Source: a virus | Virus record (IMG/VR): IMGVR_UViG_3300019458_000024 | Coordinates: 62,001 to 126,000 of that record | Length of the DNA stretch: 64,000 nucleotides | Reading direction: 5' to 3' (one strand) | Shown: positions 1 to 64,000 of the stretch, in pieces | Layout: each line of letters begins with the position of its first letter | Position numbering within the stretch: position 1 is the stretch's first letter | Program-made: the position numbers and the translations under genes | The notes under the pieces: model-generated | The model's database searches: none | What the model was told of the DNA's origin: nothing | Seen by the model: only the letters and a program-made list of their open reading frames with translations

Positions 1-882
1 GAAGTGCCGTGCTTCGCTTTCCACCAGAGCACTCCTGGGAAAACGGATCCTTTTCTTACCGGCCTTAGAAATGCCCCATATGCCAAGGATCTTATATTTC
101 GTAAGCGTCGTTACAAAAAAGTTAAACAAGCGCTCAAAGATTGCAAACCTGATATTTTGATAACAGATTCTGAGGCTTGGACTGCGTGGGCAGCCAAGGA
201 TTTAATGATCCCCACCATTAGCTTTGATCATTATGGAATCATTGCGTGGTGTGACGTAAAAATGGGTTTGATGGACAGGCTGCGTGCCCAAATAGACAAA
301 GAACTTTATCGTCTAATGATCCCGAATCCTGACAGGGCTCTGATATCTTCCTTCTATTACGCGGAACCCATATCTAGTAACGTAAGTGTAATACCGTCAA
401 TTCTACGAAAGGAAGTAGAGCAAAGGAAGGCCACTAAAGGTAACCACATCCTGGCTTATTTTTCTATGGGGATGAGTCAACGTGACTTTGACAGTCTCCA
501 ATATTTTGACGACGTTAGGTTGTATGGCACTGCCCGATCTGGTGTTGAAGGTAACATAATCTACAAAACACCTAGCAATGACGCATTCCTTGATGACTTG
601 TCATCATGCAAAGCTGTTATTAGTGGTGCCGGCAATCAGCTTATAGGCGAAGCCGTATTCTATCAGAAGCCTGTGTTGGTCATACCTGAGAACAGCGTAG
701 AGCAGAGACTAAATGCGCACTACGTAGAGTCTATGAGCATAGGAATGACTACTAGTAAGTTGAATGAGTCTGTGTTCAAAAAGTTTTCCAGTAAAATGGA
801 GTCGTTTAACAGCAGCAAATTATCTAACGGAAGACTGCAAGCACTGGAAATCATTGAAAAATGGTTGGGCGAGTTGTCATGA
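1..882 (+). CDS. Glycosyltransferase-like protein, 5' end outside window
   Basis: The frame is open to the left edge, so the N-terminus is missing; 293 residues are visible. The C-terminal part has the layout of MurG/GT28-like glycosyltransferases: a stretch reading ISGAGNQLIGEAVFYQKPVL, where the acceptor-side Gly-rich turn, a Glu and a KPVL segment normally contact the nucleotide-sugar donor, followed by EQRLNAHYVE. An ISFDHYG motif in the middle matches the ISFDH segment seen in some uncharacterised glycosyltransferases. In phages such enzymes glycosylate phage DNA or virion proteins, or alter host surface sugars; the substrate here is unknown. The stop overlaps the next gene by ATGA. Confidence 0.6.
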   Translation, partial: EVPCFAFHQSTPGKTDPFLTGLRNAPYAKDLIFRKRRYKKVKQALKDCKPDILITDSEAWTAWAAKDLMIPTISFDHYGIIAWCDVKMGLMDRLRAQIDKELYRLMIPNPDRALISSFYYAEPISSNVSVIPSILRKEVEQRKATKGNHILAYFSMGMSQRDFDSLQYFDDVRLYGTARSGVEGNIIYKTPSNDAFLDDLSSCKAVISGAGNQLIGEAVFYQKPVLVIPENSVEQRLNAHYVESMSIGMTTSKLNESVFKKFSSKMESFNSSKLSNGRLQALEIIEKWLGELS

Positions 883-1316
883 ATGTAAAACCTTATCGTG
901 TAAGGGTGGTAGCTATCAATGAGATGATTAAGGTTACTGTTAACAACGTGCTGATTCCAGGCGCCTATTTCCTGTGGCGTGGCTACGGAATAAACGATGA
1001 GGATCCTTTTCCAATGGCATTCTCCCCGCCTCCTAAGGTAAAGGCTAACGAGTTCTTAATCATATCTGCAACAGATGTGATGACACGTAAAGAAGTGTGG
1101 CGTGACAAATACCTGCGTCGTTATAAACACGGTAAGTTGTCTTGGGATCTGATACATACAACTTACAAAGGGCCTAATAAACTCCCTCACCGAACGCGCA
1201 TGAAAGCACCGGAGCCGGAGAAACCGACCATCACTAAGTCTCCTAGTAAGGATGAAACAGCGAGAATGCAACGTTTGTGTGACGAACGAAAAAAGAAAGC
1301 GTTATGGAACTTTTGA
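879..1316 (+). CDS. Hypothetical protein with C-terminal WNF tail
   Basis: 145 residues from the ATG that overlaps the previous stop (ATGA), implying translational coupling. An in-frame ATG 18 bases upstream is less likely. The N-terminal half is beta-rich; the C-terminal third is basic and Pro/Lys rich, ending KKKALWNF. No family recognised. The last residues match tails of three other proteins in this window (ends at 2083, 42766, 43154), which is the most informative feature. Confidence 0.8.
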   Translation: MNVKPYRVRVVAINEMIKVTVNNVLIPGAYFLWRGYGINDEDPFPMAFSPPPKVKANEFLIISATDVMTRKEVWRDKYLRRYKHGKLSWDLIHTTYKGPNKLPHRTRMKAPEPEKPTITKSPSKDETARMQRLCDERKKKALWNF

Positions 1317-1355
1317 AGTTTTACTCTGTGGGCAATTTAATGTAATGTAGGAAGA

Positions 1356-1700
1356 GTGGGAGAGTGGTTCAAAGAATTGTATAAGAGTGTAAAATATTAC
1401 TTTTCTTTGTATCTGTGTTCGTGGATGGGGCACAAGTTTGGACCTTACCAACACTCCGTAGTACCGTTGGGCGGACCGTATGTGCTCGAAGGTAAGTTTT
1501 CATACTGTGAAAGATGTGGCGCCCGATGCAAAGGTCGTAATACTAAAGCTGTTCCTTTGTACGACCCAGACGATTCCAGACACCCGTGGAAACTGAAAGG
1601 ATGGCAATACAATAGAGAAACAAAAAACTGGCAACATCCCGATTTTCCAGGTGAAATTAGAACTCTAGAAGACAGAGTCGCATCTGGTAAGGTAATCTAA
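1356..1700 (+). CDS. Hypothetical zinc-binding protein
   Basis: 114 residues from a GTG preceded by AGGA. It contains a CERCGARC knuckle near the middle, which could bind a metal with further Cys/His residues. An amphipathic N-terminal segment (YKSVKYYFSLYLCSW) and many aromatic residues follow. Phage proteins with a WMGHKFGP-like opening followed by C-x-x-C are small accessory proteins without a known role. It sits between two WNF-tailed genes. Confidence 0.7.
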   Translation: MGEWFKELYKSVKYYFSLYLCSWMGHKFGPYQHSVVPLGGPYVLEGKFSYCERCGARCKGRNTKAVPLYDPDDSRHPWKLKGWQYNRETKNWQHPDFPGEIRTLEDRVASGKVI

Positions 1701-1708
1701 TTAGAGTC

Positions 1709-2083
1709 ATGCCTATTATTAACATACCTACAATTACAGCAACCGGAGTCTGGACGGTTGATCCTACTATTACAGTTACCAGTGACAAGTTTGTCTTTAC
1801 CCCAAACCTCCCTGCGCATACAGCTATCTTGACTTCTAGTGTTCCTATGGCTTTATGGGTAGAATTGTTCGAACTTTTTGAGAAAAAGCTCACACAGAAA
1901 GATTTGGATGATTTTTGGGCCCGCTGGAATGCTTCCATGTCCGGCGTTGCGTGCCCTGTGTTGCCAGGCGCCAGAGGCCCCGTTGTGGATTTGAAATCTG
2001 CGAAAAAGGAACCAAGGAAAAGAAAGAAGAAGGTAGTGGAGAAAGCTGCTGCCAAGCGCAGAAATGCACCCTGGAATTTTTGA
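1709..2083 (+). CDS. Hypothetical protein with basic C-terminus and WNF tail
   Basis: 124 residues. The first half is Thr/Ile/Val rich and likely beta; the middle has a helical segment (LFEKKLTQKDLDDFWARW). The last 30 residues are strongly basic (KKEPRKRKKK) and end AKRRNAPWNF. A basic region followed by the shared aromatic tail suggests nucleic-acid contact plus a docking peptide, but this is inference. No known family. Confidence 0.75.
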   Translation: MPIINIPTITATGVWTVDPTITVTSDKFVFTPNLPAHTAILTSSVPMALWVELFELFEKKLTQKDLDDFWARWNASMSGVACPVLPGARGPVVDLKSAKKEPRKRKKKVVEKAAAKRRNAPWNF

Positions 2084-2105
2084 CACTCCGTGTGCGAGGT
2101 GAAAA

Positions 2106-2160
2106 AATCCCGTACGGTAAGAAAGCGGCGGTTACAGGCAAAATCTTACCGTACGGGATT
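2106..2160 (+). repeat. Perfect 16-bp inverted repeat
   Basis: AATCCCGTACGGTAAG at 2106-2121 is repeated as its exact reverse complement at 2145-2160, with a 23-base spacer. It lies in the gap after the WNF gene. No T-tract follows, so it is not a typical intrinsic terminator. It could be a protein-binding site or an RNA hairpin. Confidence 0.85.
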
Positions 2161-2295
2161 GCTATCAAAACACTACGTAAAGTATTGATAACATCCCGCA
2201 TACATTGAAGATACTTACAAGAATCAAAATTTCTAGTGAAAAGGACCTTGCTTTTTCTCAAAAGCGATCACAACATAGGGGATGTGAGGTATTCA

Positions 2296-2469
2296 ATGAA
2301 GAGACAACCGGAAGACCTTATTACATGGGAAGACCTAGAGAAGATGACTCCGAAGGTAGAGGTCATTGAAATCACAGAAGAAAAAGAAGCCGCTCCCCCG
2401 CCAATGCCACTAGACAAAACACTATTCCAACCAAAGAAAGCGGACAGGCCAAAGGCGCAAAGATTTTAA
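2296..2469 (+). CDS. Small acidic/proline-rich hypothetical protein
   Basis: 57 residues from ATG 2296; an alternative GTG at 2236 would add 20 residues. The sequence is charged, with EITEEKEAAPPPMPLDKT in the centre and KKADRPKAQRF at the end. It is followed directly by the terminator at 2507. No family recognised. Confidence 0.55.
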   Translation: MKRQPEDLITWEDLEKMTPKVEVIEITEEKEAAPPPMPLDKTLFQPKKADRPKAQRF

Positions 2470-2506
2470 CTACTCCGTGTAGAGCAGGTAGGTCATGTGT
2501 GTCGGG

Positions 2507-2541
2507 CTGCTAGATCTTAACAGGTCTAGCAGTCTTTTTTT
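2507..2541 (+). terminator. Intrinsic terminator ending the left rightward operon
   Basis: Stem CTGCTAGATCT pairs with AGGTCTAGCAG (one G-U) around a four-base loop and is followed by a run of seven T. It separates the rightward genes from the convergent leftward operon; the T-run touches the stop codon of the leftward gene ending at 2540. Confidence 0.9.
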
Positions 2542-2755
2542 ATGAGTATTCGTCTCCAAAGTCGTTGTCATAGCAAGACTCGTACCAGCTCTCGTGTTGA
2601 AGCTTGAATCCACACACGTAGCAGCGTTCATTACTTCTGGCTAGCCAGTCGTGTTCGTCGCTGTTAATGCATTGATCCATGATGTCCAAGTCTGACTCGG
2701 TTCTATGGTTTCTAGGAGAATTTAAATCTCTAACGCCTTGCTTTGTTAACTTCAT
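2540..2755 (-). CDS. Small zinc-finger-like hypothetical protein
   Basis: 71 residues starting MKLTKQG, preceded by GGGAG. It has a CYVCGFKLQHESW segment with one C-x-x-C pair and a further Cys near the acidic C-terminus. It is the last gene of the leftward operon and its start lies just inside the end of the RadA-like gene (6-base gap). The MKLTK opening resembles that of the gene starting at 5946. Confidence 0.7.
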   Translation of the reverse strand: MKLTKQGVRDLNSPRNHRTESDLDIMDQCINSDEHDWLARSNERCYVCGFKLQHESWYESCYDNDFGDEYS

Positions 2756-2760
2756 ACGAT

Positions 2761-3579
2761 TCAGCTCCCTGCCCTGTTCCACAATCGTTTGAAAAACCCT
2801 CTGGTATCTTCTCTAGCTACTGTGGGTTCTTCGCGCATTTTTGGTCTGTCATCCTTCAGTGTGAGGTTTTCCACTTCAGTCCTCTGTTGAGATGCAAAAC
2901 TTATTCCATATCTATTCATGAAATAGCGTTGTCTCATCCCTGTAGGTCCAAATCTGTTCTTTTTCATTTCGAAAAATTTGTCTCCTGTCTTAGTGGTAAA
3001 CATGTGTCCATGTATGTCTACCATGTGTTTGAGTAGTGTGGGGCCTGCGGCCTGCCCACTTTTGGTGATGTGCCCAATAGCTATCACCAGCACATTCTGT
3101 TTATCAGCCAGTGTGGCCAATTTCGTGCCAATGGACTTGATTAGATTGGAACCTTTCAACTTTCCATCAGTCAGTGTTTGTAGGGAATCCTGTATGATTA
3201 CGTCTACCTTGTTTTCCAGAGCGTAGGCAATCAAATCATCCACGCTCCCAAATTGGGAGACGCGGAATTCTGCGTTTAGTTTCATACGCTCTGCAGTCAT
3301 TTTGACTACATATACGTTTTGTTCTCCTGCATTGTACAGTACGTTTTTCCCTGCTCTGCGCTGTAGCGCGTCAGCTATCGTCATGACGAACGTTGACTTC
3401 CCGGCTCCAGGTTCTCCTGTTAGGAGCATTGAAGCGAATGGTGCCAATCCAGGCTGTTCAGCGCCACCGAATAGTCTGTCGATGACTGGTTCTCCTGTCT
3501 TGATTCGTTCATAATAGCGATCAGGCACTTCTATGTTATCTAGCGTCTGTACGTTGTTATTGCTGAATCCGAGATCCAT
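2761..3579 (-). CDS. RadA/Sms-like RecA-fold ATPase
   Basis: 272 residues. Walker A GEPGAGKS at residues 55-62, Walker B VDVIIQD ending at D131, an IAIGHITKSG motif near 167-175, and KNRFGPTG at 207-214. KNRFG is the diagnostic motif of RadA/Sms, which unwinds DNA and helps branch migration in recombination. The usual N-terminal zinc finger and the C-terminal Lon-like domain of bacterial RadA are absent, so this is the bare ATPase core. It could act as a recombination or replicative helicase in the phage. It starts directly after the stop of the 84-residue gene upstream. Confidence 0.85.
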   Translation of the reverse strand: MDLGFSNNNVQTLDNIEVPDRYYERIKTGEPVIDRLFGGAEQPGLAPFASMLLTGEPGAGKSTFVMTIADALQRRAGKNVLYNAGEQNVYVVKMTAERMKLNAEFRVSQFGSVDDLIAYALENKVDVIIQDSLQTLTDGKLKGSNLIKSIGTKLATLADKQNVLVIAIGHITKSGQAAGPTLLKHMVDIHGHMFTTKTGDKFFEMKKNRFGPTGMRQRYFMNRYGISFASQQRTEVENLTLKDDRPKMREEPTVAREDTRGFFKRLWNRAGS

Positions 3580-3834
3580 CTAACTCCATCCATTCTCGTA
3601 CAGTGTTTTGGCTGAGTACGATCCATACACATCGGGGTATATCCTGATGTAGTCCAAATTGTTAAGCACAGCTTGCCTAGCAGTACAACACTCTACGTAC
3701 AAGTATTCCTTTAGAGTAGAAAAGTAAAAATACCCCATTCCATTGATAGTTTTGAGTAATTGGCTAGCGGAATCTTTCCAATCCGTATTAGGCACAATCC
3801 TAAAAGAGTAACGATGCTCATCACGCGGTATCAA
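3580..3834 (-). CDS. Hypothetical protein in RadA operon
   Basis: 84 residues from a TTG start; no ATG is available in frame before residue 33, so the start is uncertain. The sequence alternates strands and helices with many aromatics (MGYFYFSTLKEYLYVECC). Its stop abuts the RadA-like start without a gap, implying co-translation. No family recognised. Confidence 0.6.
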   Translation of the reverse strand: MIPRDEHRYSFRIVPNTDWKDSASQLLKTINGMGYFYFSTLKEYLYVECCTARQAVLNNLDYIRIYPDVYGSYSAKTLYENGWS

Positions 3835-3900
3835 CTCAAGATTGTGAAAATCTTAATGTCTCCTTAATTTTGGAGGTCAGGAATTTCCGGTTTTACGCCA

Positions 3901-4461
3901 CTATGCACCGTGGGGAAGTTTTGGCGCATACGGTTGTGGCATAACATCCAACAGCCCGATGGAGCGTACTGAACCGATGGCATTGAGAGTACATCCTAGT
4001 TTTACGAGCACATCTGTGGGAATCACGTTCGCAGTCTTCATCGTGTTGAGATGCCAGTCAAAGAATTGTTCAAGCTCAGGAAACCACTTTGTGAGATCGT
4101 CACGTATCTGACCGCATGAGTGGGCACACAACACTATGTTACCTACTTCTCCCACAACATCCAACCCGTGGTATTCCCCGTCTTGTTCGACCACATATCG
4201 GGCAGCTCCCTTAGATGTGCGATAATTAGTGCCACATCTCTCGTTCATTTCGCGTATAGCGTCGCCTTCATCAAAGTAAGACTCCAAAAATCGCTTGGCC
4301 TCCCATCTTGCCTGACGTTTTGTGCAAACATCTCCTGCCGTCCCACATATAGACAATTCCCATACAGTGTTTCCGTCTTTCGCACGTTCACGCAGCTCTA
4401 CCTCTGCGATGCAAAATTCGTTCCCATTGTGCCTCAATGCCTCATACTTCAGTGACTTCAT
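3901..4461 (-). CDS. Hypothetical protein
   Basis: 186 residues with a good GAAAGG Shine-Dalgarno. The N-terminal part is a beta-rich region with conserved-looking charged residues followed by helical segments (ARWEAKRFLESYFDEGDAIR). It contains five or six Cys that do not form a clear metal site. Unrecognised; position suggests an early leftward gene. Confidence 0.7.
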   Translation of the reverse strand: MKSLKYEALRHNGNEFCIAEVELRERAKDGNTVWELSICGTAGDVCTKRQARWEAKRFLESYFDEGDAIREMNERCGTNYRTSKGAARYVVEQDGEYHGLDVVGEVGNIVLCAHSCGQIRDDLTKWFPELEQFFDWHLNTMKTANVIPTDVLVKLGCTLNAIGSVRSIGLLDVMPQPYAPKLPHGA

Positions 4462-4512
4462 GACAATTTCTTACCTTTCGCTAGCATGTGGTTGAGTATC
4501 AGATAGGTTTCC

Positions 4513-4674
4513 CTATTCCGTCTTGTCGCCTTCTATTTCTACAATTGAGTAATCACAGTCAACTAACTCCCAGCTATCCATGTCAGAATTCTCCGCTAAC
4601 TCTACTGCCTCATCTTCATCTCGCGCCTCAATGTCAGTTGTGTACGTACAAATTTGTGTGAATTTAAACTTCAT
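4513..4674 (-). CDS. Small acidic protein
   Basis: 53 residues, MKFKFTQICTYTTDIEARDE at the start, ending IEGDKTE. Preceded by the same GAAAGGTGAGAAATTGTC leader seen before the gene starting at 4461. It overlaps the stop of the upstream gene by 11 bases. The pattern of a short strand followed by a DEDEAVELA helix is typical of small phage proteins that use a DxxEA helix; no function assigned. Confidence 0.7.
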   Translation of the reverse strand: MKFKFTQICTYTTDIEARDEDEAVELAENSDMDSWELVDCDYSIVEIEGDKTE

Positions 4675-4891
4675 GACAATTTCTCACCTTTCCCTTCTTT
4701 TGCATACGATCGCTTACCTTTTGCGCGATCATAGCGATCCCGCCAGTCTTACTGGTAAGTTTTTTCCAGCTATTAGGGATCGTTACGGGTGTACCGTTTA
4801 CTTGGACGTACACGTCAATCGCGGTCTGAATCGTAACTAACCCACACTCCAGCTGATACTCGTACTTGTAAGATTCGACTACAACTTTCAT
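4664..4891 (-). CDS. Hypothetical protein
   Basis: 75 residues after an AGGAG site. Beta-rich N-terminal half (MKVVVESYKYEYQLECG) and a basic C-terminal helix (KVSDRMQKKGKVRN). It overlaps the next small gene, suggesting coupling. Unrecognised. Confidence 0.65.
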   Translation of the reverse strand: MKVVVESYKYEYQLECGLVTIQTAIDVYVQVNGTPVTIPNSWKKLTSKTGGIAMIAQKVSDRMQKKGKVRNCHEV

Positions 4892-4902
4892 TACATTTGC
4901 TC

Positions 4903-5082
4903 CTAAAAGTATCCTACAAACTCACCATTCTCATCATGTGCGACAAGGTGGCAATAGTCACCAGGGAAACCGGCAACGTGGTATGTCCACCCACCAGTCT
5001 CGTCCGCATTCATTTTTCGTGCCAATTCTTTGGCTGCCCACTTAAGGAACAGTGTGGGTGTAAGATCGAGTCGTTTTTGCAT
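4903..5082 (-). CDS. Small hypothetical protein
   Basis: 59 residues starting MQKRLDLTPTLFLKWAAKEL and ending HDENGEFVGYF. Its ATG directly follows the stop of the gene upstream. A helix is followed by a compact beta part (GWTYHVAGFPGDYCHLVA). No family recognised. Confidence 0.65.
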   Translation of the reverse strand: MQKRLDLTPTLFLKWAAKELARKMNADETGGWTYHVAGFPGDYCHLVAHDENGEFVGYF

Positions 5083-5361
5083 CTACTTACCCCCCACTAA
5101 ATCTGCACATGCGTTGTATGCGCAGCTAAACACACTTCTGCCCATAGAGAGGTCAGATTCGCACCTTGTGAGAGATGCAATCTTACTCGCCCACAACACT
5201 GCCACCGGATGTGTGTTTCGTTCAGCCGAACTACTCACATGCTCGCACAAAGATTCCATTGCGCGCGCAAATCCATACACTACTCCACTAAGGTTGCACG
5301 CGTCTTGCACGTCGATCGCGTCTTGCGCCAGTTGTTTCAATGATTTAGCTTCTTTTTCCAT
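5083..5361 (-). CDS. Hypothetical helical protein
   Basis: 92 residues, predicted largely helical (MEKEAKSLKQLAQDAIDVQD), with several small residues and three Cys. A GAAGGGA site precedes the ATG. It resembles small all-helical phage proteins without known function. Confidence 0.65.
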   Translation of the reverse strand: MEKEAKSLKQLAQDAIDVQDACNLSGVVYGFARAMESLCEHVSSSAERNTHPVAVLWASKIASLTRCESDLSMGRSVFSCAYNACADLVGGK

Positions 5362-5389
5362 GATTTCCCTTCACTTTCAGTGTTACATT

Positions 5390-5740
5390 CTAGTACTTCA
5401 AACCGTATTCAGTCGCAATCCGCGCTAGATTGATCTCGTCTAAAGGTCCGCAATCATCTCCCCACGTGTCATGTGCGGTTTGCAGAGCGTAGGCTAACTC
5501 ACGTTGCTGACTCTCGATGCCAGCTGCTGACAGGATCTCTTGATCCCAGCCCCTAACCACCGATCTGCTAGCTTTACCCTCCCACCTCGGATCATACCTG
5601 TCATCGGGAATCAAGCAACCTATCGCACATCGTAGGCCATCCTCGGTACGATACATACACGCGCCATGTTCGTCGGTAGCTGGAGTGCCTTGTATACGCA
5701 AATGTGAGACAACTCGGTCAAATAGCTCTTGATTCGTCAT
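5390..5740 (-). CDS. Conserved phage accessory protein with RCAIGCLIPD motif
   Basis: 116 residues from the ATG that follows AAGGGGGG; the frame extends 13 codons further upstream but that start lacks a Shine-Dalgarno. The motif GLRCAIGCLIPDDRYDP is a hallmark of a small family found in many phages, in which a Cys-x-x-Gly-Cys centre is followed by an acidic loop and helical C-terminus. Function unknown. Confidence 0.75.
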   Translation of the reverse strand: MTNQELFDRVVSHLRIQGTPATDEHGACMYRTEDGLRCAIGCLIPDDRYDPRWEGKASRSVVRGWDQEILSAAGIESQQRELAYALQTAHDTWGDDCGPLDEINLARIATEYGLKY

Positions 5741-5754
5741 GTTAACATCCCCCC

Positions 5755-5946
5755 TTACTTGCAGTATTTTTGAACACATTGGATTACAGCTTGTTCCAGA
5801 TCCACGCCGGAAGTGTATGCAACTCTCGCATCGTTAAACAGTTTTCCGATGTCTAGGACGCTGATTTGCTTGCGATCTCCGTGCGTTCTATAAAGATCGC
5901 TGATTCTCTCATCTAACTCTTTAGTCTGTTTTTTGGTTAGCTTCAT
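5755..5946 (-). CDS. First gene of leftward operon, hypothetical
   Basis: 63 residues opening MKLTKKQTKELDERISDLYR, predicted helical throughout, ending VQKYCK. There is no strong Shine-Dalgarno. As the promoter-proximal gene of the leftward operon it may be expressed early. Unrecognised. Confidence 0.65.
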   Translation of the reverse strand: MKLTKKQTKELDERISDLYRTHGDRKQISVLDIGKLFNDARVAYTSGVDLEQAVIQCVQKYCK

Positions 5947-6203
5947 AGTTTCACTGCTAGCACACTTTTCGTGCCAACGACTAAGCAGTTGAATTTGCTG
6001 TGTAAGTATTTATCGCATGACTAGCAATTGCCAGTGGGATAATAGCTAAGTTATTGAAATCCCGTTTTTGACTGGAAATTAGCTGCCATCTGCATTTCTG
6101 TAACTCACTGAAACTTCGTTCCCGGCCTGGAAACTACTCGCCACTCGCGAGGTTAACTAATTGAAACTGCTTACTGACACAGTAAATGCTTTAACGTCCT
6201 AAC
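5947..6203. other. Divergent intergenic region
   Basis: 257 bases between the leftward operon and the rightward genes, so it should hold promoters for both. I see an AATTGCCAGT half-site near 6037-6046, also present near 7034, and TTGACT/TTGAAA-like boxes without convincing -10 partners. No coding potential is visible. Confidence 0.5.
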
Positions 6204-6518
6204 ATGACGAACCAAATTGATTCTGATCTGCTAGATGCACCTACAGTGGAAATTGACGCTGAAGAGTTGGAACGACTCTTGCAAGAGTGTGATCTCCGCA
6301 ATATGACTGACGAATTCGCCCGAGCAGTTATTCGCAGTTTAGCGTTTAGTGATTACCATAGGGCACAATGTGAGGAAGAGTGGCCTAACGAAGCTATTGT
6401 GCGCTGGTATGTGGAATCAAACGACATGGAAGTTCAAACCGCCATCGACTTACTTGGGAGACAAGAAGCGCTGGTTGAGTACGTGTTCGCTACACGCAAC
6501 TATGAAGTTAGCCTGTAG
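6204..6518 (+). CDS. Acidic hypothetical protein
   Basis: 104 residues, strongly acidic, predicted helical (DAEELERLLQECDLRNMTDE). No clear Shine-Dalgarno precedes the ATG. First gene of the rightward group and likely early. No family recognised. Confidence 0.7.
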   Translation: MTNQIDSDLLDAPTVEIDAEELERLLQECDLRNMTDEFARAVIRSLAFSDYHRAQCEEEWPNEAIVRWYVESNDMEVQTAIDLLGRQEALVEYVFATRNYEVSL

Positions 6519-6544
6519 CATACAAAGGAAGAGAAGGTAAGAAT

Positions 6545-6751
6545 ATGTGGGAGAAACATGTAGTTTTAGCTCAGACGCAGTATGCAGACACTTACAAAGT
6601 ATGGAATACGGCTACTGGCGCGTGTGTCGCTATCCTCACAGGTAGGCGAGCAGCAGATATGCTTATACAAGCACTTATATCCAATGGCGGGGATTCCTAT
6701 GCCCTAACCGGGGGAAATGTGTGTTCCTGTCCAGAAGAAGAAGATGTGTAA
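6545..6751 (+). CDS. Hypothetical protein
   Basis: 68 residues with a GGAAGAGAAGG leader. The core is a short beta-hairpin region (KVWNTATGACVAILTG) and a helix (RRAADMLIQALIS), ending in an acidic CSCPEEEDV. Unrecognised. Confidence 0.7.
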   Translation: MWEKHVVLAQTQYADTYKVWNTATGACVAILTGRRAADMLIQALISNGGDSYALTGGNVCSCPEEEDV

Positions 6752-6752
6752 T

Positions 6753-6962
6753 ATGCAAGAATACAAAAAACTATCAATCATTTCGTACGAGCGCTTTTCA
6801 GGTACAACTGCTACGCTCAACTACACTAACCATTCAGACGTACACTATCGCCAATACTACGATATATACAGTAAAATGGTTACATCCCGTAAGTATGATT
6901 ATGTGGGTTTTTATGGGATAACCGACATTGGCGAAGTTGTGCGACTTAGTTGCTCAATGTAA
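6753..6962 (+). CDS. Tyr-rich hypothetical protein
   Basis: 69 residues from the ATG right after the upstream stop; longer frames start inside the upstream gene. The sequence has many Tyr (VHYRQYYDIYSKM) and appears beta-rich. No function assigned. Confidence 0.6.
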   Translation: MQEYKKLSIISYERFSGTTATLNYTNHSDVHYRQYYDIYSKMVTSRKYDYVGFYGITDIGEVVRLSCSM

Positions 6963-6975
6963 GTGACAACTAATC

Positions 6976-6986
6976 GCCAGTATGGC
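6976..6986. promoter_or_regulatory. Operator-like inverted repeat (GCCA-GTA-TGGC)
   Basis: GCCAGTATGGC lies between genes. It matches the core of TTGCCA-N4/5-TGGCAA sites at 9657-9672 and 11958-11974, which suggests one DNA-binding protein. Confidence 0.4.
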
Positions 6987-7102
6987 ATATAACGATCCTA
7001 GCAATAATGAGCAGTTAGATACTGAGAGTGGAAATTAATTGCCAGTACACTTTCCAAGTATGTGAAATCTCAATTGGCACATCTCTTGCCTATAACACTT
7101 GT

Positions 7103-7474
7103 ATGCAAACCACGAAAAACACCAATGTAAGATTCTGGCAGTGGCATAACGACGGGTGGGTAAAGCTCACACTGCGACCTGGACAGGAACTGTCCCACAC
7201 TGTAAGTGGCGGTACGGAAGAGGGATACCGCTCCGAATGGACTACATGGTCCTACGATGGTGACCAAGGTGTGGTTTATCTTATAGAGTCGTCGCGTGAG
7301 CGTGACTGTGATGGTTTGTATGACAGTCACGCAGAATATGCGTGTAATGTTACAGATGTAGCCAAATGGGAGTCGGCTGTGTTCGATCCTAACGAAGAAA
7401 CCCACAAAACACCTGTATGGCAGCGGTTCGAGTGTGGTCAACGTGATTACACTGCCGAGTCAATGAACTACTAA
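7103..7474 (+). CDS. Conserved phage accessory protein
   Basis: 123 residues from ATG 7103; an upstream GTG at 7028 would add 25 residues. Trp-rich opening NVRFWQWHNDGWVKLTLRPG followed by a GGxTEEGYRSE segment and RDCDGLYDSHAEYAC near the end. The combination FWQWHNDGWVKLTL and RDCDG is one I associate with a small phage family. Predicted beta-sandwich-like; function unknown. Confidence 0.7.
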   Translation: MQTTKNTNVRFWQWHNDGWVKLTLRPGQELSHTVSGGTEEGYRSEWTTWSYDGDQGVVYLIESSRERDCDGLYDSHAEYACNVTDVAKWESAVFDPNEETHKTPVWQRFECGQRDYTAESMNY

Positions 7475-7492
7475 TACCTACATAAGGAGAGA

Positions 7493-7532
7493 ATGTATGT
7501 CAAAAGCGGCTAATGTATGTCAAAAGCGGCTA
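7493..7532 (+). repeat. Exact 20-bp tandem duplication at a gene start
   Basis: ATGTATGTCAAAAGCGGCTA occurs at 7493-7512 and again at 7513-7532. The Shine-Dalgarno AAGGAGA (7484-7490) sits next to the first copy, while only the second copy's ATG (7517) opens the real reading frame. The duplication therefore moves the start 20 bases away from its ribosome-binding site. Confidence 0.95.
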
Positions 7533-7777
7533 ATGAAGTTGTGAGTGCGTTTTCACGTCACGAAGCGAAGTCAGGTGCGACAATATGGACTGATGGCCAC
7601 ACATTGTACTCTTATCAGATGCCAATTGCCCGACATGACGGAGATGGTATTCTCATCGTGAACAAGGGACCTACAGTAACTACATCTAAACACATTAACA
7701 TTGCTAAACGTACACTTCCCGTCAATGCGCTCATTCACGTACACAATCTTCCAACTCGTGTATGTAAATGTAAGTGA
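7517..7777 (+). CDS. Hypothetical protein with displaced start
   Basis: 86 residues, MSKAANEVVSAFSRHEAKSG at the start. The equivalent ATG in the first repeat copy (7497) enters a frame that ends after 15 codons, so translation must use 7517, now about 26 bases from the Shine-Dalgarno. The body is beta-rich and ends VCKCK. Expression may be reduced by the duplication. Unrecognised. Confidence 0.65.
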   Translation: MSKAANEVVSAFSRHEAKSGATIWTDGHTLYSYQMPIARHDGDGILIVNKGPTVTTSKHINIAKRTLPVNALIHVHNLPTRVCKCK

Positions 7778-7792
7778 CTAAGGAGAATTATC

Positions 7793-8140
7793 ATGACAAG
7801 AGGACAGTCATCAGACAATATGCTACACGCGATGGCCGATGTGTTGAATTCAGGGAACTATAAACTACCTTCGCGGTTTCTATCCGACCTTATGTGGGAT
7901 GCTGTGAGTGTGTATAAGTCTCCAGAACCTTTTGTATGGATGCTGCGTGAATGTGGCACTCAAATCTGCAGAGACACATACATGATGGACTCATGTGTAG
8001 ACACATGGCCAGATTACCTACATCTGTTCTGGGTGTCTGATATAGGAGAATTCCCACATAAAGGTACGTGTAGGGAAATTAGTGTCAATGAAGCTAGAGC
8101 ACTTCTGAAAGACCGCATGGGGCAAAATGACCCAGCTTAA
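7793..8140 (+). CDS. Hypothetical protein
   Basis: 115 residues with an AAGGAG site 8 bases upstream. Contains a Trp/Asp-rich core (SCVDTWPDYLHLFWVSDIGE) and a C-terminal helix. No family recognised. A 150-base gap follows with only a 24-codon frame that I do not call. Confidence 0.7.
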   Translation: MTRGQSSDNMLHAMADVLNSGNYKLPSRFLSDLMWDAVSVYKSPEPFVWMLRECGTQICRDTYMMDSCVDTWPDYLHLFWVSDIGEFPHKGTCREISVNEARALLKDRMGQNDPA

Positions 8141-8292
8141 ATGATTGAATCTATTAGACTGTATAAATCCTGGACAGTAAGAAATTACCTATATCTAGTG
8201 ATTTCGATAACTTAGCAGACGCTTATCTTTGGCATGAGACTTGCTGTTATTTCCTAGTGTGTCAGCCACACATTGCAGGAGAAGGTAAAACA

Positions 8293-9036
8293 ATGGCGAT
8301 TTTTGTAAGCAGAACTAAGGAAGAGTATGAAGCAGACCCACAGAATATCCGTATGGTTACTTCATACGACACAGATAGGATACATCACTACTGGTGCTGT
8401 GTAAGTGGTACCCGACCTGACGGTGCCTTTGGTCAGACGGAACCACATTGCCCACACTATAACGATCCGACCTACACTATGTCTAAAGGCCCACAATGTG
8501 GTGAAAAGTGTTATGCAGAACCACCCAAGTACCTAATGACCACCTATGTAGGCAAATGTCTGTTCGAGAGGGAAGAGAACGGATACCACGACTCATATTT
8601 TTATATGACAGTGTGGGACGAAGACACACAGTCACCAAAAGAGGTATGTTTTGGTGCGACAGCATATGGCGGGTGGGTAAATCCTACTACAGATGCCACC
8701 GATGAGGTTAAAGCTAAGTATGAAGCCTACATTACGGAAAAAAGGCGACAATATGATGCGATGGAAGCTTTAAGGCGAGCCAAGACCCCGGAGAAGGGAA
8801 AGGTATGCAAAGTAGTCAAAGGTCGTAAGGTTCCTATAGGTACGATCGGCGTGGTGTTCTGGTTTGGTCCAGAGCGTTACTCTAACGGGCGCAAGGTCGG
8901 CCTGGTGGACTCGCAAGGCGTTGCTCACTGGACATACGAGGGTAATTTGGAAGCCGTCCTAGAGCACGGTAACGCGTTACAGGGCACGTTACAGAGGAAC
9001 GGAAAAACCTACATCTGGGCAGATGCCCCTAAATAA
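8293..9036 (+). CDS. Protein with KOW/SH3-like C-terminal module
   Basis: 247 residues from the ATG after AGGAGAAGG; an upstream in-frame ATG at 8257 is less likely. The N-terminal part is Cys/His rich (CCVSG, EPHCPHYNDP, CGEKCYAEP), perhaps a metal-binding region. Residues from about 172 hold GKVCKVVKGRKVPIGTIGVV, a small beta-barrel signature (V-x-V-x-x-G-R-K-V-P-x-G-T) found in many bacterial and phage proteins and similar to KOW modules that contact RNA or ribosome-associated factors. Role unknown. Confidence 0.75.
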   Translation: MAIFVSRTKEEYEADPQNIRMVTSYDTDRIHHYWCCVSGTRPDGAFGQTEPHCPHYNDPTYTMSKGPQCGEKCYAEPPKYLMTTYVGKCLFEREENGYHDSYFYMTVWDEDTQSPKEVCFGATAYGGWVNPTTDATDEVKAKYEAYITEKRRQYDAMEALRRAKTPEKGKVCKVVKGRKVPIGTIGVVFWFGPERYSNGRKVGLVDSQGVAHWTYEGNLEAVLEHGNALQGTLQRNGKTYIWADAPK

Positions 9037-9046
9037 GGAGAAATGT

Positions 9047-9298
9047 ATGTATATCAGCCACGGCAGACCTATCCCACAAAAACGCATAAAGTTCCCAGGT
9101 GCCACACATGAACGTGTCTTGCGCGCACTAGAGTCGTTTCGCGCACTATGGCGACGAACACCTACATCTAGGCAACTGGACCTACAGATATACGAACAGA
9201 TTCAGTTAACTTACAAGCAATTACAAGAAGGTAAAGTAAGCACAGCTGATGACACTGTATACGATATAGTTATTTTACTTACAGATGCGACAATGTAA
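9047..9298 (+). CDS. Small basic helical protein
   Basis: 83 residues from the second ATG of an ATGTATG start region behind AAGGAG. Basic N-terminal part and a helical centre (GATHERVLRALESFRALWRR). Resembles short helical accessory proteins with a GAT-x-x-x-V-L-x-A-L pattern seen in other phages. Function unknown. Confidence 0.7.
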   Translation: MYISHGRPIPQKRIKFPGATHERVLRALESFRALWRRTPTSRQLDLQIYEQIQLTYKQLQEGKVSTADDTVYDIVILLTDATM

Positions 9299-9333
9299 AG
9301 CATTGTAAAAAACTGTAAAGCATTGTAAAAAAA
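9294..9333 (+). repeat. 20-bp tandem repeat
   Basis: TGTAAAGCATTGTAAAAAAC at 9294-9313 is repeated with one change at 9314-9333. The first copy overlaps the stop of the upstream gene; the repeat fills the gap before the next start. Confidence 0.85.
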
Positions 9334-9356
9334 ACACTCACATTAAGGAACAATGT

Positions 9357-9641
9357 ATGGAAATTACTACAGTAATCTACCGTGTGTTCAAACAAGGAGA
9401 CGTAATCGCACTATTCCCTACACTCCCAGGTACGGCGGATTGTCTTACATGTATGTCTTATATGCATGTAGGTCAACATGGGGCAGCAGACCCCTATGGA
9501 CTCATAAGTCACACACGACTGGCCGCTCCTGAGGAATACAAAAACCTACATAGGGAATTGGAGTACATAGGGTACAAGCTGAATGTAAGTAAAAAGATCA
9601 CATGCGCTATGCACAATAAACGCATGTTAACCTACAAATAA
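9357..9641 (+). CDS. Conserved small phage protein (CMSYMHVGQHG family)
   Basis: 94 residues from the second ATG of an ATGTATG start. Contains VIALFPTLPGTADCLTCMSY and MHVGQHGAADPYGLI, motifs typical of a widespread family of about 90-residue proteins in phages and bacteria, with a conserved C-terminal pattern A-x-P-E-E-Y-x-x-L. No biochemical function is known. Confidence 0.8.
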   Translation: MEITTVIYRVFKQGDVIALFPTLPGTADCLTCMSYMHVGQHGAADPYGLISHTRLAAPEEYKNLHRELEYIGYKLNVSKKITCAMHNKRMLTYK

Positions 9642-9656
9642 CTACATGGCAGGATC

Positions 9657-9672
9657 TTGCCAGTAGTGGCAA
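9657..9672. promoter_or_regulatory. Operator-like inverted repeat TTGCCA-GTAG-TGGCAA
   Basis: A perfect 6-bp inverted repeat in the gap upstream of the next gene. A partly overlapping TGGCA/TGCCA pair (9648-9662) and a CCAGGG-AC-CCCTGG palindrome at 9702-9715 lie beside it, making this gap a likely control region. Confidence 0.45.
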
Positions 9673-9801
9673 TTAACGATCTCAATAATTATCAACACTT
9701 ACCAGGGACCCCTGGCAAGGCACATCCACCCACATCTCCATACGATCATCAATGATTTCAGTGTCTTGCAAGATGGCATAAGACTTGCTTTTTATAAGTG
9801 T

Positions 9802-9981
9802 ATGACATACGACGAAAAACACAATTTTCTGAATAAGTTGAGTGATTTCTACTGCTTAGCAGTGAACCTACGTGCAGCCACTACCACAGAAGAGAAAATG
9901 TCGGTTATGGACGCCCTGTTCGCGCTACGTAGGGACCTTGGTGACCTAATTCTCGCCACAGAAACTACACCAGACCTGTAA
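9802..9981 (+). CDS. Small helical protein
   Basis: 59 residues from ATG 9802; a TTG at 9766 in the same frame would give 71. Neither has a good ribosome-binding site. The sequence is helical (EEKMSVMDALFALRRDLGDL). Unrecognised. Confidence 0.5.
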   Translation: MTYDEKHNFLNKLSDFYCLAVNLRAATTTEEKMSVMDALFALRRDLGDLILATETTPDL

Positions 9982-10003
9982 AGAGTACAGAAGGAGTAAA
10001 TGT

Positions 10004-10360
10004 ATGAAAATTCATGATAAATACGTTGATATGTTCACAGAAGCCTACCTTGAAGCCGCTTTCTGGACAGAGGAGCAGGAAATAGGTTCAGAACCTACAT
10101 TCTTTGACATTGACCCACATGCACTTACAAAGGTGCTTAAAGATTGCGCTGATTTTCAAGAACAGAACGCGCAACTCCTTGAAAACCTTGATGATTCTCA
10201 GTGTGGGCACGATTTTTTGTTAACCCGCAATGGCCACGGTGTAGGTTTCCAGGACCGAGGGTATCCAAAGGTAGTTGCAAACGCACTCTCAGCTAGTTGT
10301 GATACCTTTGGTGAAGTGTGGGTAGAACTAGGGGATGATGGCAAAGTGTACGGTTTCTGA
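10004..10360 (+). CDS. Conserved phage protein (HDFxLTRNGHG family)
   Basis: 118 residues, second ATG of an ATGTATG start behind GAAGGAG. The C-terminal half has CGHDFLLTRNGHGVGFQDRG followed by a short tail with a GDDGKVY turn. This pattern defines a family abundant in phages of many hosts; its role is unknown. The last gene before the long non-coding stretch. Confidence 0.8.
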   Translation: MKIHDKYVDMFTEAYLEAAFWTEEQEIGSEPTFFDIDPHALTKVLKDCADFQEQNAQLLENLDDSQCGHDFLLTRNGHGVGFQDRGYPKVVANALSASCDTFGEVWVELGDDGKVYGF

Positions 10361-11689
10361 GGAAAACTGATTAAATAACCTACAGAATCTCTCTTATCTA
10401 ACTAGCACCTACATAACCTGTGGGTGTATTTTTTTGCCTACATAATGTAAGTAAATACTTACAAATCTGTATAGTAGGCGATATATCACCTACAAGACAC
10501 ATAATTAATGAAGTATACTACATGTCATACTATATCCTATCTATATGTAATTACACACAAATACACACATTAACCTCAATTGTAATCAAAACATTACAAT
10601 TTAATTACAAGTTAATACATTGGATTACAAGAGATGACAAGAACTCTTCAAAAACCACAGGGAGGATTTCTGAGCATATGTAAACCAAAGGTGGACATGT
10701 AAGCTTCAAAGAGTACAGTGTGAGCATCTTTAGTACATCAGGAGGTCAAATGCGACAATAGAGGAACTAGTGAGGTTATATAGGCAAAAGAGGACTCTGT
10801 GTGACCCTGTAAGGTAATAAGGAGGCTTTTGTAGATAACGAGAGGATACTGTGAGGCAATATAGGAACTAATACACACTGTAGGAACCTATAGGTTTATA
10901 TAGTCAGAACACCTACATGTAATATAGTCAGAACTATATATAGGTTTACATAGTCAGAACTACAGATATGTGGGTATATGTGGAGTCTAGGGTCTGTAGG
11001 CCCCATGAGGTCAATAGTTCCCACTACTTACATGTGGGATACGCCATATCGGTGGGACACCTACACACTAGGGTCAGTCCTCACCTGGTGACGACAGTCA
11101 TCCCCACCTACATGTAGGGGGAACACTTAACCTCATGCCCAGGTCAGCTGACCCTATCTGTAGGACGCGATAGGCTTAAAATATGGCCTGAACCCACAAT
11201 GTGGGTATATGTAACTATTGCTCATGATGTCCATTGGCCCCATTATAGCCTGGGACGCAATAGGATGCGATTTGCCGGCTTGCCTACACACCCCGGGTAC
11301 TATAACACTCTATTTTTTGGCCTTTAGGGGGAAATGTAGGTATTATACTACCTTGTAGGTAATGCAAGAGTCATGCCAACCTATATATGCCTACATGCCC
11401 CCGAGCCATTGAATCACGGCTAGTATAGTGGCCATTATCTGGTGACAATCGATTCTGAGCATTTCTATTGCGTTCTGGCCTCGTATGAGATGTGTGGGGG
11501 TATGGAGTGACTGTGTCAAATATGACACGGCACGATTCTTGCCCATCGAAATAGGATGCGATGTGTTAAATCGACGCTAATGAGGCCGATACATGTGGGT
11601 GTATATCGCAGCCTCTCCCAAGGACCTTATATGTAGTTTGCTCTATAGCGCTATTAGCTGCCCTAGAATCGATTGACCCCATCGGTTGC
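10361..11689. other. 1.3-kb non-coding region, possible origin or control region
   Basis: No convincing coding frame; an 87-codon frame at 10420-10683 has no ribosome-binding site and odd composition. The first half is AT-rich, then (10680-10880) G/A-rich with repeated GAGG/AGGAGG. Short perfect palindromes follow: CCTACATGTAGG (11107-11118), GGTCAGCTGACC (11142-11153), TCACCTGGTGA (11081-11091), ACCCACA-A-TGTGGGT (11192-11206), GTGTCA-AATA-TGACAC (11513-11528) and ATAGCGCTAT (11645-11654). CCTACATG-type words recur about a dozen times, and AATAGGATGCGAT occurs at 11259-11271 and 11550-11562. This density of repeats fits an origin of replication or a regulatory hub. Confidence 0.6.
10889..10960 (+). 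repeat. Direct repeats of ATAGTCAGAAC
   Basis: ATAGTCAGAAC occurs at 10900-10910, 10924-10934 and 10950-10960, spaced 24 and 26 bases. The first and third are preceded by TATAGGTTTAYA. Iteron-like arrangement within the non-coding stretch. Confidence 0.85.
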
Positions 11690-12079
11690 TTGTATAACAA
11701 GGGGGACGGGAAGGGCCCAAAAAGTTGGGAGTGGTTTGATGTCCCACCCCCGGTTGAATGTAATGATTTTAGGCTAAAGCTTTACGACGGCGCATTGAGT
11801 GAGCTTTTTGTAGCGGATATTCACACTAGTAACACCTTGTGCGACAAGCTCCGACTTTGTAGCATATCCGCCACCGGACATGATGTCAACGCACTCGAAG
11901 TCTTTGCAATGGATTGCCACCCTTTTTTGTATCTATGCGATATCATTGAGCAATTAATTGCCACCACATGGCAAGTAACTTACCAGTCTGCATGTAGGGA
12001 AAGACCAAAAATCAATAGGTTACGAATGGCATACGATGTGCATTACCCTATACCATGGAACACATCAACAAAGAATTGA
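11690..12079 (+). CDS. Doubtful hypothetical protein
   Basis: 129 codons open from a TTG with no clear ribosome-binding site. The translation has a reasonable mix of residues (ALEVFAMDCHPFLYLCDIIE) but no recognisable domain. It contains the operator-like repeat at 11958-11974 and overlaps the better supported small gene at 12055, so it may be a chance open frame or a real gene with an unidentified start. Confidence 0.35.
   Translation: MYNKGDGKGPKSWEWFDVPPPVECNDFRLKLYDGALSELFVADIHTSNTLCDKLRLCSISATGHDVNALEVFAMDCHPFLYLCDIIEQLIATTWQVTYQSACRERPKINRLRMAYDVHYPIPWNTSTKN
11958..11974. promoter_or_regulatory. Operator-like inverted repeat TTGCCA-CCACA-TGGCAA
   Basis: Perfect 6-bp arms identical to those at 9657-9672, with a five-base spacer. 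It lies about 80 bases upstream of the small gene at 12055. Confidence 0.4.
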
Positions 12080-12219
12080 CCCTGGCCACCTGGATTGCTC
12101 CCTCCCTTAAAGCGGAGGACTTTACTCAAGCGCTTGAAATTGCAGAGCTTAATGAAGCTCTCAACACGGCGGAATGGATTGTCGGTGAGTATACGGTAAA
12201 CACCTTGAATGCCCTATAA
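12055..12219 (+). CDS. Small acidic helical protein
   Basis: 54 residues, MEHINKELTLATWIAPSLKA at the start, ending GEYTVNTLNAL. The composition is protein-like, with an amphipathic helical core. No strong Shine-Dalgarno is visible, so it may be coupled to the frame above. Unrecognised. Confidence 0.5.
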   Translation: MEHINKELTLATWIAPSLKAEDFTQALEIAELNEALNTAEWIVGEYTVNTLNAL

Positions 12220-12270
12220 GGTACGATACATTATCCCTAATGTAGCTTAAGGTACGATACATTATCCCTA
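12217..12270 (+). repeat. 23-bp direct repeat pair
   Basis: TAAGGTACGATACATTATCC plus CTA (12217-12239) is repeated exactly at 12248-12270, a 31-base period. The first copy includes the stop codon of the small gene. It could be paired binding sites near the origin-like region. Confidence 0.9.
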
Positions 12271-12367
12271 TACCTACATGGCAATTACTTACCACATGCA
12301 AATCCCATGCCACGCTAAGTATGCGAAACCATTGGCTGGCATCAGAAATGCATTATAAGGGATCAAG

Positions 12368-12550
12368 ATGATGACACTGGCAAACATTTGGCTCCCCGGA
12401 CTCTTCCTGTCGGCCTTCGCCATCGGTGTACTCGTAGCTGAGTATAACAGGGCAGTTTCCCGAGCTGTAAGCAAACGTAAGCAAGTTACCCGCAAAGCAG
12501 TGAGTGTTCCTGCTTTCACCCACAAGAAACCACAACCCGTAGCAGCGTAA
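12368..12550 (+). CDS. Small membrane protein
   Basis: 60 residues, start MMTLANIWLPGLFLSAFAIG. One N-terminal transmembrane helix (about residues 5-24) and a basic C-terminus (KRKQVTRKA, KKPQPVAA), so N-out/C-in insertion is expected. AAGGGA precedes the start; either of two adjacent ATGs may be used. Function unknown. Confidence 0.65.
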   Translation: MMTLANIWLPGLFLSAFAIGVLVAEYNRAVSRAVSKRKQVTRKAVSVPAFTHKKPQPVAA

Positions 12551-12564
12551 AGAAAGGTAAGACA

Positions 12565-12795
12565 ATGACCGACTATCAAAAAGGCTTCAAGAATGGCACG
12601 AGATTTGCAATATCAGCTCTCAGGAGACAAGGTGGGATAGAGTATGTAAAGGATGAGATCAAGGTAATAGAGACCACACCGAAGGGATGGGGAGCTGAAT
12701 ATCGCCAAGGGTGGGCAGATGGAGCTAAGTCGGAGCTGTTGGACGTACTTCCACCGCGAGAATCACAGCTTTGGTTACCTGAGAATACACCGTAA
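12565..12795 (+). CDS. Hypothetical protein with repeated GxxxG-like helices
   Basis: 76 residues with a GAAAGG site. Two similar elements, YQKGFKNGTRFAI and YRQGWADGAKSEL, suggest an internal duplication of a Y-x-x-G-x-x-x-G helix. It resembles small phage proteins that carry YxxGxxDG repeats. Role unknown. Confidence 0.7.
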   Translation: MTDYQKGFKNGTRFAISALRRQGGIEYVKDEIKVIETTPKGWGAEYRQGWADGAKSELLDVLPPRESQLWLPENTP

Positions 12796-12808
12796 CACAA
12801 CAGGCCAT

Positions 12809-12844
12809 GGGGTAGGCAACTACCCCACCTCCCCCCCCCTTTTT
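12809..12844 (+). terminator. Probable terminator hairpin with GCAA loop
   Basis: GGGGTAG-GCAA-CTACCCC forms a perfect seven-pair stem with a GNRA tetraloop. It is followed by a C-rich stretch and TTTTT at 12840-12844. The distance to the T-run makes it imperfect as an intrinsic terminator, but it closes the gene group before the promoter element at 12997. Confidence 0.55.
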
Positions 12845-12996
12845 ACCTACATGTCTCGCTTTGTGGGGACTTTGAATACATAAGGGTCCCAGGGTACCAG
12901 ACGGAGGTAAACATATGAATATATTGTTAGATCCCATATTGAAAATTTTTAATTAAAAAATTATTAGACATGCCTGATATAGACAGGTAAAGAAGA

Positions 12997-13014
12997 GTGT
13001 AGAATGACCTAATA
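12997..13014 (+). promoter_or_regulatory. GTGTAGAATGACCTWATA element, copy 1
   Basis: First of eleven near-identical 18-bp elements. TAGAAT could be a -10 hexamer and GACCT a conserved discriminator; no -35 box is shared between copies. The sequence upstream is very AT-rich. An 11-codon frame starts four bases after it; the first clear gene begins at 13056. Confidence 0.7.
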
Positions 13015-13055
13015 GATATGACAGTCAGTAATCCAAAGCCTGGAAGTGTATAAAT

Positions 13056-13268
13056 ATGAGTAATATAACTAAACGGCTGACCATTACAGAACGGTGGGAA
13101 CAAGGGATTCCCCACGATCCCCGCTCTAAGGCTCTATATAAGCATATAGAGGCGCTAGATTTTGAACAATGTGGAGACTACTTCGGTTTCAAGTCAGGCG
13201 GTGACGGAGACAATGGGGAGCATCTGATGTACCTAATGGATGATTATTGGGATCAGCAAGAAGAGTAA
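13056..13268 (+). CDS. Conserved small phage protein (GGDGDNGE family)
   Basis: 70 residues. The segment DPRSKALYKHIEALDFEQCG followed by SGGDGDNGEHLMYLMDDYWD identifies a family of about 70-residue proteins common in phages. An acidic, compact helical fold is likely. No function known. Confidence 0.8.
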   Translation: MSNITKRLTITERWEQGIPHDPRSKALYKHIEALDFEQCGDYFGFKSGGDGDNGEHLMYLMDDYWDQQEE

Positions 13269-13279
13269 GGATATAAAAT

Positions 13280-13573
13280 ATGAGTGATTTCGAAGGGCAG
13301 CACGACAGTAACGAGGCGATCTGTCCATACTGTAAGTACAGCTACCAGGTGGAATCTGAGGACTACTTGGAAGACGTGCGGCCGGAAGAGTGTAGTGGCT
13401 GTGGAAAGAAGTACTACCTGTCCCAGTCGTTCAGCGTGGACCATACTACCGAGCCGGATTGTGAGCTGAATGGGGAACCGCACCAGTGGAAGGCTGAGAG
13501 CCTAGGTGGTGGTCAGGAACACCCGTTTTGCTCTGTCTGTGGAAAATGTCAGCCGCACCAAAGGGGTTTATAA
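13280..13573 (+). CDS. Zinc-ribbon protein
   Basis: 97 residues with two candidate zinc sites: CPYCKYSY with CSGCGKKY (four Cys in a ribbon) and a C-terminal CSVCGKC pair with a further Cys in the centre. A GTAAGGA leader precedes the ATG. Such ribbons often bind nucleic acid or partner proteins. Target unknown. Confidence 0.75.
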   Translation: MSDFEGQHDSNEAICPYCKYSYQVESEDYLEDVRPEECSGCGKKYYLSQSFSVDHTTEPDCELNGEPHQWKAESLGGGQEHPFCSVCGKCQPHQRGL

Positions 13574-13675
13574 ATGCCTAAGTATATGGTTTATGTCCGC
13601 GAGGTTCGCATGGGGAAGATCGTGCTAGACAGCGGCCGTTTGTCGCTTCCAGAAGCAAAAGCGGTGAATCTATGA
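13574..13675 (+). CDS. 33-residue microprotein
   Basis: MPKYMVYVREVRMGKIVLDS followed by a short helix ending EAKAVNL. The ATG lies just after the preceding stop and its own stop overlaps the next start (ATGA), so the spacing supports it as a real gene. Predicted single beta-hairpin plus helix. Confidence 0.5.
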   Translation: MPKYMVYVREVRMGKIVLDSGRLSLPEAKAVNL

Positions 13676-13929
13676 AAAAAGAAGTACTTACACCAGAACC
13701 TAAAAAAGAAGAAGATGACAGCTGTCCTAGCCCCCTTGGCATAGTGGCTCTAGTCTTTGCCATTATTGTTTTCTTTGTAGCCTTTATCTCTGGTATGGAA
13801 GCCGGGTCGGAGATTGCTCGCGAACTAACGACCAAGCAGAAAGCGATCATTGCTATTATTGCTCTTGTCGTATCCTTTGGCGGATTTGCCTGCTTTGCCT
13901 TGAGCTTTAAGAAAGAAGATGATAAGTGA
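13672..13929 (+). CDS. Small two-helix membrane protein
   Basis: 85 residues with two transmembrane segments (about residues 22-41 and 60-79) separated by a short acidic/basic loop, and a charged C-terminus KKEDDK. ATGA overlap on the 5' side and GTGA on the 3' side show it is part of a translationally coupled group. It could affect the host membrane, but nothing specific is visible. Confidence 0.75.
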   Translation: MKKEVLTPEPKKEEDDSCPSPLGIVALVFAIIVFFVAFISGMEAGSEIARELTTKQKAIIAIIALVVSFGGFACFALSFKKEDDK

Positions 13930-14285
13930 CCAGACGAACTCTTTATGCTTTAGAACGAGCGGTCATCGATTTCCGTGCTCGGATCGGTGAGGAATTAGAA
14001 GACGCGACGCACAGCGCACTTCTTTCTCAAATGCGATACTACTCTGAACGGAGATGGTGTTGTGGCTGGTTAATAGATCTGGAATATGTACTTTGGGATG
14101 AGATCATGAACAGTGAGTCTACGGATCGGGATTTGCTTGAGATTGCTGAGCTTGCTGCTCATGTTAATGGTTGGTGGATTTGGAATAAGGATGAGGAACT
14201 GGAACGTTTCATTGAGTTGGCTGAGTGGGCGTCTAAGTTTGCAGTCTGGAAGGAAAACAAACTGGGGGTAATTGAAAGGGAATAG
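13926..14285 (+). CDS. Acidic helical hypothetical protein
   Basis: 119 residues from a GTG overlapping the previous stop. Long helices with many Trp and Glu (WCCGWLIDLEYVLWDEIM, NGWWIWNKDEELERFIEL). No known domain. Confidence 0.65.
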   Translation: MTRRTLYALERAVIDFRARIGEELEDATHSALLSQMRYYSERRWCCGWLIDLEYVLWDEIMNSESTDRDLLEIAELAAHVNGWWIWNKDEELERFIELAEWASKFAVWKENKLGVIERE

Positions 14286-14286
14286 T

Positions 14287-14622
14287 ATGTCACACGCAAT
14301 AGTAAAAATTATTTATGGAGTCCCACTTACAGAGATGGCTGGTTATCTAATGCAAGAGTGGGAGAGATCTGGTGATGAAAGATGGACCGATGGGTGTGGT
14401 TTCACTGAACTCTACTCAGCTAGTCTTCCCTTTCCGATTGGCTACTGTGGGGTGGAACTGGATGAGCTTCCACCATATATTCCATGCAATACAGAAACTC
14501 TTCAATTTATGCCAAATGCTGAACAATATTCAAAAGCGCGTAAGTTAGTAGATTCATTAGATCCGGCTTTGCGTGATTTGTGCGGTGACGAAGGTATTTA
14601 TTTTATTTGGAGCGACGCATGA
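14287..14622 (+). CDS. Conserved phage protein (GFTELYS/GYCGVELDE family)
   Basis: 111 residues after GAAAGGGA. The core FTELYSASLPFPIGYCGVEL is typical of a recurring phage family in which a YGIPLT-like strand opens the protein and a GYCGVEL segment follows. Predicted mixed alpha/beta; unknown function. Its stop overlaps the next ATG. Confidence 0.75.
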   Translation: MSHAIVKIIYGVPLTEMAGYLMQEWERSGDERWTDGCGFTELYSASLPFPIGYCGVELDELPPYIPCNTETLQFMPNAEQYSKARKLVDSLDPALRDLCGDEGIYFIWSDA

Positions 14623-14873
14623 TCGGCAGCAAGATAAATGTAAAGTTGCCATCCACTCCACCAACTGAAGGCTGGAGTGTTGTATGTTACGAGGTTCACT
14701 ACAAACGGAATGAGGACTCATTTTGGGACAAGTTTCCTTGTATTGACTGGTCTGTTGTCATCGAATTCACAGAAACACAAGGACCTTTTTACAATTATCA
14801 TGTTGAACAGATCAGACAGTGGTGGAGTGATGAAGCTTATGTTTCAGCTAGGGAGTGCACCGATGAAGAGTAA
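14619..14873 (+). CDS. Hypothetical protein
   Basis: 84 residues, ATG in an ATGA overlap, with GGAG just upstream inside the preceding gene. Trp-rich and likely beta (SVVCYEVHYKRNEDSFWDKF). Unrecognised. Confidence 0.65.
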   Translation: MIGSKINVKLPSTPPTEGWSVVCYEVHYKRNEDSFWDKFPCIDWSVVIEFTETQGPFYNYHVEQIRQWWSDEAYVSARECTDEE

Positions 14874-15327
14874 GCGTGAAAGTGCTATGACGGAAAACTT
14901 TGTAACTTTATACGGAATGAAAGATTCTGTTTATGTTGTGTTTGGTACAGCTGGGAAATGGTCTGATCGCGATGAATGGCCTATCGCCTACCATTTACAT
15001 GAGGAGGATGCTAAAGCGCACGTAACGGCTGCTACGAAGCGTGCCAATGAATTGTTCGCAGACAAGGAGGCATTGGATGCCGCTGAAGAAGAAGCGAATT
15101 CATACGCAACATCTCAGCTTCCGCCATCTCCACGATGGGGGGACTACAATCAATCCCCAGAAAGGATGGATAAATTACTAGAGTTGAATAACGAGTGGTC
15201 GAAACGTTTTGACACCGTCAAGAGGGCGTATAAAGAAACGATGCCTGAAAAGTTCAATGTATACGATTTGGATATGAGTCGGGATTGGCCTACTACTTAT
15301 TACTACATGGAAGTGACAAAAGTATGA
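14863..15327 (+). CDS. Hypothetical helical protein
   Basis: 154 residues if ATG 14863 (AGGGAG leader) is used; ATG 14887 is an alternative. A beta-rich N-terminus (VYVVFGTAGKWSDRDEWPIA) is followed by a long helical region (AEEEANSY, DKLLELNNEWSKRFDTV). It has the look of a phage accessory family in which a WPIAYHL-type strand is followed by helix EEDAKAHV. Function unknown. Confidence 0.7.
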   Translation: MKSKRESAMTENFVTLYGMKDSVYVVFGTAGKWSDRDEWPIAYHLHEEDAKAHVTAATKRANELFADKEALDAAEEEANSYATSQLPPSPRWGDYNQSPERMDKLLELNNEWSKRFDTVKRAYKETMPEKFNVYDLDMSRDWPTTYYYMEVTKV

Positions 15328-15599
15328 TTACCGCAAACTTTTGTGTTTATACTTGGTGGATAGTGGCCGCAGTGCTTTCTGTCATCACTTGTGTGATAGT
15401 AAGTTTTTGCAACGCTTGGAAAGAATTTGAAATGAAGGGAGGTACGGTATGGTTTGTAATTTTCGCAGTTTGGCCACTCGCCACAGCGGTTGGATTAGTA
15501 CTACTTCCTTTGGTAATACTACCAACTTTCATTGGTGAAAGATTTAGACAATGGAAAGAATCGCCAAAACTTCCAAAAGCCGCCGTCAGAAGAGTGTAG
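15324..15599 (+). CDS. Small membrane protein
   Basis: 91 residues with two transmembrane helices (about 8-29 and 42-65) and a basic C-terminus. The start overlaps the previous stop by ATGA. The stop codon TAG lies inside the promoter-like element at 15594-15611. Confidence 0.7.
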   Translation: MITANFCVYTWWIVAAVLSVITCVIVSFCNAWKEFEMKGGTVWFVIFAVWPLATAVGLVLLPLVILPTFIGERFRQWKESPKLPKAAVRRV

Positions 15600-15611
15600 A
15601 ATGACCTAATA
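15594..15611 (+). promoter_or_regulatory. GTGTAGAATGACCTWATA element, copy 2
   Basis: Exact match to the shared core. The TAG inside it is the stop codon of the membrane-protein gene. A three-base gap leads to an ATG followed by a stop after two codons; the functional gene starts at 15660. Confidence 0.7.
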
Positions 15612-15659
15612 TAGATGAGATAGTTGCCAGGATTGTAAAGCGAGCTAAGGAGCAATAAT

Positions 15660-15941
15660 ATGAGTATGAGTACGCATGTAATTGGTTTTCATCCACCAAA
15701 CGATAAGTGGAAACAGATGAAAGCGATCTGGGATTCTTGTGTGTCGGCTGGTGTAGATGTTCCGGGGGAAGTGTATGATTTTTTCGATGGAGAATCCCCA
15801 GATGAACGCGGCGTAGAGTTTGATTTGAAAGATGCTGGAGTGGCGACGGAGTGGGAAGATCGTCATCGGCAAGGTTATGAACTCGAAATTGCTAAACTAC
15901 CGCCCAATATTACACACATTCGTTTCTACAATAGTTGGTAA
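15660..15941 (+). CDS. Conserved phage protein ending IRFYNSW
   Basis: 93 residues with a strong TAAGGAGC site. It starts MSMSTHVIGFHPPNDKWKQM and ends HIRFYNSW, matching a family of about 90-120 residues found in phages and many bacterial genomes. GVDVPGEVYDFFDGE in the middle is also conserved. Function is unknown. Its 3' end is included in a 54-bp direct repeat with 17045-17098. Confidence 0.8.
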   Translation: MSMSTHVIGFHPPNDKWKQMKAIWDSCVSAGVDVPGEVYDFFDGESPDERGVEFDLKDAGVATEWEDRHRQGYELEIAKLPPNITHIRFYNSW

Positions 15942-15971
15942 TATCATAAAATGGGGTTGACACGTCTAGTG
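15918..15971 (+). repeat. 54-bp direct repeat, copy A
   Basis: Identical to 17045-17098. It spans the last codons of the IRFYNSW gene, the stop, and a TTGACA box. The duplication has supplied a C-terminal tail and promoter half to a second short gene. Confidence 0.95.
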
Positions 15972-15985
15972 CTTTATCGTAGTGT
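15957..15985 (+). promoter_or_regulatory. Sigma-70-like promoter
   Basis: TTGACA at 15957-15962, 17-base spacer, TAGTGT at 15980-15985. The -35 is perfect, the -10 weak. It lies 30 bases upstream of the Ala-rich gene at 16015. Confidence 0.5.
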
Positions 15986-16014
15986 ACAAAATCGTAAATA
16001 AAAAGGAGATCCAA

Positions 16015-16881
16015 ATGACCCGACTATTCGCATACCACAACGATCCTGAATTCCGTGAACGCTTCCTAAAAGAAATTCGTTGGCACCAAGAGCAGGACGC
16101 CATCATCCAAGGACAGTATGAAGGACTAGTCGGTGGCCAGTGGAAAGGCTGCGCTATTGGATGCTCTCTGCGATCTTTGAACCGCCTTAACAATGACTTC
16201 AGCGACCAAGGAAATGTCTTCGCCGCGCGTCATCAGCGCTATCCAACAGAGCTTGGCATCCCCGAGGTTCTGGCCCGACTCGAAGATCGCTTGTTCGAGC
16301 TTCAATCTATGAAAGATGCCAATGCTTGGCCGCTTCGCTTCTCTGAAGCTATACGCGCAGGTGCCGACCTGTCTCTGGTATGGCCCCGATTTGCCGTCTG
16401 GATGCTAATAGATCCGACACACGGAGTCATCAACCACACCAGCGATCGCAAAGACGTTACGGACGCTGTCGCAAAAGTCGCCGCGCTTTGGCAACGCGTT
16501 GTCGATGGGGAGACAGTAAGCCCAGACGAACTTCGATCTACCTACACTTATGTCTGCGCTGCTGATGCTGCTTATGCTGCTGCTTATGCTGATGCTTATG
16601 CTGATGCTGCTGCTTATGCTGCTGCTTATGCTGCTGCTGATGCTGCTGCTGCTGCTGATGCTGCTTATGCTGCTGCTTATGCTGCTGCTTATGCTGATGC
16701 TGCTGCTTATGCTGCTGCTTATGCTGCTGTTCATGCTGCTGCTTATGCTGCTGCTGCTGCTTATGCTGCTGCTGATGCTGCTGATGCTGCTGCTTATGCT
16801 GATGCTGATGCTGCTGATGCACGACAACAGTGGGCAAAGGCAGCCGCCGACAAGCTCGTCGAACTGCTGAGGTCCTGTTAA
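16015..16881 (+). CDS. Protein with long Ala/Tyr/Asp low-complexity tail
   Basis: 288 residues from ATG 16015 with AAAAAGGAGAT upstream. Residues 1-180 form an ordinary globular part that includes QYEGLVGGQWKGCAIGCSL near residues 39-56 and WPRFAVWMLIDPTHGVINHT. The next about 90 residues consist almost only of Ala with Tyr or Asp every third or fourth position, all Ala as GCT. A charged helix DKLVELLRSC ends the protein. Phage relatives with AYAAAYA tails exist; the globular part resembles a family that often carries such tails. The tail probably forms a long alanine helix with a Tyr/Asp stripe. Confidence 0.8.
   Translation: MTRLFAYHNDPEFRERFLKEIRWHQEQDAIIQGQYEGLVGGQWKGCAIGCSLRSLNRLNNDFSDQGNVFAARHQRYPTELGIPEVLARLEDRLFELQSMKDANAWPLRFSEAIRAGADLSLVWPRFAVWMLIDPTHGVINHTSDRKDVTDAVAKVAALWQRVVDGETVSPDELRSTYTYVCAADAAYAAAYADAYADAAAYAAAYAAADAAAAADAAYAAAYAAAYADAAAYAAAYAAVHAAAYAAAAAYAAADAADAAAYADADAADARQQWAKAAADKLVELLRSC
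16557..16820 (+). repeat. GCT/TAT/GAT triplet repeat
   Basis: 264 bases built from GCT interspersed with TAT or GAT triplets inside the gene above. Such triplet runs are prone to length change by slippage, so tail length likely varies between related phages. Confidence 0.9.
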
Positions 16882-16936
16882 TGCGTTGCTTATTTTATAT
16901 AAAAGGTAGTGTACAAAATCGTAAAGGAGATCATGT

Positions 16937-17068
16937 ATGAGTATTTTGTGTCCTGTTATTGAGAGTGTTGAAGAGTTGAAAAAATACAAAATGGTGCCAA
17001 ACCAACACAATATTGTGTTTATCAAGTTAGGCACTCTTTTGGCTATTCGTTTCTACAATAGTTGGTAA
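16937..17068 (+). CDS. 43-residue protein sharing the IRFYNSW tail
   Basis: Starts MSILCPVIESVEELKKYKMV behind AAGGAGATC, with the second ATG of an ATGTATG start. The last eight codons and stop are identical to those of the gene at 15660 because they are part of the 54-bp direct repeat. It may be a truncated or recombined paralogue; the N-terminal part has no match to the parent. Confidence 0.6.
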   Translation: MSILCPVIESVEELKKYKMVPNQHNIVFIKLGTLLAIRFYNSW

Positions 17069-17098
17069 TATCATAAAATGGGGTTGACACGTCTAGTG
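17045..17098 (+). repeat. 54-bp direct repeat, copy B
   Basis: Identical to 15918-15971, 1127 bases downstream. A second shared block, GTAGTGTACAAAATCGTAAA, follows copy A at 15979-15998 and occurs again around 16906, showing a more complex local rearrangement. Confidence 0.95.
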
Positions 17099-17113
17099 TG
17101 ACTGATTTAGAGT
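17084..17113 (+). promoter_or_regulatory. Sigma-70-like promoter
   Basis: TTGACA at 17084-17089, 18-base spacer, TAGAGT at 17108-17113. The -35 comes from the duplicated block; the -10 is local. Positioned 24 bases upstream of the gene at 17137. Confidence 0.55.
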
Positions 17114-17136
17114 AACTTTTCGAAAGGAGATAACAG

Positions 17137-17376
17137 ATGTCGAAAAATATGAATCACAATGTGAATTTGATAGAGTCTGATGCACTAACAGGAGAACAGA
17201 TTATTTACAACGGGTTGTTGGCGATTGCAAGATCGCTGGAAGAGGTAGCGGCGGCTATGCGTATGCAGGCAGAGGCTACTGATGGTTTGTTGTGTGGTCT
17301 CAAGTACAGTAAGAAAGATGGTATGTCAATTGCCGAAGCCATTGAGGTTGCTGCTCGTGAAATTGCCGGCCGCTAA
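17137..17376 (+). CDS. Helical hypothetical protein
   Basis: 79 residues with a GAAAGGAG site. A central helix (LAIARSLEEVAAAMRMQAEA) with coiled-coil-like spacing. Unrecognised; small helical proteins like this often precede phage recombination genes. Confidence 0.65.
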   Translation: MSKNMNHNVNLIESDALTGEQIIYNGLLAIARSLEEVAAAMRMQAEATDGLLCGLKYSKKDGMSIAEAIEVAAREIAGR

Positions 17377-17407
17377 TTTTTGAAAAAAGAAAAGAAAGGA
17401 AATTGCT

Positions 17408-17722
17408 ATGAACACAGTCAAGGTAAGGTATGAGGGAATCTCTCCATTGATCATGCACAACGGACAGTTGGCGGATCCATTAAACAAATTTTCTAAAGAG
17501 TTGAAAAAGCTTTCTGGAAAGCGAAAGAAAGTAGATTCGGACTATGAGGAGATGGGGCGCGTGGAGTGGTATGGTAGTTTGTACATCAACGAAGATGGGA
17601 AACCGTGCCTGCCTGGACGTGTACTAGAGGCTAATATCATTGAGGGAGCTAAAGTGCATAAGTTGGGAACAGCGTTTCAAGGAACTGTGTGGGTTGACGA
17701 TACCGCAGACTGTGCGTTTTAA
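17408..17722 (+). CDS. Phage protein, apparently shortened
   Basis: 104 residues. The opening VRYEGISPLIMHNGQLADPL followed by KKLSGKRKKVDSDYEEMGRV and GKPCLPGRVLEANI is a pattern I know from a longer phage family (roughly twice this length as I recall it). Here the frame stops after VWVDDTADCAF, about where the second half would begin. Either a shorter variant or a truncated gene. Function unknown. Confidence 0.65.
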   Translation: MNTVKVRYEGISPLIMHNGQLADPLNKFSKELKKLSGKRKKVDSDYEEMGRVEWYGSLYINEDGKPCLPGRVLEANIIEGAKVHKLGTAFQGTVWVDDTADCAF

Positions 17723-17924
17723 TTTTAGAGACAAACCAGTGATCGGACCGCCTAGTGCTGAGTCTGTGCCGAATTCAGTTGTGAAAGCAGTGAGGGATGG
17801 GTGTCGTCCTGTTTGGGCGGATGGAGTGTTTGGTTGGGCTTGGCACTGTACGTGTGAGGATAATCGCCATGGTTGTGATCAACAATGCAGTAAAATAGGC
17901 GGCAAGAGGAGGAGAATCAAATGA
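17712..17924 (+). CDS. Cys-rich small protein, start uncertain
   Basis: 70 residues if GTG 17712 is used; GTG 17739 is also possible. The C-terminus WAWHCTCEDNRHGCDQQCSK carries four Cys and one His that could hold zinc. It overlaps the end of the upstream gene by 11 bases in another frame. Confidence 0.5.
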   Translation: MRFNFRDKPVIGPPSAESVPNSVVKAVRDGCRPVWADGVFGWAWHCTCEDNRHGCDQQCSKIGGKRRRIK

Positions 17925-17992
17925 GTAAGATTGTTTACGTAGTGGCGCGCACATGCGGCTGTTCGACTACGAGGTACCAGCGCTATGAGTAA
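17921..17992 (+). CDS. 23-residue leader-like microprotein
   Basis: MSKIVYVVARTCGCSTTRYQ plus three residues, with a near-perfect AGAGGAGGAGA ribosome-binding site. It overlaps the next start by eight bases, so its likely role is coupling or leader regulation of the gene at 17985. Its Cys-Gly-Cys resembles the family of the next gene. Confidence 0.5.
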   Translation: MSKIVYVVARTCGCSTTRYQRYE

Positions 17993-18278
17993 ACTCAACC
18001 TCAATCACTTGAAACAACTACTCGATGAACACAAAGGCGCACTTTGTTACCAAGGTCGAACGCGTCGCATGGGTGAGGCTTTTGCTCAACTTCCTGCCTT
18101 GATCGAAGCGTTGGAGAAGTATGGATGGCACGGCAAAACGTGCGCGTATTACAGTGATGAAAACTGGCCCAGCGACGGCCCCTGCACCTGCGGCTGGTCC
18201 AACATTCAAAAGACGATAAAGCCGAATTTATTGTCACTGCAGGACGCACATCATACATTTCTGAAGGATGAGGAGTAA
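17985..18278 (+). CDS. CTCGW-family protein, paralogue 1
   Basis: 97 residues. ALIEALEKYGWHGKTC and PCTCGWS form the signature shared with the genes at 20608 and 20871. The spacing of C...C-T-C with a nearby His suggests a zinc site. Function unknown, but three copies within 3.2 kb point to local duplication. Confidence 0.75.
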   Translation: MSKLNLNHLKQLLDEHKGALCYQGRTRRMGEAFAQLPALIEALEKYGWHGKTCAYYSDENWPSDGPCTCGWSNIQKTIKPNLLSLQDAHHTFLKDEE

Positions 18279-18281
18279 GAG

Positions 18282-18521
18282 ATGTTGAAGGACAACCGAG
18301 TTTGTGACCGTTGTAATACGTCGCACGGAAGAGACGGCAAATACTGGGTTAAGTGTATGCAGGATAGCGGCAGTGGAGGACCCTACAACTATAATTTTGT
18401 ACACGGCTGGCGTATGGATTTATGTAACAAGTGCGCTGAAGAATTCTGTGAGTGGGTTGATGCAGGACCCTATTCCCTTACAGGCGGTCACGTTAGATTT
18501 GATAATAATGGAGAAAGGTAA
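18282..18521 (+). CDS. Zinc-binding small protein
   Basis: 79 residues with CDRCNTSHG near the start and LCNKCAEEFC in the second half, two C-x-x-C pairs with the spacing of a treble-clef or ribbon. Preceded by GAGGAG. No specific family. Confidence 0.7.
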   Translation: MLKDNRVCDRCNTSHGRDGKYWVKCMQDSGSGGPYNYNFVHGWRMDLCNKCAEEFCEWVDAGPYSLTGGHVRFDNNGER

Positions 18522-18797
18522 ATGAATATTCTTAGTTGTTGTGGTTGTTCGTGTGGTAGATGTTCACATGTAGGTGGACACTACGATCACACCAGTGAGT
18601 GTAAGGATCGTTTCTATGCTGAGCAAGACGGCCTTCTAGCAGAGTCGCCATCAGATAAAAATCCAAATACGCATTGTTATTACTGCGGCGAGGAATATCC
18701 TGTTTTAATGCCCAATAGTGAACACAGGCGGTGTGGTAAGGCTTATTATCGTGGAGCCGAAGCCGAACGTTCGAAGCATTATCGTGGAGAAAGGTAA
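18522..18797 (+). CDS. Cys-rich small protein
   Basis: 91 residues opening MNILSCCGCSCGRCSHVGGH, with a second knuckle CYYCGEEYP. The GGAGAAAGGTAAATG start region is identical to that of the next gene. The N-terminal Cys cluster could bind more than one zinc ion or an iron-sulphur cluster. Confidence 0.7.
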   Translation: MNILSCCGCSCGRCSHVGGHYDHTSECKDRFYAEQDGLLAESPSDKNPNTHCYYCGEEYPVLMPNSEHRRCGKAYYRGAEAERSKHYRGER

Positions 18798-19016
18798 ATG
18801 AATAGTGGTAGGTGTCCACATGACAATGTGGTCGATCCTCCGACGGGGAAATGTCTGAGAGTTTGTCTCGACTGCCTTAGACGACTGATCGAGTGCGATA
18901 CGTGCGATGCGGTCATCGTCGCCGGCCATGATGACATCGGCGATTGGACCAAGCACGGGACGATCCAAGGAGAGAGCATCATGAGGTGGACATCATGTCC
19001 GAACTGCTCTAACTAG
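18798..19016 (+). CDS. Zinc-binding small protein
   Basis: 72 residues with CLRVCLDCLRRLIECDTCD and a terminal CPNCSN. Multiple C-x-x-C pairs suggest one or two zinc sites. Shares the leader of the gene before it, probably by local duplication. Confidence 0.7.
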   Translation: MNSGRCPHDNVVDPPTGKCLRVCLDCLRRLIECDTCDAVIVAGHDDIGDWTKHGTIQGESIMRWTSCPNCSN

Positions 19017-19017
19017 T

Positions 19018-19302
19018 ATGGAGAGGGCGAACTTAAGTTTATTTGAATTTATTTGTCGTTCTCGTCACAAACGTATACTTGGTTCGTATTTTGTTAAATC
19101 TAGAAAGGCTAGAACTGTTCGTGAAATAGCAGAAAAAGTTGGTCTATCTAAAGAAACTGTCCGTCGTTTTATAAAAGAAACAATCCGCTGTAGATTTGTT
19201 GACGAATTGAAACCTACAAAACAAAATACTTTTGCTCGCTATATAGTCAATAAACAACATTATTTTTATAATATTATTTTGGAGTTATCTCGAAATGACT
19301 AA
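19018..19302 (+). CDS. Helix-turn-helix DNA-binding protein
   Basis: 94 residues. TVREIAEKVGLSKETVRRFI (about 34-53) is a classical helix-turn-helix with a conserved Gly at the turn and basic recognition helix. The flanks are basic (RHKRILGSYFVKSRKAR). The gene is more AT-rich than its neighbours. It may repress or activate phage promoters; a role as reader of the operator-like repeats in this window is possible but untested. Confidence 0.75.
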   Translation: MERANLSLFEFICRSRHKRILGSYFVKSRKARTVREIAEKVGLSKETVRRFIKETIRCRFVDELKPTKQNTFARYIVNKQHYFYNIILELSRND

Positions 19303-19582
19303 ACAAGAGAAAATCAAGGAAGCGTTGTCTGTTATTATGAGCCGTGGTGGCGTAGATGGAGAACACCACAAACAATGGGTACTGGACCAAGTAGTGAGAG
19401 TATTAACTGACTGTCCTGTGACTGTTAAAACGAAAATACTTACTAGTGGAGTTCCATTCGACTACGAAGTTTTAGGAGAGTCTAAACAGTACAAAGCGTG
19501 GTTGGAAGAATATCGCGGCGCTTGGGATGATGAAAATGAAGAGTACGAGTTTGGTGAATGGGATGAAGGGATAGCTCCGTAA
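19295..19582 (+). CDS. Conserved phage protein ending WDEGIAP
   Basis: 95 residues overlapping the HTH gene by eight bases. GVDGEHHKQWVLDQVVRVLT and the terminal EYEFGEWDEGIAP are signatures of a family widespread in phages. Function unknown; helical N-terminus, acidic C-terminus. Confidence 0.8.
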   Translation: MTKQEKIKEALSVIMSRGGVDGEHHKQWVLDQVVRVLTDCPVTVKTKILTSGVPFDYEVLGESKQYKAWLEEYRGAWDDENEEYEFGEWDEGIAP

Positions 19583-19583
19583 T

Positions 19584-19937
19584 ATGGGTGGAAAACCAAA
19601 ATCAGAAGTATTGAAAACCTGTGTGCGTTGCAACGGCTCTAAGCGTGTACAAACTACTGGTGGTAGATGTTGGGGCTGTAATTATGAAAACAGCACTTGC
19701 AGCGATTGTTATCGTGTCACCGGCTCAGAAGATTGCAGGCATTGCGACAAGACAGGGTATGAACCTAGAAATGTAACCTGCGTCACTTGCGATGGAAAAG
19801 GGGTGAAACCTGATGACAAAGACTTTGATGTAGCCAAATGTAAGCATTGCTACGAAGGGAAACGGACCGAATACTGGGGTGCCGCAACCGGTAAGTTGGA
19901 ATGGTACCATCATGTTAGGAGGCGACAGTGGCCCTAG
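19584..19937 (+). CDS. DnaJ-type zinc-repeat protein
   Basis: 117 residues with successive CVRCNGSK, CWGCN, CSDCYR, CRHCDKTG, CVTCDGKG and CKHCYEGK knuckles, resembling the C-x-x-C-x-G-x-G repeats of the DnaJ zinc domain. There is no J domain. It may bind unfolded protein or nucleic acid. Located in a cluster of Cys-rich small genes. Confidence 0.75.
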   Translation: MGGKPKSEVLKTCVRCNGSKRVQTTGGRCWGCNYENSTCSDCYRVTGSEDCRHCDKTGYEPRNVTCVTCDGKGVKPDDKDFDVAKCKHCYEGKRTEYWGAATGKLEWYHHVRRRQWP

Positions 19938-19981
19938 ACTGGGGCGAAGGTATTGCACCATGCAAAGAAAGGGAAGATAGT

Positions 19982-20341
19982 ATGAGAGAAAAAGTAAATA
20001 CATGGGCTAGGTTTCTAGACAAAATTGTCTATAATGGCGTCCAACAAAGACCGGGTAATGATTCATCCAGTAGTCATTACCGTATTATTACTAATGAAGA
20101 CGGTACGGTTTACGTTCATGATACAGGCTACTGTGATGTAGAAAAAACATTACAGGAAATTCGAGACTGGTTTTACTCGGAAGCACTAGGACCGATAGAG
20201 GAACTGGAAAATATGATTTATCAACTAGTTCCGTATAAACACGAATCTTATACTAACCTTACGGATGCCGAAGAAAAAGTTTACTCTAAAGTTAAGTCAA
20301 GGATGAAGAAACTTGAGAAAAAAAGGCTTTGGAAGATTTGA
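19982..20341 (+). CDS. Hypothetical helical protein
   Basis: 119 residues from ATG 19982 (AAAGGGAAG leader). An upstream in-frame GTG (19928) would add WGEGIAP, echoing the tail of the gene at 19295. C-terminal half is a charged helix ending KKLEKKRLWKI, a basic-aromatic end like others in this genome. Unrecognised. Confidence 0.65.
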   Translation: MREKVNTWARFLDKIVYNGVQQRPGNDSSSSHYRIITNEDGTVYVHDTGYCDVEKTLQEIRDWFYSEALGPIEELENMIYQLVPYKHESYTNLTDAEEKVYSKVKSRMKKLEKKRLWKI

Positions 20342-20389
20342 TCGCTGGCATGGAAAAGGATTTAGTCTCGCTAAAAGAGGAGTTGAAGA

Positions 20390-20617
20390 ATGAAGAACTT
20401 TGACAGCAATAGTCCTACTCTAGTCCTTCAATTTGATAACGTTGATGCGGTTAATCACTTTAAATCTTGGCTTTGTGAATCAGGGGAACAGCACTACTGG
20501 GATTGGATGATTGAAGCAGAAGAGGATTGGGAGGGTAATATTTCAGGTATAAATTTTGACTATTCTACAGGATCAACTATTAAAGTTACGTGCGGAAGGT
20601 TGAACAAATGGCTATAA
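20390..20617 (+). CDS. Conserved small phage protein (HFKSWLCESGEQ family)
   Basis: 75 residues with an AGAGGAG site. LQFDNVDAVNHFKSWLCESG and EQHYWDWMIEAEED are characteristic of a short phage family; likely a single alpha/beta unit. Function unknown. Confidence 0.75.
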   Translation: MKNFDSNSPTLVLQFDNVDAVNHFKSWLCESGEQHYWDWMIEAEEDWEGNISGINFDYSTGSTIKVTCGRLNKWL

Positions 20618-20874
20618 ATCTCTCTCATTTAAAGAAGCTTTGCGCGGAGGCTACGAATCAAACGCTCCTGTGGGCGCGAGATCCGATGGTGCCGAATCCT
20701 ATGATCGTGCTTGCGGAAGAGGCCGTCCCCGCGCTCATCGAGGCGTTGGAGAAGTATGGCTTCCACCTGACGTTCTGCAAAGTTAACGTAGACCCAGTTA
20801 GCGGTGGATGGTCTATCGATGCGCCATGCACCTGCGGCTGGTCCGCGCTCCTGGACACGAGGGAGGAGGGATGA
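20608..20874 (+). CDS. CTCGW-family protein, paralogue 2
   Basis: 88 residues; ATG lies inside the previous gene, which has GGAAGG near its end. HLKKLCAE, ALIEALEKYGFHLTFC and DAPCTCGWS align with the gene at 17985. This stretch is richer in G+C than the adjacent genes, suggesting a separate origin. Confidence 0.75.
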   Translation: MAINLSHLKKLCAEATNQTLLWARDPMVPNPMIVLAEEAVPALIEALEKYGFHLTFCKVNVDPVSGGWSIDAPCTCGWSALLDTREEG

Positions 20875-21134
20875 TGGTCAAGGATGATGCTGATGATCAT
20901 GATTGTATCAGATGCAATGGGGCATGTCATGTTCCATTCGGTTTTGAGAGACCTGATCATGGTCTGTGTTGGCCATGCTGCAGCGATGTCGTGAGTGAGC
21001 TGCAGGAACAGCTCACGAAGTACGGCGCGCATACGATGGCGTGCCCATCATGGGATGATCCGCGAGCTGAGTGTCACTGCACATGCGGTTGGGACGATGT
21101 TGTGAAGACAATGGAAGAGAGGAAATTGTTGTGA
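20871..21134 (+). CDS. CTCGW-family protein, paralogue 3
   Basis: 87 residues; tandem ATGs at 20871 and 20874 follow AGGAGGG, so the exact start is open. It has an additional N-terminal zinc-like part (DCIRCNGACHVPFGFERPDH, CWPCC) fused to the KYGAHTMAC and CHCTCGWDD signature. It overlaps the Pth2 start by GTGA. Confidence 0.7.
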   Translation: MMVKDDADDHDCIRCNGACHVPFGFERPDHGLCWPCCSDVVSELQEQLTKYGAHTMACPSWDDPRAECHCTCGWDDVVKTMEERKLL

Positions 21135-21535
21135 AAAATCACTATTCTGTAAAACAAACAATAGTGATTAGAACCGACCTTCAAATGACTGCTGGAAAAA
21201 TGTGTGCACAGGCAGCACACGCCTCCATGGCAGTTTTGCTCAACGCAAGTCAAAGAGAGACACTTAACGGAACACTTGTCACTGTAATCAGACACTGGAT
21301 GGATCTGACTGCTTGGTTGGACCATTCTTTTGCTAAGATCGGGCTTAGAGCAGAGTCTGAGGAAGAGCTTAGAGATATTATTCAAAAGGCTAAGGATGCC
21401 GGCTTGCCGGTAGCTGAAATTACCGACAATGGGTTTACTCATTTCAAAGGAGTGCCTACACTAACGTGTTGTGCAATTGGGCCAGCTAAGTTGGAAGAGA
21501 TTGATAAGATAACAGGTCATTTAAAGTTACTTTGA
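21131..21535 (+). CDS. Peptidyl-tRNA hydrolase 2 (Pth2)
   Basis: 134 residues from GTG 21131 with AGAGGAAA upstream. QTIVIRTDLQMTAGKMCAQA and AHASM match the Pth2 N-terminal signature; the end FKGVPTLTCCAIGPAKLEEI and DKITGHLKLL is nearly canonical, so the family assignment is firm and the protein is full length. Pth2 frees tRNA from peptidyl-tRNA when ribosomes drop off. Type 2 enzymes are typical of archaea and eukaryotes and occur in some bacteria and phages. In a phage it could sustain charged tRNA during rapid late translation. Confidence 0.9.
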   Translation: MKNHYSVKQTIVIRTDLQMTAGKMCAQAAHASMAVLLNASQRETLNGTLVTVIRHWMDLTAWLDHSFAKIGLRAESEEELRDIIQKAKDAGLPVAEITDNGFTHFKGVPTLTCCAIGPAKLEEIDKITGHLKLL

Positions 21536-21550
21536 ACAAAGGTCTTAATA

Positions 21551-21970
21551 ATGAAAATAACAGGTAAACAAATTACTACAGTAATTTTAACTCTTTTTGT
21601 TACTACGATTTTTAGTACTAGCCTATACGGTATATTACACGGATGGGTAGAGAAGAAAGCCACCCTAGCTGGGATATATGCTTGGCTGGGTTTTACATTT
21701 ACAGGTCTTTTTGCTTGTTTAATTGCAGTGCCATTCATACTAGAAAAGTTTTTTTTACTATATAAATGGTTGTGGGTAAGTAACCCAACTTTTGAATTTT
21801 TTCGTGAAGATTCAATTCCCAGAGCGGTTGTTAGGAAGTTATTTAAACCAAAGCTAGATTTCAAATCTTTTCTTATTTGTGACTCTAGAGTCCCTCCTGA
21901 TTATGAAAGAGGTTGGAATGATGCTGTTTTAAAACTTTCAACGGTTGTAAACAATAAAGGAGCTAAATAG
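21551..21970 (+). CDS. Membrane protein
   Basis: 139 residues with two clear transmembrane helices (about 7-28 and 43-68), then a cytoplasmic-looking C-terminal part with basic and aromatic residues. No known family. Confidence 0.65.
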   Translation: MKITGKQITTVILTLFVTTIFSTSLYGILHGWVEKKATLAGIYAWLGFTFTGLFACLIAVPFILEKFFLLYKWLWVSNPTFEFFREDSIPRAVVRKLFKPKLDFKSFLICDSRVPPDYERGWNDAVLKLSTVVNNKGAK

Positions 21971-21971
21971 C

Positions 21972-22284
21972 GTGGACAAAAAACTCAAAACAGAATGGGT
22001 CAAAGCACTGTGTTCTGGAAAGTATAAACAAGGTACTAAACATTTGATTCAACTGAAGGAGAATGATCTTGGGAAGCTTGAACCTCTACATTGTTGCCTT
22101 GGTGTTTTGTGCGATGTAGCTAACAAACGAGCAATTAAATGGCACGCAAACAAATAATTTGACTGTAAATCAGTTGAAGGATTTTAAGCTAAGCCAACAA
22201 GAGGCGGACAGACTCATGACTCTTAATGATGATAACAAGTGGTCATTCAAGAAGATCGCTAATTGGATTGTGAAGAATTTGTAA
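21972..22284 (+). pseudogene. Frameshifted, internally deleted CCLGVLCD-family gene
   Basis: A GTG-started frame encodes TEWVKALCSGKYKQGTKHLI and LHCCLGVLCDVANK, then stops at 22157. The remainder of the same family continues in another frame from 22159: LTVNQLKDFKLSQQEADRLM followed by a conserved end, NDDNKWSFKKIANWIVKNL, stopping at 22284. In intact phage homologues as I recall them, these halves form one protein with a central segment that is missing here. A deletion with loss of frame is the simplest explanation. Confidence 0.7.
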
Positions 22285-22308
22285 TGGATATTACTGTTGG
22301 AGGAGTGT

Positions 22309-22593
22309 GTGACAAAAGAAACGGAAAATAGCGGAAATACTAAAATGATGCCTTGTAAGTATCCAAAATGTGGAGAAAGGAGAATTCATTTTGAACGTCA
22401 GGATGTGTCTCGCAAGACACAGTATGTAGAAGTACCTGATAATGCTACCGAATTTGATCCAATTTTTTGCTCTATTGAATGTGCTCTATTAGATGGTTGG
22501 ATTTCTATAAATTGCGATGGTCCAGAAGACCAGCAGACGCAGTGGGACAAGTGGCGAAAAATGAACGCCTCACGTATGTGCAAAATCCTATAG
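22309..22593 (+). CDS. Zinc-binding small protein
   Basis: 94 residues from GTG 22309, which follows GGAGG; the upstream TTG at 22297 is part of the leader. CKYPKCGERRIHFE and FCSIECALLDGW give four Cys with treble-clef-like spacing. Unrecognised. Confidence 0.65.
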   Translation: MTKETENSGNTKMMPCKYPKCGERRIHFERQDVSRKTQYVEVPDNATEFDPIFCSIECALLDGWISINCDGPEDQQTQWDKWRKMNASRMCKIL

Positions 22594-22594
22594 A

Positions 22595-22612
22595 GTGTAG
22601 AATGACCTAATA
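22595..22612 (+). promoter_or_regulatory. GTGTAGAATGACCTWATA element, copy 3
   Basis: Exact core. It starts just after a stop codon, and the ATG of the next gene comes three bases after its end. No Shine-Dalgarno is present between element and ATG. Confidence 0.75.
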
Positions 22613-22615
22613 AGC

Positions 22616-22996
22616 ATGATTAGAAATAAACAAACACAAAGTGTAAAAATGAAAGAAATAACCCACCTTGTAACCTCTACAGAGCGTCGCATGAAAGAAA
22701 AGGAAATAAGCCACCTTTCAGACATGTCAGAACGTTGTCTCAACATCTCTAAGAGGTACTTGAAAACTACATTTACGGGATTTATAGTTGCTGTATTTTC
22801 CTGTGTGGGACTAGGTACAGTAGAGTTGTTGTATGTAAACAATAATATTTCTAATAGGTTGTTTACGTTTTTCTTGCTGCCAATTATGTGTGGTTCAATT
22901 TTCTATGCTATTTCATCTTACGTTTCATCCCGGACTTGGTTTGTGAATTCTGAAAAATATCTCGCAAAAGCAGAGAGATTGAGAACGTTTAGGTAA
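22616..22996 (+). CDS. Two-helix membrane protein
   Basis: 126 residues. A charged helical N-terminal part (about 60 residues) precedes two transmembrane helices (about 58-80 and 88-108). The gene starts directly after element copy 3 and lacks a ribosome-binding site, so leaderless translation is likely. Confidence 0.7.
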   Translation: MIRNKQTQSVKMKEITHLVTSTERRMKEKEISHLSDMSERCLNISKRYLKTTFTGFIVAVFSCVGLGTVELLYVNNNISNRLFTFFLLPIMCGSIFYAISSYVSSRTWFVNSEKYLAKAERLRTFR

Positions 22997-22999
22997 GTT

Positions 23000-23305
23000 A
23001 TGAAGCCTAGTGAAATATTAATTGAAGCTCGACAAGTTCTTGAGAAAAGGGGCTGGTGTAAAGGCCACCATGAAGACAGAGAAGGGCGCGTTTGCGCGCA
23101 AGGTGCTCTAAACAAAGTCTGGACTATAGAAAAGACCCCGGTTCGACAGACTGCCTACGACTATTTATTGAAAGTAGCTGAGGGGGAGTTTTCTTATTCC
23201 ATTACTGCGTATAATGATAGAATGTGTAAAACCATTGATGATGTTTTTGTTTGGTTTGATAACGCTATATCTTTAGCGCAACAACACGAATCTTGTGTAG
23301 AATGA
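23000..23305 (+). CDS. DUF6197-like conserved phage protein
   Basis: 101 residues. ARQVLEKRGWCKGHHEDREG followed by VCAQGALNKVW and a C-terminal TIDDVFVWFDNAISLAQQ match a family of small proteins (DUF6197) frequent in phages. No function known. The stop TGA lies inside element copy 4. Confidence 0.75.
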   Translation: MKPSEILIEARQVLEKRGWCKGHHEDREGRVCAQGALNKVWTIEKTPVRQTAYDYLLKVAEGEFSYSITAYNDRMCKTIDDVFVWFDNAISLAQQHESCVE

Positions 23306-23312
23306 CCTAATA
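23295..23312 (+). promoter_or_regulatory. GTGTAGAATGACCTWATA element, copy 4
   Basis: Overlaps the last codons of the DUF6197-like gene, whose TGA is in the element. ATG of the next gene is four bases downstream, without a Shine-Dalgarno. Confidence 0.75.
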
Positions 23313-23316
23313 GATT

Positions 23317-23559
23317 ATGACTGCTTTCATTTGGCCAGCTTTTCTTTTTGTTGTGATAGGTGGAGTTCTTCTACATCTGTATGTTTGGCCTCGTGGACCT
23401 GAAAATATTCCTGGAGTATCCCCAGGATACAGACACTGGATCTGCACAAGATGTTTTACCAGGGCCACTACAGTGAAGAGTGTGAGTACGGTAGTTTGTA
23501 GTCAAATAGATTGTAGTCAAATAGATTGTAATAGCAAACGTATGCAATTGGAGGAGTAG
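23317..23559 (+). CDS. Membrane-anchored Cys-containing protein
   Basis: 80 residues; N-terminal transmembrane or signal-anchor helix (about 3-24), then a CTRCFTR knuckle and a tandem SQIDC-SQIDC unit arising from a 15-base DNA repeat. Near-leaderless start. Function unknown. Confidence 0.6.
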   Translation: MTAFIWPAFLFVVIGGVLLHLYVWPRGPENIPGVSPGYRHWICTRCFTRATTVKSVSTVVCSQIDCSQIDCNSKRMQLEE

Positions 23560-23560
23560 T

Positions 23561-23920
23561 ATGCCTGTAACCAAGTGTCAGATTCATGATATTGAGTACG
23601 TTACTCGTGAGTTAGCCACTACTACTTATGAAGTGTGCCCTGCTTGTGAACTACTTCCCAGTCAAGTCAAAGATTTGGAAAAGATTGAAGATCAATTTAA
23701 GGTAAATTCTGAAGTTGACAATGAAGTGCCTCCTCTCGATGTTGATAAGGTATATGGCGAGTGGCGTGATGAGATGGACACTCTAGACATGTTGAATAAT
23801 ACTGATATTTCTAAGTTGTGTGTTCAGCAGAACGAGTATCCACCTATTATGGAAGCCGGGAAAATGGTTATGGTTCATTTGGTCTCCGACGGTAAAAGGT
23901 GGCTGCTAGTTCATTTTTGA
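23561..23920 (+). CDS. Hypothetical zinc-knuckle protein
   Basis: 119 residues after GGAGGAG. CQIHDIEYVTREL and CPACELLPSQ provide a C-x-x-H...C-x-x-C site at the N-terminus. The rest is acidic, ending in a short beta part. Adjacent to the SspB-like gene. Confidence 0.7.
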   Translation: MPVTKCQIHDIEYVTRELATTTYEVCPACELLPSQVKDLEKIEDQFKVNSEVDNEVPPLDVDKVYGEWRDEMDTLDMLNNTDISKLCVQQNEYPPIMEAGKMVMVHLVSDGKRWLLVHF

Positions 23921-23937
23921 TGATAGGGGTGATAGTG

Positions 23938-24354
23938 ATGGAAGGAGAAAAGAAAGTGGAATGGAGCAAAAAAGAAGTTATCACGAATTATTTGGATTCA
24001 TACCCAAGTGTTTTAATTCAATTTGATGCTCGTTGTGTGGGTGTGTCTGTGCCTCCTCAAATGTCAAATGATCATAGGTTGGTTTTCCGACTGGGCTATG
24101 GTTTAACTCCTCCAATTCTAGATCTTTTTACTGATAATGGCGGTATTAGCGTCACTTTACATTTTGCTGGCCGTCCTTTCTCCTGCGTGATTCCATGGGG
24201 AGCCGTTTACAGAGTCAGTGCGGAGAATCTTCCAGACTTTTATTTTTGGGAAGATTCTATGCCAACCAAAATTATGGATACGCCCGTACCAGAGCCCGTA
24301 GATTCAGAAGATACTGCTGTTTTAAAAATTCCCCATCTTAAGTTGGTAGACTAA
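23938..24354 (+). CDS. SspB-like ClpXP adaptor
   Basis: 138 residues. The core VLIQFDARCVGVSVPPQM, LVFRLGYG and VTLHFAGRPFSCVIPWGAVY matches the SspB fold, in which the FxCxxPWxA segment forms the substrate-tag groove. SspB delivers ssrA-tagged proteins to ClpXP. An acidic linker and a short hydrophobic tail (LKIPHLKLVD) follow; in bacterial SspB a comparable C-terminal peptide docks on the ClpX zinc domain. The phage copy could redirect host ClpXP to host proteins or protect tagged phage proteins. The family call is by motif; tail function is inference. Confidence 0.75.
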   Translation: MEGEKKVEWSKKEVITNYLDSYPSVLIQFDARCVGVSVPPQMSNDHRLVFRLGYGLTPPILDLFTDNGGISVTLHFAGRPFSCVIPWGAVYRVSAENLPDFYFWEDSMPTKIMDTPVPEPVDSEDTAVLKIPHLKLVD

Positions 24355-24695
24355 TGAATAGAAATAAATACGACTGGTGGGAGTCTGTTAAGGTTGTAGC
24401 TAAAAACTCTCCACAACCGGAATCTAAAGATTGTAATACTTTTCGTGGAATTGATCTTTCGGAAGATACTAGGAGACTGTGTTCCATTGATGTAACTGTC
24501 CCCGTCAATGCTAAAAAAGTTACTATGACATTCCCTTCAGAGGTAGCTATAAGCAGTAGGGAAATGTTTGAACTTAGGAGAGTGGCTGAAGTAGTTGTAC
24601 ATACTATGCCGGACGGTAGCGACTGGGTGGTTAAAGACAGAAATGGAGCAGTGCCAAGACTAATCAAACTGGGGGAAGAAAAGCCTAATAAGTGA
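24354..24695 (+). CDS. Hypothetical protein
   Basis: 113 residues, start in a TAATG overlap with the SspB-like gene, so the two are probably co-translated. Beta-rich with alternating charged residues (VNAKKVTMTFPSEVAISS). No family recognised; a partner role with the adaptor is possible. Confidence 0.65.
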   Translation: MNRNKYDWWESVKVVAKNSPQPESKDCNTFRGIDLSEDTRRLCSIDVTVPVNAKKVTMTFPSEVAISSREMFELRRVAEVVVHTMPDGSDWVVKDRNGAVPRLIKLGEEKPNK

Positions 24696-24698
24696 TAA

Positions 24699-24983
24699 AT
24701 GCCATATAGGATGCCTGGACACAGTTATCTATGTTCGTGGTGCATGAGGCCAATAAAGGAAACAGATAATGGTTGGCAAATGTACACACGAGAAGACAAT
24801 CCATTTGGTGTAAGAATGCACCATCTATGCGGTGATGTGGTTTATGTTCGTTATTGGTTATTGTTTCTTAATACTTTGCAAGTGCAGGCGCCTTGGTATA
24901 TAAGAGTATGGCTCTCTAAAAGATGGAAAGATGAAAAAGAACGGTATAGAAAGCTTCATGCCAAATGGATAAAAAGTCTGTAG
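24699..24983 (+). CDS. Zinc-binding hypothetical protein
   Basis: 94 residues. CSWCMRPIKETDNGWQMY and HHLCGDV form a C-x-x-C...H-x-x-C site at the N-terminus. The C-terminal half is basic and helical (WYIRVWLSKRWKDEKERYRK). Confidence 0.65.
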   Translation: MPYRMPGHSYLCSWCMRPIKETDNGWQMYTREDNPFGVRMHHLCGDVVYVRYWLLFLNTLQVQAPWYIRVWLSKRWKDEKERYRKLHAKWIKSL

Positions 24984-25162
24984 AAAGACCTCATATGGTG
25001 GACAAGAGAGCAAGAATCCAAAAATTGGAGAAAGATATTAGTTTGATGAAAGATTATCTACAGTTGCGTTTGCAAATGAATGATTGGCATGGAGTTCGAG
25101 ACGCAGCTGCTGATATAGAACAATTAGTATCTGAAATTAAAGAACTTACTTATACTGACTAG
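24965..25162 (+). CDS. Coiled-coil small protein
   Basis: 65 residues overlapping the previous gene by 19 bases. Heptad-like helical pattern (RIQKLEKDISLMKDYLQLRL). Unrecognised. Confidence 0.6.
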   Translation: MDKKSVERPHMVDKRARIQKLEKDISLMKDYLQLRLQMNDWHGVRDAAADIEQLVSEIKELTYTD

Positions 25163-25176
25163 CGAAAGTGCACTAT

Positions 25177-25386
25177 ATGAAAAGACATAAACATCCACTT
25201 CATCAATGGTTAAGCGTTGTATACCGCTGTGGCAAGGAAATGCCAACAGAGGTAGCTTGTAGTAGGATCTATAATCATCCTGGGGAATGTGTGGCCATGA
25301 TGTGTGATGCCTACCACGCAGACACAGGACGAGAGTGGAAAGAAGATTACACAACATTACCTGAACCTAAAAAAGAAGAACTATAG
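25177..25386 (+). CDS. Small hypothetical protein
   Basis: 69 residues from ATG 25177; a GTG three codons upstream is possible. Cys/His content (YRCGKEMPTEVACSR, NHPGECVAM) suggests a metal site. The C-H-x-P-G-x-C pattern recalls small phage/actinobacterial proteins with CGRPxxHxGxC. Function unknown. Confidence 0.6.
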   Translation: MKRHKHPLHQWLSVVYRCGKEMPTEVACSRIYNHPGECVAMMCDAYHADTGREWKEDYTTLPEPKKEEL

Positions 25387-25399
25387 AAAGGAAAAGAAA

Positions 25400-25672
25400 A
25401 TGGCAAGACAAAAGAAAGACCCGTTCGCAGACCTTGATGAGAATTTCAAGGAAGACATTCTCGCTATGAATGAAGAGGAAATTCGTGATCGAATTGCCAC
25501 TACTGCGCTTGCTCAAGCTGACCTCATGGCCGCTAAGAGCGAGGACCAAGCACTAAAAGAGAAGCAAGAAGAGTATAAAGAAGCGGGTGCTGTTTATCGA
25601 GAGGGCACTAAGATGAACAAACTGCGTATCAGTTACGCTCGTCAAGTTCTTGAGGATCGTGGGAAGATTTAA
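25400..25672 (+). CDS. Conserved coiled-coil phage protein
   Basis: 90 residues with AAGGAAAAG upstream. A long helix with KEKQEEYKEAGAVYREGTKM followed by a basic end is typical of a small family seen in many phage genomes. Probably dimeric coiled coil; unknown function. Confidence 0.75.
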   Translation: MARQKKDPFADLDENFKEDILAMNEEEIRDRIATTALAQADLMAAKSEDQALKEKQEEYKEAGAVYREGTKMNKLRISYARQVLEDRGKI

Positions 25673-25870
25673 ATGACGCCGGAAGAACTTGATGCTTTTG
25701 AGAAATGGCTAACTGACGATGACCAAATAAAGTTTGATTTGGTTATGGATGGTGAGATTGAGCAAGTCTTACGACTAATACGTGCTCTGCGCGAAGCGTG
25801 GTCTGATAGAGATTACTGGATGCGTGAATACAACAATCTGAAAAATGGCACATTCGATTCAATTCCCTGA
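25673..25870 (+). CDS. Small acidic helical protein
   Basis: 65 residues; ATG directly follows the upstream stop. Helical and acidic (TPEELDAFEKWLTDDDQIKF). Unrecognised. Confidence 0.65.
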   Translation: MTPEELDAFEKWLTDDDQIKFDLVMDGEIEQVLRLIRALREAWSDRDYWMREYNNLKNGTFDSIP

Positions 25871-25885
25871 ACGAAAAGAGTAATT

Positions 25886-26146
25886 ATGAGAATGAGATCA
25901 GATGAAGAAGTAAATGTGATGCGGTCCGAGGTTTGTGACCTATATGATAAGTGGATGTTGGACCTCATGGACTTCGCTAGAGCTAAGAACTCTGCTGGCA
26001 TTAAAGAAGATCCCTATCTTTACGCTATTAATATCTACGCATCAGCAGCACAGTTTTTGGTTGACCGTGTCCAGGACCTTATGAAAAAGATGGGCGGCAT
26101 GACTGTAGAATACGCTTCCTCTAAAAAAGAAGTTGATAATTCGTGA
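25886..26146 (+). CDS. Helical hypothetical protein
   Basis: 86 residues, mainly helical, with a conserved-looking segment AINIYASAAQFLVDRVQDLM. Its stop overlaps a GTG start of the next gene. Confidence 0.65.
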   Translation: MRMRSDEEVNVMRSEVCDLYDKWMLDLMDFARAKNSAGIKEDPYLYAINIYASAAQFLVDRVQDLMKKMGGMTVEYASSKKEVDNS

Positions 26147-26316
26147 TTTTTACTGAACCTGACCACGAAGTCTGTCATAAGTGTAATAGGGAAACTACGT
26201 GGATTCCTGTTAAGGGAGGAAGGTATTTAAAATGCTCTGGTTGTGGAGACAGGTTTCTTTGTAGAAAGAATTGTGAGCATTTAGATTGTAAAGACGCTAG
26301 GGAAGGAGAATATTAA
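26143..26316 (+). CDS. Zinc-ribbon microprotein
   Basis: 57 residues from GTG 26143 (GTGA overlap). CHKCNRETTW, CSGCGDRFLC and a CEHLDC end give a ribbon plus an extra Cys pair. Directly precedes the IMPDH/GMPR-like gene. Confidence 0.6.
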   Translation: MIFTEPDHEVCHKCNRETTWIPVKGGRYLKCSGCGDRFLCRKNCEHLDCKDAREGEY

Positions 26317-26322
26317 AATAAA

Positions 26323-27342
26323 ATGAAAAATAAATTCTTTTCTACTGAAACTGCGCTTACTTACGATGATGTTCTTCTGGTTCCTGCGTATAATGGAATC
26401 TCGTCCAGAACTCAGGTTGACCTAAGTGTAGACATAGCTGGTAATGTTTTAACTTTGCCTTTTATGAGTGCCTCCATGGATACAGTGACCACTGGTCCTA
26501 TGGCTAAGGTATTAAATACATTAGGTTGTATGGGGATCGTCCACAGATTCCAACCGCTTAAAGATCGAATAGAACAAGCTGACGTATCTCCTGCAAGTAA
26601 TTTATCAAATGTAGGTATTGCAGTAGGATTGAATGATGATTTGGACGTATTGTCGGAAGTGGACACTAATGTACTTTTGTCACTTGACGTGGCACATGCC
26701 GATTCAACTCATGTGTATGATTATTTTAGTAAATTAAGGAAAAGATGTCCTAACCATGTGCTTATGGCTGGAAGTATTGTTACAGCCAAAGCTGCAAAAA
26801 ACTTTGATGCATTAGGAGCTGATGTAGTGCGATGTGGTATTGGTGGGGGCTCGGCTTGTACTACTCGTGAAGTTACTGGCTTTGGATTTCCTAATGTCAC
26901 TGCTGTTATGAACATTAGAGAGGCTGTAAATCTGCCTATCATAGCCGATGGTGGAATTAGGAAAAGTGATGATATAGCCAAGGCCATCGCTGCCGGCGCT
27001 TCGTGTGTGATGATGGGATCCCTTTTGGCAGGAACGGATGAAGCTCCTGGAGAGATTATCTCCACAAAAGAAGGTCGCAAGAAGGTCTATCAGGGTATGG
27101 CCTCTAACCAGGCTCAGATTGATTGGAGAGGTGGTTTGAAGGAAGGTACTGTGGCTGAGGGCATAAGTGGGTATGTCAATTACAAAGGTTCTGTAAAAGG
27201 CATCATAGATCAGTTAGCAGCAGGTCTCCGATCTTCCCTTACGTACGCAGGTGCTGAGAATTTAAAGGAGTTTTACGAATTAACACAGTTTATTAAAGTT
27301 ACTCCTATGTGTCTTACCTCGGAGTCAAAAACTCGTCTATAA
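26323..27342 (+). CDS. IMP dehydrogenase / GMP reductase family enzyme
   Basis: 339 residues. Opens with TYDDVLLVPAYNGISSRTQV and has the catalytic loop GGGSACTTREVTGFGFP with C179, the IADGGIRKSDDI phosphate site and GASCVMMGSLLAGTDEAPGE. CBS domains, normally inserted in bacterial IMPDH, are absent and the length is closer to GMP reductase; the YQGMASNQAQ flap does not settle which. IMPDH makes XMP from IMP toward GTP; GMP reductase makes IMP from GMP. Either would adjust the guanine pool in infected cells. It ends just before element copy 5. Confidence 0.85.
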   Translation: MKNKFFSTETALTYDDVLLVPAYNGISSRTQVDLSVDIAGNVLTLPFMSASMDTVTTGPMAKVLNTLGCMGIVHRFQPLKDRIEQADVSPASNLSNVGIAVGLNDDLDVLSEVDTNVLLSLDVAHADSTHVYDYFSKLRKRCPNHVLMAGSIVTAKAAKNFDALGADVVRCGIGGGSACTTREVTGFGFPNVTAVMNIREAVNLPIIADGGIRKSDDIAKAIAAGASCVMMGSLLAGTDEAPGEIISTKEGRKKVYQGMASNQAQIDWRGGLKEGTVAEGISGYVNYKGSVKGIIDQLAAGLRSSLTYAGAENLKEFYELTQFIKVTPMCLTSESKTRL

Positions 27343-27346
27343 AACA

Positions 27347-27364
27347 GTGTAGAATGACCTTATA
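27347..27364 (+). promoter_or_regulatory. GTGTAGAATGACCTWATA element, copy 5
   Basis: TTATA variant. Starts four bases after the stop of the IMPDH-like gene; ATG of the next gene is two bases past its end. Confidence 0.75.
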
Positions 27365-27366
27365 GT

Positions 27367-27543
27367 ATGGATGACAATTCTTATAAGGCCGGATTTGAAG
27401 ACGCTGTACTAATTGTTAAAACTGCGCTATTAGCTCATAAAGAGCCCCCTATTCCTGGTGAGTCTGTATGGTTGGACACGGATTACACAGCTGCCTGGAA
27501 TGAGCTTTACTCAAAGGTTATGGAAGAGATTGATGGACTCTAA
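27367..27543 (+). CDS. Small hypothetical protein
   Basis: 58 residues, MDDNSYKAGFEDAVLIVKTA at the start, ending KVMEEIDGL. Near-leaderless after element copy 5. The YKAGFEDA opening is similar to the YQKGFKNG repeat in the gene at 12565. Overlaps the next gene by 11 bases. Confidence 0.65.
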   Translation: MDDNSYKAGFEDAVLIVKTALLAHKEPPIPGESVWLDTDYTAAWNELYSKVMEEIDGL

Positions 27544-27754
27544 AATAAACAGTCAAATTGTTGAAATTTCAGAGGATTTTGATGTAACCTTTAATGCGTT
27601 TCTTGAGGGCGTGTACGCACTACTGCGAAAAGATGGCATTTCCGATACGGCGATAACTTTAGCCATTCTACAATCATTGACTAATATTATTGTGAGTATG
27701 GCTATGCAGTGTATTACCAAAGATGAGTTCATCGCTATATTGAGTGAATCTTAG
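27533..27754 (+). CDS. Small helical protein, possible paralogue group
   Basis: 73 residues. FNAFLEGVYALLRKDGISDT and AITLAILQSLTNIIVSMAMQ form hydrophobic helices, then a KDEFIAIL end. The arrangement resembles genes at 28084 and 33035 and, less clearly, 27783. Confidence 0.65.
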   Translation: MDSKINSQIVEISEDFDVTFNAFLEGVYALLRKDGISDTAITLAILQSLTNIIVSMAMQCITKDEFIAILSES

Positions 27755-27782
27755 AGCACCAGGATTGGAAAGATTAATTGAT

Positions 27783-28082
27783 ATGTTTAAAAAAATAAAA
27801 TTGGAAAATATTAATAAATCCCGCGAGCTTGTAGAACATGATGGAATGTCAATAACTTTAGCGATTTCCAATTTTGTCTCCGCTGCGCAATTGAGCGGAC
27901 ATAATATGGACACTATTCTCATGTCTTTGTATTCTGTCCTTTTTCCAATAGCTATGGATGCGGGTTACGGATGTGGACTCACAAAAGATTTCCTCCTTAG
28001 AAAAACAGGTGATTACTACAAACCTGGTCCGTTAACTTGTGATTTATCACAAACAACAATTGATAAGAAAGTAGCCAATTAA
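27783..28082 (+). CDS. Small helical protein, possible paralogue group
   Basis: 99 residues from ATG 27783; a GTG at 27744 would add 13. Contains HDGMSITLAISNFVSAAQLS and a TKDFLL motif comparable to the KDEF/KEIF ends of its neighbours. Unrecognised function. Confidence 0.55.
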   Translation: MFKKIKLENINKSRELVEHDGMSITLAISNFVSAAQLSGHNMDTILMSLYSVLFPIAMDAGYGCGLTKDFLLRKTGDYYKPGPLTCDLSQTTIDKKVAN

Positions 28083-28083
28083 A

Positions 28084-28389
28084 ATGTCTGAAGAACTAAA
28101 ACCTGATATTAAATATTACGAAAAGACGCCTGAAACGTCAGAGCTTCACAGTCAACTAGAATTGCAACTCAGTAATGTTATTAACAGTTTTTACGCAGAA
28201 GCTGTATTAAAGAAGCATGATCCCAATATGGTTGGGGCAATTGTTGAATCTGTCATTAGTCAAGCTTCGGCACTGATTGCAGTCAAGCGAAACATTCCAA
28301 AGGAAATTTTCGTGGTCCAATCTGGGATTGACTACGATGCGATGGTCCAGACTAGTCAAGAGTATGAAAACAAAGACAGGTTGGACTAG
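28084..28389 (+). CDS. Small helical protein, possible paralogue group
   Basis: 101 residues. LELQLSNVINSFYAEAVLKK and VESVISQASALIAVKRNIPK-EIF repeat the helix-helix-KxxF layout of neighbouring genes. Acidic C-terminus. Confidence 0.65.
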   Translation: MSEELKPDIKYYEKTPETSELHSQLELQLSNVINSFYAEAVLKKHDPNMVGAIVESVISQASALIAVKRNIPKEIFVVQSGIDYDAMVQTSQEYENKDRLD

Positions 28390-28390
28390 T

Positions 28391-28696
28391 ATGAATCAAT
28401 ATGAATCATACCTTTGTGGGTCTCCTGACACTGGATATCATTACGTAAACTACGTATGGAATACGTCAAATACGTCGTATCTAGAAAAGATGGATAAATG
28501 CAGTTCAAAATATTGGACCCTTACGGAGTGTATTATTGATGCGCTTAAAGGATTCAGCCAGTTGGGTGCAAAGGCAGAAGATAAGGTATTTGTTTATGAG
28601 CCGACTGGAGTAGGTGTAGGTTGTTTTCCATTGGTAGACGACCTTAGAATTGTAGACGTGCGCTGGAAACCTCTAAAACAGTGTAGAATGACCTAA
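28391..28696 (+). CDS. Hypothetical protein
   Basis: 101 residues from the ATG two bases after the preceding stop. Tyr/Asn-rich N-terminus and a beta-rich C-terminal half (DKVFVYEPTGVGVGCFPLVD). The last codons and stop lie inside element copy 6. Confidence 0.65.
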   Translation: MNQYESYLCGSPDTGYHYVNYVWNTSNTSYLEKMDKCSSKYWTLTECIIDALKGFSQLGAKAEDKVFVYEPTGVGVGCFPLVDDLRIVDVRWKPLKQCRMT

Positions 28697-28698
28697 CT
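28681..28698 (+). promoter_or_regulatory. GTGTAGAATGACCTWATA element, copy 6
   Basis: Diverges at the last positions (CCTAACT). It contains the TGA of the upstream gene; the next ATG is at 28700, one base after the element. Confidence 0.7.
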
Positions 28699-28699
28699 T

Positions 28700-29260
28700 A
28701 TGAAACAAAGATGGTTATTGAAAAAGACTTATGCATTGCCTATCCGAGGTTTTTGGTGTAATGAAGGTGACTACACATGGGAAGACTGGCATGAGGAAAA
28801 CAAGAAGAAGTATCCCGTCAGGTATTTTCTTCAAGAAGATTTGACAATGTGGTTTAGAGTAAAGATCCGTAACAGAGTTAGCAACGCATGGTACTGGCTT
28901 CGCACCCACTTGTGGAATCGTTATCACATCATAAACATTAGTAACAAGGCCAATAAATACAACTGGGGCTGGATTGAATGTGACCAAGCAATACTCTATG
29001 CTTGCTTTAAAATTCTCAGTAACTTTGTTGAAAAAGAGATGAAATACAACTGCTATTATGTCCCTGCCACAGAACACTGTCCTGAATGGGATCAGAGGGA
29101 GACTGAGAAAGAGATTCGTGCACTATACCAGTGGTGGACAGAGGAGCGCCCTAAAGAACTTGAAACAGAACGGTATTACGGAGCGGGCGAAGCTGGTGAT
29201 GCTAAGGACAATGAAATGCTAGAAAGGCTGCTCAAAATTCGTAAAAATTTGTGGAGCTAG
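28700..29260 (+). CDS. Trp-rich conserved phage protein
   Basis: 186 residues, near-leaderless. INISNKANKYNWGWIECDQA and ILYACFKILSNFVEKE form the conserved centre; the Y-x-W-G-W-x-x-x-D-x-x-x-L-x-A-x-F pattern recurs in phage proteins of similar size. It is followed by an acidic helical region and ends KIRKNLWS. Function unknown. Confidence 0.7.
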   Translation: MKQRWLLKKTYALPIRGFWCNEGDYTWEDWHEENKKKYPVRYFLQEDLTMWFRVKIRNRVSNAWYWLRTHLWNRYHIINISNKANKYNWGWIECDQAILYACFKILSNFVEKEMKYNCYYVPATEHCPEWDQRETEKEIRALYQWWTEERPKELETERYYGAGEAGDAKDNEMLERLLKIRKNLWS

Positions 29261-29261
29261 T

Positions 29262-29603
29262 GTGGAGTACCTTAAAAAGACATTTACCGTAAGTTTAGGG
29301 AGTAAAAAATACAGTAGCAATTGGGCTAGAGCGTTCGGTCTGTGCCCTGTTTGTGAAAAAAAAGAAGACAAGTGCGTTTGTCCTGAAGAGGATCTTTTGA
29401 CAGATGAAGATTTGAATATGATTGAAGAGGCGCAAAGACTTGTACTTGATTTTTTTAAGGGTGATGTTGATAAGGCCACTTTATGGTTTAAGATTGAGAA
29501 TCCTATGTTAGGCAACGTATCACCATCCGACATGATCAAATGTGGGAGAATTAAAAAGCTTTTGAGATTTATCAAAACATCTGTTGATGGAGAAGGACCA
29601 TGA
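29262..29603 (+). CDS. DUF2384 (MbcA/ParS)-like domain protein with Cys knuckle
   Basis: 113 residues from GTG 29262. N-terminal CPVCEKKEDKCVCPEED forms a metal-knuckle; residues about 65-107 (KGDVDKATLWFKIENPMLGN and PSDMIKCGRIKKLLRFI) match the MbcA/ParS antitoxin toxin-binding domain, which normally pairs with RES toxins. No toxin gene lies next to it. It could act as a phage anti-toxin, or as an unrelated adaptor with the same fold. Confidence 0.6.
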   Translation: MEYLKKTFTVSLGSKKYSSNWARAFGLCPVCEKKEDKCVCPEEDLLTDEDLNMIEEAQRLVLDFFKGDVDKATLWFKIENPMLGNVSPSDMIKCGRIKKLLRFIKTSVDGEGP

Positions 29604-29809
29604 TCAACCGTAAAATATTGGTGCCCGTACCTGGTAAAACAGGTCCGTGGATGGAAGTAAGAAAACAGCATATTTGGATTTATGGTCCAGATCTTGAAAA
29701 TGGCGATATGCCTATTTGGGCCACGCTTACCAATGATGAAGCTATTCATTTGCGTGATTTGCTTTGCGAGGTATTTGGTCGCCCCCCCTCTGCCTATTGT
29801 TCCTGCTAG
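29600..29809 (+). CDS. Small hypothetical protein
   Basis: 69 residues, ATGA overlap with the upstream stop. Beta-rich start (ILVPVPGKTGPWMEVRKQHI) and a helix with EAIHLRDLLCEVFG. Unrecognised. Confidence 0.65.
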   Translation: MINRKILVPVPGKTGPWMEVRKQHIWIYGPDLENGDMPIWATLTNDEAIHLRDLLCEVFGRPPSAYCSC

Positions 29810-29869
29810 AAAACCGCATATTAGACATGGACACGATTGTTGTTGTTCTATTTGTATTACGGGGGATGT

Positions 29870-30082
29870 ATGAAATATACAATTGAAACTGATTACTGTG
29901 GAATTTTTGAAGCTAAATGTGATAAGTACCCAGACGTGGCTGGAGTTGGATCAAATCCCATGGCTGCATTACAAAGGTTAGTGGGAAAACTTTTAGATAA
30001 ATTGGAAGAAAACGAATTGGAAGACGACGAAATGCTTGATTCTCTTCATGAAGAAGATTGTCTTTGTAAGGAGTGTCGCTAA
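29870..30082 (+). CDS. HicB-like small protein
   Basis: 70 residues. CGIFEAKCDKYPDVAGVGSN and PMAALQRLVGKL resemble the partial RNase H-like fold of HicB antitoxins (strand-strand-helix with a G-x-G-x-x-P-x-x-A-L turn). There is no DNA-binding domain and no HicA toxin beside it. The C-terminus is acidic and ends CLCKECR. Confidence 0.5.
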   Translation: MKYTIETDYCGIFEAKCDKYPDVAGVGSNPMAALQRLVGKLLDKLEENELEDDEMLDSLHEEDCLCKECR

Positions 30083-30084
30083 TT

Positions 30085-31431
30085 ATGTTTGAGAGTTGGA
30101 ATAGTTATCCAAAGATATGGAATATTGGCCATCCTAAAGCTACAACATTGTTCCAAGGTACTGTAATTGTTGAGGAAAAGCTTGACGGCTGTTTTCCTGG
30201 AGAGACAGTTGTGCACATGGCAGACGGCAGTAAACGTGCTATACGAGAATTGGTTGATAATCGTATAACTGACCCTGTTCGATGTTTCGATCTTGAGAAA
30301 AAAGAATATACGCAAAGTCCTATTAAAAATTGGTTTTCTTATCCTCAATCCCACAAAAAATCTGTTCGTGTTGTGCTGCAAGGCAGGAACTCGGCGTCAA
30401 GGAGTTTTTTTAGATGCAGTACAGACCACCTTATATTTACTCAAAGAGGGTGGGTACCTGCTTGTAAGTTAAGTTCAGCGGATTCTGTCCTTATCCCAGA
30501 TAAAGAATCATTTTTTATTATGCAGCCTATATATTGTGTAGAGGATGTGGTGTCTACAAGATTTTTTGATATTGAAACAGGCAAACATAATTACTTAGTT
30601 TCTGACGAGGGGGTTTTAGTTCATAATTCTCAGCTATCATTTGGACGATTTGGAGATCAAATCAAAATTAGAAGTAAAGGCAGAGAGTTCGATATTGACG
30701 GCCCGGATAGTCTTTTTGAAAAGGCTGCAGAGGTTGTGAAAATGCTGGCGCCAAATCTTCACGAAGGTTGGACTTATCGTGGAGAATATCTTGCTAAGCC
30801 AAAACACAACGCTTTGGCGTATGACCGTATTCCTAATAATCACATTATGATTTTTGATATTGCTACTAATGTAGACAACTACTTAGGCTACGCAGAGAAA
30901 AAGATTGAGGCAAACAGAATTGGCCTTGAAACAGTTCCTGTTTATCTTGTTGGAACTTTTGATAGCGCTATTCCGTTTATGGGCTTGCTTGACCGTATTA
31001 GTGTTCTTGGTGGTCAAAAAATTGAGGGAATTGTTGTAAAGAATTATTCTCAATTCACTACAGATGGTAAGCCCATGATGGGTAAATACGTGTCTGAGCA
31101 GTTTAAAGAGGTTCATGGCCACGAGTGGACTAAGGACAATCCTAAGCCCGTTGACGTATTTGGTGCCATTATAGCTAAATATGTTACAGAGGCTCGCTGG
31201 CATAAAGCAGTGCAGCATATGCGAGAAAAAGGAATGCTAGAGAATTCTCCCCGCGACATTGGCGCTTTAATAAAAGAAGTGAGAGAAGATTTCTCAGTTG
31301 AATGCGCTGATGAGATTAAAGAGGAGCTTTGGCGTTGGTTCATGAAGAAGATAGGGGCAAATGCTGTTACTCGCGGTATTCCTGAATGGTATAAAATGAA
31401 ACTTCTAGAAGGGGCTTTTGGTGAGAAATGA
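30085..31431 (+). CDS. RNA ligase-like nucleotidyltransferase interrupted by a mini-intein
   Basis: 448 residues before splicing, 302 after. Host-protein motifs: KLDG (32-35), the adenylation lysine motif I; NHIMIFDI (motif III-like); KIEGIVVKNY (motif IV-like) and MMGKYVSEQFKEV (motif V). The intein sits directly after KLDG, so EEKLDG-SQLSFG is restored on splicing. The C-terminal helical part suits a T4 Rnl2/Rnl5-type RNA ligase, though a small ATP-dependent DNA ligase is not excluded. Such enzymes repair tRNA nicks made by host anticodon nucleases. Unspliced enzyme should be inactive. Starts behind AAGGAG. Confidence 0.85.
   Translation: MFESWNSYPKIWNIGHPKATTLFQGTVIVEEKLDGCFPGETVVHMADGSKRAIRELVDNRITDPVRCFDLEKKEYTQSPIKNWFSYPQSHKKSVRVVLQGRNSASRSFFRCSTDHLIFTQRGWVPACKLSSADSVLIPDKESFFIMQPIYCVEDVVSTRFFDIETGKHNYLVSDEGVLVHNSQLSFGRFGDQIKIRSKGREFDIDGPDSLFEKAAEVVKMLAPNLHEGWTYRGEYLAKPKHNALAYDRIPNNHIMIFDIATNVDNYLGYAEKKIEANRIGLETVPVYLVGTFDSAIPFMGLLDRISVLGGQKIEGIVVKNYSQFTTDGKPMMGKYVSEQFKEVHGHEWTKDNPKPVDVFGAIIAKYVTEARWHKAVQHMREKGMLENSPRDIGALIKEVREDFSVECADEIKEELWRWFMKKIGANAVTRGIPEWYKMKLLEGAFGEK
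30190..30627 (+). other. Mini-intein in RNA-ligase-like gene
   Basis: 146 residues. Starts CFPGETVVHMADG (splicing block A with Cys1), block B CSTDHLIFTQRGWVPA with the TxxH-like TDH, block F near VEDVVSTRFFDIET, and ends VLVHN with Ser as +1. No endonuclease domain. Insertion is inside catalytic motif I. Confidence 0.92.
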
Positions 31432-31640
31432 CCAGGATTGAAAGACATATTTGGGCTTCTGCATTTGCAACGGAATTCATTAGATTGACCCCAGTTTGGG
31501 ACAGCACTTCAGTAGCTTCATGTGCAGGAGTTGCTGATCTTTGTTTAGAGAAGTTTCGAGGATTGATTAGAAGTGAAGACTGTGTTGATATTACTCCCTA
31601 TAAAGAGGGAGAGGAATGGACTGCTGAAGATGAAGAATGA
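31428..31640 (+). CDS. Small hypothetical protein
   Basis: 70 residues, ATGA overlap with the ligase. WASAFATEFIRLTPVWDSTS and ASCAGVADLCLEKFRGL show a helix-rich pattern of the kind seen in phage proteins with an A-x-x-A-D-x-x-x-x-x-Y/F motif. Acidic tail. Confidence 0.65.
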   Translation: MTRIERHIWASAFATEFIRLTPVWDSTSVASCAGVADLCLEKFRGLIRSEDCVDITPYKEGEEWTAEDEE

Positions 31641-32007
31641 CTACAGTTTTGAAGCTTTTAAAAAGGCTTTTCCTAAACTCTTTGAGCAAGGGGTGCGGTG
31701 TGGCTTTTCTTTGCCTAAAGGTTGGGGTCCTATTGTATGGAAACTCTGTGAAAATCTCGATAGCGTTGAACACAGGAACGTGCCTTTAGTCATTGAGCAG
31801 GTGAAATCTAAATTTGGTGGTTTAAGGTTCTACACTAAAGGTGAGACAAAAGAGGATGCCTACCACATCAAGCACATAGAATATACTTCTTATCTGGTGT
31901 GTATGTCTTGTGGTACAACTGAACGTGTGAGTGAAGATTTGGATGAATGGGGTGGGGGTAGGTCTTTTTGTCCTCCATGTAATGAAGAGCGTAAGAATAG
32001 GATGTAG
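31630..32007 (+). CDS. Conserved protein (GWxPIVxxLCE...KFGGLRFY family)
   Basis: 125 residues from ATG 31630. CGFSLPKGWGPIVWKLCENL and EQVKSKFGGLRFYTKG are signatures of a family of about 130 residues in phages and bacteria; a zinc knuckle CMSCGT...FCPPC follows. Function unknown. The stop TAG lies inside element copy 7. Confidence 0.75.
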   Translation: MKNDYSFEAFKKAFPKLFEQGVRCGFSLPKGWGPIVWKLCENLDSVEHRNVPLVIEQVKSKFGGLRFYTKGETKEDAYHIKHIEYTSYLVCMSCGTTERVSEDLDEWGGGRSFCPPCNEERKNRM

Positions 32008-32019
32008 AATGACCTTATA
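32002..32019 (+). promoter_or_regulatory. GTGTAGAATGACCTWATA element, copy 7
   Basis: First base is A instead of G; the rest matches the TTATA variant. Here an AAAGGGATAA Shine-Dalgarno follows and the gene starts 15 bases on, unlike the near-leaderless copies. Confidence 0.7.
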
Positions 32020-32033
32020 GAAAGGGATAAGTT

Positions 32034-32240
32034 ATGTTGAATTTTGGAGTTATAGTCGTTGTTGTTGTTTGTATGGCACTTGCCACTTTTGTAGGTGGTT
32101 TTTTTGGTGCGAGATTTGAAAATTATTGGCTGGCTGCTTTGATAGCCGCTGTAGTTTTGGAATTTGTTAGTTTTTGTATGAAGTTGGGTGATAGTGTCGC
32201 GTCGAAAGAGGACGAGAATACGACGAAAGAAAATAAGTGA
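32034..32240 (+). CDS. Small membrane protein
   Basis: 68 residues with two close transmembrane helices (about 4-25 and 30-50) and a charged tail DENTTKENK. Unrecognised. Confidence 0.7.
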   Translation: MLNFGVIVVVVVCMALATFVGGFFGARFENYWLAALIAAVVLEFVSFCMKLGDSVASKEDENTTKENK

Positions 32241-32241
32241 A

Positions 32242-32529
32242 ATGACTGAAATTACAAATACTCATTTACAGAAGAAGTTTGAATTGCATATTACCTTAAG
32301 CAATAAGGTAGAAATCCAGGGATGGAAAAGCTCATCTATACATGGAGATCCGTTGCTAGGGCCAGCTTTGAAACACTATTTGACGACATATGCCGGAACT
32401 AAGGAAGAGGCGGAAGACAAACTCAAAGACGGACTGCAAGTCCTTTATTTAATGGATAAAAAGCATGAAATTATCAGGGCTAAGATCGAATATATTGTCT
32501 TTGACGCGATATTTAAGGAAAATAGGTAA
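32242..32529 (+). CDS. Hypothetical protein
   Basis: 95 residues from ATG 32242. Beta-rich (KFELHITLSNKVEIQGWKSS) followed by helix (TKEEAEDKLKDGLQVLYLM). Unrecognised. Confidence 0.65.
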   Translation: MTEITNTHLQKKFELHITLSNKVEIQGWKSSSIHGDPLLGPALKHYLTTYAGTKEEAEDKLKDGLQVLYLMDKKHEIIRAKIEYIVFDAIFKENR

Positions 32530-32539
32530 AGGCGGTTCT

Positions 32540-32794
32540 ATGAGCGGACTAAGTTCCACTAATGTTAGGATAATGCAGGCTTACGCAGATAAATTTAAGA
32601 GAAATTTAAACAAGGCTCTGGAAGAGTTTGAAAGTGACATGCAAAAGAGGTGCACACATACAGAGGACAACGGTAGAAGCTCTTTGGTTCGTATAGGTGC
32701 TTTGTCTACGGAAGGTCGTTGTGGGGTCTGCGGAGCGTGTGTCAGTCTTCCTGAAGAGAATAGTGCGCATAAAACGTGGCTAAACAGAAAATAA
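32540..32794 (+). CDS. Helical protein with zinc knuckle
   Basis: 84 residues. Helix YADKFKRNLNKALEEFESDM, then CTHTEDN and CGVCGACVSL, giving three or four Cys with a His for zinc. Start behind AAAGGCGG. Confidence 0.65.
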   Translation: MSGLSSTNVRIMQAYADKFKRNLNKALEEFESDMQKRCTHTEDNGRSSLVRIGALSTEGRCGVCGACVSLPEENSAHKTWLNRK

Positions 32795-32795
32795 C

Positions 32796-33032
32796 GTGTG
32801 GAAGACTGGTTTATATTTTTTTGGTGTTATTGTTGTTTGTATACTTTTAGCGATAATGGGAATTATTTTGTTGGATTACCACGATGACGCGCCTTTTTGC
32901 GATGAGTGGGCGAAAGTGCTAGTGCCCTGCATAACCGATTCTTTAGTTGATAAAATTTGCCTAGAAAATAAGTGCATACGAATATGTACGAAAGTAAAAG
33001 GTTCAGATGTTAAAGTTTGCCATGAGCCGTAA
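32796..33032 (+). CDS. Membrane-anchored Cys-rich protein
   Basis: 78 residues from a GTG. One transmembrane or signal-anchor helix (about 5-26), then an external-looking domain with six Cys (PFCDEWAKVLVPCITDSLVD, CLENKCIRICTK), which could form disulphides in the periplasm or outside the cell. Confidence 0.6.
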   Translation: MWKTGLYFFGVIVVCILLAIMGIILLDYHDDAPFCDEWAKVLVPCITDSLVDKICLENKCIRICTKVKGSDVKVCHEP

Positions 33033-33034
33033 TA

Positions 33035-33340
33035 ATGAATAAGAAACTAAATAAAAATCAGATAATTGGAGAAGCGGTAGACACGACTTTTGAAGTGTTG
33101 GAGAAGTTGCAAGTTTTAATAGCTGATTGTATAGATGACGCTTTATATGTCCACGGACGCGCTCCTGAAAGTGCTGGTATTGGAGTTATACACGCTCTGC
33201 TCAGAGCGGCTTCAGGTATAGCTGTGGTTGCTAAGATTAAAAAAGAAGCATTCTTACAATACGCAGGTAGTGTGTTTGATAAAATTGACGATTCTGGGCT
33301 AATGTGTTTAGTTGAAGACGAAAAAGATGTTATTAATTGA
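33035..33340 (+). CDS. Small helical protein, possible paralogue group
   Basis: 101 residues. Two hydrophobic helices (FEVLEKLQVLIADCIDDALY, GVIHALLRAASGIAVVAK) then KKEAFLQY. The layout parallels the genes at 27533 and 28084. Confidence 0.65.
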   Translation: MNKKLNKNQIIGEAVDTTFEVLEKLQVLIADCIDDALYVHGRAPESAGIGVIHALLRAASGIAVVAKIKKEAFLQYAGSVFDKIDDSGLMCLVEDEKDVIN

Positions 33341-33355
33341 AAGGGAAAATGTAAA

Positions 33356-33451
33356 ATGTGTGTCTGCACTGGGGTGGTTGAAGTAGGAATAATAGCTGCT
33401 GTTTGTGGGTTCTGTTCTTGGATTAAGAAGAAGTGCAAGCGGAGCAAGTAA
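33356..33451 (+). CDS. 31-residue Cys-rich hydrophobic microprotein
   Basis: MCVCTGVVEVGIIAAVCGFC followed by SWIKKKCKRSK. A short hydrophobic helix with five Cys and a strongly basic end fits a small membrane peptide. Preceded by AAGGGAAAA. Too short for homology arguments. Confidence 0.5.
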   Translation: MCVCTGVVEVGIIAAVCGFCSWIKKKCKRSK

Positions 33452-33452
33452 A

Positions 33453-33656
33453 GTGTCTAAGAAGGACAAAACCAAGACTGATAAGTCTCTTGGTGCTTTT
33501 GAATTAATGGCTTGGGAGCGGATATTTTGTGCTATTTTAGCTTCAGGCAAGTACGAGGTAGACGAAGCCGCTGGCGTAGCGGATTCTGCATTTGAAGAGT
33601 ATAAAATTAGAAGTCCTAAAGAAATGTTAGAAAGGAAAAAAGATGGAAAGGTTTAG
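33453..33656 (+). CDS. Small helical hypothetical protein
   Basis: 67 residues from GTG 33453, with GGAG in the end of the gene above. Similar in layout to the gene at 31428 (WERIFCAILASGK, AAGVADSAFEEYKIR). Overlaps the Fic gene by 14 bases. Confidence 0.65.
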   Translation: MSKKDKTKTDKSLGAFELMAWERIFCAILASGKYEVDEAAGVADSAFEEYKIRSPKEMLERKKDGKV

Positions 33657-34131
33657 TAAAGATGAGTTGGAGTTCTTTGTAAGAGAATCAAATGCTATTG
33701 AGGCTATTAGACGTGATCCTACGAAAGCAGAACTGGAGGAGGCTGAGCGATTCTTAAAACTAGAACAAGTCACTGTTCAAGATTTAGAGCGGTTTGTTAA
33801 AGTATACGAACCACGCGCGCTATTGCGCTCCAAAAAGGGAATGAATGTAATTATTGGTAAACACACGCCCCCGTCCGGTGGACCTATTATTCCGGATATG
33901 CTCATGCAAATTGTAGAAAATGCCAATAATAGAGAACATCCGTTTGATGTTCATCAAGAATACGAGACACTCCATCCGTTCCTAGATGGCAACGGACGCA
34001 GTGGTAGAATCCTGTGGGCGTATCAAATGGTGCGCCAAAACTTTTGGCCTAATCTTCAATTAGGTTTTTTACATTGTTGGTATTACCAATCCTTAGACCA
34101 AAGTAGACGATTGAAAGGTAAAGTAAAGTAA
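33643..34131 (+). CDS. Fic-domain protein
   Basis: 162 residues. HPFLDGNGRSGR at 111-122 is a complete Fic active site with catalytic His and phosphate-binding Gly/Asn/Arg. Near the N-terminus S16-NAI-E20 resembles the (S/T)xxxE inhibitory motif of many Fic proteins. Fic enzymes transfer AMP or other phosphorylated groups to target proteins. In a phage this could modify host translation or replication factors, or counter defence. Compact size suggests the core domain alone. TAATG overlap with the next gene. Confidence 0.85.
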   Translation: MERFSKDELEFFVRESNAIEAIRRDPTKAELEEAERFLKLEQVTVQDLERFVKVYEPRALLRSKKGMNVIIGKHTPPSGGPIIPDMLMQIVENANNREHPFDVHQEYETLHPFLDGNGRSGRILWAYQMVRQNFWPNLQLGFLHCWYYQSLDQSRRLKGKVK

Positions 34132-34370
34132 TGTCTGGAAATTCGAAAACTAGAACTAGGTTGTATACTAGGCCGGGTATTAAAACCCACACTGAGGCGG
34201 AGCAGGTTCGTAATGAACTTGTAGCCCAAGGTAAAGTGAAGAACCAGCCTATAGATAAGGTTAAAATTATTTATCGAGCTAACCGTAATGTTTTTGATGT
34301 AGTGGCTTTCGGACCGCAAAGAGAGTCTAAAGAAGAGACACATCAAGACGAACAAGAGAGCGAAGAATAA
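34131..34370 (+). CDS. Hypothetical protein coupled to Fic gene
   Basis: 79 residues; start shared with the Fic stop (TAATG) and stop overlapping the next start. The HTEAEQVRNELVAQGKVKNQ segment and a VKIIYRANRNVFDVVA strand-turn-strand are visible, acidic tail at the end. Could be a Fic partner by position. Confidence 0.6.
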   Translation: MSGNSKTRTRLYTRPGIKTHTEAEQVRNELVAQGKVKNQPIDKVKIIYRANRNVFDVVAFGPQRESKEETHQDEQESEE

Positions 34371-34906
34371 TGCGTCGCATATGGTTAGATATTGAGACTA
34401 CTGGTCTTGATATGGAGAAAGATGTAATTCTTGAGGTTGGTATAGTCCTAGCAGACACTTTTGATGTCAGAGCCCGAGCTTCCTGGTTGGTTACCCCAAC
34501 CTTACAGGACTTATCTAATCTTCGTCCTCGCGTAAGGGAGATGCATACTAAGAATGGTCTACTGGAAGAGGTGATGGAGCCAGACACTCTTCCTCTATAC
34601 GCGGTAGAAAATCAAATTATAGAATGGCTGAAAGATAACATGCCACCAGAAGACTCCTGGAAGTTGGCGGGCTCTTCTATTCATTTTGATCGTGCTTGCA
34701 TAGCAAAGTACATGCCTAAGTTTGAAAATAGGCTTCACTACAGAATGCTCGATGTGTCAAGCATAAAAGAGAGTTTAATGGATTGGGCTCCAGATCTTGT
34801 GGAAGCTAGACCGGACGCGAAGGCTTTACATCGAGCCGTTCCAGACTGTCTAGACTCTCTGGAAGAGTGGCAATACTACAAAACAGTATTGCTTGGTGAT
34901 TTTTAA
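34370..34906 (+). CDS. Oligoribonuclease (DEDDh exonuclease)
   Basis: 178 residues, the usual length of Orn. IWLDIETTGLD gives the first Asp/Glu pair (D7, E9), LAGSSIHFDR the second region and HRAVPDCLDSLEEW the terminal His and Asp. RVREMHTKNGL is also family-typical. Orn degrades 2-5-nt RNAs and can degrade dinucleotide signalling products. In phage it may complete host mRNA recycling; degrading defence-signal dinucleotides is a possible second role. Confidence 0.9.
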   Translation: MRRIWLDIETTGLDMEKDVILEVGIVLADTFDVRARASWLVTPTLQDLSNLRPRVREMHTKNGLLEEVMEPDTLPLYAVENQIIEWLKDNMPPEDSWKLAGSSIHFDRACIAKYMPKFENRLHYRMLDVSSIKESLMDWAPDLVEARPDAKALHRAVPDCLDSLEEWQYYKTVLLGDF

Positions 34907-34930
34907 TTCATCTTTTGATACGATCTTTAT

Positions 34931-35200
34931 GTGTTGAAAGAAAAGAAAAGTCTCGGAGTTAATCATACTTCCGTAGTTAGTAACTCAAACAAAGGTCCTA
35001 TAAAATGGTGCAAAGGTAAATCAACCTCTGCACACAATCCATATTGGATAAAGAACAATGATTGGAGCGCCGACACTTGGCAGTTGAAGTGCCGATCGTG
35101 CGGCAGAACTCTTGGAACCAAACGGATAATTAACGGCGAAGATTCAATAAGTGTTAAGAAATTCAATGGTTATGAGAACTTCCTTGGAGGTCCTAAGTAG
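34931..35200 (+). CDS. Zinc-binding small protein
   Basis: 89 residues from GTG 34931. WCKGKSTSAHNPYW and LKCRSCGRTLGTKR form a likely ribbon. Ends YENFLGGPK. Unrecognised. Confidence 0.6.
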   Translation: MLKEKKSLGVNHTSVVSNSNKGPIKWCKGKSTSAHNPYWIKNNDWSADTWQLKCRSCGRTLGTKRIINGEDSISVKKFNGYENFLGGPK

Positions 35201-35204
35201 GACT

Positions 35205-35477
35205 ATGCATACTAGGGAAGAAATACTTATTAGTTTCTTAGAGTTATCTAGTCGTCCTAATAGTTGTCCTGTTTTTGAACTGGAGCCTTTTATGTGGTAC
35301 AGGAAGAAAGAAGAAGCAACGCATATTGCTAAAGCGTGTGGAGTGGAAGCTGAATTCCAAGCATTAGCTGGATACATCCATTATGATGATATGCAGTCCG
35401 TACAGTCGTTTTTAGGCGTCACCGACCATTGCATGACTCAATTATTTGAAGAGAATGTAAGGCTTCCTAGAGCTTAA
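35205..35477 (+). CDS. Hypothetical protein
   Basis: 90 residues from ATG 35205. Helical, with FMWYRKKEEATHIAKACGVE and a central AEFQALAGYIHYDD. Unrecognised. Confidence 0.65.
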   Translation: MHTREEILISFLELSSRPNSCPVFELEPFMWYRKKEEATHIAKACGVEAEFQALAGYIHYDDMQSVQSFLGVTDHCMTQLFEENVRLPRA

Positions 35478-35480
35478 TAG

Positions 35481-35756
35481 ATGAAAGTCGTCGTATACTC
35501 TCTTGACGAGACAGAATCAGATCCGACTCTCATGATGTCAGGAAATGTCGTACCTATCCGACATATAGAAACATGTAAGATATTGTGGGAGGGTAATTTG
35601 GACATAGATCCTGTAGAGGGTGATATTTTAACTTTGCCAAGTTCTGACACTGAGATTAAAAATATGTATGTAGTTACTCGTATATTTCAATTAGATTTAG
35701 AAGAGCCTACATTGGCATTGTTTATTTCTACAGATGATGACTCTGAATATTCTTAG
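35481..35756 (+). CDS. Hypothetical beta-rich protein
   Basis: 91 residues. Strand-rich with DPVEGDILTLPSSDTEIKNM, a pattern of small phage beta-barrel proteins with a G-D-x-L turn; acidic tail DDDSEYS. Confidence 0.65.
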   Translation: MKVVVYSLDETESDPTLMMSGNVVPIRHIETCKILWEGNLDIDPVEGDILTLPSSDTEIKNMYVVTRIFQLDLEEPTLALFISTDDDSEYS

Positions 35757-35765
35757 TAGATTTTT

Positions 35766-35996
35766 ATGTTTTATACACGCCCTAATGTGGATGCTGTTTT
35801 GGAGTGGGAGACAGAGCAGAAAACAGAACCAATCTCTTTTCGCGATCTAGGTGATTTTCCCCGAATACAGGACTCTCTGATAAAAGAGGGACAAGAGTGC
35901 TATTTTTGTGGTAGTGGTTATTTAGCAGTAACCAGAACTAGAGAGGGGCATCCTATCTGTGAAAAGTGTGTAGAAAATGGCATACCTGGTAGGTAG
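35766..35996 (+). CDS. Zinc-knuckle small protein
   Basis: 76 residues. CYFCGSGYLAVTRTREGHPI-CEKC is a typical treble-clef-like or ribbon metal site at the C-terminus. The N-terminal half is acidic and helical. Confidence 0.7.
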   Translation: MFYTRPNVDAVLEWETEQKTEPISFRDLGDFPRIQDSLIKEGQECYFCGSGYLAVTRTREGHPICEKCVENGIPGR

Positions 35997-35997
35997 A

Positions 35998-36264
35998 TTA
36001 ATCGTTAATACTCACTCTTACCTGCTTGCACTCAGTAACACTTATCACACCATAGTGTCGGCCAAAAGTGGTGGCACCGTGATTAACATCTTTGCAAACC
36101 TTTAAAGTTTCTGTGCAAAATACACTTTCTACGTTTCGTGTTTTGAAAAGTGTAACACCTTGAAAACACCAACGTATTTTTTGTGGAACTTTAGGGGTTT
36201 TTGTGTTAATAGGAACTCTCGCGCAGTGCATACACAGTAGAGATAAAACTAATAATATTTTCAT
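35998..36264 (-). CDS. Lone leftward secreted protein
   Basis: 88 residues on the minus strand inside a long rightward region. It opens MKILLVLSLLCMHCARV, a signal-peptide-like segment; the Cys residues are not in a good lipobox. The mature part has four Cys (IRWCFQGV, VFCTETLKVC, TECKQVRV) that could form two disulphides outside the cytoplasm. Its isolated, opposite orientation suggests a separately regulated morphon gene such as an exclusion or envelope function. Confidence 0.6.
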   Translation of the reverse strand: MKILLVLSLLCMHCARVPINTKTPKVPQKIRWCFQGVTLFKTRNVESVFCTETLKVCKDVNHGATTFGRHYGVISVTECKQVRVSIND

Positions 36265-36304
36265 CACTTATATTGAAGCTTAATTATTTGATTTAGTCAA
36301 TTCT

Positions 36305-36322
36305 GTGTAGAATGACCTTATT
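36305..36322 (+). promoter_or_regulatory. GTGTAGAATGACCTWATA element, copy 8
   Basis: TTATT variant. It restarts rightward transcription after the lone leftward gene. The next start is about 30 bases downstream. Confidence 0.7.
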
Positions 36323-36351
36323 AGAGCAGCCGGTTTCTTTAGTTACAAAGA

Positions 36352-36528
36352 ATGTATGTAAATATGCGTTTCTACTTACATTATAAAGATCACGAAGGGG
36401 TAGAGATTAAAGAGTACATTCCGTTGGGGAACGGGAAGGATGCCGTTTCATCCTACCGCAGAATTTTGATCCGAAAAGTTCAATTGGTAATAACTATAAT
36501 ACAATCTAAATTGGTGAACGACGAGTAG
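36352..36528 (+). CDS. Small hypothetical protein
   Basis: 58 residues from ATG 36352; ATG 36364 in the same frame is an alternative. RFYLHYKDHEGVEIKEYIPL suggests a beta-hairpin followed by a basic helix. No strong ribosome-binding site. Confidence 0.5.
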   Translation: MYVNMRFYLHYKDHEGVEIKEYIPLGNGKDAVSSYRRILIRKVQLVITIIQSKLVNDE

Positions 36529-36537
36529 GAGTTTTAT

Positions 36538-36807
36538 ATGAAAAGAGTTTTAATTATTTATGAACTGGTGCCGTTTTCGACAAAAATATTTGATCTCGCA
36601 GTCACACCAGACCAATACGCAAAGATTTTGAAATGCCACGGTCACTACATCAATGGCGGGGATTGGATGAAAGAATGTGAATGGCTGACTGATTTTCTCA
36701 ATGACTATCCTCCAGTATATCAATCAGACGATAAGATTGGGACGTTTCTGCCTTACAAACCAGAAAACAAGTTTGATTTGATCATCGTGACAGGATTGGT
36801 GGTATAA
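36538..36807 (+). CDS. Conserved small phage protein (KCHGHYIN family)
   Basis: 89 residues with a TAGGAG site. VLIIYELVPFSTKIFDLAVT followed by ILKCHGHYINGGD and an acidic helix WLTDFLNDYP are characteristic of a small phage family. Function unknown. Confidence 0.7.
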   Translation: MKRVLIIYELVPFSTKIFDLAVTPDQYAKILKCHGHYINGGDWMKECEWLTDFLNDYPPVYQSDDKIGTFLPYKPENKFDLIIVTGLVV

Positions 36808-37020
36808 GTGGCGGAGAGGAATCCAATGCGGTCATCTCTCAAACTGTTTCCAGATACAGTTGAGAACCATAAAAAATACGACTGTAAATTCTATGAAAAG
36901 TGTCTGGATACTGCTTCGGAGAATAATTGGCCACAATTTCATTGTCGATCCTGTAAAGCCTATGAAAAGGAGGAGATAGTTCCAGACGTGTCTGGTTTTT
37001 CTATCATTTTAGATGAATGA
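36808..37020 (+). CDS. Zinc-binding small protein
   Basis: 70 residues from a GTG directly after the upstream stop. CKFYEKCLDTASENNWPQFH-CRSC is a recurring phage/bacterial pattern C-x5-C...F-x-C-x-x-C. Overlaps the next gene by eight bases. Confidence 0.7.
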   Translation: MAERNPMRSSLKLFPDTVENHKKYDCKFYEKCLDTASENNWPQFHCRSCKAYEKEEIVPDVSGFSIILDE

Positions 37021-37807
37021 TAATAAGAAAAATAATGCAGAAGCACATTGGCGCAGTCAGCCTGAGTATGTAGAACATGTAGGAAAAATGAAGCAGATTA
37101 TGCTTCCTGTATACAGGGACGCTACAGACAATACTGCATGTTTTGGATGGTTATGGATAGATGATGGTATTGTGTGTGATCAAGTGGACTGTGGTCTCCG
37201 TTCTTACTGTAAACAAACTTGGCAACTAGCTCAAGTGGCTAAAGCGGAGTCTGTGTCCTTTGAAAAGGAACTTACCTACACCGAAATATATAAAAAGGAT
37301 CTTGTTAGCAAGACGCATTCTAAAAAGAAAAACTCCGTAAACAGAGGAAAGTATAAAAACTCTCCTTTATACAATAGAAAAGGTTATTGTGATCAGGGGC
37401 GTTTGGTGGATAGGTTAGTGACGCGCTTTAAAGAGACTATAGGAACCTATGAAACGCCTCCATCCGATTGGCGACCTGCTAAGAAAACTGTAGGTAAAGT
37501 AGCTATAAAAGCTACAGCCAGTTACCATTCTCTAATTGTCAATGGTGTGATAGTGGCGAGAATATGGACTGATTCTTCTAAAGTGGCGACTATAGATATT
37601 GTTCCAGAATTGGTTACATCTATGGTGCACTTGGTCAAAAGTATCAAATCTCTCAATGATTCGCAAAAAGATTCAATAAACATGCCAACTAAGATTCCAG
37701 ACACTTGTTTAAATAAGACTAGGCCATGTACTCACAGAGTTTCAGTGACTACAGAAAGTTCAATTGTTAAGGTAGCGAACACTATAAAATATAGATTTCA
37801 ATTTTAA
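37013..37807 (+). CDS. Hypothetical protein
   Basis: 264 residues. The N-terminal third has CFGWLWIDDGIVCDQVDCGL and CKQTWQLAQVAKAE, a Cys-rich helical region; the centre is very basic (TYTEIYKKDLVSKTHSKKKN); the C-terminal third is beta-rich. It lies directly upstream of the CobT-like gene and ends right before element copy 9. No family recognised. Confidence 0.65.
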   Translation: MNDNKKNNAEAHWRSQPEYVEHVGKMKQIMLPVYRDATDNTACFGWLWIDDGIVCDQVDCGLRSYCKQTWQLAQVAKAESVSFEKELTYTEIYKKDLVSKTHSKKKNSVNRGKYKNSPLYNRKGYCDQGRLVDRLVTRFKETIGTYETPPSDWRPAKKTVGKVAIKATASYHSLIVNGVIVARIWTDSSKVATIDIVPELVTSMVHLVKSIKSLNDSQKDSINMPTKIPDTCLNKTRPCTHRVSVTTESSIVKVANTIKYRFQF

Positions 37808-37825
37808 GTGTAGAATGACCTTATA
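37808..37825 (+). promoter_or_regulatory. GTGTAGAATGACCTWATA element, copy 9
   Basis: TTATA variant directly after the stop of the 264-residue gene. The CobT-like ATG is two bases past its end. Confidence 0.8.
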
Positions 37826-37827
37826 CT

Positions 37828-39693
37828 ATGGCGGGTAAAAATAGAAAAATCCAAATCTTTGAATCGTCCATCGAGCGTGTGGCTCGTATTTTGTCAAAGA
37901 AATGGAAGATTCGTGTTGTATTTCAAACAGATAGGTGTGAAACCTCTGGTTCTACCATTTATCTTCCAGTACTTCCAGATAACGCTAGTACAGATCTTAC
38001 CAACGCCATGCAGGGCTATTTGGACCATGAGGCTGCACATGTCGTATACACAGACTTTAAAGCGCTCAACAGGGTCAAAAAGTTGCCTAAAACTATGACG
38101 GTGCTCAACGCCCTAGAAGATCCCAGAATTGAGAAGAAGTGGTGTGATCTCTATCCGGGTGCACGGATTAATCTAAAAAGAGCCCAAGAATGGGCTCTAA
38201 ATAAAGTGGCCGAAGAAAAGGAAATGGTTGATCCTGAGGATGGGGTAAAGAAGAAGATGCGGTCCTGGAACGGGCTTACTGATCTTGGTAAGTTTCTCCA
38301 CGCATCCATTACATATGCCTGCAATGCTTTTGATGATAGCCATTGGTTTCTGAAAGATATTGTTGAAGCTGACATTATGAATGATGTCAAAAAGTACTCT
38401 TCTTATTTTCAAAAAGCCCTTGCAGTTGACAGTACTACCGAGCTTGTTCCTATCGCTAAAGAATTGCTAGAAAAACTAGGACAAGATGATCCGGAACAGC
38501 CAGACCCAGAAGAGTCTGAAGAGGAGTCCGAAGAAGATGGTACCGGCACATCTGGAAGTCCGGCATCTAGCGGTGGAAGCTCTCCACAATCTCAAGTAAT
38601 GAACAAACAACCAAAAAATCAAAAGCAGACAGGACCTAGTCAAGCTCAGGCTGTTCCAGGCATGTTTGCTGACAAAAATGCTAACAAGAGTAGGTACGAC
38701 GTATCTGAAGAAGGCATTAAAAATGACCAAGATTTGACAAATCTTGCTGATCAGATTAAAGAAGCAGCCAAGCACGAACTAGTAAAAGAAGATTGCTATC
38801 TTGTATATACCACTGAAGGTGATTCAATTGAGCGCATCAAAGACGGAGATAGGATGCGTTATAAAGAATTCATGTTGGAATCTATTAGATTAGTAGCTCC
38901 AATGAAACGAAAAATGTCACGTAGTATGCTGGCTACCAAGCAATCTAATTGGGAGGGGGACAAGACCAGAGGTAAAATTAACCCGCGTAGGGTATACCAA
39001 GTGCCTATGGGAACGTCAAAAAGAGTGTTTCGCCAACGAGTAGAGTCTGAAGACTATGATACATGTGTGTTGATGATGGTTGACCACTCAGGATCAATGG
39101 CAGGCCCTTCGCTGGATTTGGCCGCTAAAACTTCTATTATTTTCGGAGAATTACTGAACCAAATTGGGGTACCTTTCTCTGTGTTGGGGTTCTCTACAGG
39201 TAGTGAATCCGTAGCCAGTGATCGTATTTCTAAAGCTTCAGATGAAGAGCGCACTTTGTATAGACGTTGGGGCAATCTATGGATTGGCGAATATAAAAAC
39301 TTTGAAGAATCTTGGTCTAGTGCTGGTCCTAAGATCATTAATATGGTTAGAAATAGTAAAATCAATACTTACGATGGTGAGAGTCTTAGGTATGGTGCAC
39401 AGGTTCTTTTGGCCCGTCCTGAGAAGCGCAAAATTCTATTTTGGCTAAATGATGGTTATCCGCAACCAAACTATGGTGATGATTATTCCGCACACACTAA
39501 GTATGCAAAAGACTGCGCTTTGGAAGTAGAAAAAGCTGTTGAGTTGTTTGCAATTGGTATCCGTACAGATGCAGTAAAACGTTTTTATAAAAATTGTGTG
39601 CAAGTCAATTCAGTTGAAGATCTTCCAAAAACGTGTTTGAGTGAACTTGACGCTCTGATTCGTAAAGGTAAAACTTATCATAGTAAGGGGTAA
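37828..39693 (+). CDS. CobT-like VWA protein with HExxH motif
   Basis: 621 residues. C-terminal von Willebrand A domain with the metal-site motif DHSGS near residue 419 and VLGFSTG, as in cobaltochelatase subunit CobT. N-terminal HEAAH (67-71) in YLDHEAAHVVYTDF has the HExxH form of zinc peptidases. A 70-residue acidic/Ser-Pro-Gln linker (EESEEESEEDGTGTSG) joins the halves. CobT works with the AAA+ protein CobS in cobalt insertion; no other cobalamin genes are seen here. With the CobS-like gene at 45413 it more likely forms a MoxR-VWA-type chaperone or remodelling machine. Confidence 0.8.
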   Translation: MAGKNRKIQIFESSIERVARILSKKWKIRVVFQTDRCETSGSTIYLPVLPDNASTDLTNAMQGYLDHEAAHVVYTDFKALNRVKKLPKTMTVLNALEDPRIEKKWCDLYPGARINLKRAQEWALNKVAEEKEMVDPEDGVKKKMRSWNGLTDLGKFLHASITYACNAFDDSHWFLKDIVEADIMNDVKKYSSYFQKALAVDSTTELVPIAKELLEKLGQDDPEQPDPEESEEESEEDGTGTSGSPASSGGSSPQSQVMNKQPKNQKQTGPSQAQAVPGMFADKNANKSRYDVSEEGIKNDQDLTNLADQIKEAAKHELVKEDCYLVYTTEGDSIERIKDGDRMRYKEFMLESIRLVAPMKRKMSRSMLATKQSNWEGDKTRGKINPRRVYQVPMGTSKRVFRQRVESEDYDTCVLMMVDHSGSMAGPSLDLAAKTSIIFGELLNQIGVPFSVLGFSTGSESVASDRISKASDEERTLYRRWGNLWIGEYKNFEESWSSAGPKIINMVRNSKINTYDGESLRYGAQVLLARPEKRKILFWLNDGYPQPNYGDDYSAHTKYAKDCALEVEKAVELFAIGIRTDAVKRFYKNCVQVNSVEDLPKTCLSELDALIRKGKTYHSKG

Positions 39694-39696
39694 ATA

Positions 39697-41196
39697 ATGA
39701 TTGAATTCAAGCACAATATTGATGTCCATCCCATTCAGAAAATGGGTGGAGACCACATGGTTGTAGCAGCCGCTAGGGTGTCTACACAAGGACAGGAGGC
39801 AGAAGACTTAGTCAATATGCCGGCTGATGAGCAATTTGGGTTGATCAATTATCTGATGAAGTTTCGCCACGGCACCCCTTTTGAACACAGTGCAATGACA
39901 TTTTTCGTTAACGCACCAATTTTCGTTTGGCGAGAGTGGCATCGTCACAGGATTGGTTTTTGTATTGACGGCGAGACCAAGATTTGGACGCAAAGCTACG
40001 CAGCAAACTCAGGTTTAACTGTCAGAAAACAAAGCATCAAAGAGTTGTATAACAACTGGCATAACGGTGTTATAGATTCCATAGGTAGAGTTAGATATTT
40101 GGCATCTGTTAAAGCTCAAAAGTTACGGTGCCTGAATGAAGAAACAAAATTGTTCGAAGCAGCCTCGGCATTAGATATATTGTCCACTGGACAGAAGGAA
40201 GGTTTTTTACTAGAAACTGATCACGCTAAACACAACAATCTTATTGCGTCAAAAGATCATAGAATTCTAACTGTTGACGGTTGGGCAACTATTAGTGATT
40301 TGCGTGGCGGCGAATTAATTTATGTGAATGGAAAAAGAAGTGCCCATGTTGGTGAACCAAAAATGCCTCCAGCGCTTCGTGCAGGCATAGGTGTTTGGAC
40401 CTCTATGATGCGGCGAGATTTGATCAAAAAAGTTGACCGTTGTTATATTTGTAACGATCAATTTAACGCGGAAGAGTTGGTTTTAGATCACGTAATTCCT
40501 GTAGTAAGTGATTTGACCAAAGCCTTGGATGTTAGAAATTTACAACCATGCTGTGTCAATTGCCACCAACGAAAATCGGATAGCGAGCAGAAATTTGCTA
40601 CTCGTGACATTAGAGCAGGTGCCGTACTGTCACGAGTAGCACGAAAGCCCATTGCAGTTGGACCTCGTGATATGTATGACGTAGTTATGCCAGATCCGTG
40701 GCATAACTTTGTTGCAAACGGAATAGTAGTGCACAATTCGTATAATGAGGAGAGCGCAAGATATACACAGTTGAAGCCGGTGTTTTATATTCCACATCGT
40801 GAACGAGAAATGATGAAAGTAGACGGTTGGAAACCTGGTCGTCCAAAATTTGTCCGGTGTGAAGACAAATCTGTATATACCCAATTGTATTTCAATCTCG
40901 CGCATTCCTATACGGCTTCTTACGAAGCATATCAACGCAACCTTGCCCTTGGTATAGACCCAGGTTTGGCTCGCGATTGTTTACCTGTTGGTATTTATTC
41001 TAGTTGTTGGGTCACTTGCAATCCGCGTTCTCTGATGTCTTTCCTGTCTTTAAGAATTCATAACGAAGATGCGAAGTATGTTTCATACCCACTGTATGAG
41101 ATTGAAATGGCTGCTAAAACTTGTGAGAAAATGTTCGAACAAGGTTGGCCACTTACTTATAAAGCATTTATTGAGAATGGTAGAGTCGGCCCGTGA
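39697..41196 (+). CDS. thyX: Flavin-dependent thymidylate synthase ThyX with intein
   Basis: 499 residues before splicing, 240 after, the normal ThyX length. The precursor is interrupted at RHRIGF-SYNEESARY, inside the ThyX signature RHRx7S that binds FAD and dUMP. Flanking ThyX segments (FRHGTPFEHSAMTFFVNAPI, WREWHRHR, and RDCLPVGIYSSCWVTCNPRS with SLRIHNEDAKYVSYPLYEIE) are intact. ThyX makes dTMP from dUMP with methylene-tetrahydrofolate and FADH2. Splicing is required for activity. Directly between the CobT-like and uracil-DNA glycosylase genes. Confidence 0.95.
   Translation: MIEFKHNIDVHPIQKMGGDHMVVAAARVSTQGQEAEDLVNMPADEQFGLINYLMKFRHGTPFEHSAMTFFVNAPIFVWREWHRHRIGFCIDGETKIWTQSYAANSGLTVRKQSIKELYNNWHNGVIDSIGRVRYLASVKAQKLRCLNEETKLFEAASALDILSTGQKEGFLLETDHAKHNNLIASKDHRILTVDGWATISDLRGGELIYVNGKRSAHVGEPKMPPALRAGIGVWTSMMRRDLIKKVDRCYICNDQFNAEELVLDHVIPVVSDLTKALDVRNLQPCCVNCHQRKSDSEQKFATRDIRAGAVLSRVARKPIAVGPRDMYDVVMPDPWHNFVANGIVVHNSYNEESARYTQLKPVFYIPHREREMMKVDGWKPGRPKFVRCEDKSVYTQLYFNLAHSYTASYEAYQRNLALGIDPGLARDCLPVGIYSSCWVTCNPRSLMSFLSLRIHNEDAKYVSYPLYEIEMAAKTCEKMFEQGWPLTYKAFIENGRVGP
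39961..40737 (+). other. HNH-endonuclease intein in ThyX
   Basis: 259 residues, CIDGETKIWTQ at the start and FVANGIVVHN at the end, Ser as +1. Block B is SKDHRILTVDGWATI. The central part carries CYICNDQFNAEELVLDHVIP and RNLQPCCVNCHQRKSD, an HNH nuclease with two C-x-x-C zinc pairs. This nuclease class is less common in inteins than LAGLIDADG. Confidence 0.92.
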
Positions 41197-41867
41197 GTGT
41201 ATTACAAAAACTACCACCACCTGATGATCATGACCTTGGTCCGCTTCGCTACTTTCCTGAAGTGCAAGAAATGGTTGACTTGCATAAGGAGGCACAAGGC
41301 TGTCAAGCGTGCCCTCTTAGCCAGACCAGAAAGAACGTTGTGTGGGGCAAGGGACGAGTTGTCAGACCTTTGGTTTGTTTTGTTGGTGAGGCGCCTGGAG
41401 CTGATGAGGATGAACAGGCCCTGCCATTTGTAGGTGCGTCAGGTCGTAAACTTGATCAGTGGATTGAGTGGATGGGTCTAGGATCCAAGTCTGAGGGTAC
41501 AGCCTACGACCAAGTATATATCATGAACACTGTGATGTGCCGTCCGCCCAAGAATCGGAATCCATACCCGGACGAAATAGCTTGTTGCAGTCACTACTTC
41601 TGGTCCCAGTTGAAAATTATCAAGCCGTCACACATCGTTGTTCTTGGAAAGATTGCGACTTTGACAGTGCTAGATCTTGGTTGGGATGGAGAAACTATTC
41701 GAGATCTTAGAGGAAAGTGGCATCATCATCCTATTGCACCTGTCCGAGTCACATACCATCCGGCCTATATCAAACGCAACCCGCCTGCTGAAAATTTGGT
41801 GTTGGAGGATCTAAAAGCCGTTAGAGAATCAATAGATAGATACACACAGTCATGTAATAATAAGTAA
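41193..41867 (+). CDS. Uracil-DNA glycosylase, family 4 (Fe-S)
   Basis: 224 residues from GTG 41193, overlapping the thyX stop (GTGA). GEAPGADEDEQALPFVGASG (65-84) is the family-4 uracil/phosphate motif and MNTVMCRPPKNRNPYPDEIA is typical. C37, C40, C116 and C131 or C132 would hold the 4Fe-4S cluster. The enzyme removes uracil from DNA, so this phage probably has thymine DNA, consistent with its own ThyX. A C-terminal THPAYIKRN-like segment (VTYHPAYIKRNPPAE) completes the active site. Confidence 0.92.
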   Translation: MSVLQKLPPPDDHDLGPLRYFPEVQEMVDLHKEAQGCQACPLSQTRKNVVWGKGRVVRPLVCFVGEAPGADEDEQALPFVGASGRKLDQWIEWMGLGSKSEGTAYDQVYIMNTVMCRPPKNRNPYPDEIACCSHYFWSQLKIIKPSHIVVLGKIATLTVLDLGWDGETIRDLRGKWHHHPIAPVRVTYHPAYIKRNPPAENLVLEDLKAVRESIDRYTQSCNNK

Positions 41868-41878
41868 TGAGGCTTATC

Positions 41879-42046
41879 ATGGGAGCACGAGTTGAAATTC
41901 AACTTGCTGACGGCAACTGGTACCCTGGTGTGATCAAACATGCTGCACATACCTACTCAGCTCCGTTGTGGTTTATAAAATTGGATGATGGAAGGGAAGC
42001 TATTTGTTGTAGTGAAAAGTGTGTGCGAAAAATTAGTGTAGAATGA
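41879..42046 (+). CDS. Small Tudor/SH3-like protein
   Basis: 55 residues. MGARVEIQLADGNWYPGVIK and LWFIKLDDGREAICCSEKCV resemble a minimal Tudor/SH3 barrel (V-x-x-x-x-x-DGxWYPGxIx). Its stop TGA lies inside element copy 10. Confidence 0.65.
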   Translation: MGARVEIQLADGNWYPGVIKHAAHTYSAPLWFIKLDDGREAICCSEKCVRKISVE

Positions 42047-42053
42047 CCTTATA
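42036..42053 (+). promoter_or_regulatory. GTGTAGAATGACCTWATA element, copy 10
   Basis: TTATA variant. Overlaps the last codons of the SH3-like gene. A TAAGGAGC ribosome-binding site and ATG at 42071 follow, so the downstream gene has a normal short leader. Confidence 0.75.
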
Positions 42054-42070
42054 GTAAGGAGCAACTTTTT

Positions 42071-42766
42071 ATGACTATGAAAATGATGAGTGATTTTGTA
42101 ATTGAACCCTGTGTTTTGGTCCGTGACCGCATTACCTTGGATAGGGGAGTTTCGTATTATCGTAGAGATGTCCAAGTTGTAGGTAATGAGGACGGCTCTG
42201 AAGATGCCACGTGGCATACTGAACGGCACTATAAGGACCGTACAGAGTCTAAGGATGCCGAGCGTATCTATGCCAAAGTTCGCCAAAATATCCGTCAAGT
42301 TTGTCTTTCGACGGATATTGGTTTTATCTGCCCAATTGCTAAGAAAGATGATTTGGAGAAAGTAATTCAATCATCTCGCGAACTTGTAGACGAATTTAAT
42401 CTTAACGCTAAGTATTGTAAGGTTAATTTTTTGGTAGTTTGCACTAATATCGATCCCAATAATCAAGACGGGGTTACGCTGCTTAGGAACACTCTAGAAA
42501 AGAGTGTTGATACTATTAGAACTTCATTGGCAAATTTTGATGTTACGGCAGCCAGATCTGCTGTTAATGCTACTAAAAAAATGATTGATGTTATGGCTGA
42601 CCCTGGCGCAAAGGACGTGCTTGCGCATACCAGAGATGAGGTCAGTACTTTGTGCAAAGAAGTAGCTAAATTGGTAAAACAGTTTGATGGCAACATTCAA
42701 AATGCTATTGTCTCTACAAATGGTCAAGAACTTCTGAAGCGCGCCAATGCCATCTGGAACTTTTAG
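42071..42766 (+). CDS. Hypothetical protein with C-terminal WNF tail
   Basis: 231 residues. N-terminal beta-rich region with GVSYYRRDVQVVGNEDGSED; middle KAERIYAKVRQNIRQVCLST-like helix and VNFLVVCTNIDPNN strand; the C-terminal 90 residues are a helical domain (AARSAVNATKKMIDVMADPG). It ends KRANAIWNF. Not recognised, but position between DNA-repair and primase genes and the shared tail suggest a role in the replication machinery. Confidence 0.75.
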   Translation: MTMKMMSDFVIEPCVLVRDRITLDRGVSYYRRDVQVVGNEDGSEDATWHTERHYKDRTESKDAERIYAKVRQNIRQVCLSTDIGFICPIAKKDDLEKVIQSSRELVDEFNLNAKYCKVNFLVVCTNIDPNNQDGVTLLRNTLEKSVDTIRTSLANFDVTAARSAVNATKKMIDVMADPGAKDVLAHTRDEVSTLCKEVAKLVKQFDGNIQNAIVSTNGQELLKRANAIWNF

Positions 42767-43154
42767 ATGTACGACTGCGTTGTATTTTACCGACGCCGAA
42801 GTTACTAATTCTAGTAGTATTCACTATTTTATTGGTGTTATACGTGAGCACGGTATAGAAGACTACTACACAGCAAAGTGCTGTAGAGGTAGAATGGATG
42901 AACTTCCAAGGACTGTAGTAGATGATAGTAGTTTCAGGCGGCGTATCTTTCAAAAAGAAAATGATGCGCTCGCCTATGTTGGAAAAATGTGTGGTATTTT
43001 GATCGAAAGAGGGTGCGTACAGAAAGACCTACATTGTGTAGGCACTATTAGTGTTCCTCCTTGGTGGCCTTCGGTGAATCCCATTAGTATGGAAGCCGCT
43101 ATAAAAAAAGAAAAAACTATCATTAAACGTAAAAATGCTATTTGGAATTTTTAA
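42747..43154 (+). CDS. Hypothetical protein with C-terminal WNF tail
   Basis: 135 residues from ATG 42747, within the coding sequence of the previous WNF tail in another frame. Contains SIHYFIGVIREHGIEDYYTA, CCRGRMDELPRTVVDD and a basic end KKEKTIIKRKNAIWNF. Its stop shares a TAATG with the primase start. The tail differs in codons from the other copies, so it is kept at the protein level. Confidence 0.75.
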   Translation: MPSGTFRCTTALYFTDAEVTNSSSIHYFIGVIREHGIEDYYTAKCCRGRMDELPRTVVDDSSFRRRIFQKENDALAYVGKMCGILIERGCVQKDLHCVGTISVPPWWPSVNPISMEAAIKKEKTIIKRKNAIWNF

Positions 43155-44209
43155 TGTCATCACGACTAGATAGAGCCATTGAAGACTTGGATTTGCAAGA
43201 TTGGCTGTCTGATTATTCAGACGTGAAGATGTCTGGCAATGAGTTGCGAATTAAAGAATGTCCTATCTGTGGTAATGAAAAATACAAACTATACGTAAAT
43301 GTAAGCAAACCGGCATGGAATTGCAAAGTGTGTGATTGGGGGCGCGGTTTGGGTGATGTAGTTGTGCTTATGTCAGGAATCTCCGGCAGAAGTCCTACAG
43401 ATATCCGATTGGAATTAATGTCTTTTGTACCTCCTGCCCCGTCTGGAGACATAACGAGTATGTTATTGACTGCTTTTGATGGAACAGAAGATGAAGAGAT
43501 ACAAGGCATAGATTTTGAAGAAATAGAAGTTCCTGGAGAACCGAAATTCGATGGATTGACTACGCGCAAGGTATTGGAATATGCTTATGAACGCGGGTTG
43601 ACGGAGGATGATGTAAAAAGGCTATGTTTGAGAGCTAGTGGAGGTTTGCAAACCTCAAAAGGAAGGGAAATTAGAGGGCCTTTCCTTGTGTTTCCCATTA
43701 CTCTTGGAGATAAGTTTGTATCGTGGCAAGGGCGACGTTTGATCAATCAAGAACCAAAATATGTATCGTATGCCAATATTAAAAATTGGCTGTATCCTCT
43801 TAATCAAGAGTTTTTCAAACACTACAAAGGCACGGTGTACTTAGTTGAAGGTGTATTTGACGCGTTAGGAATGTTGAGGCTTGGAATTCCTGCGCTGTGC
43901 ACGTTTGGAACTAGTATTTCCGCAAAGCAAATGAACCTACTTATTGAGTTAAGACCTAAAACTGTTTGTTTTGCATGGGATTTAGGTGCTGGCAAAGAAG
44001 TGATTAAAACTGTTAATAGGGTATCATTTCAATTCCCTGAAACTTACGTGGCTATGGCCGACGCGGCACTACAGGACAGAAAACTTGATGCAGGTGAAGC
44101 TCTTAGGAACAAGGATGCTGAGGAGTGGGTTAAGTTCAATACTGATCTTAGCAATGCCATTAATGTAAAAAGTCCGGAGTTTTTTAAATGGCAAATGATG
44201 AAAATATAA
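43154..44209 (+). CDS. DNA primase (zinc-binding and TOPRIM domains)
   Basis: 351 residues from ATG 43154. Zinc site C36-PI-C39...C57-KV-C60 as in primase zinc domains. TOPRIM core has LVEGVFDALGMLRLGIPALC with the catalytic Glu, then CFAWDLGAGKEVIKT where the usual D-x-D is D-L-G, so the second Asp is not evident. The size suggests a stand-alone primase without helicase; the phage RadA-like or another ATPase could provide helicase function. It directly follows the WNF-tailed gene. Confidence 0.85.
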   Translation: MSSRLDRAIEDLDLQDWLSDYSDVKMSGNELRIKECPICGNEKYKLYVNVSKPAWNCKVCDWGRGLGDVVVLMSGISGRSPTDIRLELMSFVPPAPSGDITSMLLTAFDGTEDEEIQGIDFEEIEVPGEPKFDGLTTRKVLEYAYERGLTEDDVKRLCLRASGGLQTSKGREIRGPFLVFPITLGDKFVSWQGRRLINQEPKYVSYANIKNWLYPLNQEFFKHYKGTVYLVEGVFDALGMLRLGIPALCTFGTSISAKQMNLLIELRPKTVCFAWDLGAGKEVIKTVNRVSFQFPETYVAMADAALQDRKLDAGEALRNKDAEEWVKFNTDLSNAINVKSPEFFKWQMMKI

Positions 44210-44868
44210 ATAAAACTTGTCCTAAACACGGACCGCAGGAGGTAGTTGGTATTATGAGAGATCCAAAATCTGGGATCTCTCATATTAATTTTCAATGTGG
44301 GTGCATTGTAGAGGCGGTTGAAAAAATTCTCAATGTTGGTGACGCTGTTATGTGGAGCGGTGAGTTATATAGGCTTGATGATATAGACGGTACAATTGGT
44401 ATCATATTAAATATTTATGGAGAAAAGCGTGTAGTTCTGAATTACTTGAAATATATTGGCAAAGATACCTTAACTAGTGCCAAGAAGATTGAAGTCATCA
44501 ATACAGAAGTAAAGCGCAAAACTTCCCACAGACATTCTCAGTCGTGGGATCCTGATGAAGGATATAGTTATGAGAATGCGTCATGGCACGCACCCCCTCG
44601 CACTAAAAGTAGGCACGAAACGACAAGAGCAATTAAAAAGGACAGTATATCAACCTCTTCTTTGATTGAAAACGAGGTCAAGGAATTGAAAAAGGAAGAG
44701 GGCAGTCATACTCAATACAATGAATTTACTGGAGAAGCTGAGCACTCTGGAAACAGAGAGGAGAATAAAAATTCTCGCCCACTAAAAACTAAAGCTCCTA
44801 CACAGAAGAGTAAGTCAAAGGAAGATGCCCCTACCCATGTGGTGACAAAGCGCAAGGGAGTATGGTAA
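44188..44868 (+). CDS. Hypothetical protein with disordered basic tail
   Basis: 226 residues; first 110 are structured, with CPKHGPQEVVGIM, QCGCIVEAVEKIL and a small beta domain (VGDAVMWSGELYRLDDIDGT). The rest is charged and disordered and ends THVVTKRKGVW, another basic-aromatic C-terminus. Overlaps the primase end by 22 bases. Confidence 0.7.
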   Translation: MANDENINKTCPKHGPQEVVGIMRDPKSGISHINFQCGCIVEAVEKILNVGDAVMWSGELYRLDDIDGTIGIILNIYGEKRVVLNYLKYIGKDTLTSAKKIEVINTEVKRKTSHRHSQSWDPDEGYSYENASWHAPPRTKSRHETTRAIKKDSISTSSLIENEVKELKKEEGSHTQYNEFTGEAEHSGNREENKNSRPLKTKAPTQKSKSKEDAPTHVVTKRKGVW

Positions 44869-45386
44869 TGAGTGACCTTCTCAACGAAAGACCAAAACGT
44901 AAAATTTTAGGAAATCCTATTAGTAACAGCAGCGATGTAGTATATTTCGTGTCTACTTCCTTGTTCATGAAACGAGGAAAAAAGATGGAAGTAACAAATG
45001 AAATATCTACTGACACTATTTCTGCATTATCGACTCTTTATCCTAATAGTATTTTTCTAATCATGGCGCTGCCCGCTAATAAAGAGTTGGCAGAGCGTAT
45101 CTACAGCAGCAAAGGATCCTTGGATATTAGGATTTTTAATGTAGATGAAACTAATATTAGGGACACCAATCTTAGGTTAAAGAAAGCACTAGAAGGGTTG
45201 GGTTTACAACTGTTTCATATTAAAAATCCTAGAACTGTGTCGTACCTAAACATACACAAATTTGTAGTAGATTCTAAACTAGTTCGTATAGAGCCTGATG
45301 ATTATGCAAGTTTAAAAATTAGTCCGGAAAAAGAGGCTACGTTTGAAGACCTTGCACGTGTTAGGCGTAAAAAAGCCTGGATATGA
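44868..45386 (+). CDS. Hypothetical protein
   Basis: 172 residues, start in a TAATG overlap. Alpha/beta with SDVVYFVSTSLFMKRGKKME, TLYPNSIFLIMALPANKELA and a helix DTNLRLKKALEGLGLQLFHI. Ends LARVRRKKAWI. No family recognised. Directly precedes element copy 11. Confidence 0.65.
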   Translation: MSDLLNERPKRKILGNPISNSSDVVYFVSTSLFMKRGKKMEVTNEISTDTISALSTLYPNSIFLIMALPANKELAERIYSSKGSLDIRIFNVDETNIRDTNLRLKKALEGLGLQLFHIKNPRTVSYLNIHKFVVDSKLVRIEPDDYASLKISPEKEATFEDLARVRRKKAWI

Positions 45387-45391
45387 AAACA

Positions 45392-45409
45392 GTGTAGAAT
45401 GACCTAATA
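45392..45409 (+). promoter_or_regulatory. GTGTAGAATGACCTWATA element, copy 11
   Basis: TAATA variant, last copy in the window. ATG of the CobS-like gene is three bases downstream. No copies are seen in the virion region to the right. Confidence 0.8.
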
Positions 45410-45412
45410 AGT

Positions 45413-46492
45413 ATGGAAACTCAACTCGAAATGAAGAATGGTAACGGAATGTCTAAAAAGCCAGAACGCAAAGCGGCACATGTAGTTCAACCAGTTGAAC
45501 GCCTTACTAAGAAGTTTGGTATCAGTGCAACTTTCGGAATTGATTTAGGCCCAGAATTAGATGACAACGACAATCCAATTCTGGACGCCTTTGGCAAGCC
45601 TGTTATGAAGGAACGGGAAGTCACAGGCTTCGTGGAGCCGGGACCAGAGACCCCTCAAATTGACCCCCACTACGTCTTCCCAGATGAAGATACCAAGATG
45701 ATTCTTTTGGGTCTTGAACTTAGGGACCGAATTTTGCTGACGGGAATGACCGGTACTGGTAAAACTTCTATTCTAGAACAGATTGCAGCACGGCTTAATT
45801 ACAACGTAATTAAAATCAATTTTGACGGTGCTATTACCAGACAAGACCTTATTGGAGAGTGGGTAGTTAAGCCTGGTACGCAGGGTTCCGGATCTATTAT
45901 GGAATTTCAATACGGAATTTTGCCACACGCATTTCAAATGCCTGGAACTATTATTATTTTGGACGAGTGGGATACTATCAGTGGGGAGTGTTCTTTTGTT
46001 CTTCAGCGCCCATTGCAAAAGGACGATGGTAAGTTGTTGATTCTTGAGAATGGAGGGGAACTTATTCCTCTACACCCACAAAATACTATCATCGCTACGG
46101 CAAATACCTGTGGTATGGGTGACGACACTGGACTACATACACAAGGAACTAAAGTTCAGAACTATGCTCAACTAAATCGTTTTAGCATGACTGTCAAAAT
46201 GCAGTATCTGAAAGCTGAAGATGAAGTTAAAATGATTCAGAAAAGGTTTCCAGACCTTAAGTCTATGGAATGCGAGGTTTTTGTAAAAGCTATCAATTTG
46301 ATTCGCGAAGCGTACGTTAGCGGCCAAATTTCCGCTCCTCTATCATCTCGTGATTTAATTAATTGGGTTGAAAAGTTTGTACTACTGGGCGACCCTATGC
46401 GAGCTGCAACTTATTGTTTTCTTAATAGAATGCCGGCAGAGGATGCAGAAACCGCCTATTCAACCCTTCAACGAAATTTTAAGGATTCATAG
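45413..46492 (+). CDS. CobS-like AAA+ ATPase
   Basis: 359 residues. Walker A GMTGTGKT (111-118), ITRQDLIGEWVV, Walker B IIILDEWD (D184/E185) and the sensor segment NTIIATANTCGMGDDTGLHT are those of CobS/MoxR ATPases. The GMGDDTGLHTQGTKVQN loop is especially CobS-like. Its partner in bacteria is CobT. Starts almost directly at element copy 11, as the CobT-like gene does at copy 9, so the two may be co-regulated. Confidence 0.88.
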   Translation: METQLEMKNGNGMSKKPERKAAHVVQPVERLTKKFGISATFGIDLGPELDDNDNPILDAFGKPVMKEREVTGFVEPGPETPQIDPHYVFPDEDTKMILLGLELRDRILLTGMTGTGKTSILEQIAARLNYNVIKINFDGAITRQDLIGEWVVKPGTQGSGSIMEFQYGILPHAFQMPGTIIILDEWDTISGECSFVLQRPLQKDDGKLLILENGGELIPLHPQNTIIATANTCGMGDDTGLHTQGTKVQNYAQLNRFSMTVKMQYLKAEDEVKMIQKRFPDLKSMECEVFVKAINLIREAYVSGQISAPLSSRDLINWVEKFVLLGDPMRAATYCFLNRMPAEDAETAYSTLQRNFKDS

Positions 46493-46837
46493 ATGTACGA
46501 ATACAAAGCAAGATATATCAAAGTAGTAGACGGAGATACGCTGGATCTTGATGTAGACTTGGGTTTCCATACGAAGACATCCCTACGTTTCAGAATCCTT
46601 GGAATCAATACCCCAGAAAAGAATTCAAACGATCCAGAAGAAAAGAGGAAAGCCCTCGTGGCAACACAATACGTTCAGGACCTTCTGGCTAAAAATCCTC
46701 CGTTAACTATTAGAACTGAAAAATCAGACAGCTTTGGACGCTGGTTAGCGGAAGTTTGGATAACTAACGATGATAAAAAGATAAATTTAGGAGAAGAATT
46801 GTTGGCGAAAGGACTAGCAGTTCCTTATAAGAAATGA
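46493..46837 (+). CDS. Thermonuclease (SNase) homologue
   Basis: 114 residues. YKARYIKVVDGDTLDLDVDL, LRFRILGINTPE and GRWLAEVWI align with staphylococcal nuclease; key acidic residues (DGDT and the TPE glutamate) and Arg (LRFR, GR) are present. No signal peptide, so it would act in the cytoplasm, perhaps degrading host DNA/RNA. Starts directly after the CobS-like gene. Confidence 0.9.
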   Translation: MYEYKARYIKVVDGDTLDLDVDLGFHTKTSLRFRILGINTPEKNSNDPEEKRKALVATQYVQDLLAKNPPLTIRTEKSDSFGRWLAEVWITNDDKKINLGEELLAKGLAVPYKK

Positions 46838-47127
46838 AAACTTTCACTGTATGGCTGTGTAAAGAATCCAATAACAAGGCACCAGAGTATGTATTTGTTG
46901 ATAAAGACTATACATTCGCTGGAGAACTTGACGCGTCAAGCCCCAAAGAAGTTGTGAAATATATTGCATATACAAACCCTAAAGACTCAGAATTATTGGA
47001 TCATAAGACACTAAGAACAGGAGATGTGCTGGAGGATGAAGTTGGCAACGGCTTCATTCTTACGCCTTTTGGGGTGTGGGCTACTGTAAAAATATTACGT
47101 ACAGGTCACGATATCGTTGACGAGTAA
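46834..47127 (+). CDS. Hypothetical protein
   Basis: 97 residues in an ATGA overlap with the nuclease gene. Beta-rich; opening FTVWLCKESNNKAPEYVFVD; ends RTGHDIVDE. Unrecognised. Confidence 0.65.
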   Translation: MKTFTVWLCKESNNKAPEYVFVDKDYTFAGELDASSPKEVVKYIAYTNPKDSELLDHKTLRTGDVLEDEVGNGFILTPFGVWATVKILRTGHDIVDE

Positions 47128-47151
47128 AGGGTTATACGTCAATATGTAAGG

Positions 47152-47418
47152 GTGATAACAAGAAAATCAGCCCCGAAGACGGTAGCAAACAATCTTATTA
47201 CAGAACATGGACGGGACGGCTTTCAGCGCCTTATTGACATGTTCAGAAACAACGAAAGTGGAACCAAAATTGGACAGCTCTTTGGCGTGTCTAGACAGCG
47301 TGTTTCCCAATGGAAAGCTGCACTTGGTAAAGAGTTAGTAACTTTTGAAATTCATCCTGATATCCAAGATCTTGTAGATCAGGCAGATCCAAAAGGTCTG
47401 AACAGAACTCTTATCTAG
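47152..47418 (+). CDS. Helix-turn-helix protein
   Basis: 88 residues from GTG 47152. GTKIGQLFGVSRQRVSQWKA (about 43-62) is a clean helix-turn-helix, the form seen in sigma region-4-like and Cro-like regulators. Basic opening (RKSAPKTVANN). Its place just before the virion genes suits a late regulator, or a terminase small subunit, which often carries a similar N-terminal HTH. Confidence 0.7.
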   Translation: MITRKSAPKTVANNLITEHGRDGFQRLIDMFRNNESGTKIGQLFGVSRQRVSQWKAALGKELVTFEIHPDIQDLVDQADPKGLNRTLI

Positions 47419-47465
47419 AGCAATTTTTGTGTTCATGGTAAGATTCGGAGTAATATAGGACAGTT

Positions 47466-47663
47466 ATGAGTGAGTGTCCTCATTGCCATGATTTTCTTCC
47501 AACTGTAGGAACTACTATGGTTTTGTGTAGTTGCGCGGAGAGCCGTAAACTTGAAGCCGAACAAAGACAACAGCGCAAAATGTGGCGCGCAATGCGCACG
47601 GTAGCTATGGAAAAACAATTTGAAATTAGACGCATGTCGCGTCGTACTAAAACTAAGGACTAG
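47466..47663 (+). CDS. Small basic zinc-knuckle protein
   Basis: 65 residues: ECPHCHDF and LCSCAES provide four Cys near the N-terminus, then a long basic helix (RQQRKMWRAMRTVAMEKQFE) ending RRTKTKD. Possible nucleic-acid-binding protein. Confidence 0.7.
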   Translation: MSECPHCHDFLPTVGTTMVLCSCAESRKLEAEQRQQRKMWRAMRTVAMEKQFEIRRMSRRTKTKD

Positions 47664-47677
47664 GAGAATAAGACATC

Positions 47678-48394
47678 GTGTACAATCCCGTTAGATTCAA
47701 TCAACCGTATAGAAACAACAACAAGCGACGAGCGCGCCAGCTTGATCCTAAAGCAGGTATCAAACACAGTGATATCATGCGCCGTCAAGGGCTAGGACAA
47801 ACCATCCCTTTGATGGGTAGAATTTCAACACCATATGGGGTGTCTGCTGAAATTTTTGCTGGAGAAGATTTTACTGTTCGTTCTGAGTTTATCAATTCAG
47901 GTAATAACTTGGGGTATGGCGTAAACAAGAAAGCAGAACGCGTTTACCAAGTAGCTAAAGGCGTACTTTATGTTACTTACGATAATAATGGAGCTAGAAA
48001 TATAATTCAAATTCAAGAAGGTGGCACTTTTAGGGCTCCTAAAGGATTGGCCCATAGTGTTTCTTCTTCCAATTCTGACGTTGAACTTATCGTCATTGAA
48101 AGTTCAGGCTATATGAAAGATTGGAAGGTGTTGATGGATGAGGAAGTGGTCACTTCTACCGTACCTAGCTTGTTGGCAACTACGCCTGACGTTCCAGCGA
48201 CTCCGAGGAGAAAAGATCAATCCAAGGCTAAAGCAGCTGCTGAACAGCAAGCGCGCAAGAGGGCACGAAGTACTTCTCCAAACGTTGCCGCATCTGGTAA
48301 AATTGGAGTAAATAAAATTAGGTCTTCTAATTCGGCAAACGTAGTTGGTGTTAATCCACGGCCGGGCGGTCCAGGAGCTTATAGCGACGAATGA
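47678..48394 (+). CDS. Cupin-domain protein of virion region
   Basis: 238 residues from GTG 47678 with an AGGAGAA site. Residues about 55-150 form a cupin barrel: SEFINSGNNLGYGVNKKAER, VAKGVLYVTYDN and GGTFRAPKGLAHSVSSSNSD. The metal-binding His set is incomplete (one clear His in LAHS). The remaining 80 residues are basic and disordered. Perhaps a virion-associated or assembly protein using the barrel structurally. Confidence 0.7.
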   Translation: MYNPVRFNQPYRNNNKRRARQLDPKAGIKHSDIMRRQGLGQTIPLMGRISTPYGVSAEIFAGEDFTVRSEFINSGNNLGYGVNKKAERVYQVAKGVLYVTYDNNGARNIIQIQEGGTFRAPKGLAHSVSSSNSDVELIVIESSGYMKDWKVLMDEEVVTSTVPSLLATTPDVPATPRRKDQSKAKAAAEQQARKRARSTSPNVAASGKIGVNKIRSSNSANVVGVNPRPGGPGAYSDE

Positions 48395-48795
48395 GTATCA
48401 TAAAGCCAGCGTCTTTTATTAACCAGTGTGATTTGATTCGCTCTAATTCTAGTTTTGCTGACGAAAAGGCAAAACAAATGATGGGAGCGGCAAACCCGCT
48501 TATTGGTTCCGACATTCGCAAACCTGCTAGTACTTTTTGCAGTGGTTGTGGTCGCTGGCACCGACCTGGAAACATGTGCCCAGCAACTAATAAGTCACAG
48601 ATTACTGAAGGTAAAAAAGCGCTACCTGGATCGTTGCATCAAGATAGTTTTTTAAGTTATCAATCAGAACCGCCTACACAAGAAAGTACAGAAGATCAAC
48701 AGCAAAATTTTGTAGATTCAAGCGCGTATATGCAGAATCAACAAGAGAATTATTTGAACGCTTTAAGAGTTTGGCAGGCTAAATTTGGCGCATGA
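48391..48795 (+). CDS. Virion-region protein with zinc knuckle
   Basis: 134 residues, ATGA overlap. CSGCGRWHRPGNMCP gives a compact C-x-x-C...H...C site; the C-terminal half is Gln/Glu/Ser-rich. Unknown structural or assembly role. Confidence 0.65.
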   Translation: MSIIKPASFINQCDLIRSNSSFADEKAKQMMGAANPLIGSDIRKPASTFCSGCGRWHRPGNMCPATNKSQITEGKKALPGSLHQDSFLSYQSEPPTQESTEDQQQNFVDSSAYMQNQQENYLNALRVWQAKFGA

Positions 48796-49703
48796 ACGAA
48801 GAACTAAATAAAGAGATGATGGTGAGTGAGTCTGATCCTCAGTCTTTGGAGGAACATAGTCATCATGAGCCTGATTCTTTTATGTACATCTATCGTTCTA
48901 TAGACATTAGTCGCGTGCAAGAAGATGTTGATTTTGTAGATAAATGCGTGCGAGCTGGGGTGATACCTTCTTCATTACGATATGGTGTAATGCAGCGTAA
49001 TCAAATGGTAGCGTATCGGGGCATAGTTAAATCTACTACAGATAACTATTACTACTTCAATTGGGCTCCTCAAACTGATTTTAGATTAGTTCCAGCGGAT
49101 GACGCCACTAAACAGTGGGAAGCTCAAAAACTTTTTAAGACTTGTTCTTTTGGTTGTGATATGCGCAAAGCAGAGGCTCCTCTTTCTCCTGGTGAGTCTA
49201 TTGAAGGTTGCGAAGAGGAAGAAGTCAGTGAAGACGACGCGGACAAAGCAAACGCACCTAACATTTGGCCGGCCGGTAGCCCTTCTCGCGACGAAGACAA
49301 AGATATAAGAGAACAAGAATCTGATATTACAGATGCGCACCCTGGCGCCACGATAGCGCGCACTCCAGATGACCCCAATATTGGAAGGATATGGCATGAA
49401 AAAGCTCTATCTAGACCTGGGGATGGGGCCATGCCATTAGCCACTAACGATGGGGAACAGCATTGGAACACTGCGGATTTAATGAAAGCATGGGGAAAAA
49501 AGCTTCAAGAGTCCGCTCCGGTTGTACAGCCGCAAATTACTCCATTGGAGTCTAGGTATTTGCAAGAAGTAATGGGAATGTCTCAAGCTGATGTTAATAA
49601 AGGTTTGCGCATTCCAGCTCGCCACAGAATTTCTTTCGAACAATGGAAATCTGGTCAATTGCGTTCAAACATAGATAACTTAAAATCTTGGCTTAAAAAG
49701 TGA
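48792..49703 (+). CDS. Virion-region protein upstream of portal
   Basis: 303 residues, ATGA overlap with the gene above and GTGA overlap with the portal. The N-terminal 110 residues have a globular pattern (YGVMQRNQMVAYRGIVKSTT); the middle is very acidic (EGCEEEEVSEDDADKA). C-terminal helix ends LKSWLKK. No terminase motifs are found, so the terminase must lie elsewhere. Confidence 0.7.
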   Translation: MNEELNKEMMVSESDPQSLEEHSHHEPDSFMYIYRSIDISRVQEDVDFVDKCVRAGVIPSSLRYGVMQRNQMVAYRGIVKSTTDNYYYFNWAPQTDFRLVPADDATKQWEAQKLFKTCSFGCDMRKAEAPLSPGESIEGCEEEEVSEDDADKANAPNIWPAGSPSRDEDKDIREQESDITDAHPGATIARTPDDPNIGRIWHEKALSRPGDGAMPLATNDGEQHWNTADLMKAWGKKLQESAPVVQPQITPLESRYLQEVMGMSQADVNKGLRIPARHRISFEQWKSGQLRSNIDNLKSWLKK

Positions 49704-52702
49704 GTAGGCGGAAAAAACATAAAACTTCATCTGCCCCGATGGACATGAATCACATTGTTCGTGATGTAACTGCTATGCAACTAGCATCGCAGCATATTCC
49801 GGCTCTTGTTGCACAGGAAGTTAGAAAGGCGTGGAAACAACTTCCTAATGTTGACCCCAAACAAGGTCCAAAAAGTTGGTTTCATGATCCGTTGTCTTTA
49901 CAGTACTCTCTAGGATATAAAGACAGGAGATTTAGCCTAACCTATGACACTCTGCGCAGAGTAGCAGGCCAACTTTCAATTATTAGCGCCATTATTAATA
50001 CCAGAGCCGCTCAGGTCGCTGCTTTTGCACAACCATATAGGTGGACTAAAAGTTTAGGTTTTACTATTCGTCACAAGGACTCGGACAGACAAACTACTCC
50101 AGCTGAAGTTGAATTTATTAAAGAGTTGGAGCAGTTTATTCTTAATTGTGGGCGTTCAGAGCGTAACCCATTTAGTAGGGTTCCTCGTGATGATTTTGAA
50201 ATGTTTTTGAGAAAAATGGTTCGTGACTCACTTACACTAGACCAGTGTTGTGCCGAAATCGTTCCAGATAAAGTTGGTTTGCCTTATGAATTTTATGCAC
50301 TCGATGCGTCTACTGTAAGGATAGCGGCAGACGATCGCTATGTAGGAATAAATTCATCTTATCAAAATCGTACTGGATTTGTTCCTGATATGCCGTCACG
50401 TTTTCTTGGCTTGTGGGAAGGCAGAAAATACGGAGAGGAGAATGGAGAAAAACCAATCTCATTCGTCCAAGTAATTAATGGACAGATTGAAAATGTTTAC
50501 TCGCGAGATGAATTGATGTTTGGGGTTAGAAACCCTAGAACTGATATTTGGATTCAAGGTTATGGATACAGTGAGCTTGAACAATTAATTACTATTGTTA
50601 CCTCTCATCTGTACGCAGAGGAATACAACCGCCGATTTTTCTGCATGTGCGCAGAATCATTAGTAAATACAAAAAATGGCATGATACCAATTGTAGATTT
50701 GGTAGATAAAGAATTTGAGGTATGGAATGGCAAAGCATGGCGTCGCGCAACAGCTTTTGAGACAGGTAAGCGCAATGTACGCCGCACCAAACTATGGAAC
50801 GGGCTTGAACTCAGAACCAGTCCAGACCATAAATTTCACGTAATTCCGCGTGATAGTTTAGATGGATCGGTGGAGTGGCGCACGCAAGACGCGCTAAAAA
50901 CAGACGACTATGTACTAGTAAATTATACACGAACCGATTGTCCGCTAAATTTGGAAGCACTGTTAGTGGGGAAGACATATCAGAATACGCAAGGCAAGCC
51001 TTGGACAGTGACAGAAGAAACTGTTAAAGATGTTGAATTTTGGGAAATGATAGGTTTCGCGTTAGGGGACGGTTTGTGGCCTACTTTTTCTGATGGTCGC
51101 AGCTCCATGATGATTTACCCTCACCACACTAAAGATGCCAAATTATTTGAGAAATTTTTGAAAATATGCGACAGACATGGAATAAATGCTAAGCAAAAGC
51201 AAATAAATTTACACGTCACTAGAGTTTCTGATGGGGAGACTGGCTACCCATCAATCGCAATATTTCACACTACATTTTCTGAATGGTTGCGTGAGTTAGG
51301 CTTTCGACCGTCAAATCAATCTAGACAAATCCCCAGATTCCTATTTTCACAACCGGCATGGATGAGGGAAGCGGTGTTAAGAGGGTTGTTTAGTGCTGAC
51401 GGGCACAGGCCCGCACATAAATCAGGTTACAATACACCAACCGTATTTTCTGCGTGTCCTAGTTTTCAGGCTGATATTGTGTCTTGTCTGTGGTCAGTTG
51501 GTGTGTCTGCAAATTTAGTCGGAAAGGGATGGAATCGTAATGGCAGTATTGACATACAAGATATAGATAAATTTGTAGAACATATAGGTTATCTACAAGA
51601 TTATAAGAATGAAAATATAAAACGTGCGCCTGAGTCTAAACATAGGTGGGATAAGCTGCACCCCGTCTATTGTGTATCTTTAGCAAGAAAAATAAAAGAC
51701 TCCCCAAATTGGGATCGTCTTTCTCGTAAAGACCGTGATCTAGTTTGTAAGGTGGCTCGCAATCAGTGTCAAATAAGCAGACCCAGGGCTATTTCAATAT
51801 GTGCAAATCTCGGCATTGATGGAGGGGACGCTTTGAAGTATGTTCATGCACCGGTTGATGTGTTGGATCACAAATCTTACGGCACTGAAATGATGTATGA
51901 TGTTGAAGTTTTTGATGATGAGCATATTTTTCTTGCTAATCACATGGCTGTACACAATAGCGCAGGCTCTTCTGCAAAGGGTATTTTGAACTTGAAAGGA
52001 GATAATTTTACTCCTGAGATGTTGGAGGGCTTCCGCAGACAGTGGCTAGCTCAAGTCTCCGGAGTAGAAAGTTCCTGGAAAACTCCTGTGCTACAGAGTG
52101 AAGGTCTTGAGTATATTGATCTCAATAAGACCAATCAAGAAATGGAGTTCGGTAAGTGGATGGAGTATCTACTTAAAGTAGCGGCTGGTGTCTACTTAAT
52201 TGACCCTCAAGAAATCGGTTTTAATATGCAGGGCTCGACTCAGCATTCGCCAATGTTTGAATCTAGCCAAGAATGGAAGATTAAAGCTAGCAGAGATAGA
52301 GGTCTAAAACCTCTTTTGCGTTTTTTGGCTAAAATGATCAATACCAATATTATTGATAAAATTGATGATCATTTTACTCTTGAGTTTGTCGGTCTTGACG
52401 AATTGTCTGAGAATGAAAAGCATGAAATGCTCGTTGAGCAAATCAGTTCTTATATGACTCTTAATGAAGGTCGCAGGACGCTTGGATTAAATGATCTGCC
52501 TGGTGGTGATATTCCAATGAACCCAGTATACCAGCAGGCACTGCAGCTACAAGCTCAGCAAGGAATGGGTCAAGTCTCTGGAGCGGCACCTCCTGAGCAG
52601 ACTTCAAATTTACCACCTGGTCCTGGTGGAGAAAGTGGAGTCAAACCTTCAAGCCCTCGTTACAGTGGTTTATTTGGCCATGATGATTCTGGAGAAAACT
52701 AA
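49700..52702 (+). CDS. Portal protein with LAGLIDADG intein
   Basis: 1000 residues before splicing, 561 after. Extein hallmarks of portals: YDTLRRVAGQLSIISAIINT near the N-terminus, IQGYGYSELEQLITIVTSHL and YAEEYNRRFF directly before the insertion, then SAGSSAKGILNLKGD and a LNEGRRTLGLNDLPGGD segment near the C-terminus, followed by a Gln/Gly/Pro-rich end. Portal forms the dodecameric DNA gate of the procapsid. The intein interrupts NRRFF-SAGSSAKGIL, a highly conserved stretch. GTG start overlaps the upstream stop. Confidence 0.93.
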   Translation: MSRRKKHKTSSAPMDMNHIVRDVTAMQLASQHIPALVAQEVRKAWKQLPNVDPKQGPKSWFHDPLSLQYSLGYKDRRFSLTYDTLRRVAGQLSIISAIINTRAAQVAAFAQPYRWTKSLGFTIRHKDSDRQTTPAEVEFIKELEQFILNCGRSERNPFSRVPRDDFEMFLRKMVRDSLTLDQCCAEIVPDKVGLPYEFYALDASTVRIAADDRYVGINSSYQNRTGFVPDMPSRFLGLWEGRKYGEENGEKPISFVQVINGQIENVYSRDELMFGVRNPRTDIWIQGYGYSELEQLITIVTSHLYAEEYNRRFFCMCAESLVNTKNGMIPIVDLVDKEFEVWNGKAWRRATAFETGKRNVRRTKLWNGLELRTSPDHKFHVIPRDSLDGSVEWRTQDALKTDDYVLVNYTRTDCPLNLEALLVGKTYQNTQGKPWTVTEETVKDVEFWEMIGFALGDGLWPTFSDGRSSMMIYPHHTKDAKLFEKFLKICDRHGINAKQKQINLHVTRVSDGETGYPSIAIFHTTFSEWLRELGFRPSNQSRQIPRFLFSQPAWMREAVLRGLFSADGHRPAHKSGYNTPTVFSACPSFQADIVSCLWSVGVSANLVGKGWNRNGSIDIQDIDKFVEHIGYLQDYKNENIKRAPESKHRWDKLHPVYCVSLARKIKDSPNWDRLSRKDRDLVCKVARNQCQISRPRAISICANLGIDGGDALKYVHAPVDVLDHKSYGTEMMYDVEVFDDEHIFLANHMAVHNSAGSSAKGILNLKGDNFTPEMLEGFRRQWLAQVSGVESSWKTPVLQSEGLEYIDLNKTNQEMEFGKWMEYLLKVAAGVYLIDPQEIGFNMQGSTQHSPMFESSQEWKIKASRDRGLKPLLRFLAKMINTNIIDKIDDHFTLEFVGLDELSENEKHEMLVEQISSYMTLNEGRRTLGLNDLPGGDIPMNPVYQQALQLQAQQGMGQVSGAAPPEQTSNLPPGPGGESGVKPSSPRYSGLFGHDDSGEN
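50642..51958 (+). other. LAGLIDADG intein in portal gene
   Basis: 439 residues, starting CMCAESLVNT and ending ANHMAVHN with Ser as +1. Block B TSPDHKFHVIPRD. Two dodecapeptide-like motifs, FWEMIGFALGDGLW and REAVLRGLFSADGH, mark a LAGLIDADG homing endonuclease. Confidence 0.93.
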
Positions 52703-52705
52703 CTT

Positions 52706-53656
52706 ATGTCTTTTTTAGATAAATTGTTGAAAAGTATTGAACCTGATTTTGGCAAACCTCTTCCAAAAAAAGAACCACGAGAAGGGGAGACAAAATTTGA
52801 GCACAAAATTCGTCAATGGACTGATGAAGTAAAAGAGAGACCAGGTAGGTTTCCTGGCGGACAGAAGCAGGCCATTGCCATTGCTGCCCAACAGTCTGGT
52901 GTGTCTAAGGGGTCTGAAGGCGAAACTGAAAAACATAAAGAGAAGATGAGAGTTTTTATTGATGAAATGGCCGAAGAGTATGCTAAAGCCGGTGTAGGTA
53001 GTTCAGGAATCCGGCAAGCAGGCGGCACTGGTTTTAGTGTTGGACAAGGTATTGGTGCCGGTTTAGATAGACCAGGGGGTGCAGCTACTGGTGTTGCGAG
53101 TGGTGTTAATCCAACTGTTAGTGCTATTTCCGGCAGTGGCGGTAACTATAAACCTTCTGGTGGCCGTACAGCGCCTAAAGCAGCTACTGCTCCAAAAGCT
53201 CCTACTGCACCTGCTGCGCCTACCTCGCCGCCTACATCATATCCCACCGCAGGGATGGAGCTAGGACCGGCCGGTAGAGCTAGAATGTCTGTAAAATCAC
53301 ATGGTTGCGATAAATGTATGAAAGGTGAATGCCCACACGGTGGGGAGGAAGGGCACGAAGAAATAGAAAAAGCATTGACTTCGCGTGCCTTGTCCATTCC
53401 AGCTCATCTTAGACAGCCTGCTGCCTATGATTTTGATGCTATTAGGCGATCAGCGACTCAACAGACTTCTAGAATGTACACCTCTCTTTCCCCGGGTGCT
53501 GCAGAATCAATTTTGAATGCAGCTGAACAAGAGAACAAAGATCCTAGAGTTAAAGCTGTGAAATCACAGGAAGAATCTTCTAAAAAAGTACAGGAGATGC
53601 GAGATAAAATCGCAGCTGCTATGGTCCCCCGCACAGGAATTAAGTTCGTTAGGTAA
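52706..53656 (+). CDS. Virion-region protein with Ala/Pro linker
   Basis: 316 residues. N-terminal FPGGQKQAIAIAAQQSGVSK recalls the RKQAIAI motif of small phage proteins. A Gly/Ala/Pro/Thr-rich linker (about 110-190), then CDKCMKGECPHGGEEGHEEI, a Cys/His knuckle, and a helical C-terminus. Possibly a portal-associated or scaffolding protein; this is by position only. Confidence 0.65.
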   Translation: MSFLDKLLKSIEPDFGKPLPKKEPREGETKFEHKIRQWTDEVKERPGRFPGGQKQAIAIAAQQSGVSKGSEGETEKHKEKMRVFIDEMAEEYAKAGVGSSGIRQAGGTGFSVGQGIGAGLDRPGGAATGVASGVNPTVSAISGSGGNYKPSGGRTAPKAATAPKAPTAPAAPTSPPTSYPTAGMELGPAGRARMSVKSHGCDKCMKGECPHGGEEGHEEIEKALTSRALSIPAHLRQPAAYDFDAIRRSATQQTSRMYTSLSPGAAESILNAAEQENKDPRVKAVKSQEESSKKVQEMRDKIAAAMVPRTGIKFVR

Positions 53657-53668
53657 AGGAGAGATAGG

Positions 53669-54004
53669 ATGAGATTATACATAAATAAGCGTCCGAATCC
53701 GACTCTCTATTTAGGGACTTCGGGCGCTCCAGCACTGATTTTAAAATCAGACCAAATTGTAGATTTGGAAGAATTGACGCCTGAGGCTATGAAAGCGTTT
53801 CGCAGCCACTGGCTTAGGAAAGTAATAGAAGTAGAACCCTACTTGTATTTAGAAATAGACAAAGCTAATTCAGTTCGTGATCCTAGTCATGGGCAATATA
53901 TTTCCGGTGGCGCCCATAAATCAAAACCAAAAGATATGTCTGAAGTTGTAAATGATCTTATGAGCAAACTTCCCGGAGAAAAGTTGGACAAGAAAGATGA
54001 GTAA
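53669..54004 (+). CDS. Virion-region hypothetical protein
   Basis: 111 residues after AAAGGAGAGA. RPNPTLYLGTSGAPALILKS and DLEELTPEAMKAFRSHWLRK are recognisable elements. Unknown function; located between portal and MuF-like genes. Confidence 0.65.
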   Translation: MRLYINKRPNPTLYLGTSGAPALILKSDQIVDLEELTPEAMKAFRSHWLRKVIEVEPYLYLEIDKANSVRDPSHGQYISGGAHKSKPKDMSEVVNDLMSKLPGEKLDKKDE

Positions 54005-54482
54005 AAACAATACATTTTCAAGAGTGCCTATTCACGTGCAAGACCCTAGTCTTGCAAAAGCTAATTCTCATAAAAATCCTTCTTATGAGAGTTTCCGGCC
54101 TCATCAGGTACACAACGTAGAATATAAGTACCAGGGTGAAGATCGTCCTAACACTCATATGATGAGCGTTATGCGACGCAATCCGGATGGTTCATTAGAC
54201 TATGAATGGGCCAAGAATATGGTTGTGGATGCTATTCACGGAATGTCTTTTCCACACGCACTTCGTCCCATTCATCACGCACTGCTAACTGTGTGTTTTC
54301 CTGATAAATATCGAGGAATGATGCCACAGGAAGCTGACCTCAAAACCCAGCTTAGCGCTTCTGAAAAGGCTAGAGTTCGTGACATGGTTGAAGAGCATCT
54401 TCTTGAAGAGGAGAATTGGAACGTTGGTGGAGGCGGAGGGTCCGTCGCAGGACGCTCCAAAACTAGAGACGGTACCCCTTAA
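53997..54482 (+). CDS. Virion-region hypothetical protein
   Basis: 161 residues, overlapping the previous gene by eight bases. His-rich helical centre (SFPHALRPIHHALLTVCFPD) and a Gly-rich linker near the end (WNVGGGGGSVAGRS). Unrecognised. Confidence 0.65.
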   Translation: MSKNNTFSRVPIHVQDPSLAKANSHKNPSYESFRPHQVHNVEYKYQGEDRPNTHMMSVMRRNPDGSLDYEWAKNMVVDAIHGMSFPHALRPIHHALLTVCFPDKYRGMMPQEADLKTQLSASEKARVRDMVEEHLLEEENWNVGGGGGSVAGRSKTRDGTP

Positions 54483-54625
54483 TGGATTGTTTTGACCCAA
54501 ACAAGAGAGCTGAAGAAAAACAAGATTCTCGCAATGAGGATACAGAGGATTTAGTTTCAGGAAAAAAGAGCAGAGAAGAACTTAGACAAGAAAATGGCAT
54601 TTTTTCATTTCCTGATGCGAAAATA
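54482..54625 (+). CDS. Small charged protein, possible frameshift at end
   Basis: 47 residues, MDCFDPNKRAEEKQDSRNED at the start, in a TAATG overlap. The frame stops at 54625. A -1 shift at the run of five T (54600-54604) would continue as SFPDAKIDWSRVGRLS and end at 54654, just before the next ribosome-binding site; which is real is unclear. Confidence 0.5.
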
Positions 54626-54670
54626 GACTGGTCAAGAGTAGGCAGGCTCTCTTAATAGGAGTTATTGATT

Positions 54671-56107
54671 ATGGCAAAAAATACTAATAATTACGGTAGT
54701 AGGAAACCATTGAATTGGACTAAGAAAGAACTTTCTAATGGTCCTGTTAAGAAAGCTGTGTCTCATACAGAATTGATTGAAAAAGCACATAGACAAGGTA
54801 CCCCTATCACTACCAGAGGTTCTTTTAATGGATACGTGTCTAAATTAGGACCCAATCCTAATATTGCTGAGATCAGACCTGCTCTTTTTTTAGACGTAAA
54901 CAAAGCGGCGCCTGCTAGTTCTAGTGGAGAACTTCAAGAACAGCAATCTCTTCCTCAACAAGCTGCTGACACGAGAGAGGAACAGCAAGAAGGTCAAGAA
55001 CGTAGGCAAGATTATTTGGTAGGAAGACGTGGTGGTAAGATTATTGGACACTCCCAAACGGGTCGTCCCATTTATGCAAAGAATAAGTCTTTGAAGGATG
55101 GTGTTGTAGATCGTGCTCTGGACAAAGCTTTTATGAACAAAGCACTTGGAGTTCCACAAGTGCCACTTCGTCCAGAACAACAGCAAGGTCAAATGCAGCA
55201 GGGCACCCCCTTGGCGCAACCAAAAATCCCTGGATTTAATCAAATGACCCAGCCAGTGATGGCTATGCAGCAACAGGGACAGCCTATGGGACAGACTCCT
55301 CAAGGTCAACCAACGTTTAATGATCCTTTCCATCCTGCACATCAGCAGTTTGGTAAAGAAGAACATGATGCTGCGTCTAGTCAACAGCAGGCGCAGGGAA
55401 ATCAAATGGCTGCTAATGCCCATTCACAAATGGGTAAAGACGCACAAAGTCCAATGGAAAGAGCTGGTGACCGGTTTGGACAGGCTGGAGGCCAGCCTCC
55501 TCAAAAAGCTCCTGAAATGAAGGGTACGCAACAGCCTTATGGTATCCATCCTGATCAGGGAAAACCACAGGCGCCTCCACAAATTGGTCCTGATAGAAAT
55601 GGTCCAAAACCTGGTATGCATGAAGTTGTCCCAACTGGACAACCAATTGGACAACCAGCAGGGCATATGGCACCCCCCGGTCAGCAGATGCATCAACAGC
55701 CTAATTCTCCTCCTCCTGGTCATATGGGCACGCCCGGTCAGCCAGGACAAACTAGTACTCAAGATTTGTTGAGATTGATTGAGTCTCTTAAACAATTAGT
55801 TATGCACGAGTCAGGAGAACAGCAACAAGGTCAAATGCAACCTCCAATGCCTCATATGCCTCCTGCACCTATGATGCAAAGCGCTCCACAATATCCTGGT
55901 CAGGATAAACAAGCAGGACCGTCAACCGGTCCAATGTCCAGTGGATCTTCGCCCCCAATGGGCGCCAGCAGTCACCAAGAGCCACTAGGCGCACCCAGAC
56001 CACAGAAACAAACTGGTTCTAGTGCACCTCCTACGAATGCAGGGGATCAAAAGACTCCTATTGAGCCTACTGCTAGAAAGAGTATTTTCAAAAGTCTTGG
56101 ATGGTAA
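54671..56107 (+). CDS. Gln/Pro/Gly/Met-rich disordered virion-region protein
   Basis: 478 residues from ATG 54671 with a TAGGAG site. Residues 1-165 contain a short motif RRGGKIIGHSQTGRPIYAKN, common in phage structural proteins. From about 165 the protein is a Q/P/G/M low-complexity region resembling prion-like disordered domains, ending in ARKSIFKSLGW. Such linkers may drive assembly or act as scaffold. No catalytic motifs. Confidence 0.75.
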   Translation: MAKNTNNYGSRKPLNWTKKELSNGPVKKAVSHTELIEKAHRQGTPITTRGSFNGYVSKLGPNPNIAEIRPALFLDVNKAAPASSSGELQEQQSLPQQAADTREEQQEGQERRQDYLVGRRGGKIIGHSQTGRPIYAKNKSLKDGVVDRALDKAFMNKALGVPQVPLRPEQQQGQMQQGTPLAQPKIPGFNQMTQPVMAMQQQGQPMGQTPQGQPTFNDPFHPAHQQFGKEEHDAASSQQQAQGNQMAANAHSQMGKDAQSPMERAGDRFGQAGGQPPQKAPEMKGTQQPYGIHPDQGKPQAPPQIGPDRNGPKPGMHEVVPTGQPIGQPAGHMAPPGQQMHQQPNSPPPGHMGTPGQPGQTSTQDLLRLIESLKQLVMHESGEQQQGQMQPPMPHMPPAPMMQSAPQYPGQDKQAGPSTGPMSSGSSPPMGASSHQEPLGAPRPQKQTGSSAPPTNAGDQKTPIEPTARKSIFKSLGW

Positions 56108-56110
56108 TGT

Positions 56111-56245
56111 ATGGATACCCCAAAAATTCCATATGGGGTAATCCACCCAGATCCTTTTGATTACGACCCAGACGCGTTCAGTGATGAAGAAATTGATGAC
56201 GGTTTAGAAGAACCGCCTGAGGAAGTGGTAAATGAACAAAACTGA
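56111..56245 (+). CDS. Small acidic protein
   Basis: 44 residues, MDTPKIPYGVIHPDPFDYDP followed by an acidic tail. It uses the second ATG of an ATGTATG overlapping the preceding stop, and overlaps the next gene by 14 bases. Tight fit in the operon supports it. Confidence 0.6.
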   Translation: MDTPKIPYGVIHPDPFDYDPDAFSDEEIDDGLEEPPEEVVNEQN

Positions 56246-58802
56246 GCCACTTCTACAAAGAGCTGCGCTACTCCAGGAAGCAGCTGCCGCATTATCAAAA
56301 GCGGCAAGACTAGTCACAGAAGAGGAAAGCGAATGTGGTACCTGCTGCTCTTCTTGTGAGATTGGAAAATCTTGTAGTGATACACCGGATGATGGTCTTT
56401 GTGTAGATGAATTTGCTCATGATTTATTGGCCATCGGCATTGCCCACGAACTGGAAAACACTACCAGTCAATCAGTTGCACAAGACCTTGCTATAGAAAA
56501 TCTCAAAAAAGATAAGAATTACTATAGTAATACCGATAAAGTTAAAAAATCTAAAACCTTCAATTGGAAAGTTAAAAAGAATTTTAAACCAGTTAGAAAA
56601 ATCAACTTTCAAGGGTTAGATATTTCCATTGAGCATGACACTGGAATGGTTCGCCATTGGAAAGACGAAGCTACTGGTGAAGAGGGTTTTAGAAAGATGC
56701 ATTTTCCGTATGGCTACATTTGCAGAACAGATGGGGCCGATAACGAACAGCTCGATTGTGTGCATCCGTCTACAAAGATAACCATGTCAGACTTGTCTTT
56801 GAGAACTGCGAACGAGGTGTCGATAGGCGACTCAGTTTTAGCTTTTGATGAATTGCCACATGGTAGAGAAAATCCACGCCGGCTAAAACACAGCAAAATT
56901 ACAAATATCAAAAAGGGAACAGCTAATTCGATAAAATTCACGTTTGAAGACGACTCAACATTAATAACCACTCTTGGTCATCAAAATTTGGTGTTTTCGG
57001 GTAAGGACGCTACGTGGAGAAGATCCGACAAAATTACTGTAGGTCAAGAGTTTTGTAAACTGTACGCAACAGTTGAAAATCAGATAACTAAAAAGTACGC
57101 GCAAGGTTACTTGTATGGCGCGTACTTGGGTGATGGATCTGTTAGATTGAACCATCCTACGCTCAATTATATCGACATATCAGTAGTCGTATCGGATCAT
57201 GCCATCATAGAAAGAATTTCCCAATTTTGGAAATTACTGGGAGTGCAAACTGACACAGTTTCTAGAGTTTTTACCCCCAAGCAATCTACTGCAGAAATAG
57301 AGCCTGGACGTATAGTAAAATCGACACAGGATATGATTGGCTTATTTCTTCGTAAAAAGCGGGTTATTAGCGACTGCGCAGCAACATTACAGACAATTGA
57401 GGTGTCGAATGAGCAGTGGTGTAGGGGGTTTTTAGCTGGATTGTTCGACACCGACGGATGCTTGGTACGTGGACGAGAGGTTTGTTTTACACAAGTAAAA
57501 AAACAAGAAGAAACATTTTCACTAATTTCCAGTGCTTGTGAAAAATTAGGATATAAGACTTCTAAACGAAACTTACATCTTTTCGTTTTGACTAACAATC
57601 TTAACAATTTACATGCTTTAAGTTTTTTGAGCATTATTAATCCAGTGCTATTAAGAAAAAAAGATTTAACAGGAAAAGTGGTGCGTTTCGACGCTAGCAA
57701 AGTTCGAAAAATTGAGTATCTGAAGACAGAATTTGTAGCCATTGAAACGGACGCCCAAACATACATAGCTAATGGTTTAGCTACGCACAACTGCTTCGTT
57801 GGTCCAGACGACAAATCGGACAAAGTGTACGTTGTTCATCAGATGAAAAAACCTGATTTTAAGCAGTACGATGAGGATAAAGTAATAGTAGGCGCAGGCA
57901 GTGTTAGAGAAGCAAAAAACATTTATTTAATGCACTTTGACAGTCCAAAATTCCTTGGGTCTATGACGACTACCACAATGGCCGATTTTAAAAGAATGTT
58001 TATAAACAAAAGCGGACTTTTAAAAGAATATGAAGAGCTTCGTAGAAGTGTAAAAGATGAAAAAGACGCACGGCTTAAGGGCATGTGGACCAAGATTAAA
58101 GATGCCTTCTCCGAAGAGGAGATAAAACCCACCAAAACTTGGGTTAGAAACAGTAAAGACAAGTGTAAAACTGGGGTGTGTGAGCGTTTAGACGGTCAAA
58201 AAATATCTATTGATGATACGTTTGAAGCTATGAAAGGTATGCAGGTAGACGGTCCTCCTGCGCACACAGGTTGTAAATGTGGTTTATTTTTTGAAGTATC
58301 TAAATCTATAATGCCTGAAATGGGTACGAACGTACCTAATATGGGTATGCCAATGGTAAGGATGATTGATCCTCACGACGTAGAAACTTTTGAAGGAGTT
58401 CAATCACTTATAGGACGAATGGGTTCAGTAAAAGACCCAGAACTAATGGAAATAGCGAGTAAAATATGGGGAGACGGTTACAACTTCGAAGGAAAGCGAC
58501 CAGATCAAGCGAGGGCAGAGATTCTTGGATTCCTGAGGGATCAGAGAGACCTACTAGGGGTGCAGTACGTAGAGACTTCGATACTAGAGTCACATCCTAT
58601 GCTAAATTCACAGGACACGGCATCCCCTGGATCATCAGACTATTACAACGAATCTCCGAACTCGGAAAAGCAGGAGGCCCTGGGGCAACCAGAGGGCAAC
58701 TCCTTAGGAGAGGAGTCTCAGGACACACAATCGACGAATTGGTCGGATCAGGACTCCTCAAAGAAACCAAAGACGGATTCATCAGAAAATACAGTGTTGT
58801 AG
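56232..58802 (+). CDS. MuF-like head protein with InPase-like domain and LAGLIDADG intein
   Basis: 856 residues before splicing, about 511 after. N-terminal helical and Cys-rich part (ESECGTCCSSCEIGKSC). Extein GYICRTDGADNEQLD-CFVG and PDDKSDKVYVVHQMKKPDFK match the inorganic-pyrophosphatase-like domain of phage polyvalent proteins; the intein interrupts its acidic core at QLD-CFVG. Then TWVRNSKDKCKTGVCERLDG and PPAHTGCKCGLFFEV form the MuF head-morphogenesis C-terminal motif. From about 58560 the codon pattern and protein quality switch to the -1 frame (see separate entry), so the last 80 residues in this frame are doubtful. Confidence 0.85.
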   Translation: MNKTEPLLQRAALLQEAAAALSKAARLVTEEESECGTCCSSCEIGKSCSDTPDDGLCVDEFAHDLLAIGIAHELENTTSQSVAQDLAIENLKKDKNYYSNTDKVKKSKTFNWKVKKNFKPVRKINFQGLDISIEHDTGMVRHWKDEATGEEGFRKMHFPYGYICRTDGADNEQLDCVHPSTKITMSDLSLRTANEVSIGDSVLAFDELPHGRENPRRLKHSKITNIKKGTANSIKFTFEDDSTLITTLGHQNLVFSGKDATWRRSDKITVGQEFCKLYATVENQITKKYAQGYLYGAYLGDGSVRLNHPTLNYIDISVVVSDHAIIERISQFWKLLGVQTDTVSRVFTPKQSTAEIEPGRIVKSTQDMIGLFLRKKRVISDCAATLQTIEVSNEQWCRGFLAGLFDTDGCLVRGREVCFTQVKKQEETFSLISSACEKLGYKTSKRNLHLFVLTNNLNNLHALSFLSIINPVLLRKKDLTGKVVRFDASKVRKIEYLKTEFVAIETDAQTYIANGLATHNCFVGPDDKSDKVYVVHQMKKPDFKQYDEDKVIVGAGSVREAKNIYLMHFDSPKFLGSMTTTTMADFKRMFINKSGLLKEYEELRRSVKDEKDARLKGMWTKIKDAFSEEEIKPTKTWVRNSKDKCKTGVCERLDGQKISIDDTFEAMKGMQVDGPPAHTGCKCGLFFEVSKSIMPEMGTNVPNMGMPMVRMIDPHDVETFEGVQSLIGRMGSVKDPELMEIASKIWGDGYNFEGKRPDQARAEILGFLRDQRDLLGVQYVETSILESHPMLNSQDTASPGSSDYYNESPNSEKQEALGQPEGNSLGEESQDTQSTNWSDQDSSKKPKTDSSENTVL
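56757..57791 (+). other. LAGLIDADG intein in MuF/InPase-like gene
   Basis: 345 residues, CVHPSTKITMSD at the start and YIANGLATHN at the end, Cys as +1. Block B TTLGHQNLVFS. Dodecapeptide motifs YLYGAYLGDGSV and FLAGLFDTDGC mark the homing endonuclease. Confidence 0.93.
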
Positions 58803-58813
58803 AAATATTGTAA
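58562..58813 (+). CDS. Alternative-frame winged-helix-like C-terminal segment
   Basis: In the -1 frame relative to the MuF-like gene the translation gives DFDTRVTSYAKFTGHGIPWI, LQRISELGKAGGPGATRGQL and RRGVSGHTIDELVGSGLLKE, a convincing winged-helix/HTH pattern, ending SVVEIL. Third codon positions are almost all A or C in this frame, while the main frame gives a Ser/Gln/Asn-rich, less protein-like tail. No good start codon lies close upstream (ATG 58466 gives an Arg-rich stretch), so either a programmed -1 frameshift near 58550-58565, a natural indel, or a sequence error joins it to the upstream gene. Confidence 0.6.
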   Translation, partial: AVRRDFDTRVTSYAKFTGHGIPWIIRLLQRISELGKAGGPGATRGQLLRRGVSGHTIDELVGSGLLKETKDGFIRKYSVVEIL

Positions 58814-58823
58814 AGTCACACCA

Positions 58824-58853
58824 TTGACATGTAAATTTAAATATTGTTATAAT
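58824..58853 (+). promoter_or_regulatory. Consensus sigma-70 promoter
   Basis: TTGACA (58824-58829), 18-base AT-rich spacer, TATAAT (58848-58853). Both hexamers are perfect. It drives the 937-residue gene at 58880, whose leader is about 20 bases. Confidence 0.9.
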
Positions 58854-58879
58854 TTACCTCTTTCTCGGGGTAAAAAACT

Positions 58880-61693
58880 ATGTTAATTCCAAATCTTGAC
58901 TTAGAAACCCTGATGAAGGCAGCGCAGCCTACTTCACCTCCACGTGGTGGAAAATACTTACATAGGGAGTGGGCGGGTGAAAGGTGGAGATATTATTATA
59001 ATGATGATAAATCACCGGCGCATGGGTTCACTGCCGTAGGCAATATAAACGACACTACGTTTGCCCACAGCTTGTCCTCTGTAGCAGAGAATTTATCAGG
59101 AGATCCTGAAAAGGACTATAAATCTGCTTTAGAAAAACTTATAGCTAATCCTAATGTAAAACATCCCGTAGCTAACCCTCAAGGTGGGGATGATTTGATT
59201 TTGAGCACTATTGTCTCTAAATCAGGTACTAGGATACTGCGAATGTCAGACAAGTCTGGTAGTAAAATTAAAGACTTCAGTAGTAGGGGCGCTTACGAAC
59301 TGTGGTACCTTGGAACATCTAACACTACGCAATTCCTAGATCACACTGGTATGCCGATGTTTGAAGTTCGTCCAAAAGTAGGCAGAGTGGTTGATGGAGA
59401 GTTTGTACCGAACACTACTAAGACAGTTAAAAAACTGGCTAGTGGAGTAGAAAAAGAATACGCCGCTAACAAATGGTGGGTTGAGTATTGTAAAGACTAT
59501 CCTGCTGAAAAAAGACTAGGAAAAGTTGAAAAATGGCAAAAGTCATCTAGACAAAATGCTGAGATCTTTGTTCGTAAATTGATTAGAGATCAAGAATTGT
59601 CTGCCGGTGTTCCTCAAAAGAATTTTGAATTATCAAAAGACGAAACTATAGCAGTAGATGGAGCCAAAAAAGACACAGCTCACGCCTCTCCAGGTTCTGT
59701 CGCTGATAAAATTCAGAGCGGAGCCTTCAAATGGCGCATTAATAAAGAGACCGGTAAGCGTGAATTAGACTTAGACCAGAGTAAAAAAGACGCCCTTATT
59801 GCGCAAACAACTAAAGAATATTATAAAGTTGTAATGTCATTGGCTAACCAAATGGCTAGTAACGAATTGTTTACTAAAGACAATAGAACTAGTATGTATG
59901 GCAGTACTGGCAAGTGGGGATGGATTGAGCGATTTTTGGGGTCTGATGCTGTGGAGCGTTCTACTCCACCAGACTTCATATTTCCTTCTCCAGAGTCTCC
60001 CACGTATAAGGCAGCTAACCACGCGCTAAATACCTTCGATCCTGCTATGGGCGTCGGCTTTACTGGGTATTTTGCTGGGAAACAAGGTATTTTATATTGG
60101 AAAATGCGACTGTCGCAGGATGAATTTATAAATGAAATTAAAACCGAAAGCGACACGTCACGTAGCAAGGAAGGGGAGGAGTACCAGTCTGAATTGAGCG
60201 CAACGGATGAACAAAGAGAAACCAGTGCACATCTTCAAACTACTGAAAATTTATCTGAAGATAGTGATGTGGAAACTTGGACACAGTCTATTAAAAATTT
60301 GATAGATAAGTGGGAAGAAAGCGCACCAGACTACCAAAAAGATAAGAGAGAAAAGATTAAAGAGGTTTTAGCCTCATTTTTACAGCTTAAACCCATTGAT
60401 CAACCTAAATACATGCCGCATGTGAATGAAATTCTTACAGAATTGGTAGATTGGCGGTCAATTTTAGGTAAGGCACTTGAACTTTCAGCAATGGACTTAC
60501 TTAAAGCTGATATGGCACTCTTAACAAGAGATAAGAAAGTAGCGCCCGATCATGAGTATTCTCATATGGAAGGGGAAAAGGATAGTAATCCTAAATACTA
60601 TTATAAAGATCCAGTAGGAAACGTTATCAGATATTCTAATGCACCTACGGGACACTCAGACAGATCACAGCAGTATGGAGAAGCTGCGCCACATTTTACA
60701 GAGCCACAATTTGACAGTAACCCGGAATATTTCACCCCGGATGGCCGAAAGTTGAGTAGGTGTCCTGACTGCGATCCTAATGCCGTAGAATGGAATTCTA
60801 ATTACAGTCAATATGACCCGCAGAATCTGTGGGTGGGTCGTTGGATTGACCCTATTACTGGAAAGCAACAATATACTTATCTAGACGCAGATTTAAGAAA
60901 TTTTCCTAGACTAAGAATTCATCAACAAAACGCCATTACTGATGTGCGACTACCTGCGCTTAGGGAGTATGCAACATCTTTGTTTGTTAGTGATCGTCTC
61001 AAAGACCAGTTAACAGCTTTGGCGCTAGTACTATTGGATCAGGGTCGCATGAGGGTAGTGGAACTAGCTACCTTAACACCTGCTCATATTGTATTTGAGG
61101 GTTCTATTGTAAATTTAGGAAATAGAAAAATATATGCAGATAATACGCTACGATCTGCTTTGGAAATTCTGAAGTTGAAAAAGAACCCTGATGAGCCTCT
61201 ATTTGCAGTGCCTCTGCAAAAACAAGATGGGAGTATTGATACATCTCTTCAGAGGCTAATAGGTCCAAACTATTTATCATCTGTATTGGATCAATTGGGA
61301 ATACCTCTTCTTGGATTGCAAACTTATCATGCAACTATGTGCTTCACAAGAAAACTGCAAAGACTAGTTTCTCAGTATGCGGTTCCGTGGGATCAAGCAG
61401 TTCAGCAAGCCCTACTAGCATCAGCATTAGAATGGGGACATGATTTTAGTCAAGAAGTAAGTGCACCAATGATTTTACAACTTACACAGTCTGTGTTGAT
61501 TGATCCTGTTGTAGTAGACGCTTTGAAAAGATCTGCAAATGAACAAGGATTGCTATACAATATTCAGACTCAAGAACTTCCCGCAAGTTCTATCCCCATT
61601 CCTTATGTCTCTCTAGAAATGACTGGAAAAACTTCTGAAGAGATAGAGTTTAGTAAGTGGCTACATTCCACTCCAATTCACGAGTATGCATAA
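58880..61693 (+). CDS. 937-residue virion-operon protein with degenerate topoisomerase IB-like domain
   Basis: N-terminal GGKYLHREWAGERWRYYYND is a short motif typical of phage multi-domain proteins. Near 386, FDPAMGVGFTGYFAGKQGIL recalls the YDPxxGxxFxxY helix of sigma-70 region 2. From about 655, DPITGKQQYTYLDADLRNFP, LPALREYATSLFVSDRLKDQ and ALALVLLDQGRMRVVELATL follow the topoisomerase IB/tyrosine recombinase core. Later LQTYHATMCF replaces the expected FRTW and SVLIDPVVVDAL stands where SYIHP would carry the catalytic Tyr, so catalysis looks lost. It has its own consensus promoter. Role unknown; perhaps a DNA-binding internal virion protein. Confidence 0.7.
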   Translation: MLIPNLDLETLMKAAQPTSPPRGGKYLHREWAGERWRYYYNDDKSPAHGFTAVGNINDTTFAHSLSSVAENLSGDPEKDYKSALEKLIANPNVKHPVANPQGGDDLILSTIVSKSGTRILRMSDKSGSKIKDFSSRGAYELWYLGTSNTTQFLDHTGMPMFEVRPKVGRVVDGEFVPNTTKTVKKLASGVEKEYAANKWWVEYCKDYPAEKRLGKVEKWQKSSRQNAEIFVRKLIRDQELSAGVPQKNFELSKDETIAVDGAKKDTAHASPGSVADKIQSGAFKWRINKETGKRELDLDQSKKDALIAQTTKEYYKVVMSLANQMASNELFTKDNRTSMYGSTGKWGWIERFLGSDAVERSTPPDFIFPSPESPTYKAANHALNTFDPAMGVGFTGYFAGKQGILYWKMRLSQDEFINEIKTESDTSRSKEGEEYQSELSATDEQRETSAHLQTTENLSEDSDVETWTQSIKNLIDKWEESAPDYQKDKREKIKEVLASFLQLKPIDQPKYMPHVNEILTELVDWRSILGKALELSAMDLLKADMALLTRDKKVAPDHEYSHMEGEKDSNPKYYYKDPVGNVIRYSNAPTGHSDRSQQYGEAAPHFTEPQFDSNPEYFTPDGRKLSRCPDCDPNAVEWNSNYSQYDPQNLWVGRWIDPITGKQQYTYLDADLRNFPRLRIHQQNAITDVRLPALREYATSLFVSDRLKDQLTALALVLLDQGRMRVVELATLTPAHIVFEGSIVNLGNRKIYADNTLRSALEILKLKKNPDEPLFAVPLQKQDGSIDTSLQRLIGPNYLSSVLDQLGIPLLGLQTYHATMCFTRKLQRLVSQYAVPWDQAVQQALLASALEWGHDFSQEVSAPMILQLTQSVLIDPVVVDALKRSANEQGLLYNIQTQELPASSIPIPYVSLEMTGKTSEEIEFSKWLHSTPIHEYA

Positions 61694-62112
61694 TGAAAAA
61701 ACTTCCAAGAGAACTATTAGGACTTACTAAAGAAACGCTAGAAGATACTTGCCACAGGTGTGGTTTGTGCTGCTATTCCTCTGTAAAATTTGACAAGGGA
61801 AATATTTTCCTGCCTGAGCTAAGATGTCGTCATCTGGAATTCGATGAAAATAAGAAATCTTGTTGTAATGTTTATGAGAACAGGCATGAAGTGACGAAGG
61901 GGTGGTGTTTACCTTTAGTAGATGCTATTGAGAAAGGTGTGTTCCCAGACAATTGTCCTTATGTTAAAGACGTAAAAGATTACGTTGGAACTGCAGTTCT
62001 TTCTGAAGAAGCGTATCAAATGGTACGCCCAACTATTCAAAAAGCGCTTGCTGAGGGTGGCAAGCCAGAATGGGTTAACGAGGACCATTGGAACGAATTT
62101 CTCAAGAAGTAA
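61693..62112 (+). CDS. YkgJ-like Cys-cluster (CxxCGxCC) protein
   Basis: 139 residues, TAATG overlap. CHRCGLCCYSSVKFDKGNIF then CRHLEFDENKKSCCNVYENR, WCLPLVDAIEKG and NCPYV match the zinc- or iron-binding domain of YkgJ-type proteins (UPF0153). Function is unknown in bacteria; a redox or metal-sensing role is possible. Unusual inside a virion operon. Confidence 0.8.
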   Translation: MKKLPRELLGLTKETLEDTCHRCGLCCYSSVKFDKGNIFLPELRCRHLEFDENKKSCCNVYENRHEVTKGWCLPLVDAIEKGVFPDNCPYVKDVKDYVGTAVLSEEAYQMVRPTIQKALAEGGKPEWVNEDHWNEFLKK

Positions 62113-62309
62113 TTCTTAGATGTACTTGCTCTGAGGTAGTCATGAAATCTCGTGAAGGCGAGGAGATTATCAGAGCTAAAGTATTGATTATAAAAGAGAA
62201 TCAGGTTTACGCAGTGTGTAAAAAGTGTAATTCTGAAGTTGAATTACCGCTTAAAAAGTCTGAACACAGGTCTGACGACTACGGTCCGGAACTATATCTG
62301 GATAAGTAG
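62088..62309 (+). CDS. Small zinc-ribbon protein
   Basis: 73 residues from TTG 62088, chosen because GAGG lies five bases upstream and because it retains RCTCSE, which with CKKC completes a four-Cys ribbon. ATG 62142 would lose the first Cys pair. Ends PELYLDK. Confidence 0.6.
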   Translation: MERISQEVILRCTCSEVVMKSREGEEIIRAKVLIIKENQVYAVCKKCNSEVELPLKKSEHRSDDYGPELYLDK

Positions 62310-62316
62310 GTTCATG

Positions 62317-62390
62317 TAAATAATTGTAATTTTTTGCTTGACGTGGCGTTGTCAACATCATACGCTCATATAAGCAATTACAATTATTTA
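62317..62390. repeat. Perfect 15-bp inverted repeat flanking a promoter-like core
   Basis: TAAATAATTGTAATT (62317-62331) and its exact reverse complement (62376-62390) enclose 44 bases that contain TTGAC...GTCAA and a promoter-like sequence. GCTT/AAGC would extend the arms. It could be an operator pair or a large hairpin upstream of the capsid-maturation genes. Confidence 0.9.
62338..62366 (+). promoter_or_regulatory. Possible sigma-70 promoter inside the inverted repeat
   Basis: TTGACG (62338-62343), 17-base spacer, TACGCT (62361-62366). The -10 is weak. Its position between the two arms suggests a repressor or activator bound to the arms could control it. Confidence 0.45.
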
Positions 62391-62407
62391 GCATGATGCT
62401 CCAATAA

Positions 62408-62448
62408 AGGGAGGCTTGCCTAGCAGAGGTTTGCCTCCCTAATTTTTT
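62408..62448 (+). terminator. Terminator/attenuator hairpin directly before prohead protease
   Basis: AGGGAGGC (62408-62415) pairs with GCCTCCCT (62432-62439), with a smaller inner CCT/AGG pair, and is followed by AATTTTTT. The start codon comes four bases after the T-run, and the stem holds the only Shine-Dalgarno-like sequence (AGGGAGG). It can end upstream transcription and may also control translation of the protease gene. Confidence 0.8.
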
Positions 62449-62451
62449 ATA

Positions 62452-63270
62452 ATGAAGCTTACAGAAACCAACGGTAAAAAACTTTTAGTGAACGGAAATG
62501 ATTTTCATTTCTTTGTTCCTATAGAAGTTGTCAAAAAAGCTGAAGGTAAGGATAGCGACAGAGTTATCCAGGGTATTGCTTCTACTGATGATAAGGATCT
62601 TCAGGGGGAGGTAGTTTACCAAAAGGGTATTGACTTCTCCTATTTCCTTGAAAATGGTTATATCAACGATGACCACAAAGAAGGCCCGGAGCATAAAGTT
62701 GGTGAGCCTTTAGATTGTAAAATGACTGCAGATGGTCTTTGGATTAAAGCCAAACTATATAAAGGAAAGGCGAGATCAGACTATTGGTGGGAGCACATTA
62801 ACACTCTTGCTGCGAATGAGTCTAACAGGAAAGTTGGCTTTTCCATTCAAGGTAAAATTCTTAGACGAGAAGGTCACACTATTCTTAAGTGTTGGCTACA
62901 AGATGTGGCTATTACCGCCAGTCCAGTAAATACACATACTTGGGCAGAGATTGTTAAGTCTTTGTCAAAAGAAACCTGGTGCAAACATCCTTGGGAAGAT
63001 AATTGTGTCGGTGGCTGCTGCGCTTGCAATGGTCCCCTCCATGAAGATGTAACTAAAGAAGAAAAAGCGCTTTCCGCTGGTGGAATGGGTAGAGTTATCA
63101 CTCCCCAATCCCTGGAAGGCCGAATGAAAGTTCAAACGTTTAAAAGTAATAACGTTGAACGAATCTCCTTTGATGAGGCGATTCGATATATCCAAGAAAA
63201 TAAAGGATATAACTATATCACGGCAAAAGCATTAGCTGATGCCATTTTTGTAACGCATGGAATCCACTAG
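62452..63270 (+). CDS. HK97-type prohead protease
   Basis: 272 residues. IQGIASTDDKDLQGEVVYQK opens the fold; H75 in NDDHKEG and S131 in KVGFSIQGK are the likely catalytic pair of the S78/HK97 protease, with LQDVAITASPVNTHTW as the typical final strand. After it comes a Cys-rich insertion (CKHPWEDNCVGGCCACNG) and a C-terminal region that may bind scaffold. It cleaves scaffold and capsid proteins during head maturation. No free Shine-Dalgarno is present because of the preceding hairpin. Confidence 0.9.
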   Translation: MKLTETNGKKLLVNGNDFHFFVPIEVVKKAEGKDSDRVIQGIASTDDKDLQGEVVYQKGIDFSYFLENGYINDDHKEGPEHKVGEPLDCKMTADGLWIKAKLYKGKARSDYWWEHINTLAANESNRKVGFSIQGKILRREGHTILKCWLQDVAITASPVNTHTWAEIVKSLSKETWCKHPWEDNCVGGCCACNGPLHEDVTKEEKALSAGGMGRVITPQSLEGRMKVQTFKSNNVERISFDEAIRYIQENKGYNYITAKALADAIFVTHGIH

Positions 63271-63282
63271 GAGGATAAAATA

Positions 63283-64000
63283 ATGTCGAGTATTGCAAAG
63301 TCTGACTTCCATGCTGCCCTCCAGAACCTGGAAAACATGGCTAAAGCACAGGGAGCAACCCAGCTTTACCACACTTCTAGTGATTCCGATCCGGGCAGCC
63401 ATGCTGGGACTAACACCAGTGACTATCAAGATGAGCATGAGGATGGTATTGATGATAACGGCACCGATTATAATGGTGTGAAAAAGGCTCTTGCGGCCAA
63501 GGTTGAGAAGTCTCAGGCTCTCACCCCAGCTGAAGTTGCTATCGTCAAAGGCCAGGATCCTCGGCCATTTATTGCAGATAAGGTGGCCAAAGGTGCTACT
63601 CTAACTGCTGCTGAATCGTGGGTCACCAAGGGTGGCTACGATAAGATGACCAAAGGTAATGATAAGCCCCAACCGGCCGGCACCCCTGGTGAAAATAAGG
63701 ACGCTAACAGCGTTCCAGATTCCCATGGTGGCGACAATGATGATGACGAAATTGAAGCTGACGCTAAGAAGTCACTTCAGGGTGCGATTGCAGAAAGCAC
63801 CAACCTTCGCAAAGGTATTGAAATGAGCGCTATTCTTGCCGAGTTTGCTCGTGCAATGGGTACTGCTCTTCAAGGTACTGAAGCAAGGGTTGCTAAGAGC
63901 GTTCTTGCAGCTATTTCTCCGGTTGTGGAGAGGGTTGCTGCACTTGAAGCATCTCTTAGCAAGTCGGTTCGTTCTCAAAATGAATTCAACAAGGGTCTTG
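63283..64000 (+). CDS. Abundant virion or scaffold protein, 3' end outside window
   Basis: 239 residues visible, open at the right edge, with a strong AGGAGGAT site. Opening MSSIAKSDFHAALQNLENMA, an acidic linker (DYQDEHEDGIDDNGTDYNGV), TPAEVAIVKGQDPRPF and then a helical coiled-coil-like region (AEFARAMGTALQGTEARVAK). Codons are GCT/GGT/AAG-rich, as in highly expressed genes. Directly after the protease, so scaffold or a structural protein is most likely; the capsid fold is not seen yet. Confidence 0.7.
   Translation, partial: MSSIAKSDFHAALQNLENMAKAQGATQLYHTSSDSDPGSHAGTNTSDYQDEHEDGIDDNGTDYNGVKKALAAKVEKSQALTPAEVAIVKGQDPRPFIADKVAKGATLTAAESWVTKGGYDKMTKGNDKPQPAGTPGENKDANSVPDSHGGDNDDDEIEADAKKSLQGAIAESTNLRKGIEMSAILAEFARAMGTALQGTEARVAKSVLAAISPVVERVAALEASLSKSVRSQNEFNKGL

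Follow-up and report, generated by a model that had tools for sequence, protein, structure and literature searches.

The window analysed here comprises 64,000 nucleotides, bases 62001-126000 of a 162,637-base virus contig from IMG/VR. At 23938-24354 of its plus strand it contains an open reading frame of 138 aa, starting with ATG at 23938 and ending with TAA at 24354, that codes for a protein related to the bacterial ClpXP adaptor SspB. A ribosome-site-like AGGGG was found ~10 bases upstream of the start, and at the other end the letters TAATG make the next gene begin on the stop codon; this second gene is probably co-transcribed with sspB. An alternative in-frame GTG at 23899 would give a product of 151 aa; the extra stretch would run into the preceding gene and is not part of the homologous region. 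The following features could be delimited:

23561-23920, plus strand: neighbour gene, 119 aa, with a zinc-ribbon-like N-terminus (sequence motif Cx2H...Cx2C)
23938-24354, plus strand: phage sspB gene, 138 aa (ORF with SD-like AGGGG; Pfam SspB, Myxococcota homologues and PDB fold matches)
23968-24003, plus strand: N-terminal helix region, residues 11-22 (helix predicted at 11-21; aligned with the N-terminal helix of Myxococcota SspBs)
24004-24264, plus strand: beta-rich SspB core, putatively substrate-binding, residues 23-109 (aligned with 30 Myxococcota SspBs; Pfam residues 27-96)
24265-24333, plus strand: flexible linker of 23 aa, residues 110-132 (low model confidence; the shortest among the SspBs measured)
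24334-24351, plus strand: XB-like ClpX-docking tail HLKLVD, residues 133-138 (aligned with YLRVVK/HLRLVD/YLKLVD tails; unique among 765 contig ORF ends)
24354-24695, plus strand: neighbour gene, 113 aa, its start overlapping the sspB stop (TAATG)

In E. coli SspB the core binds the client peptide and the tail tethers the client to ClpX. The 138-aa phage protein is a real SspB homologue. The Pfam family SspB (PF04386) matched residues 27-96 with E=6.7e-5 and 23.4 bits, below the curated cut-off of 27 bits. In tblastn the protein was 36-40% identical to chromosomal Myxococcota SspBs, with matches in 47 of the 113 genomes of this phylum and the best of them at E=2.4e-20 (40% identity); in a separate search one Myxococcales contig matched at 37% identity (E=2e-16 relative to candidates). 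Both Myxococcota homologues that were checked lie above the Pfam SspB cut-off, and in the alignment of the phage protein with the Myxococcota SspBs the conserved residues of the core are largely retained. The phmmer comparison with PDB gave weak matches to the SspBs of Caulobacter (E=0.0082) and H. influenzae (0.11), and the pairwise similarity to E. coli SspB (about 23% identity) was not significant (E=0.017), but a profile built from the phage protein and seven Myxococcota homologues found E. coli SspB in PDB with E=6.9e-9.

The AlphaFold model obtained from a two-sequence alignment had a low mean pLDDT (48.9), with values of 49-69 in ten-residue blocks along residues 11-100, and a single-sequence model was too poor for use (pLDDT 38.9). 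Searched against PDB, the former gave SspB structures for all of its 19 best fold matches (probability 1.00, query-length TM 0.44-0.57); among them are structures with bound ssrA or RseA and the ClpXP delivery complex 8et3. The SspB-like core noticed in the sequence-only reading was thus borne out by profile, homologues and fold, and the predicted structure has the SspB fold on which that proposal had been made to depend. The helix region at residues 11-22 is where known SspBs dimerise, and the phage protein may do so as well.

The C-terminus of the phage protein, IPHLKLVD, aligned with the ClpX-docking (XB) tails of the Myxococcota SspBs, nearly all of which end in an XB-like motif (e.g. PPYLRVVK, SHLRLVD, SYLKLVD, VPHLRLVK or GHLRRVK), and it also lines up with the E. 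coli SspB tail ALRVVK. For the XB peptide of E. coli, RGGRPALRVVK, binding to the ClpX N-domain has been described (PMC3983244). Of the 765 ORFs with 60 or more aa on the whole contig, the phage SspB alone ended in such a motif, and the internal rate of the motif in the contig ORFs was 4.2e-4 per position. The terminal residue is D instead of the usual K, but the LVD end was also found in two bacterial SspBs (L007 and L022). Hence, the hydrophobic tail described from the letters alone does sit where the bacterial homologues carry their docking peptide. The linker described with it as acidic is also there, the shortest measured (23 aa, others 25-276), although its acidity is only mild, with five D/E against two K/R in 23 residues.

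To place the protein among its relatives we compared 39 SspBs in a tree in which those of Bdellovibrionota, Desulfobacterota and Alphaproteobacteria were not included. The phage protein has a long branch (4.05) and lies within the Myxococcota set, grouped with two Myxococcota SspBs (99/96 support). The other six phage SspBs, those of pf16, RAY and phiKZ among them, all fell into a separate group with that of E. coli (98/98), so judging from the sequences the acquisition looks independent of that of the other phage SspBs. Most likely the gene was taken from a Myxococcota-like host and then evolved fast, and the host of this large phage is probably myxobacterium-like. Since the SspBs of other phyla are outside the tree sample, Myxococcota as donor or host should be taken as a lead and not as a result. 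Furthermore, the GC content of the phage gene (41%) and of the contig (42%) is lower than that of the Myxococcota SspB loci (about 54-76%), and the true host may be a low-GC relative of the sampled Myxococcota.

One of the Myxococcota genomes (G001) also codes for a 182-aa protein (L006:1387-1935, plus strand) in which an SspB-like core (PF04386, E=2.4e-4) is found together with a ClpX-type zinc-binding domain (PF06689, E=8.2e-7), the domain normally docked by SspB tails. No full-length relative of this fusion appeared elsewhere in the search of 113 Myxococcota genomes.

Viral relatives were looked for in several ways. Known phages searched with the phage SspB and with a Myxococcota SspB gave none, nor did the IMG/VR scans with the phage, L002 and L007 SspBs, which used short exact peptide patterns that may miss distant relatives. 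One 8-kb stretch of the contig had no relative in the phage collection either. Two IMG/VR contigs related through the CobS gene, both of which may be fragments, had no SspB match. The CobT-like VWA protein (37828-39693) and CobS-like AAA ATPase (45413-46492) of the window, both on the plus strand, are 44-51% identical to their counterparts on IMG/VR contig L004.

Partnership with sspB had been suggested for the genes at 23561 and 24354, and we found no support for it: neither belongs to a confident Pfam or PHROG family or had a relative in the IMG/VR search. The zf-C4_ClpX family (PF06689) gave no Pfam match to the 23561 product up to E=1, and by Pfam it is not of the ClpX type. In such a dense phage gene cluster, adjacency alone says little about partnership. 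Other genes of the window, all on the plus strand, include an IMP dehydrogenase / GMP reductase-like enzyme (26323-27342, E=6.6e-87), a ThyX interrupted by an HNH-containing intein (39697-41196), an RNA-ligase-like protein with a Hint module (30073-31431) and a 299-aa protein (15982-16881) with a long series of AAYADA-like repeats making up its C-terminal part. By eye, intein-like insertions were also seen in portal-like (49700-52702) and head-gene-like (56232-58802) proteins.

Homology, fold and docking tail all support the original proposal of a phage-encoded ClpXP adaptor of the SspB type. We consider it quite probable that the protein works as a compact SspB adaptor, docking on host ClpX and delivering chosen proteins to ClpXP. 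A peptide signal on the client protein would be held by the folded core, which is probably dimeric. The short linker and the HLKLVD tail would attach the adaptor to the zinc-binding N-domain of host ClpX, and the client would then be unfolded and degraded by ClpXP. During infection the adaptor could add to or redirect host ClpXP, for instance to clear products of stalled translation that carry the ssrA tag or to remove selected proteins of the host or the phage. The classical SspB client is the AANDENY of the ssrA tag (PMC8512704). No tmRNA was found on the phage contig, so the clients would be host-tagged proteins or untagged ones with a fitting peptide. When the contig ORFs were searched for ssrA-like tails, three weak candidates emerged, including a 778-aa tail-sheath-like protein. 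In the same cluster, 2.4 kb upstream of sspB, there is a peptidyl-tRNA hydrolase of the PTH2 type (21071-21535, plus strand, E=7.5e-33), which fits a translation-rescue theme without proving it.

The adaptor reading is weakened by the terminal D, the short linker, the low confidence of the model and the lack of a tmRNA on the contig, as well as by the Pfam score below the cut-off and the long branch, which indicate that client specificity may have changed. A more daring version, to which we attach a small likelihood, is that an adaptor with changed client choice steers the ClpXP of a Myxococcota host onto specific host defence or regulatory proteins. It would then be a naturally occurring, phage-made factor for targeted degradation, with an acquisition separate from that of the gamma-proteobacterial phage SspBs. 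Alternatively, client binding could have been lost or changed in a protein that still docks on ClpX by its tail, which would then act as a decoy or brake by occupying the adaptor site or sequestering clients, with less ClpXP activity on phage proteins. Such an effect has a precedent, since the XB peptide by itself is enough to inhibit the SspB-dependent delivery and degradation of certain substrates (PMC3983244), and the core has strongly diverged. However, a brake would need the tail only and not a conserved core, the residues of which are largely kept here, and we regard this role as improbable. Less credible again is a protein of SspB fold that no longer works with ClpXP and has another role or none, its tail likeness being a relic; the sub-threshold Pfam score and the IMG/VR scans empty by the patterns used would agree with it, but the ORF is intact in a dense gene cluster and the docking motif has been preserved despite about 60% divergence of the core. 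Mere chance resemblance, which the Pfam score taken alone might suggest, is ruled out by the Myxococcota homologues (E=2.4e-20), the aligned tail and the SspB-only fold matches, and we give it practically no weight.

Phage SspBs as such are already known, and the present protein is a new, divergent and independently acquired case. The gp18 of Pseudomonas phage pf16 was reported as the first of them in 2017 (PMC5587285), and the SspB-like gp39 of Erwinia phage RAY, published in 2023, is cytoplasmic in infected cells (PMC10299810). Both match PHROG 8945, "stringent starvation protein Sspb-like". E. coli SspB matches 75 records of the phage collection, phiKZ gp232 among them. At least one of these records (H2) is a contig from a bacterial assembly, and a few more may likewise not be phage genes. 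The phiKZ protein (L042:571-1479), annotated as hypothetical in most related records, begins with an SspB-like domain, continues with a long insert and carries a docking-like motif four residues short of its C-terminus. A docking-like tail is kept in five of the six other phage SspBs read (pf16 PTLRVVK, RAY PTLTVVK, AH06 PSLSIVK, SNUABM_54 PKLTIVK and phiKZ PKLTVIK+GGKK), or six of seven with the present one. That the adaptor has been captured repeatedly, mostly with its docking tail kept, suggests a benefit for large phages in steering the ClpXP of the host. In the present case a large phage appears to have acquired independently an adaptor from an SspB clade that differs from all the phage cases compared, and the gene provides a hint of a Myxococcota-like host for a contig that, by the 8-kb stretch searched, has no relative in the phage collection.

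Compared with the known systems, pf16 gp18 shares with the present protein a phage-borne SspB core, a shortened linker and an XB tail (LRVVK), but it is of the gamma-proteobacterial kind, with 52.8% identity to E. coli SspB, and falls into a different clade of the tree. RAY gp39 and the PHROG 8945 family are likewise phage SspB-like ClpXP adaptors, yet they belong to the separate clade and the PHROG 8945 profile did not match the present protein, which had no PHROG match at all up to E=1. The SspBs of E. coli and H. influenzae (1ox9, 1ou8, 8et3) have the same fold and tail position (ALRVVK in E. coli), although in sequence the E. coli protein is only about 23% identical (pairwise E=0.017). The closest likeness is to the chromosomal SspBs of Myxococcota (e.g. 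L007, L008 and L002), which resemble the phage protein over its full length, core and docking tail included, at 36-40% identity, have in common with it the LSPPI/LTPPI motif and, in L007, the HLRLVD/HLKLVD tail, and differ from it in that the phage version is shorter, with its linker of 23 against 25-276 aa, and is encoded by an AT-richer gene on a phage contig.

Follow-up and report, generated by a model that had tools for sequence, protein, structure and literature searches.

To our knowledge, the Fic proteins linked to phages so far are either addiction toxins such as Doc or defence genes of the host. In classes I–III, a glutamate on an inhibitory helix prevents ATP from taking up a competent pose; when the glutamate is absent, the γ-phosphate of ATP occupies its place and meets the second arginine of the catalytic motif, and an E-to-G change relieves inhibition in each of these classes, as set out in PMC3667792. 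The inhibitory helix is a separate protein in class I pairs (VbhT–VbhA, EcFicT–EcFicA and Fic-1–AntF). Class II proteins carry it N-terminally in the same chain, and PMC6408439 describes such an N-terminal glutamate in CdFic of Clostridioides difficile, BtFIC and FICD. SoFic, or Sofic (S. oneidensis SO_4266), is a cellular defence gene of class II, with an N-terminal inhibitory helix, a full catalytic motif and, in a protein of about 374 aa, a C-terminal domain. Here we describe a viral variant of this already known kind of enzyme. It shares fold, catalytic motif and the principle of glutamate inhibition with the class I pairs, but its candidate inhibitory helix lies in the same chain; it shares helix and motif with SoFic, but not the C-terminal domain.

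The window analysed here, a stretch of 64,000 nucleotides, comprises bases 62001–126000 of a virus record of 162,637 bases. The features of the Fic locus are as follows.

33405–33656, plus strand: upstream open reading frame of 83 aa that runs 14 bases into the Fic gene; family searches gave no match
33643–34131, plus strand: Fic gene with ATG start, 162 aa, compact phage-type protein of predicted class II
33688–33702, plus strand: inhibitory-helix motif SxxxE (S16-N-A-I-E20)
33973–34008, plus strand: catalytic Fic motif HPFLDGNGRSGR, residues 111–122 (H111–R122), compared across 94 proteins
34066–34095, plus strand: FLHCWYYQSL, residues 142–151, C-terminal signature of the phage family
34131–34370, plus strand: orphan open reading frame of 79 aa, predicted β-α-β-β domain with an acidic tail
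34370–34906, plus strand: DEDDh-type 3′–5′ exonuclease, the next gene in the run

The initial annotation had proposed a complete Fic site, an S-x-x-x-E element in the N-terminal helix and a TAATG junction to the 79-residue gene, and all three are present. The catalytic motif is intact and includes H111, the SxxxE element closes the first predicted helix (residues 6–19), with S16 inside the helix and E20 immediately behind it, and the start of the 79-aa frame overlaps the Fic stop. With an exact motif, a Pfam Fic match above threshold (29.4 bits, cut-off 24) and a predicted model that matches Fic structures, the product falls within the Fic/Fido superfamily. Its inhibitory motif reads S-x-x-x-E-A against the consensus (S/T)xxxE(G/N), residue 21 being alanine.

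Among 50,697 phage records, the only relative covering at least 80% of the query was found in the Roseobacter phage RDJL6 (UFK26723.1; 42% identity over 99%, E 1e-28). This protein belongs to the same phage family but comes from another phage with another host, is annotated as a hypothetical protein and has A where the window protein has G121. A further 35 phage records matched over 19–57% of the query. The Fic proteins of TP901-1, of streptococcal and Helicobacter phages, of Fusobacterium phage Fnu1, of a nudivirus and of WSSV resemble the window protein in motif or fold, but the phage records among them match within that partial range and the fold matches have E values of 0.008 or weaker. 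IMG/VR yielded 3 loci to a single-sequence scan, 50 to a four-row profile and 126 to a 52-row profile, the best 80 of these 126 being used. The four-row profile also returned 389 relatives from one genome each for 84,980 bacterial and archaeal species; among the best 80 of the 389, five were phage-type proteins, with E values no weaker than 2e-32 (the sixth had E 8e-10). Four of these five sit on contigs of 4–14 kb, among them L057 with its terminase and head–tail adaptor genes, and the fifth on a 998-kb Erythrobacter contig, where one of four neighbours matches a PHROG of unknown function. Pooled, these searches gave 132 entries, window and RDJL6 included. Many were repeat finds of one contig, and removing this redundancy left 94 distinct proteins, nearly all on virus contigs.

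When 53 phage-type and 40 cellular proteins were placed in one tree, a single branch of length about 3 divided the two groups with support of 99/97; because the branches are long and the program warned of an unsettled bootstrap, we make no claim about root or ancestry. Of 75 cellular loci the tree includes 40, chosen as the best-scoring ones in which 120 residues or more precede the motif, and 37 of the 40 carry (S/T)xxxE(G/N) upstream. Five rows (L003, L010, L015, L018 and L048) were left out of the alignment as duplicates, and L058 as a probable chimera; RDJL6 (L001) was kept out of it and joined separately to the tree and to the count of 94. Judged by sequence, the window gene thus belongs to a distinct, widespread and little-noticed family carried by many environmental phages. 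No description of this family was found in the titles and abstract openings of the open-licence papers that the literature searches brought up, a result that is not proof of absence; PMC12735786 uses FIC in another sense. In L058, a contig from a metagenome-assembled genome, a single frame at 4771–6444 runs from an apparent sigma-54-type regulator into a phage Fic, with the junction at the inhibitory helix; the fusion is probably a product of chimeric assembly.

Conservation in this family rules out a chance match to the Fic motif. Every one of the 94 distinct proteins has the motif residues H, P, D, G118, R119 and R122, and 93 have N117; the phenylalanine is kept in 87, with tyrosine in the remaining 7. 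The first glycine of the motif is found in 83 of 94. Cysteine takes its place in the other 11 (DCNGR for DGNGR); this exchange next to the catalytic Asn recurs at L011, L034, L045, L139, L158 and six further loci. S and E of SxxxE are likewise invariant, in 94 of 94. Part of the 94 had been retrieved with a pattern containing ESNxIE, but the 52-row set was gathered with patterns free of SxxxE, and it too shows both residues throughout (52 of 52). The position after the glutamate holds G or N in 86 of the 94 proteins, and A in the window protein alone. From the serine to the catalytic histidine the spacing is 82–108 residues (median 96), the protein length is 139–167 residues in 76 of 94, with start codons picked by rule, and F-[LM]-x4-Y-x2-L occurs close to the C terminus in 93 of the 94.

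AlphaFold2, run with the 52-row alignment, predicts the window protein at pLDDT 95.4 and pTM 0.90, and the top Foldseek matches of the model are FICD and then SoFic. Structural alignment by VIA-align gave CdFic (4x2d; Z 12.8, 3.1 Å, 146 aligned residues) and SoFic (3eqx; Z 12.0, 3.7 Å, 152 aligned residues) as the best matches; for helical proteins, a Z score under about 13 may be unspecific. The first 29 structural rows, IbpA among them, begin at model residue 1–7, and most are proteins with a comparable N-terminal helix. Class I and class III rows, at Z 7.8 to 8.7 overall, begin at residue 21–22 (EcFicT Z 8.7, VbhT Z 8.6; NmFic of class III, Z 8.6), so these proteins lack the N-terminal helix of the phage Fic; rows for AvrB and AnkX (Z 7.8–8.4) also begin at residue 1–2. 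The class labels of VbhT, SoFic and NmFic follow PMC3667792. CdFic (4x2c, 4x2d and 4x2e) resembles the window protein in its SNxIEG-type motif, with S31 and E35 aligned, but at 18% identity and with residues 8–220 of its 235-residue chain set against residues 1–155. A profile search also placed the phage motif in register with SNKIEG of CdFic, weakly, with 3.7 bits on that stretch. The model thus matches Fic proteins with an N-terminal brake over residues 1–155, CdFic and SoFic best, while being about 60 residues shorter and lacking the C-terminal domain of SoFic. S16, E20 and the start of the structural alignments place a glutamate-bearing helix ahead of the Fic core within one chain, as in class II.

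Because the conservation of SxxxE and the predicted fold agree, the earlier suggestion that this element autoregulates the enzyme is well supported at the level of sequence and model. AMP transfer, self-inhibition, a flap and a host target are what we infer from homology. In the resting state, E20, together with S16, would stand against R122 in the active site and keep ATP in an unproductive pose. Once this contact loosened, H111 would activate the hydroxyl of a protein held at the flap that precedes the motif, and AMP from ATP would be placed on that hydroxyl. Since the family retains the glutamate, the acidic residue and the arginines, we read it as an enzyme selected for switchable activity, involving AMPylation at least and possibly both directions. 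The title of the paper on CdFic, the best structural match, calls that enzyme 'inhibitory motif-independent', which, as far as a title goes, indicates that the inhibitory motif does not always govern activity and counts against our reading; the alanine that the window protein alone has at residue 21 weighs against it too. Several bacterial Fic proteins have gyrase B and ParE as their targets (PMC7479194); these two are natural first candidates, but the window sequence itself gives no pointer to either.

The Fic gene of the window is surrounded by genes for an RNA ligase, a DEDDh-type exonuclease, ThyX and a Toprim-like protein, the last below its cut-off. With 122 of 230 homologue-neighbour proteins scanned, 162 PHROG families were matched. 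The 25 commonest occur in 2–4 proteins each; 21 of them are replication, helicase, exonuclease, methyltransferase or integrase families, and the other four are one terminase and three unnamed families. Clustering of flank frames by blastp found no neighbour common across the phage Fic loci in the fetched flanks: the largest cluster, helicase-like by eye, reaches at most 10 loci and the second, integrase-like by eye, 5 loci, with gene calls made by a crude longest-ORF rule that mis-called or missed Fic itself at several loci. A portal-like frame (by eye) lies beside the homologue at L002. Since some homologues, there and at L057, have structural genes beside them, the neighbourhoods do not establish an early role for the family as a whole.

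A comparison within one group of phages identifies the gene as accessory. In RDJL6, Fic separates an 86-aa gene from an exonuclease gene. RDJL1 and RDJL2 have these two genes directly side by side, at 67–69% identity to RDJL6 for the 86-aa gene and 77–78% for the exonuclease, and show no Fic match at E 0.01. The RDJL6 gene is therefore a clean single-gene insertion that came without a partner and is absent from two sister phages. All three phages have R. denitrificans OCh114 as their recorded host, so the genus can infect OCh114 without Fic. Accessory status is shown for RDJL6 alone, because relatives of the exonuclease gave no empty-site locus for the window, and megablast found no phage record matching window positions 24000–44000; L186 and L059 likewise yielded no phage relative for such a comparison. 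Two RDJL6 annotations differ from those of its sisters: the 'integrase' at L001:1786–4197 is, by position only, a DNA primase in RefSeq RDJL1 and RDJL2, and the 'CRISPR/Cas system-associated' gene at L001:6464–7915 is an exonuclease there.

The single-gene insertion bears directly on the idea, raised in the initial annotation, that the 79-residue gene is a functional partner of Fic. Single-sequence AlphaFold2 gives its product a fairly confident small fold (pLDDT 81.9) with a β-α-β-β core, so the frame may well encode a real protein, judging from the model; its best fold comparison, Z 4.5, reflects a common small α-β arrangement that is not diagnostic. The small fold and the TAATG junction would suit a toxin paired with its antitoxin or inhibitor, and there is a precedent in AS1, a 47-aa protein encoded downstream of E. 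coli Sofic that counteracts it, as PMC12249575 relates. Such junctions are common here, however: 35 of 168 plus-strand raw frames of at least 50 aa, some surely not genes, end in a stop that overlaps the start of a further run, itself no shorter than 50 codons, and the stop of the 79-aa frame likewise overlaps the start of the next gene, at 34370, in the same way. Relatives of the product are missing from every set searched. The five stretches returned from the viral contigs included none, the one match among phage records (E 0.1, to an RNA phage polymerase on the other strand) was taken as chance, none appeared in any fetched Fic locus, and no family could be assigned (best PHROG E 0.11). The antitoxin motif (S/T)xxxE(G/N) is absent from both the 79-aa and the 83-aa frames, so the locus lacks the mark of a class I toxin–antitoxin pair. 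Matches between the 94 loci are confined to 4 of 210 frames on the downstream side and 10 of 231 on the upstream side, and link loci in pairs. With neither relatives nor antitoxin motif nor conserved neighbour, and with Fic arriving alone in RDJL6, the proposal of a partner is not supported, though AS1 keeps it conceivable, and we regard a toxin–antitoxin pairing as very improbable.

Three further readings concern what the enzyme does. The glutamate might make it a deAMPylase that restores host proteins such as gyrase after their AMPylation by Fic toxins or Sofic-type defence, a counter-defence role that we consider unlikely; the invariance of the glutamate speaks for it, as does the point that an always-on effector would have no reason to retain a brake. 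In Fic-1–AntF, according to PMC13327609, the AntF glutamate pairs with Fic-1 R146 and is essential for deAMPylation, whereas E139 and R143 are needed for AMPylation and dispensable for its reversal. Their equivalents here, D115 and R119, are also invariant, so selection seems to keep AMPylation too. That argument is not clean: EfFIC needs the acidic motif residue for deAMPylation as well (PMC6408439), and PMC13327609 gives conflicting accounts of R146, the counterpart of R122. A phage-borne defence or superinfection-exclusion gene acting like the bacterial abortive-infection protein Sofic is improbable, even though SoFic is the best PADLOC match (6.4e-11), Sofic protects bacteria from phage (PMC12249575), and integrase families occur near some homologues. 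The PADLOC match spans residues 67–134 only. The NCBIfam SoFic model, a full-length equivalog that matches 51 of 52 phage family members, gives the window protein 28.3 bits against a cut-off of 550 and covers residues 74–134 only, and the C-terminal domain that PMC12249575 reports as crucial for toxicity is missing. The best-named sequence matches are adenylyltransferases, and the window protein has the complete HxFxDGNGRxxR motif that AMPylating members carry; both stand against transfer of another group or modification of a non-protein target. Some Fido proteins do transfer UMP, phosphate or phosphocholine, or modify non-protein targets, and this precedent is what favours such an activity, to which we give the lowest credence of the readings considered here.

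We therefore favour, as the probable reading, an accessory protein AMPylase regulated by E20, possibly also a deAMPylase, that would act on a host protein and need no partner. Host-directed AMPylation is the likely part of it, judged from homology. A more specific version, in which a minimal self-braked Fic switches between writing and erasing AMP on a host protein of the gyrase/topoisomerase IV type and so shields phage replication from host Fic or Sofic, is doubtful but conceivable; if true, it would provide a phage-encoded eraser of AMP marks. A phage family of short Fic proteins that retains the inhibitory glutamate in every member found raises the question of why a virus would carry a protein-modifying enzyme with its brake engaged. 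Either an event of infection would release the brake, or the braked, AMP-removing form would be the useful one. Should a target be identified, AMPylation would join the protein modifications that phages use to redirect proteins of the host or to protect them.

The window holds several other genes of interest. Three appear to be interrupted by inteins: the RNA ligase gene at 30073–31431 (Hint match below cut-off), the ThyX thymidylate synthase gene at 39697–41196 (intein match at cut-off, with an HNH endonuclease) and the portal protein gene at 49700–52702 (intein match below cut-off). A CobT-like VWA protein of the cobalt chelatase type is encoded at 37828–39693 (Pfam 1.3e-29), and a phage-encoded IMP dehydrogenase/GMP reductase at 26323–27342 (6.6e-87).
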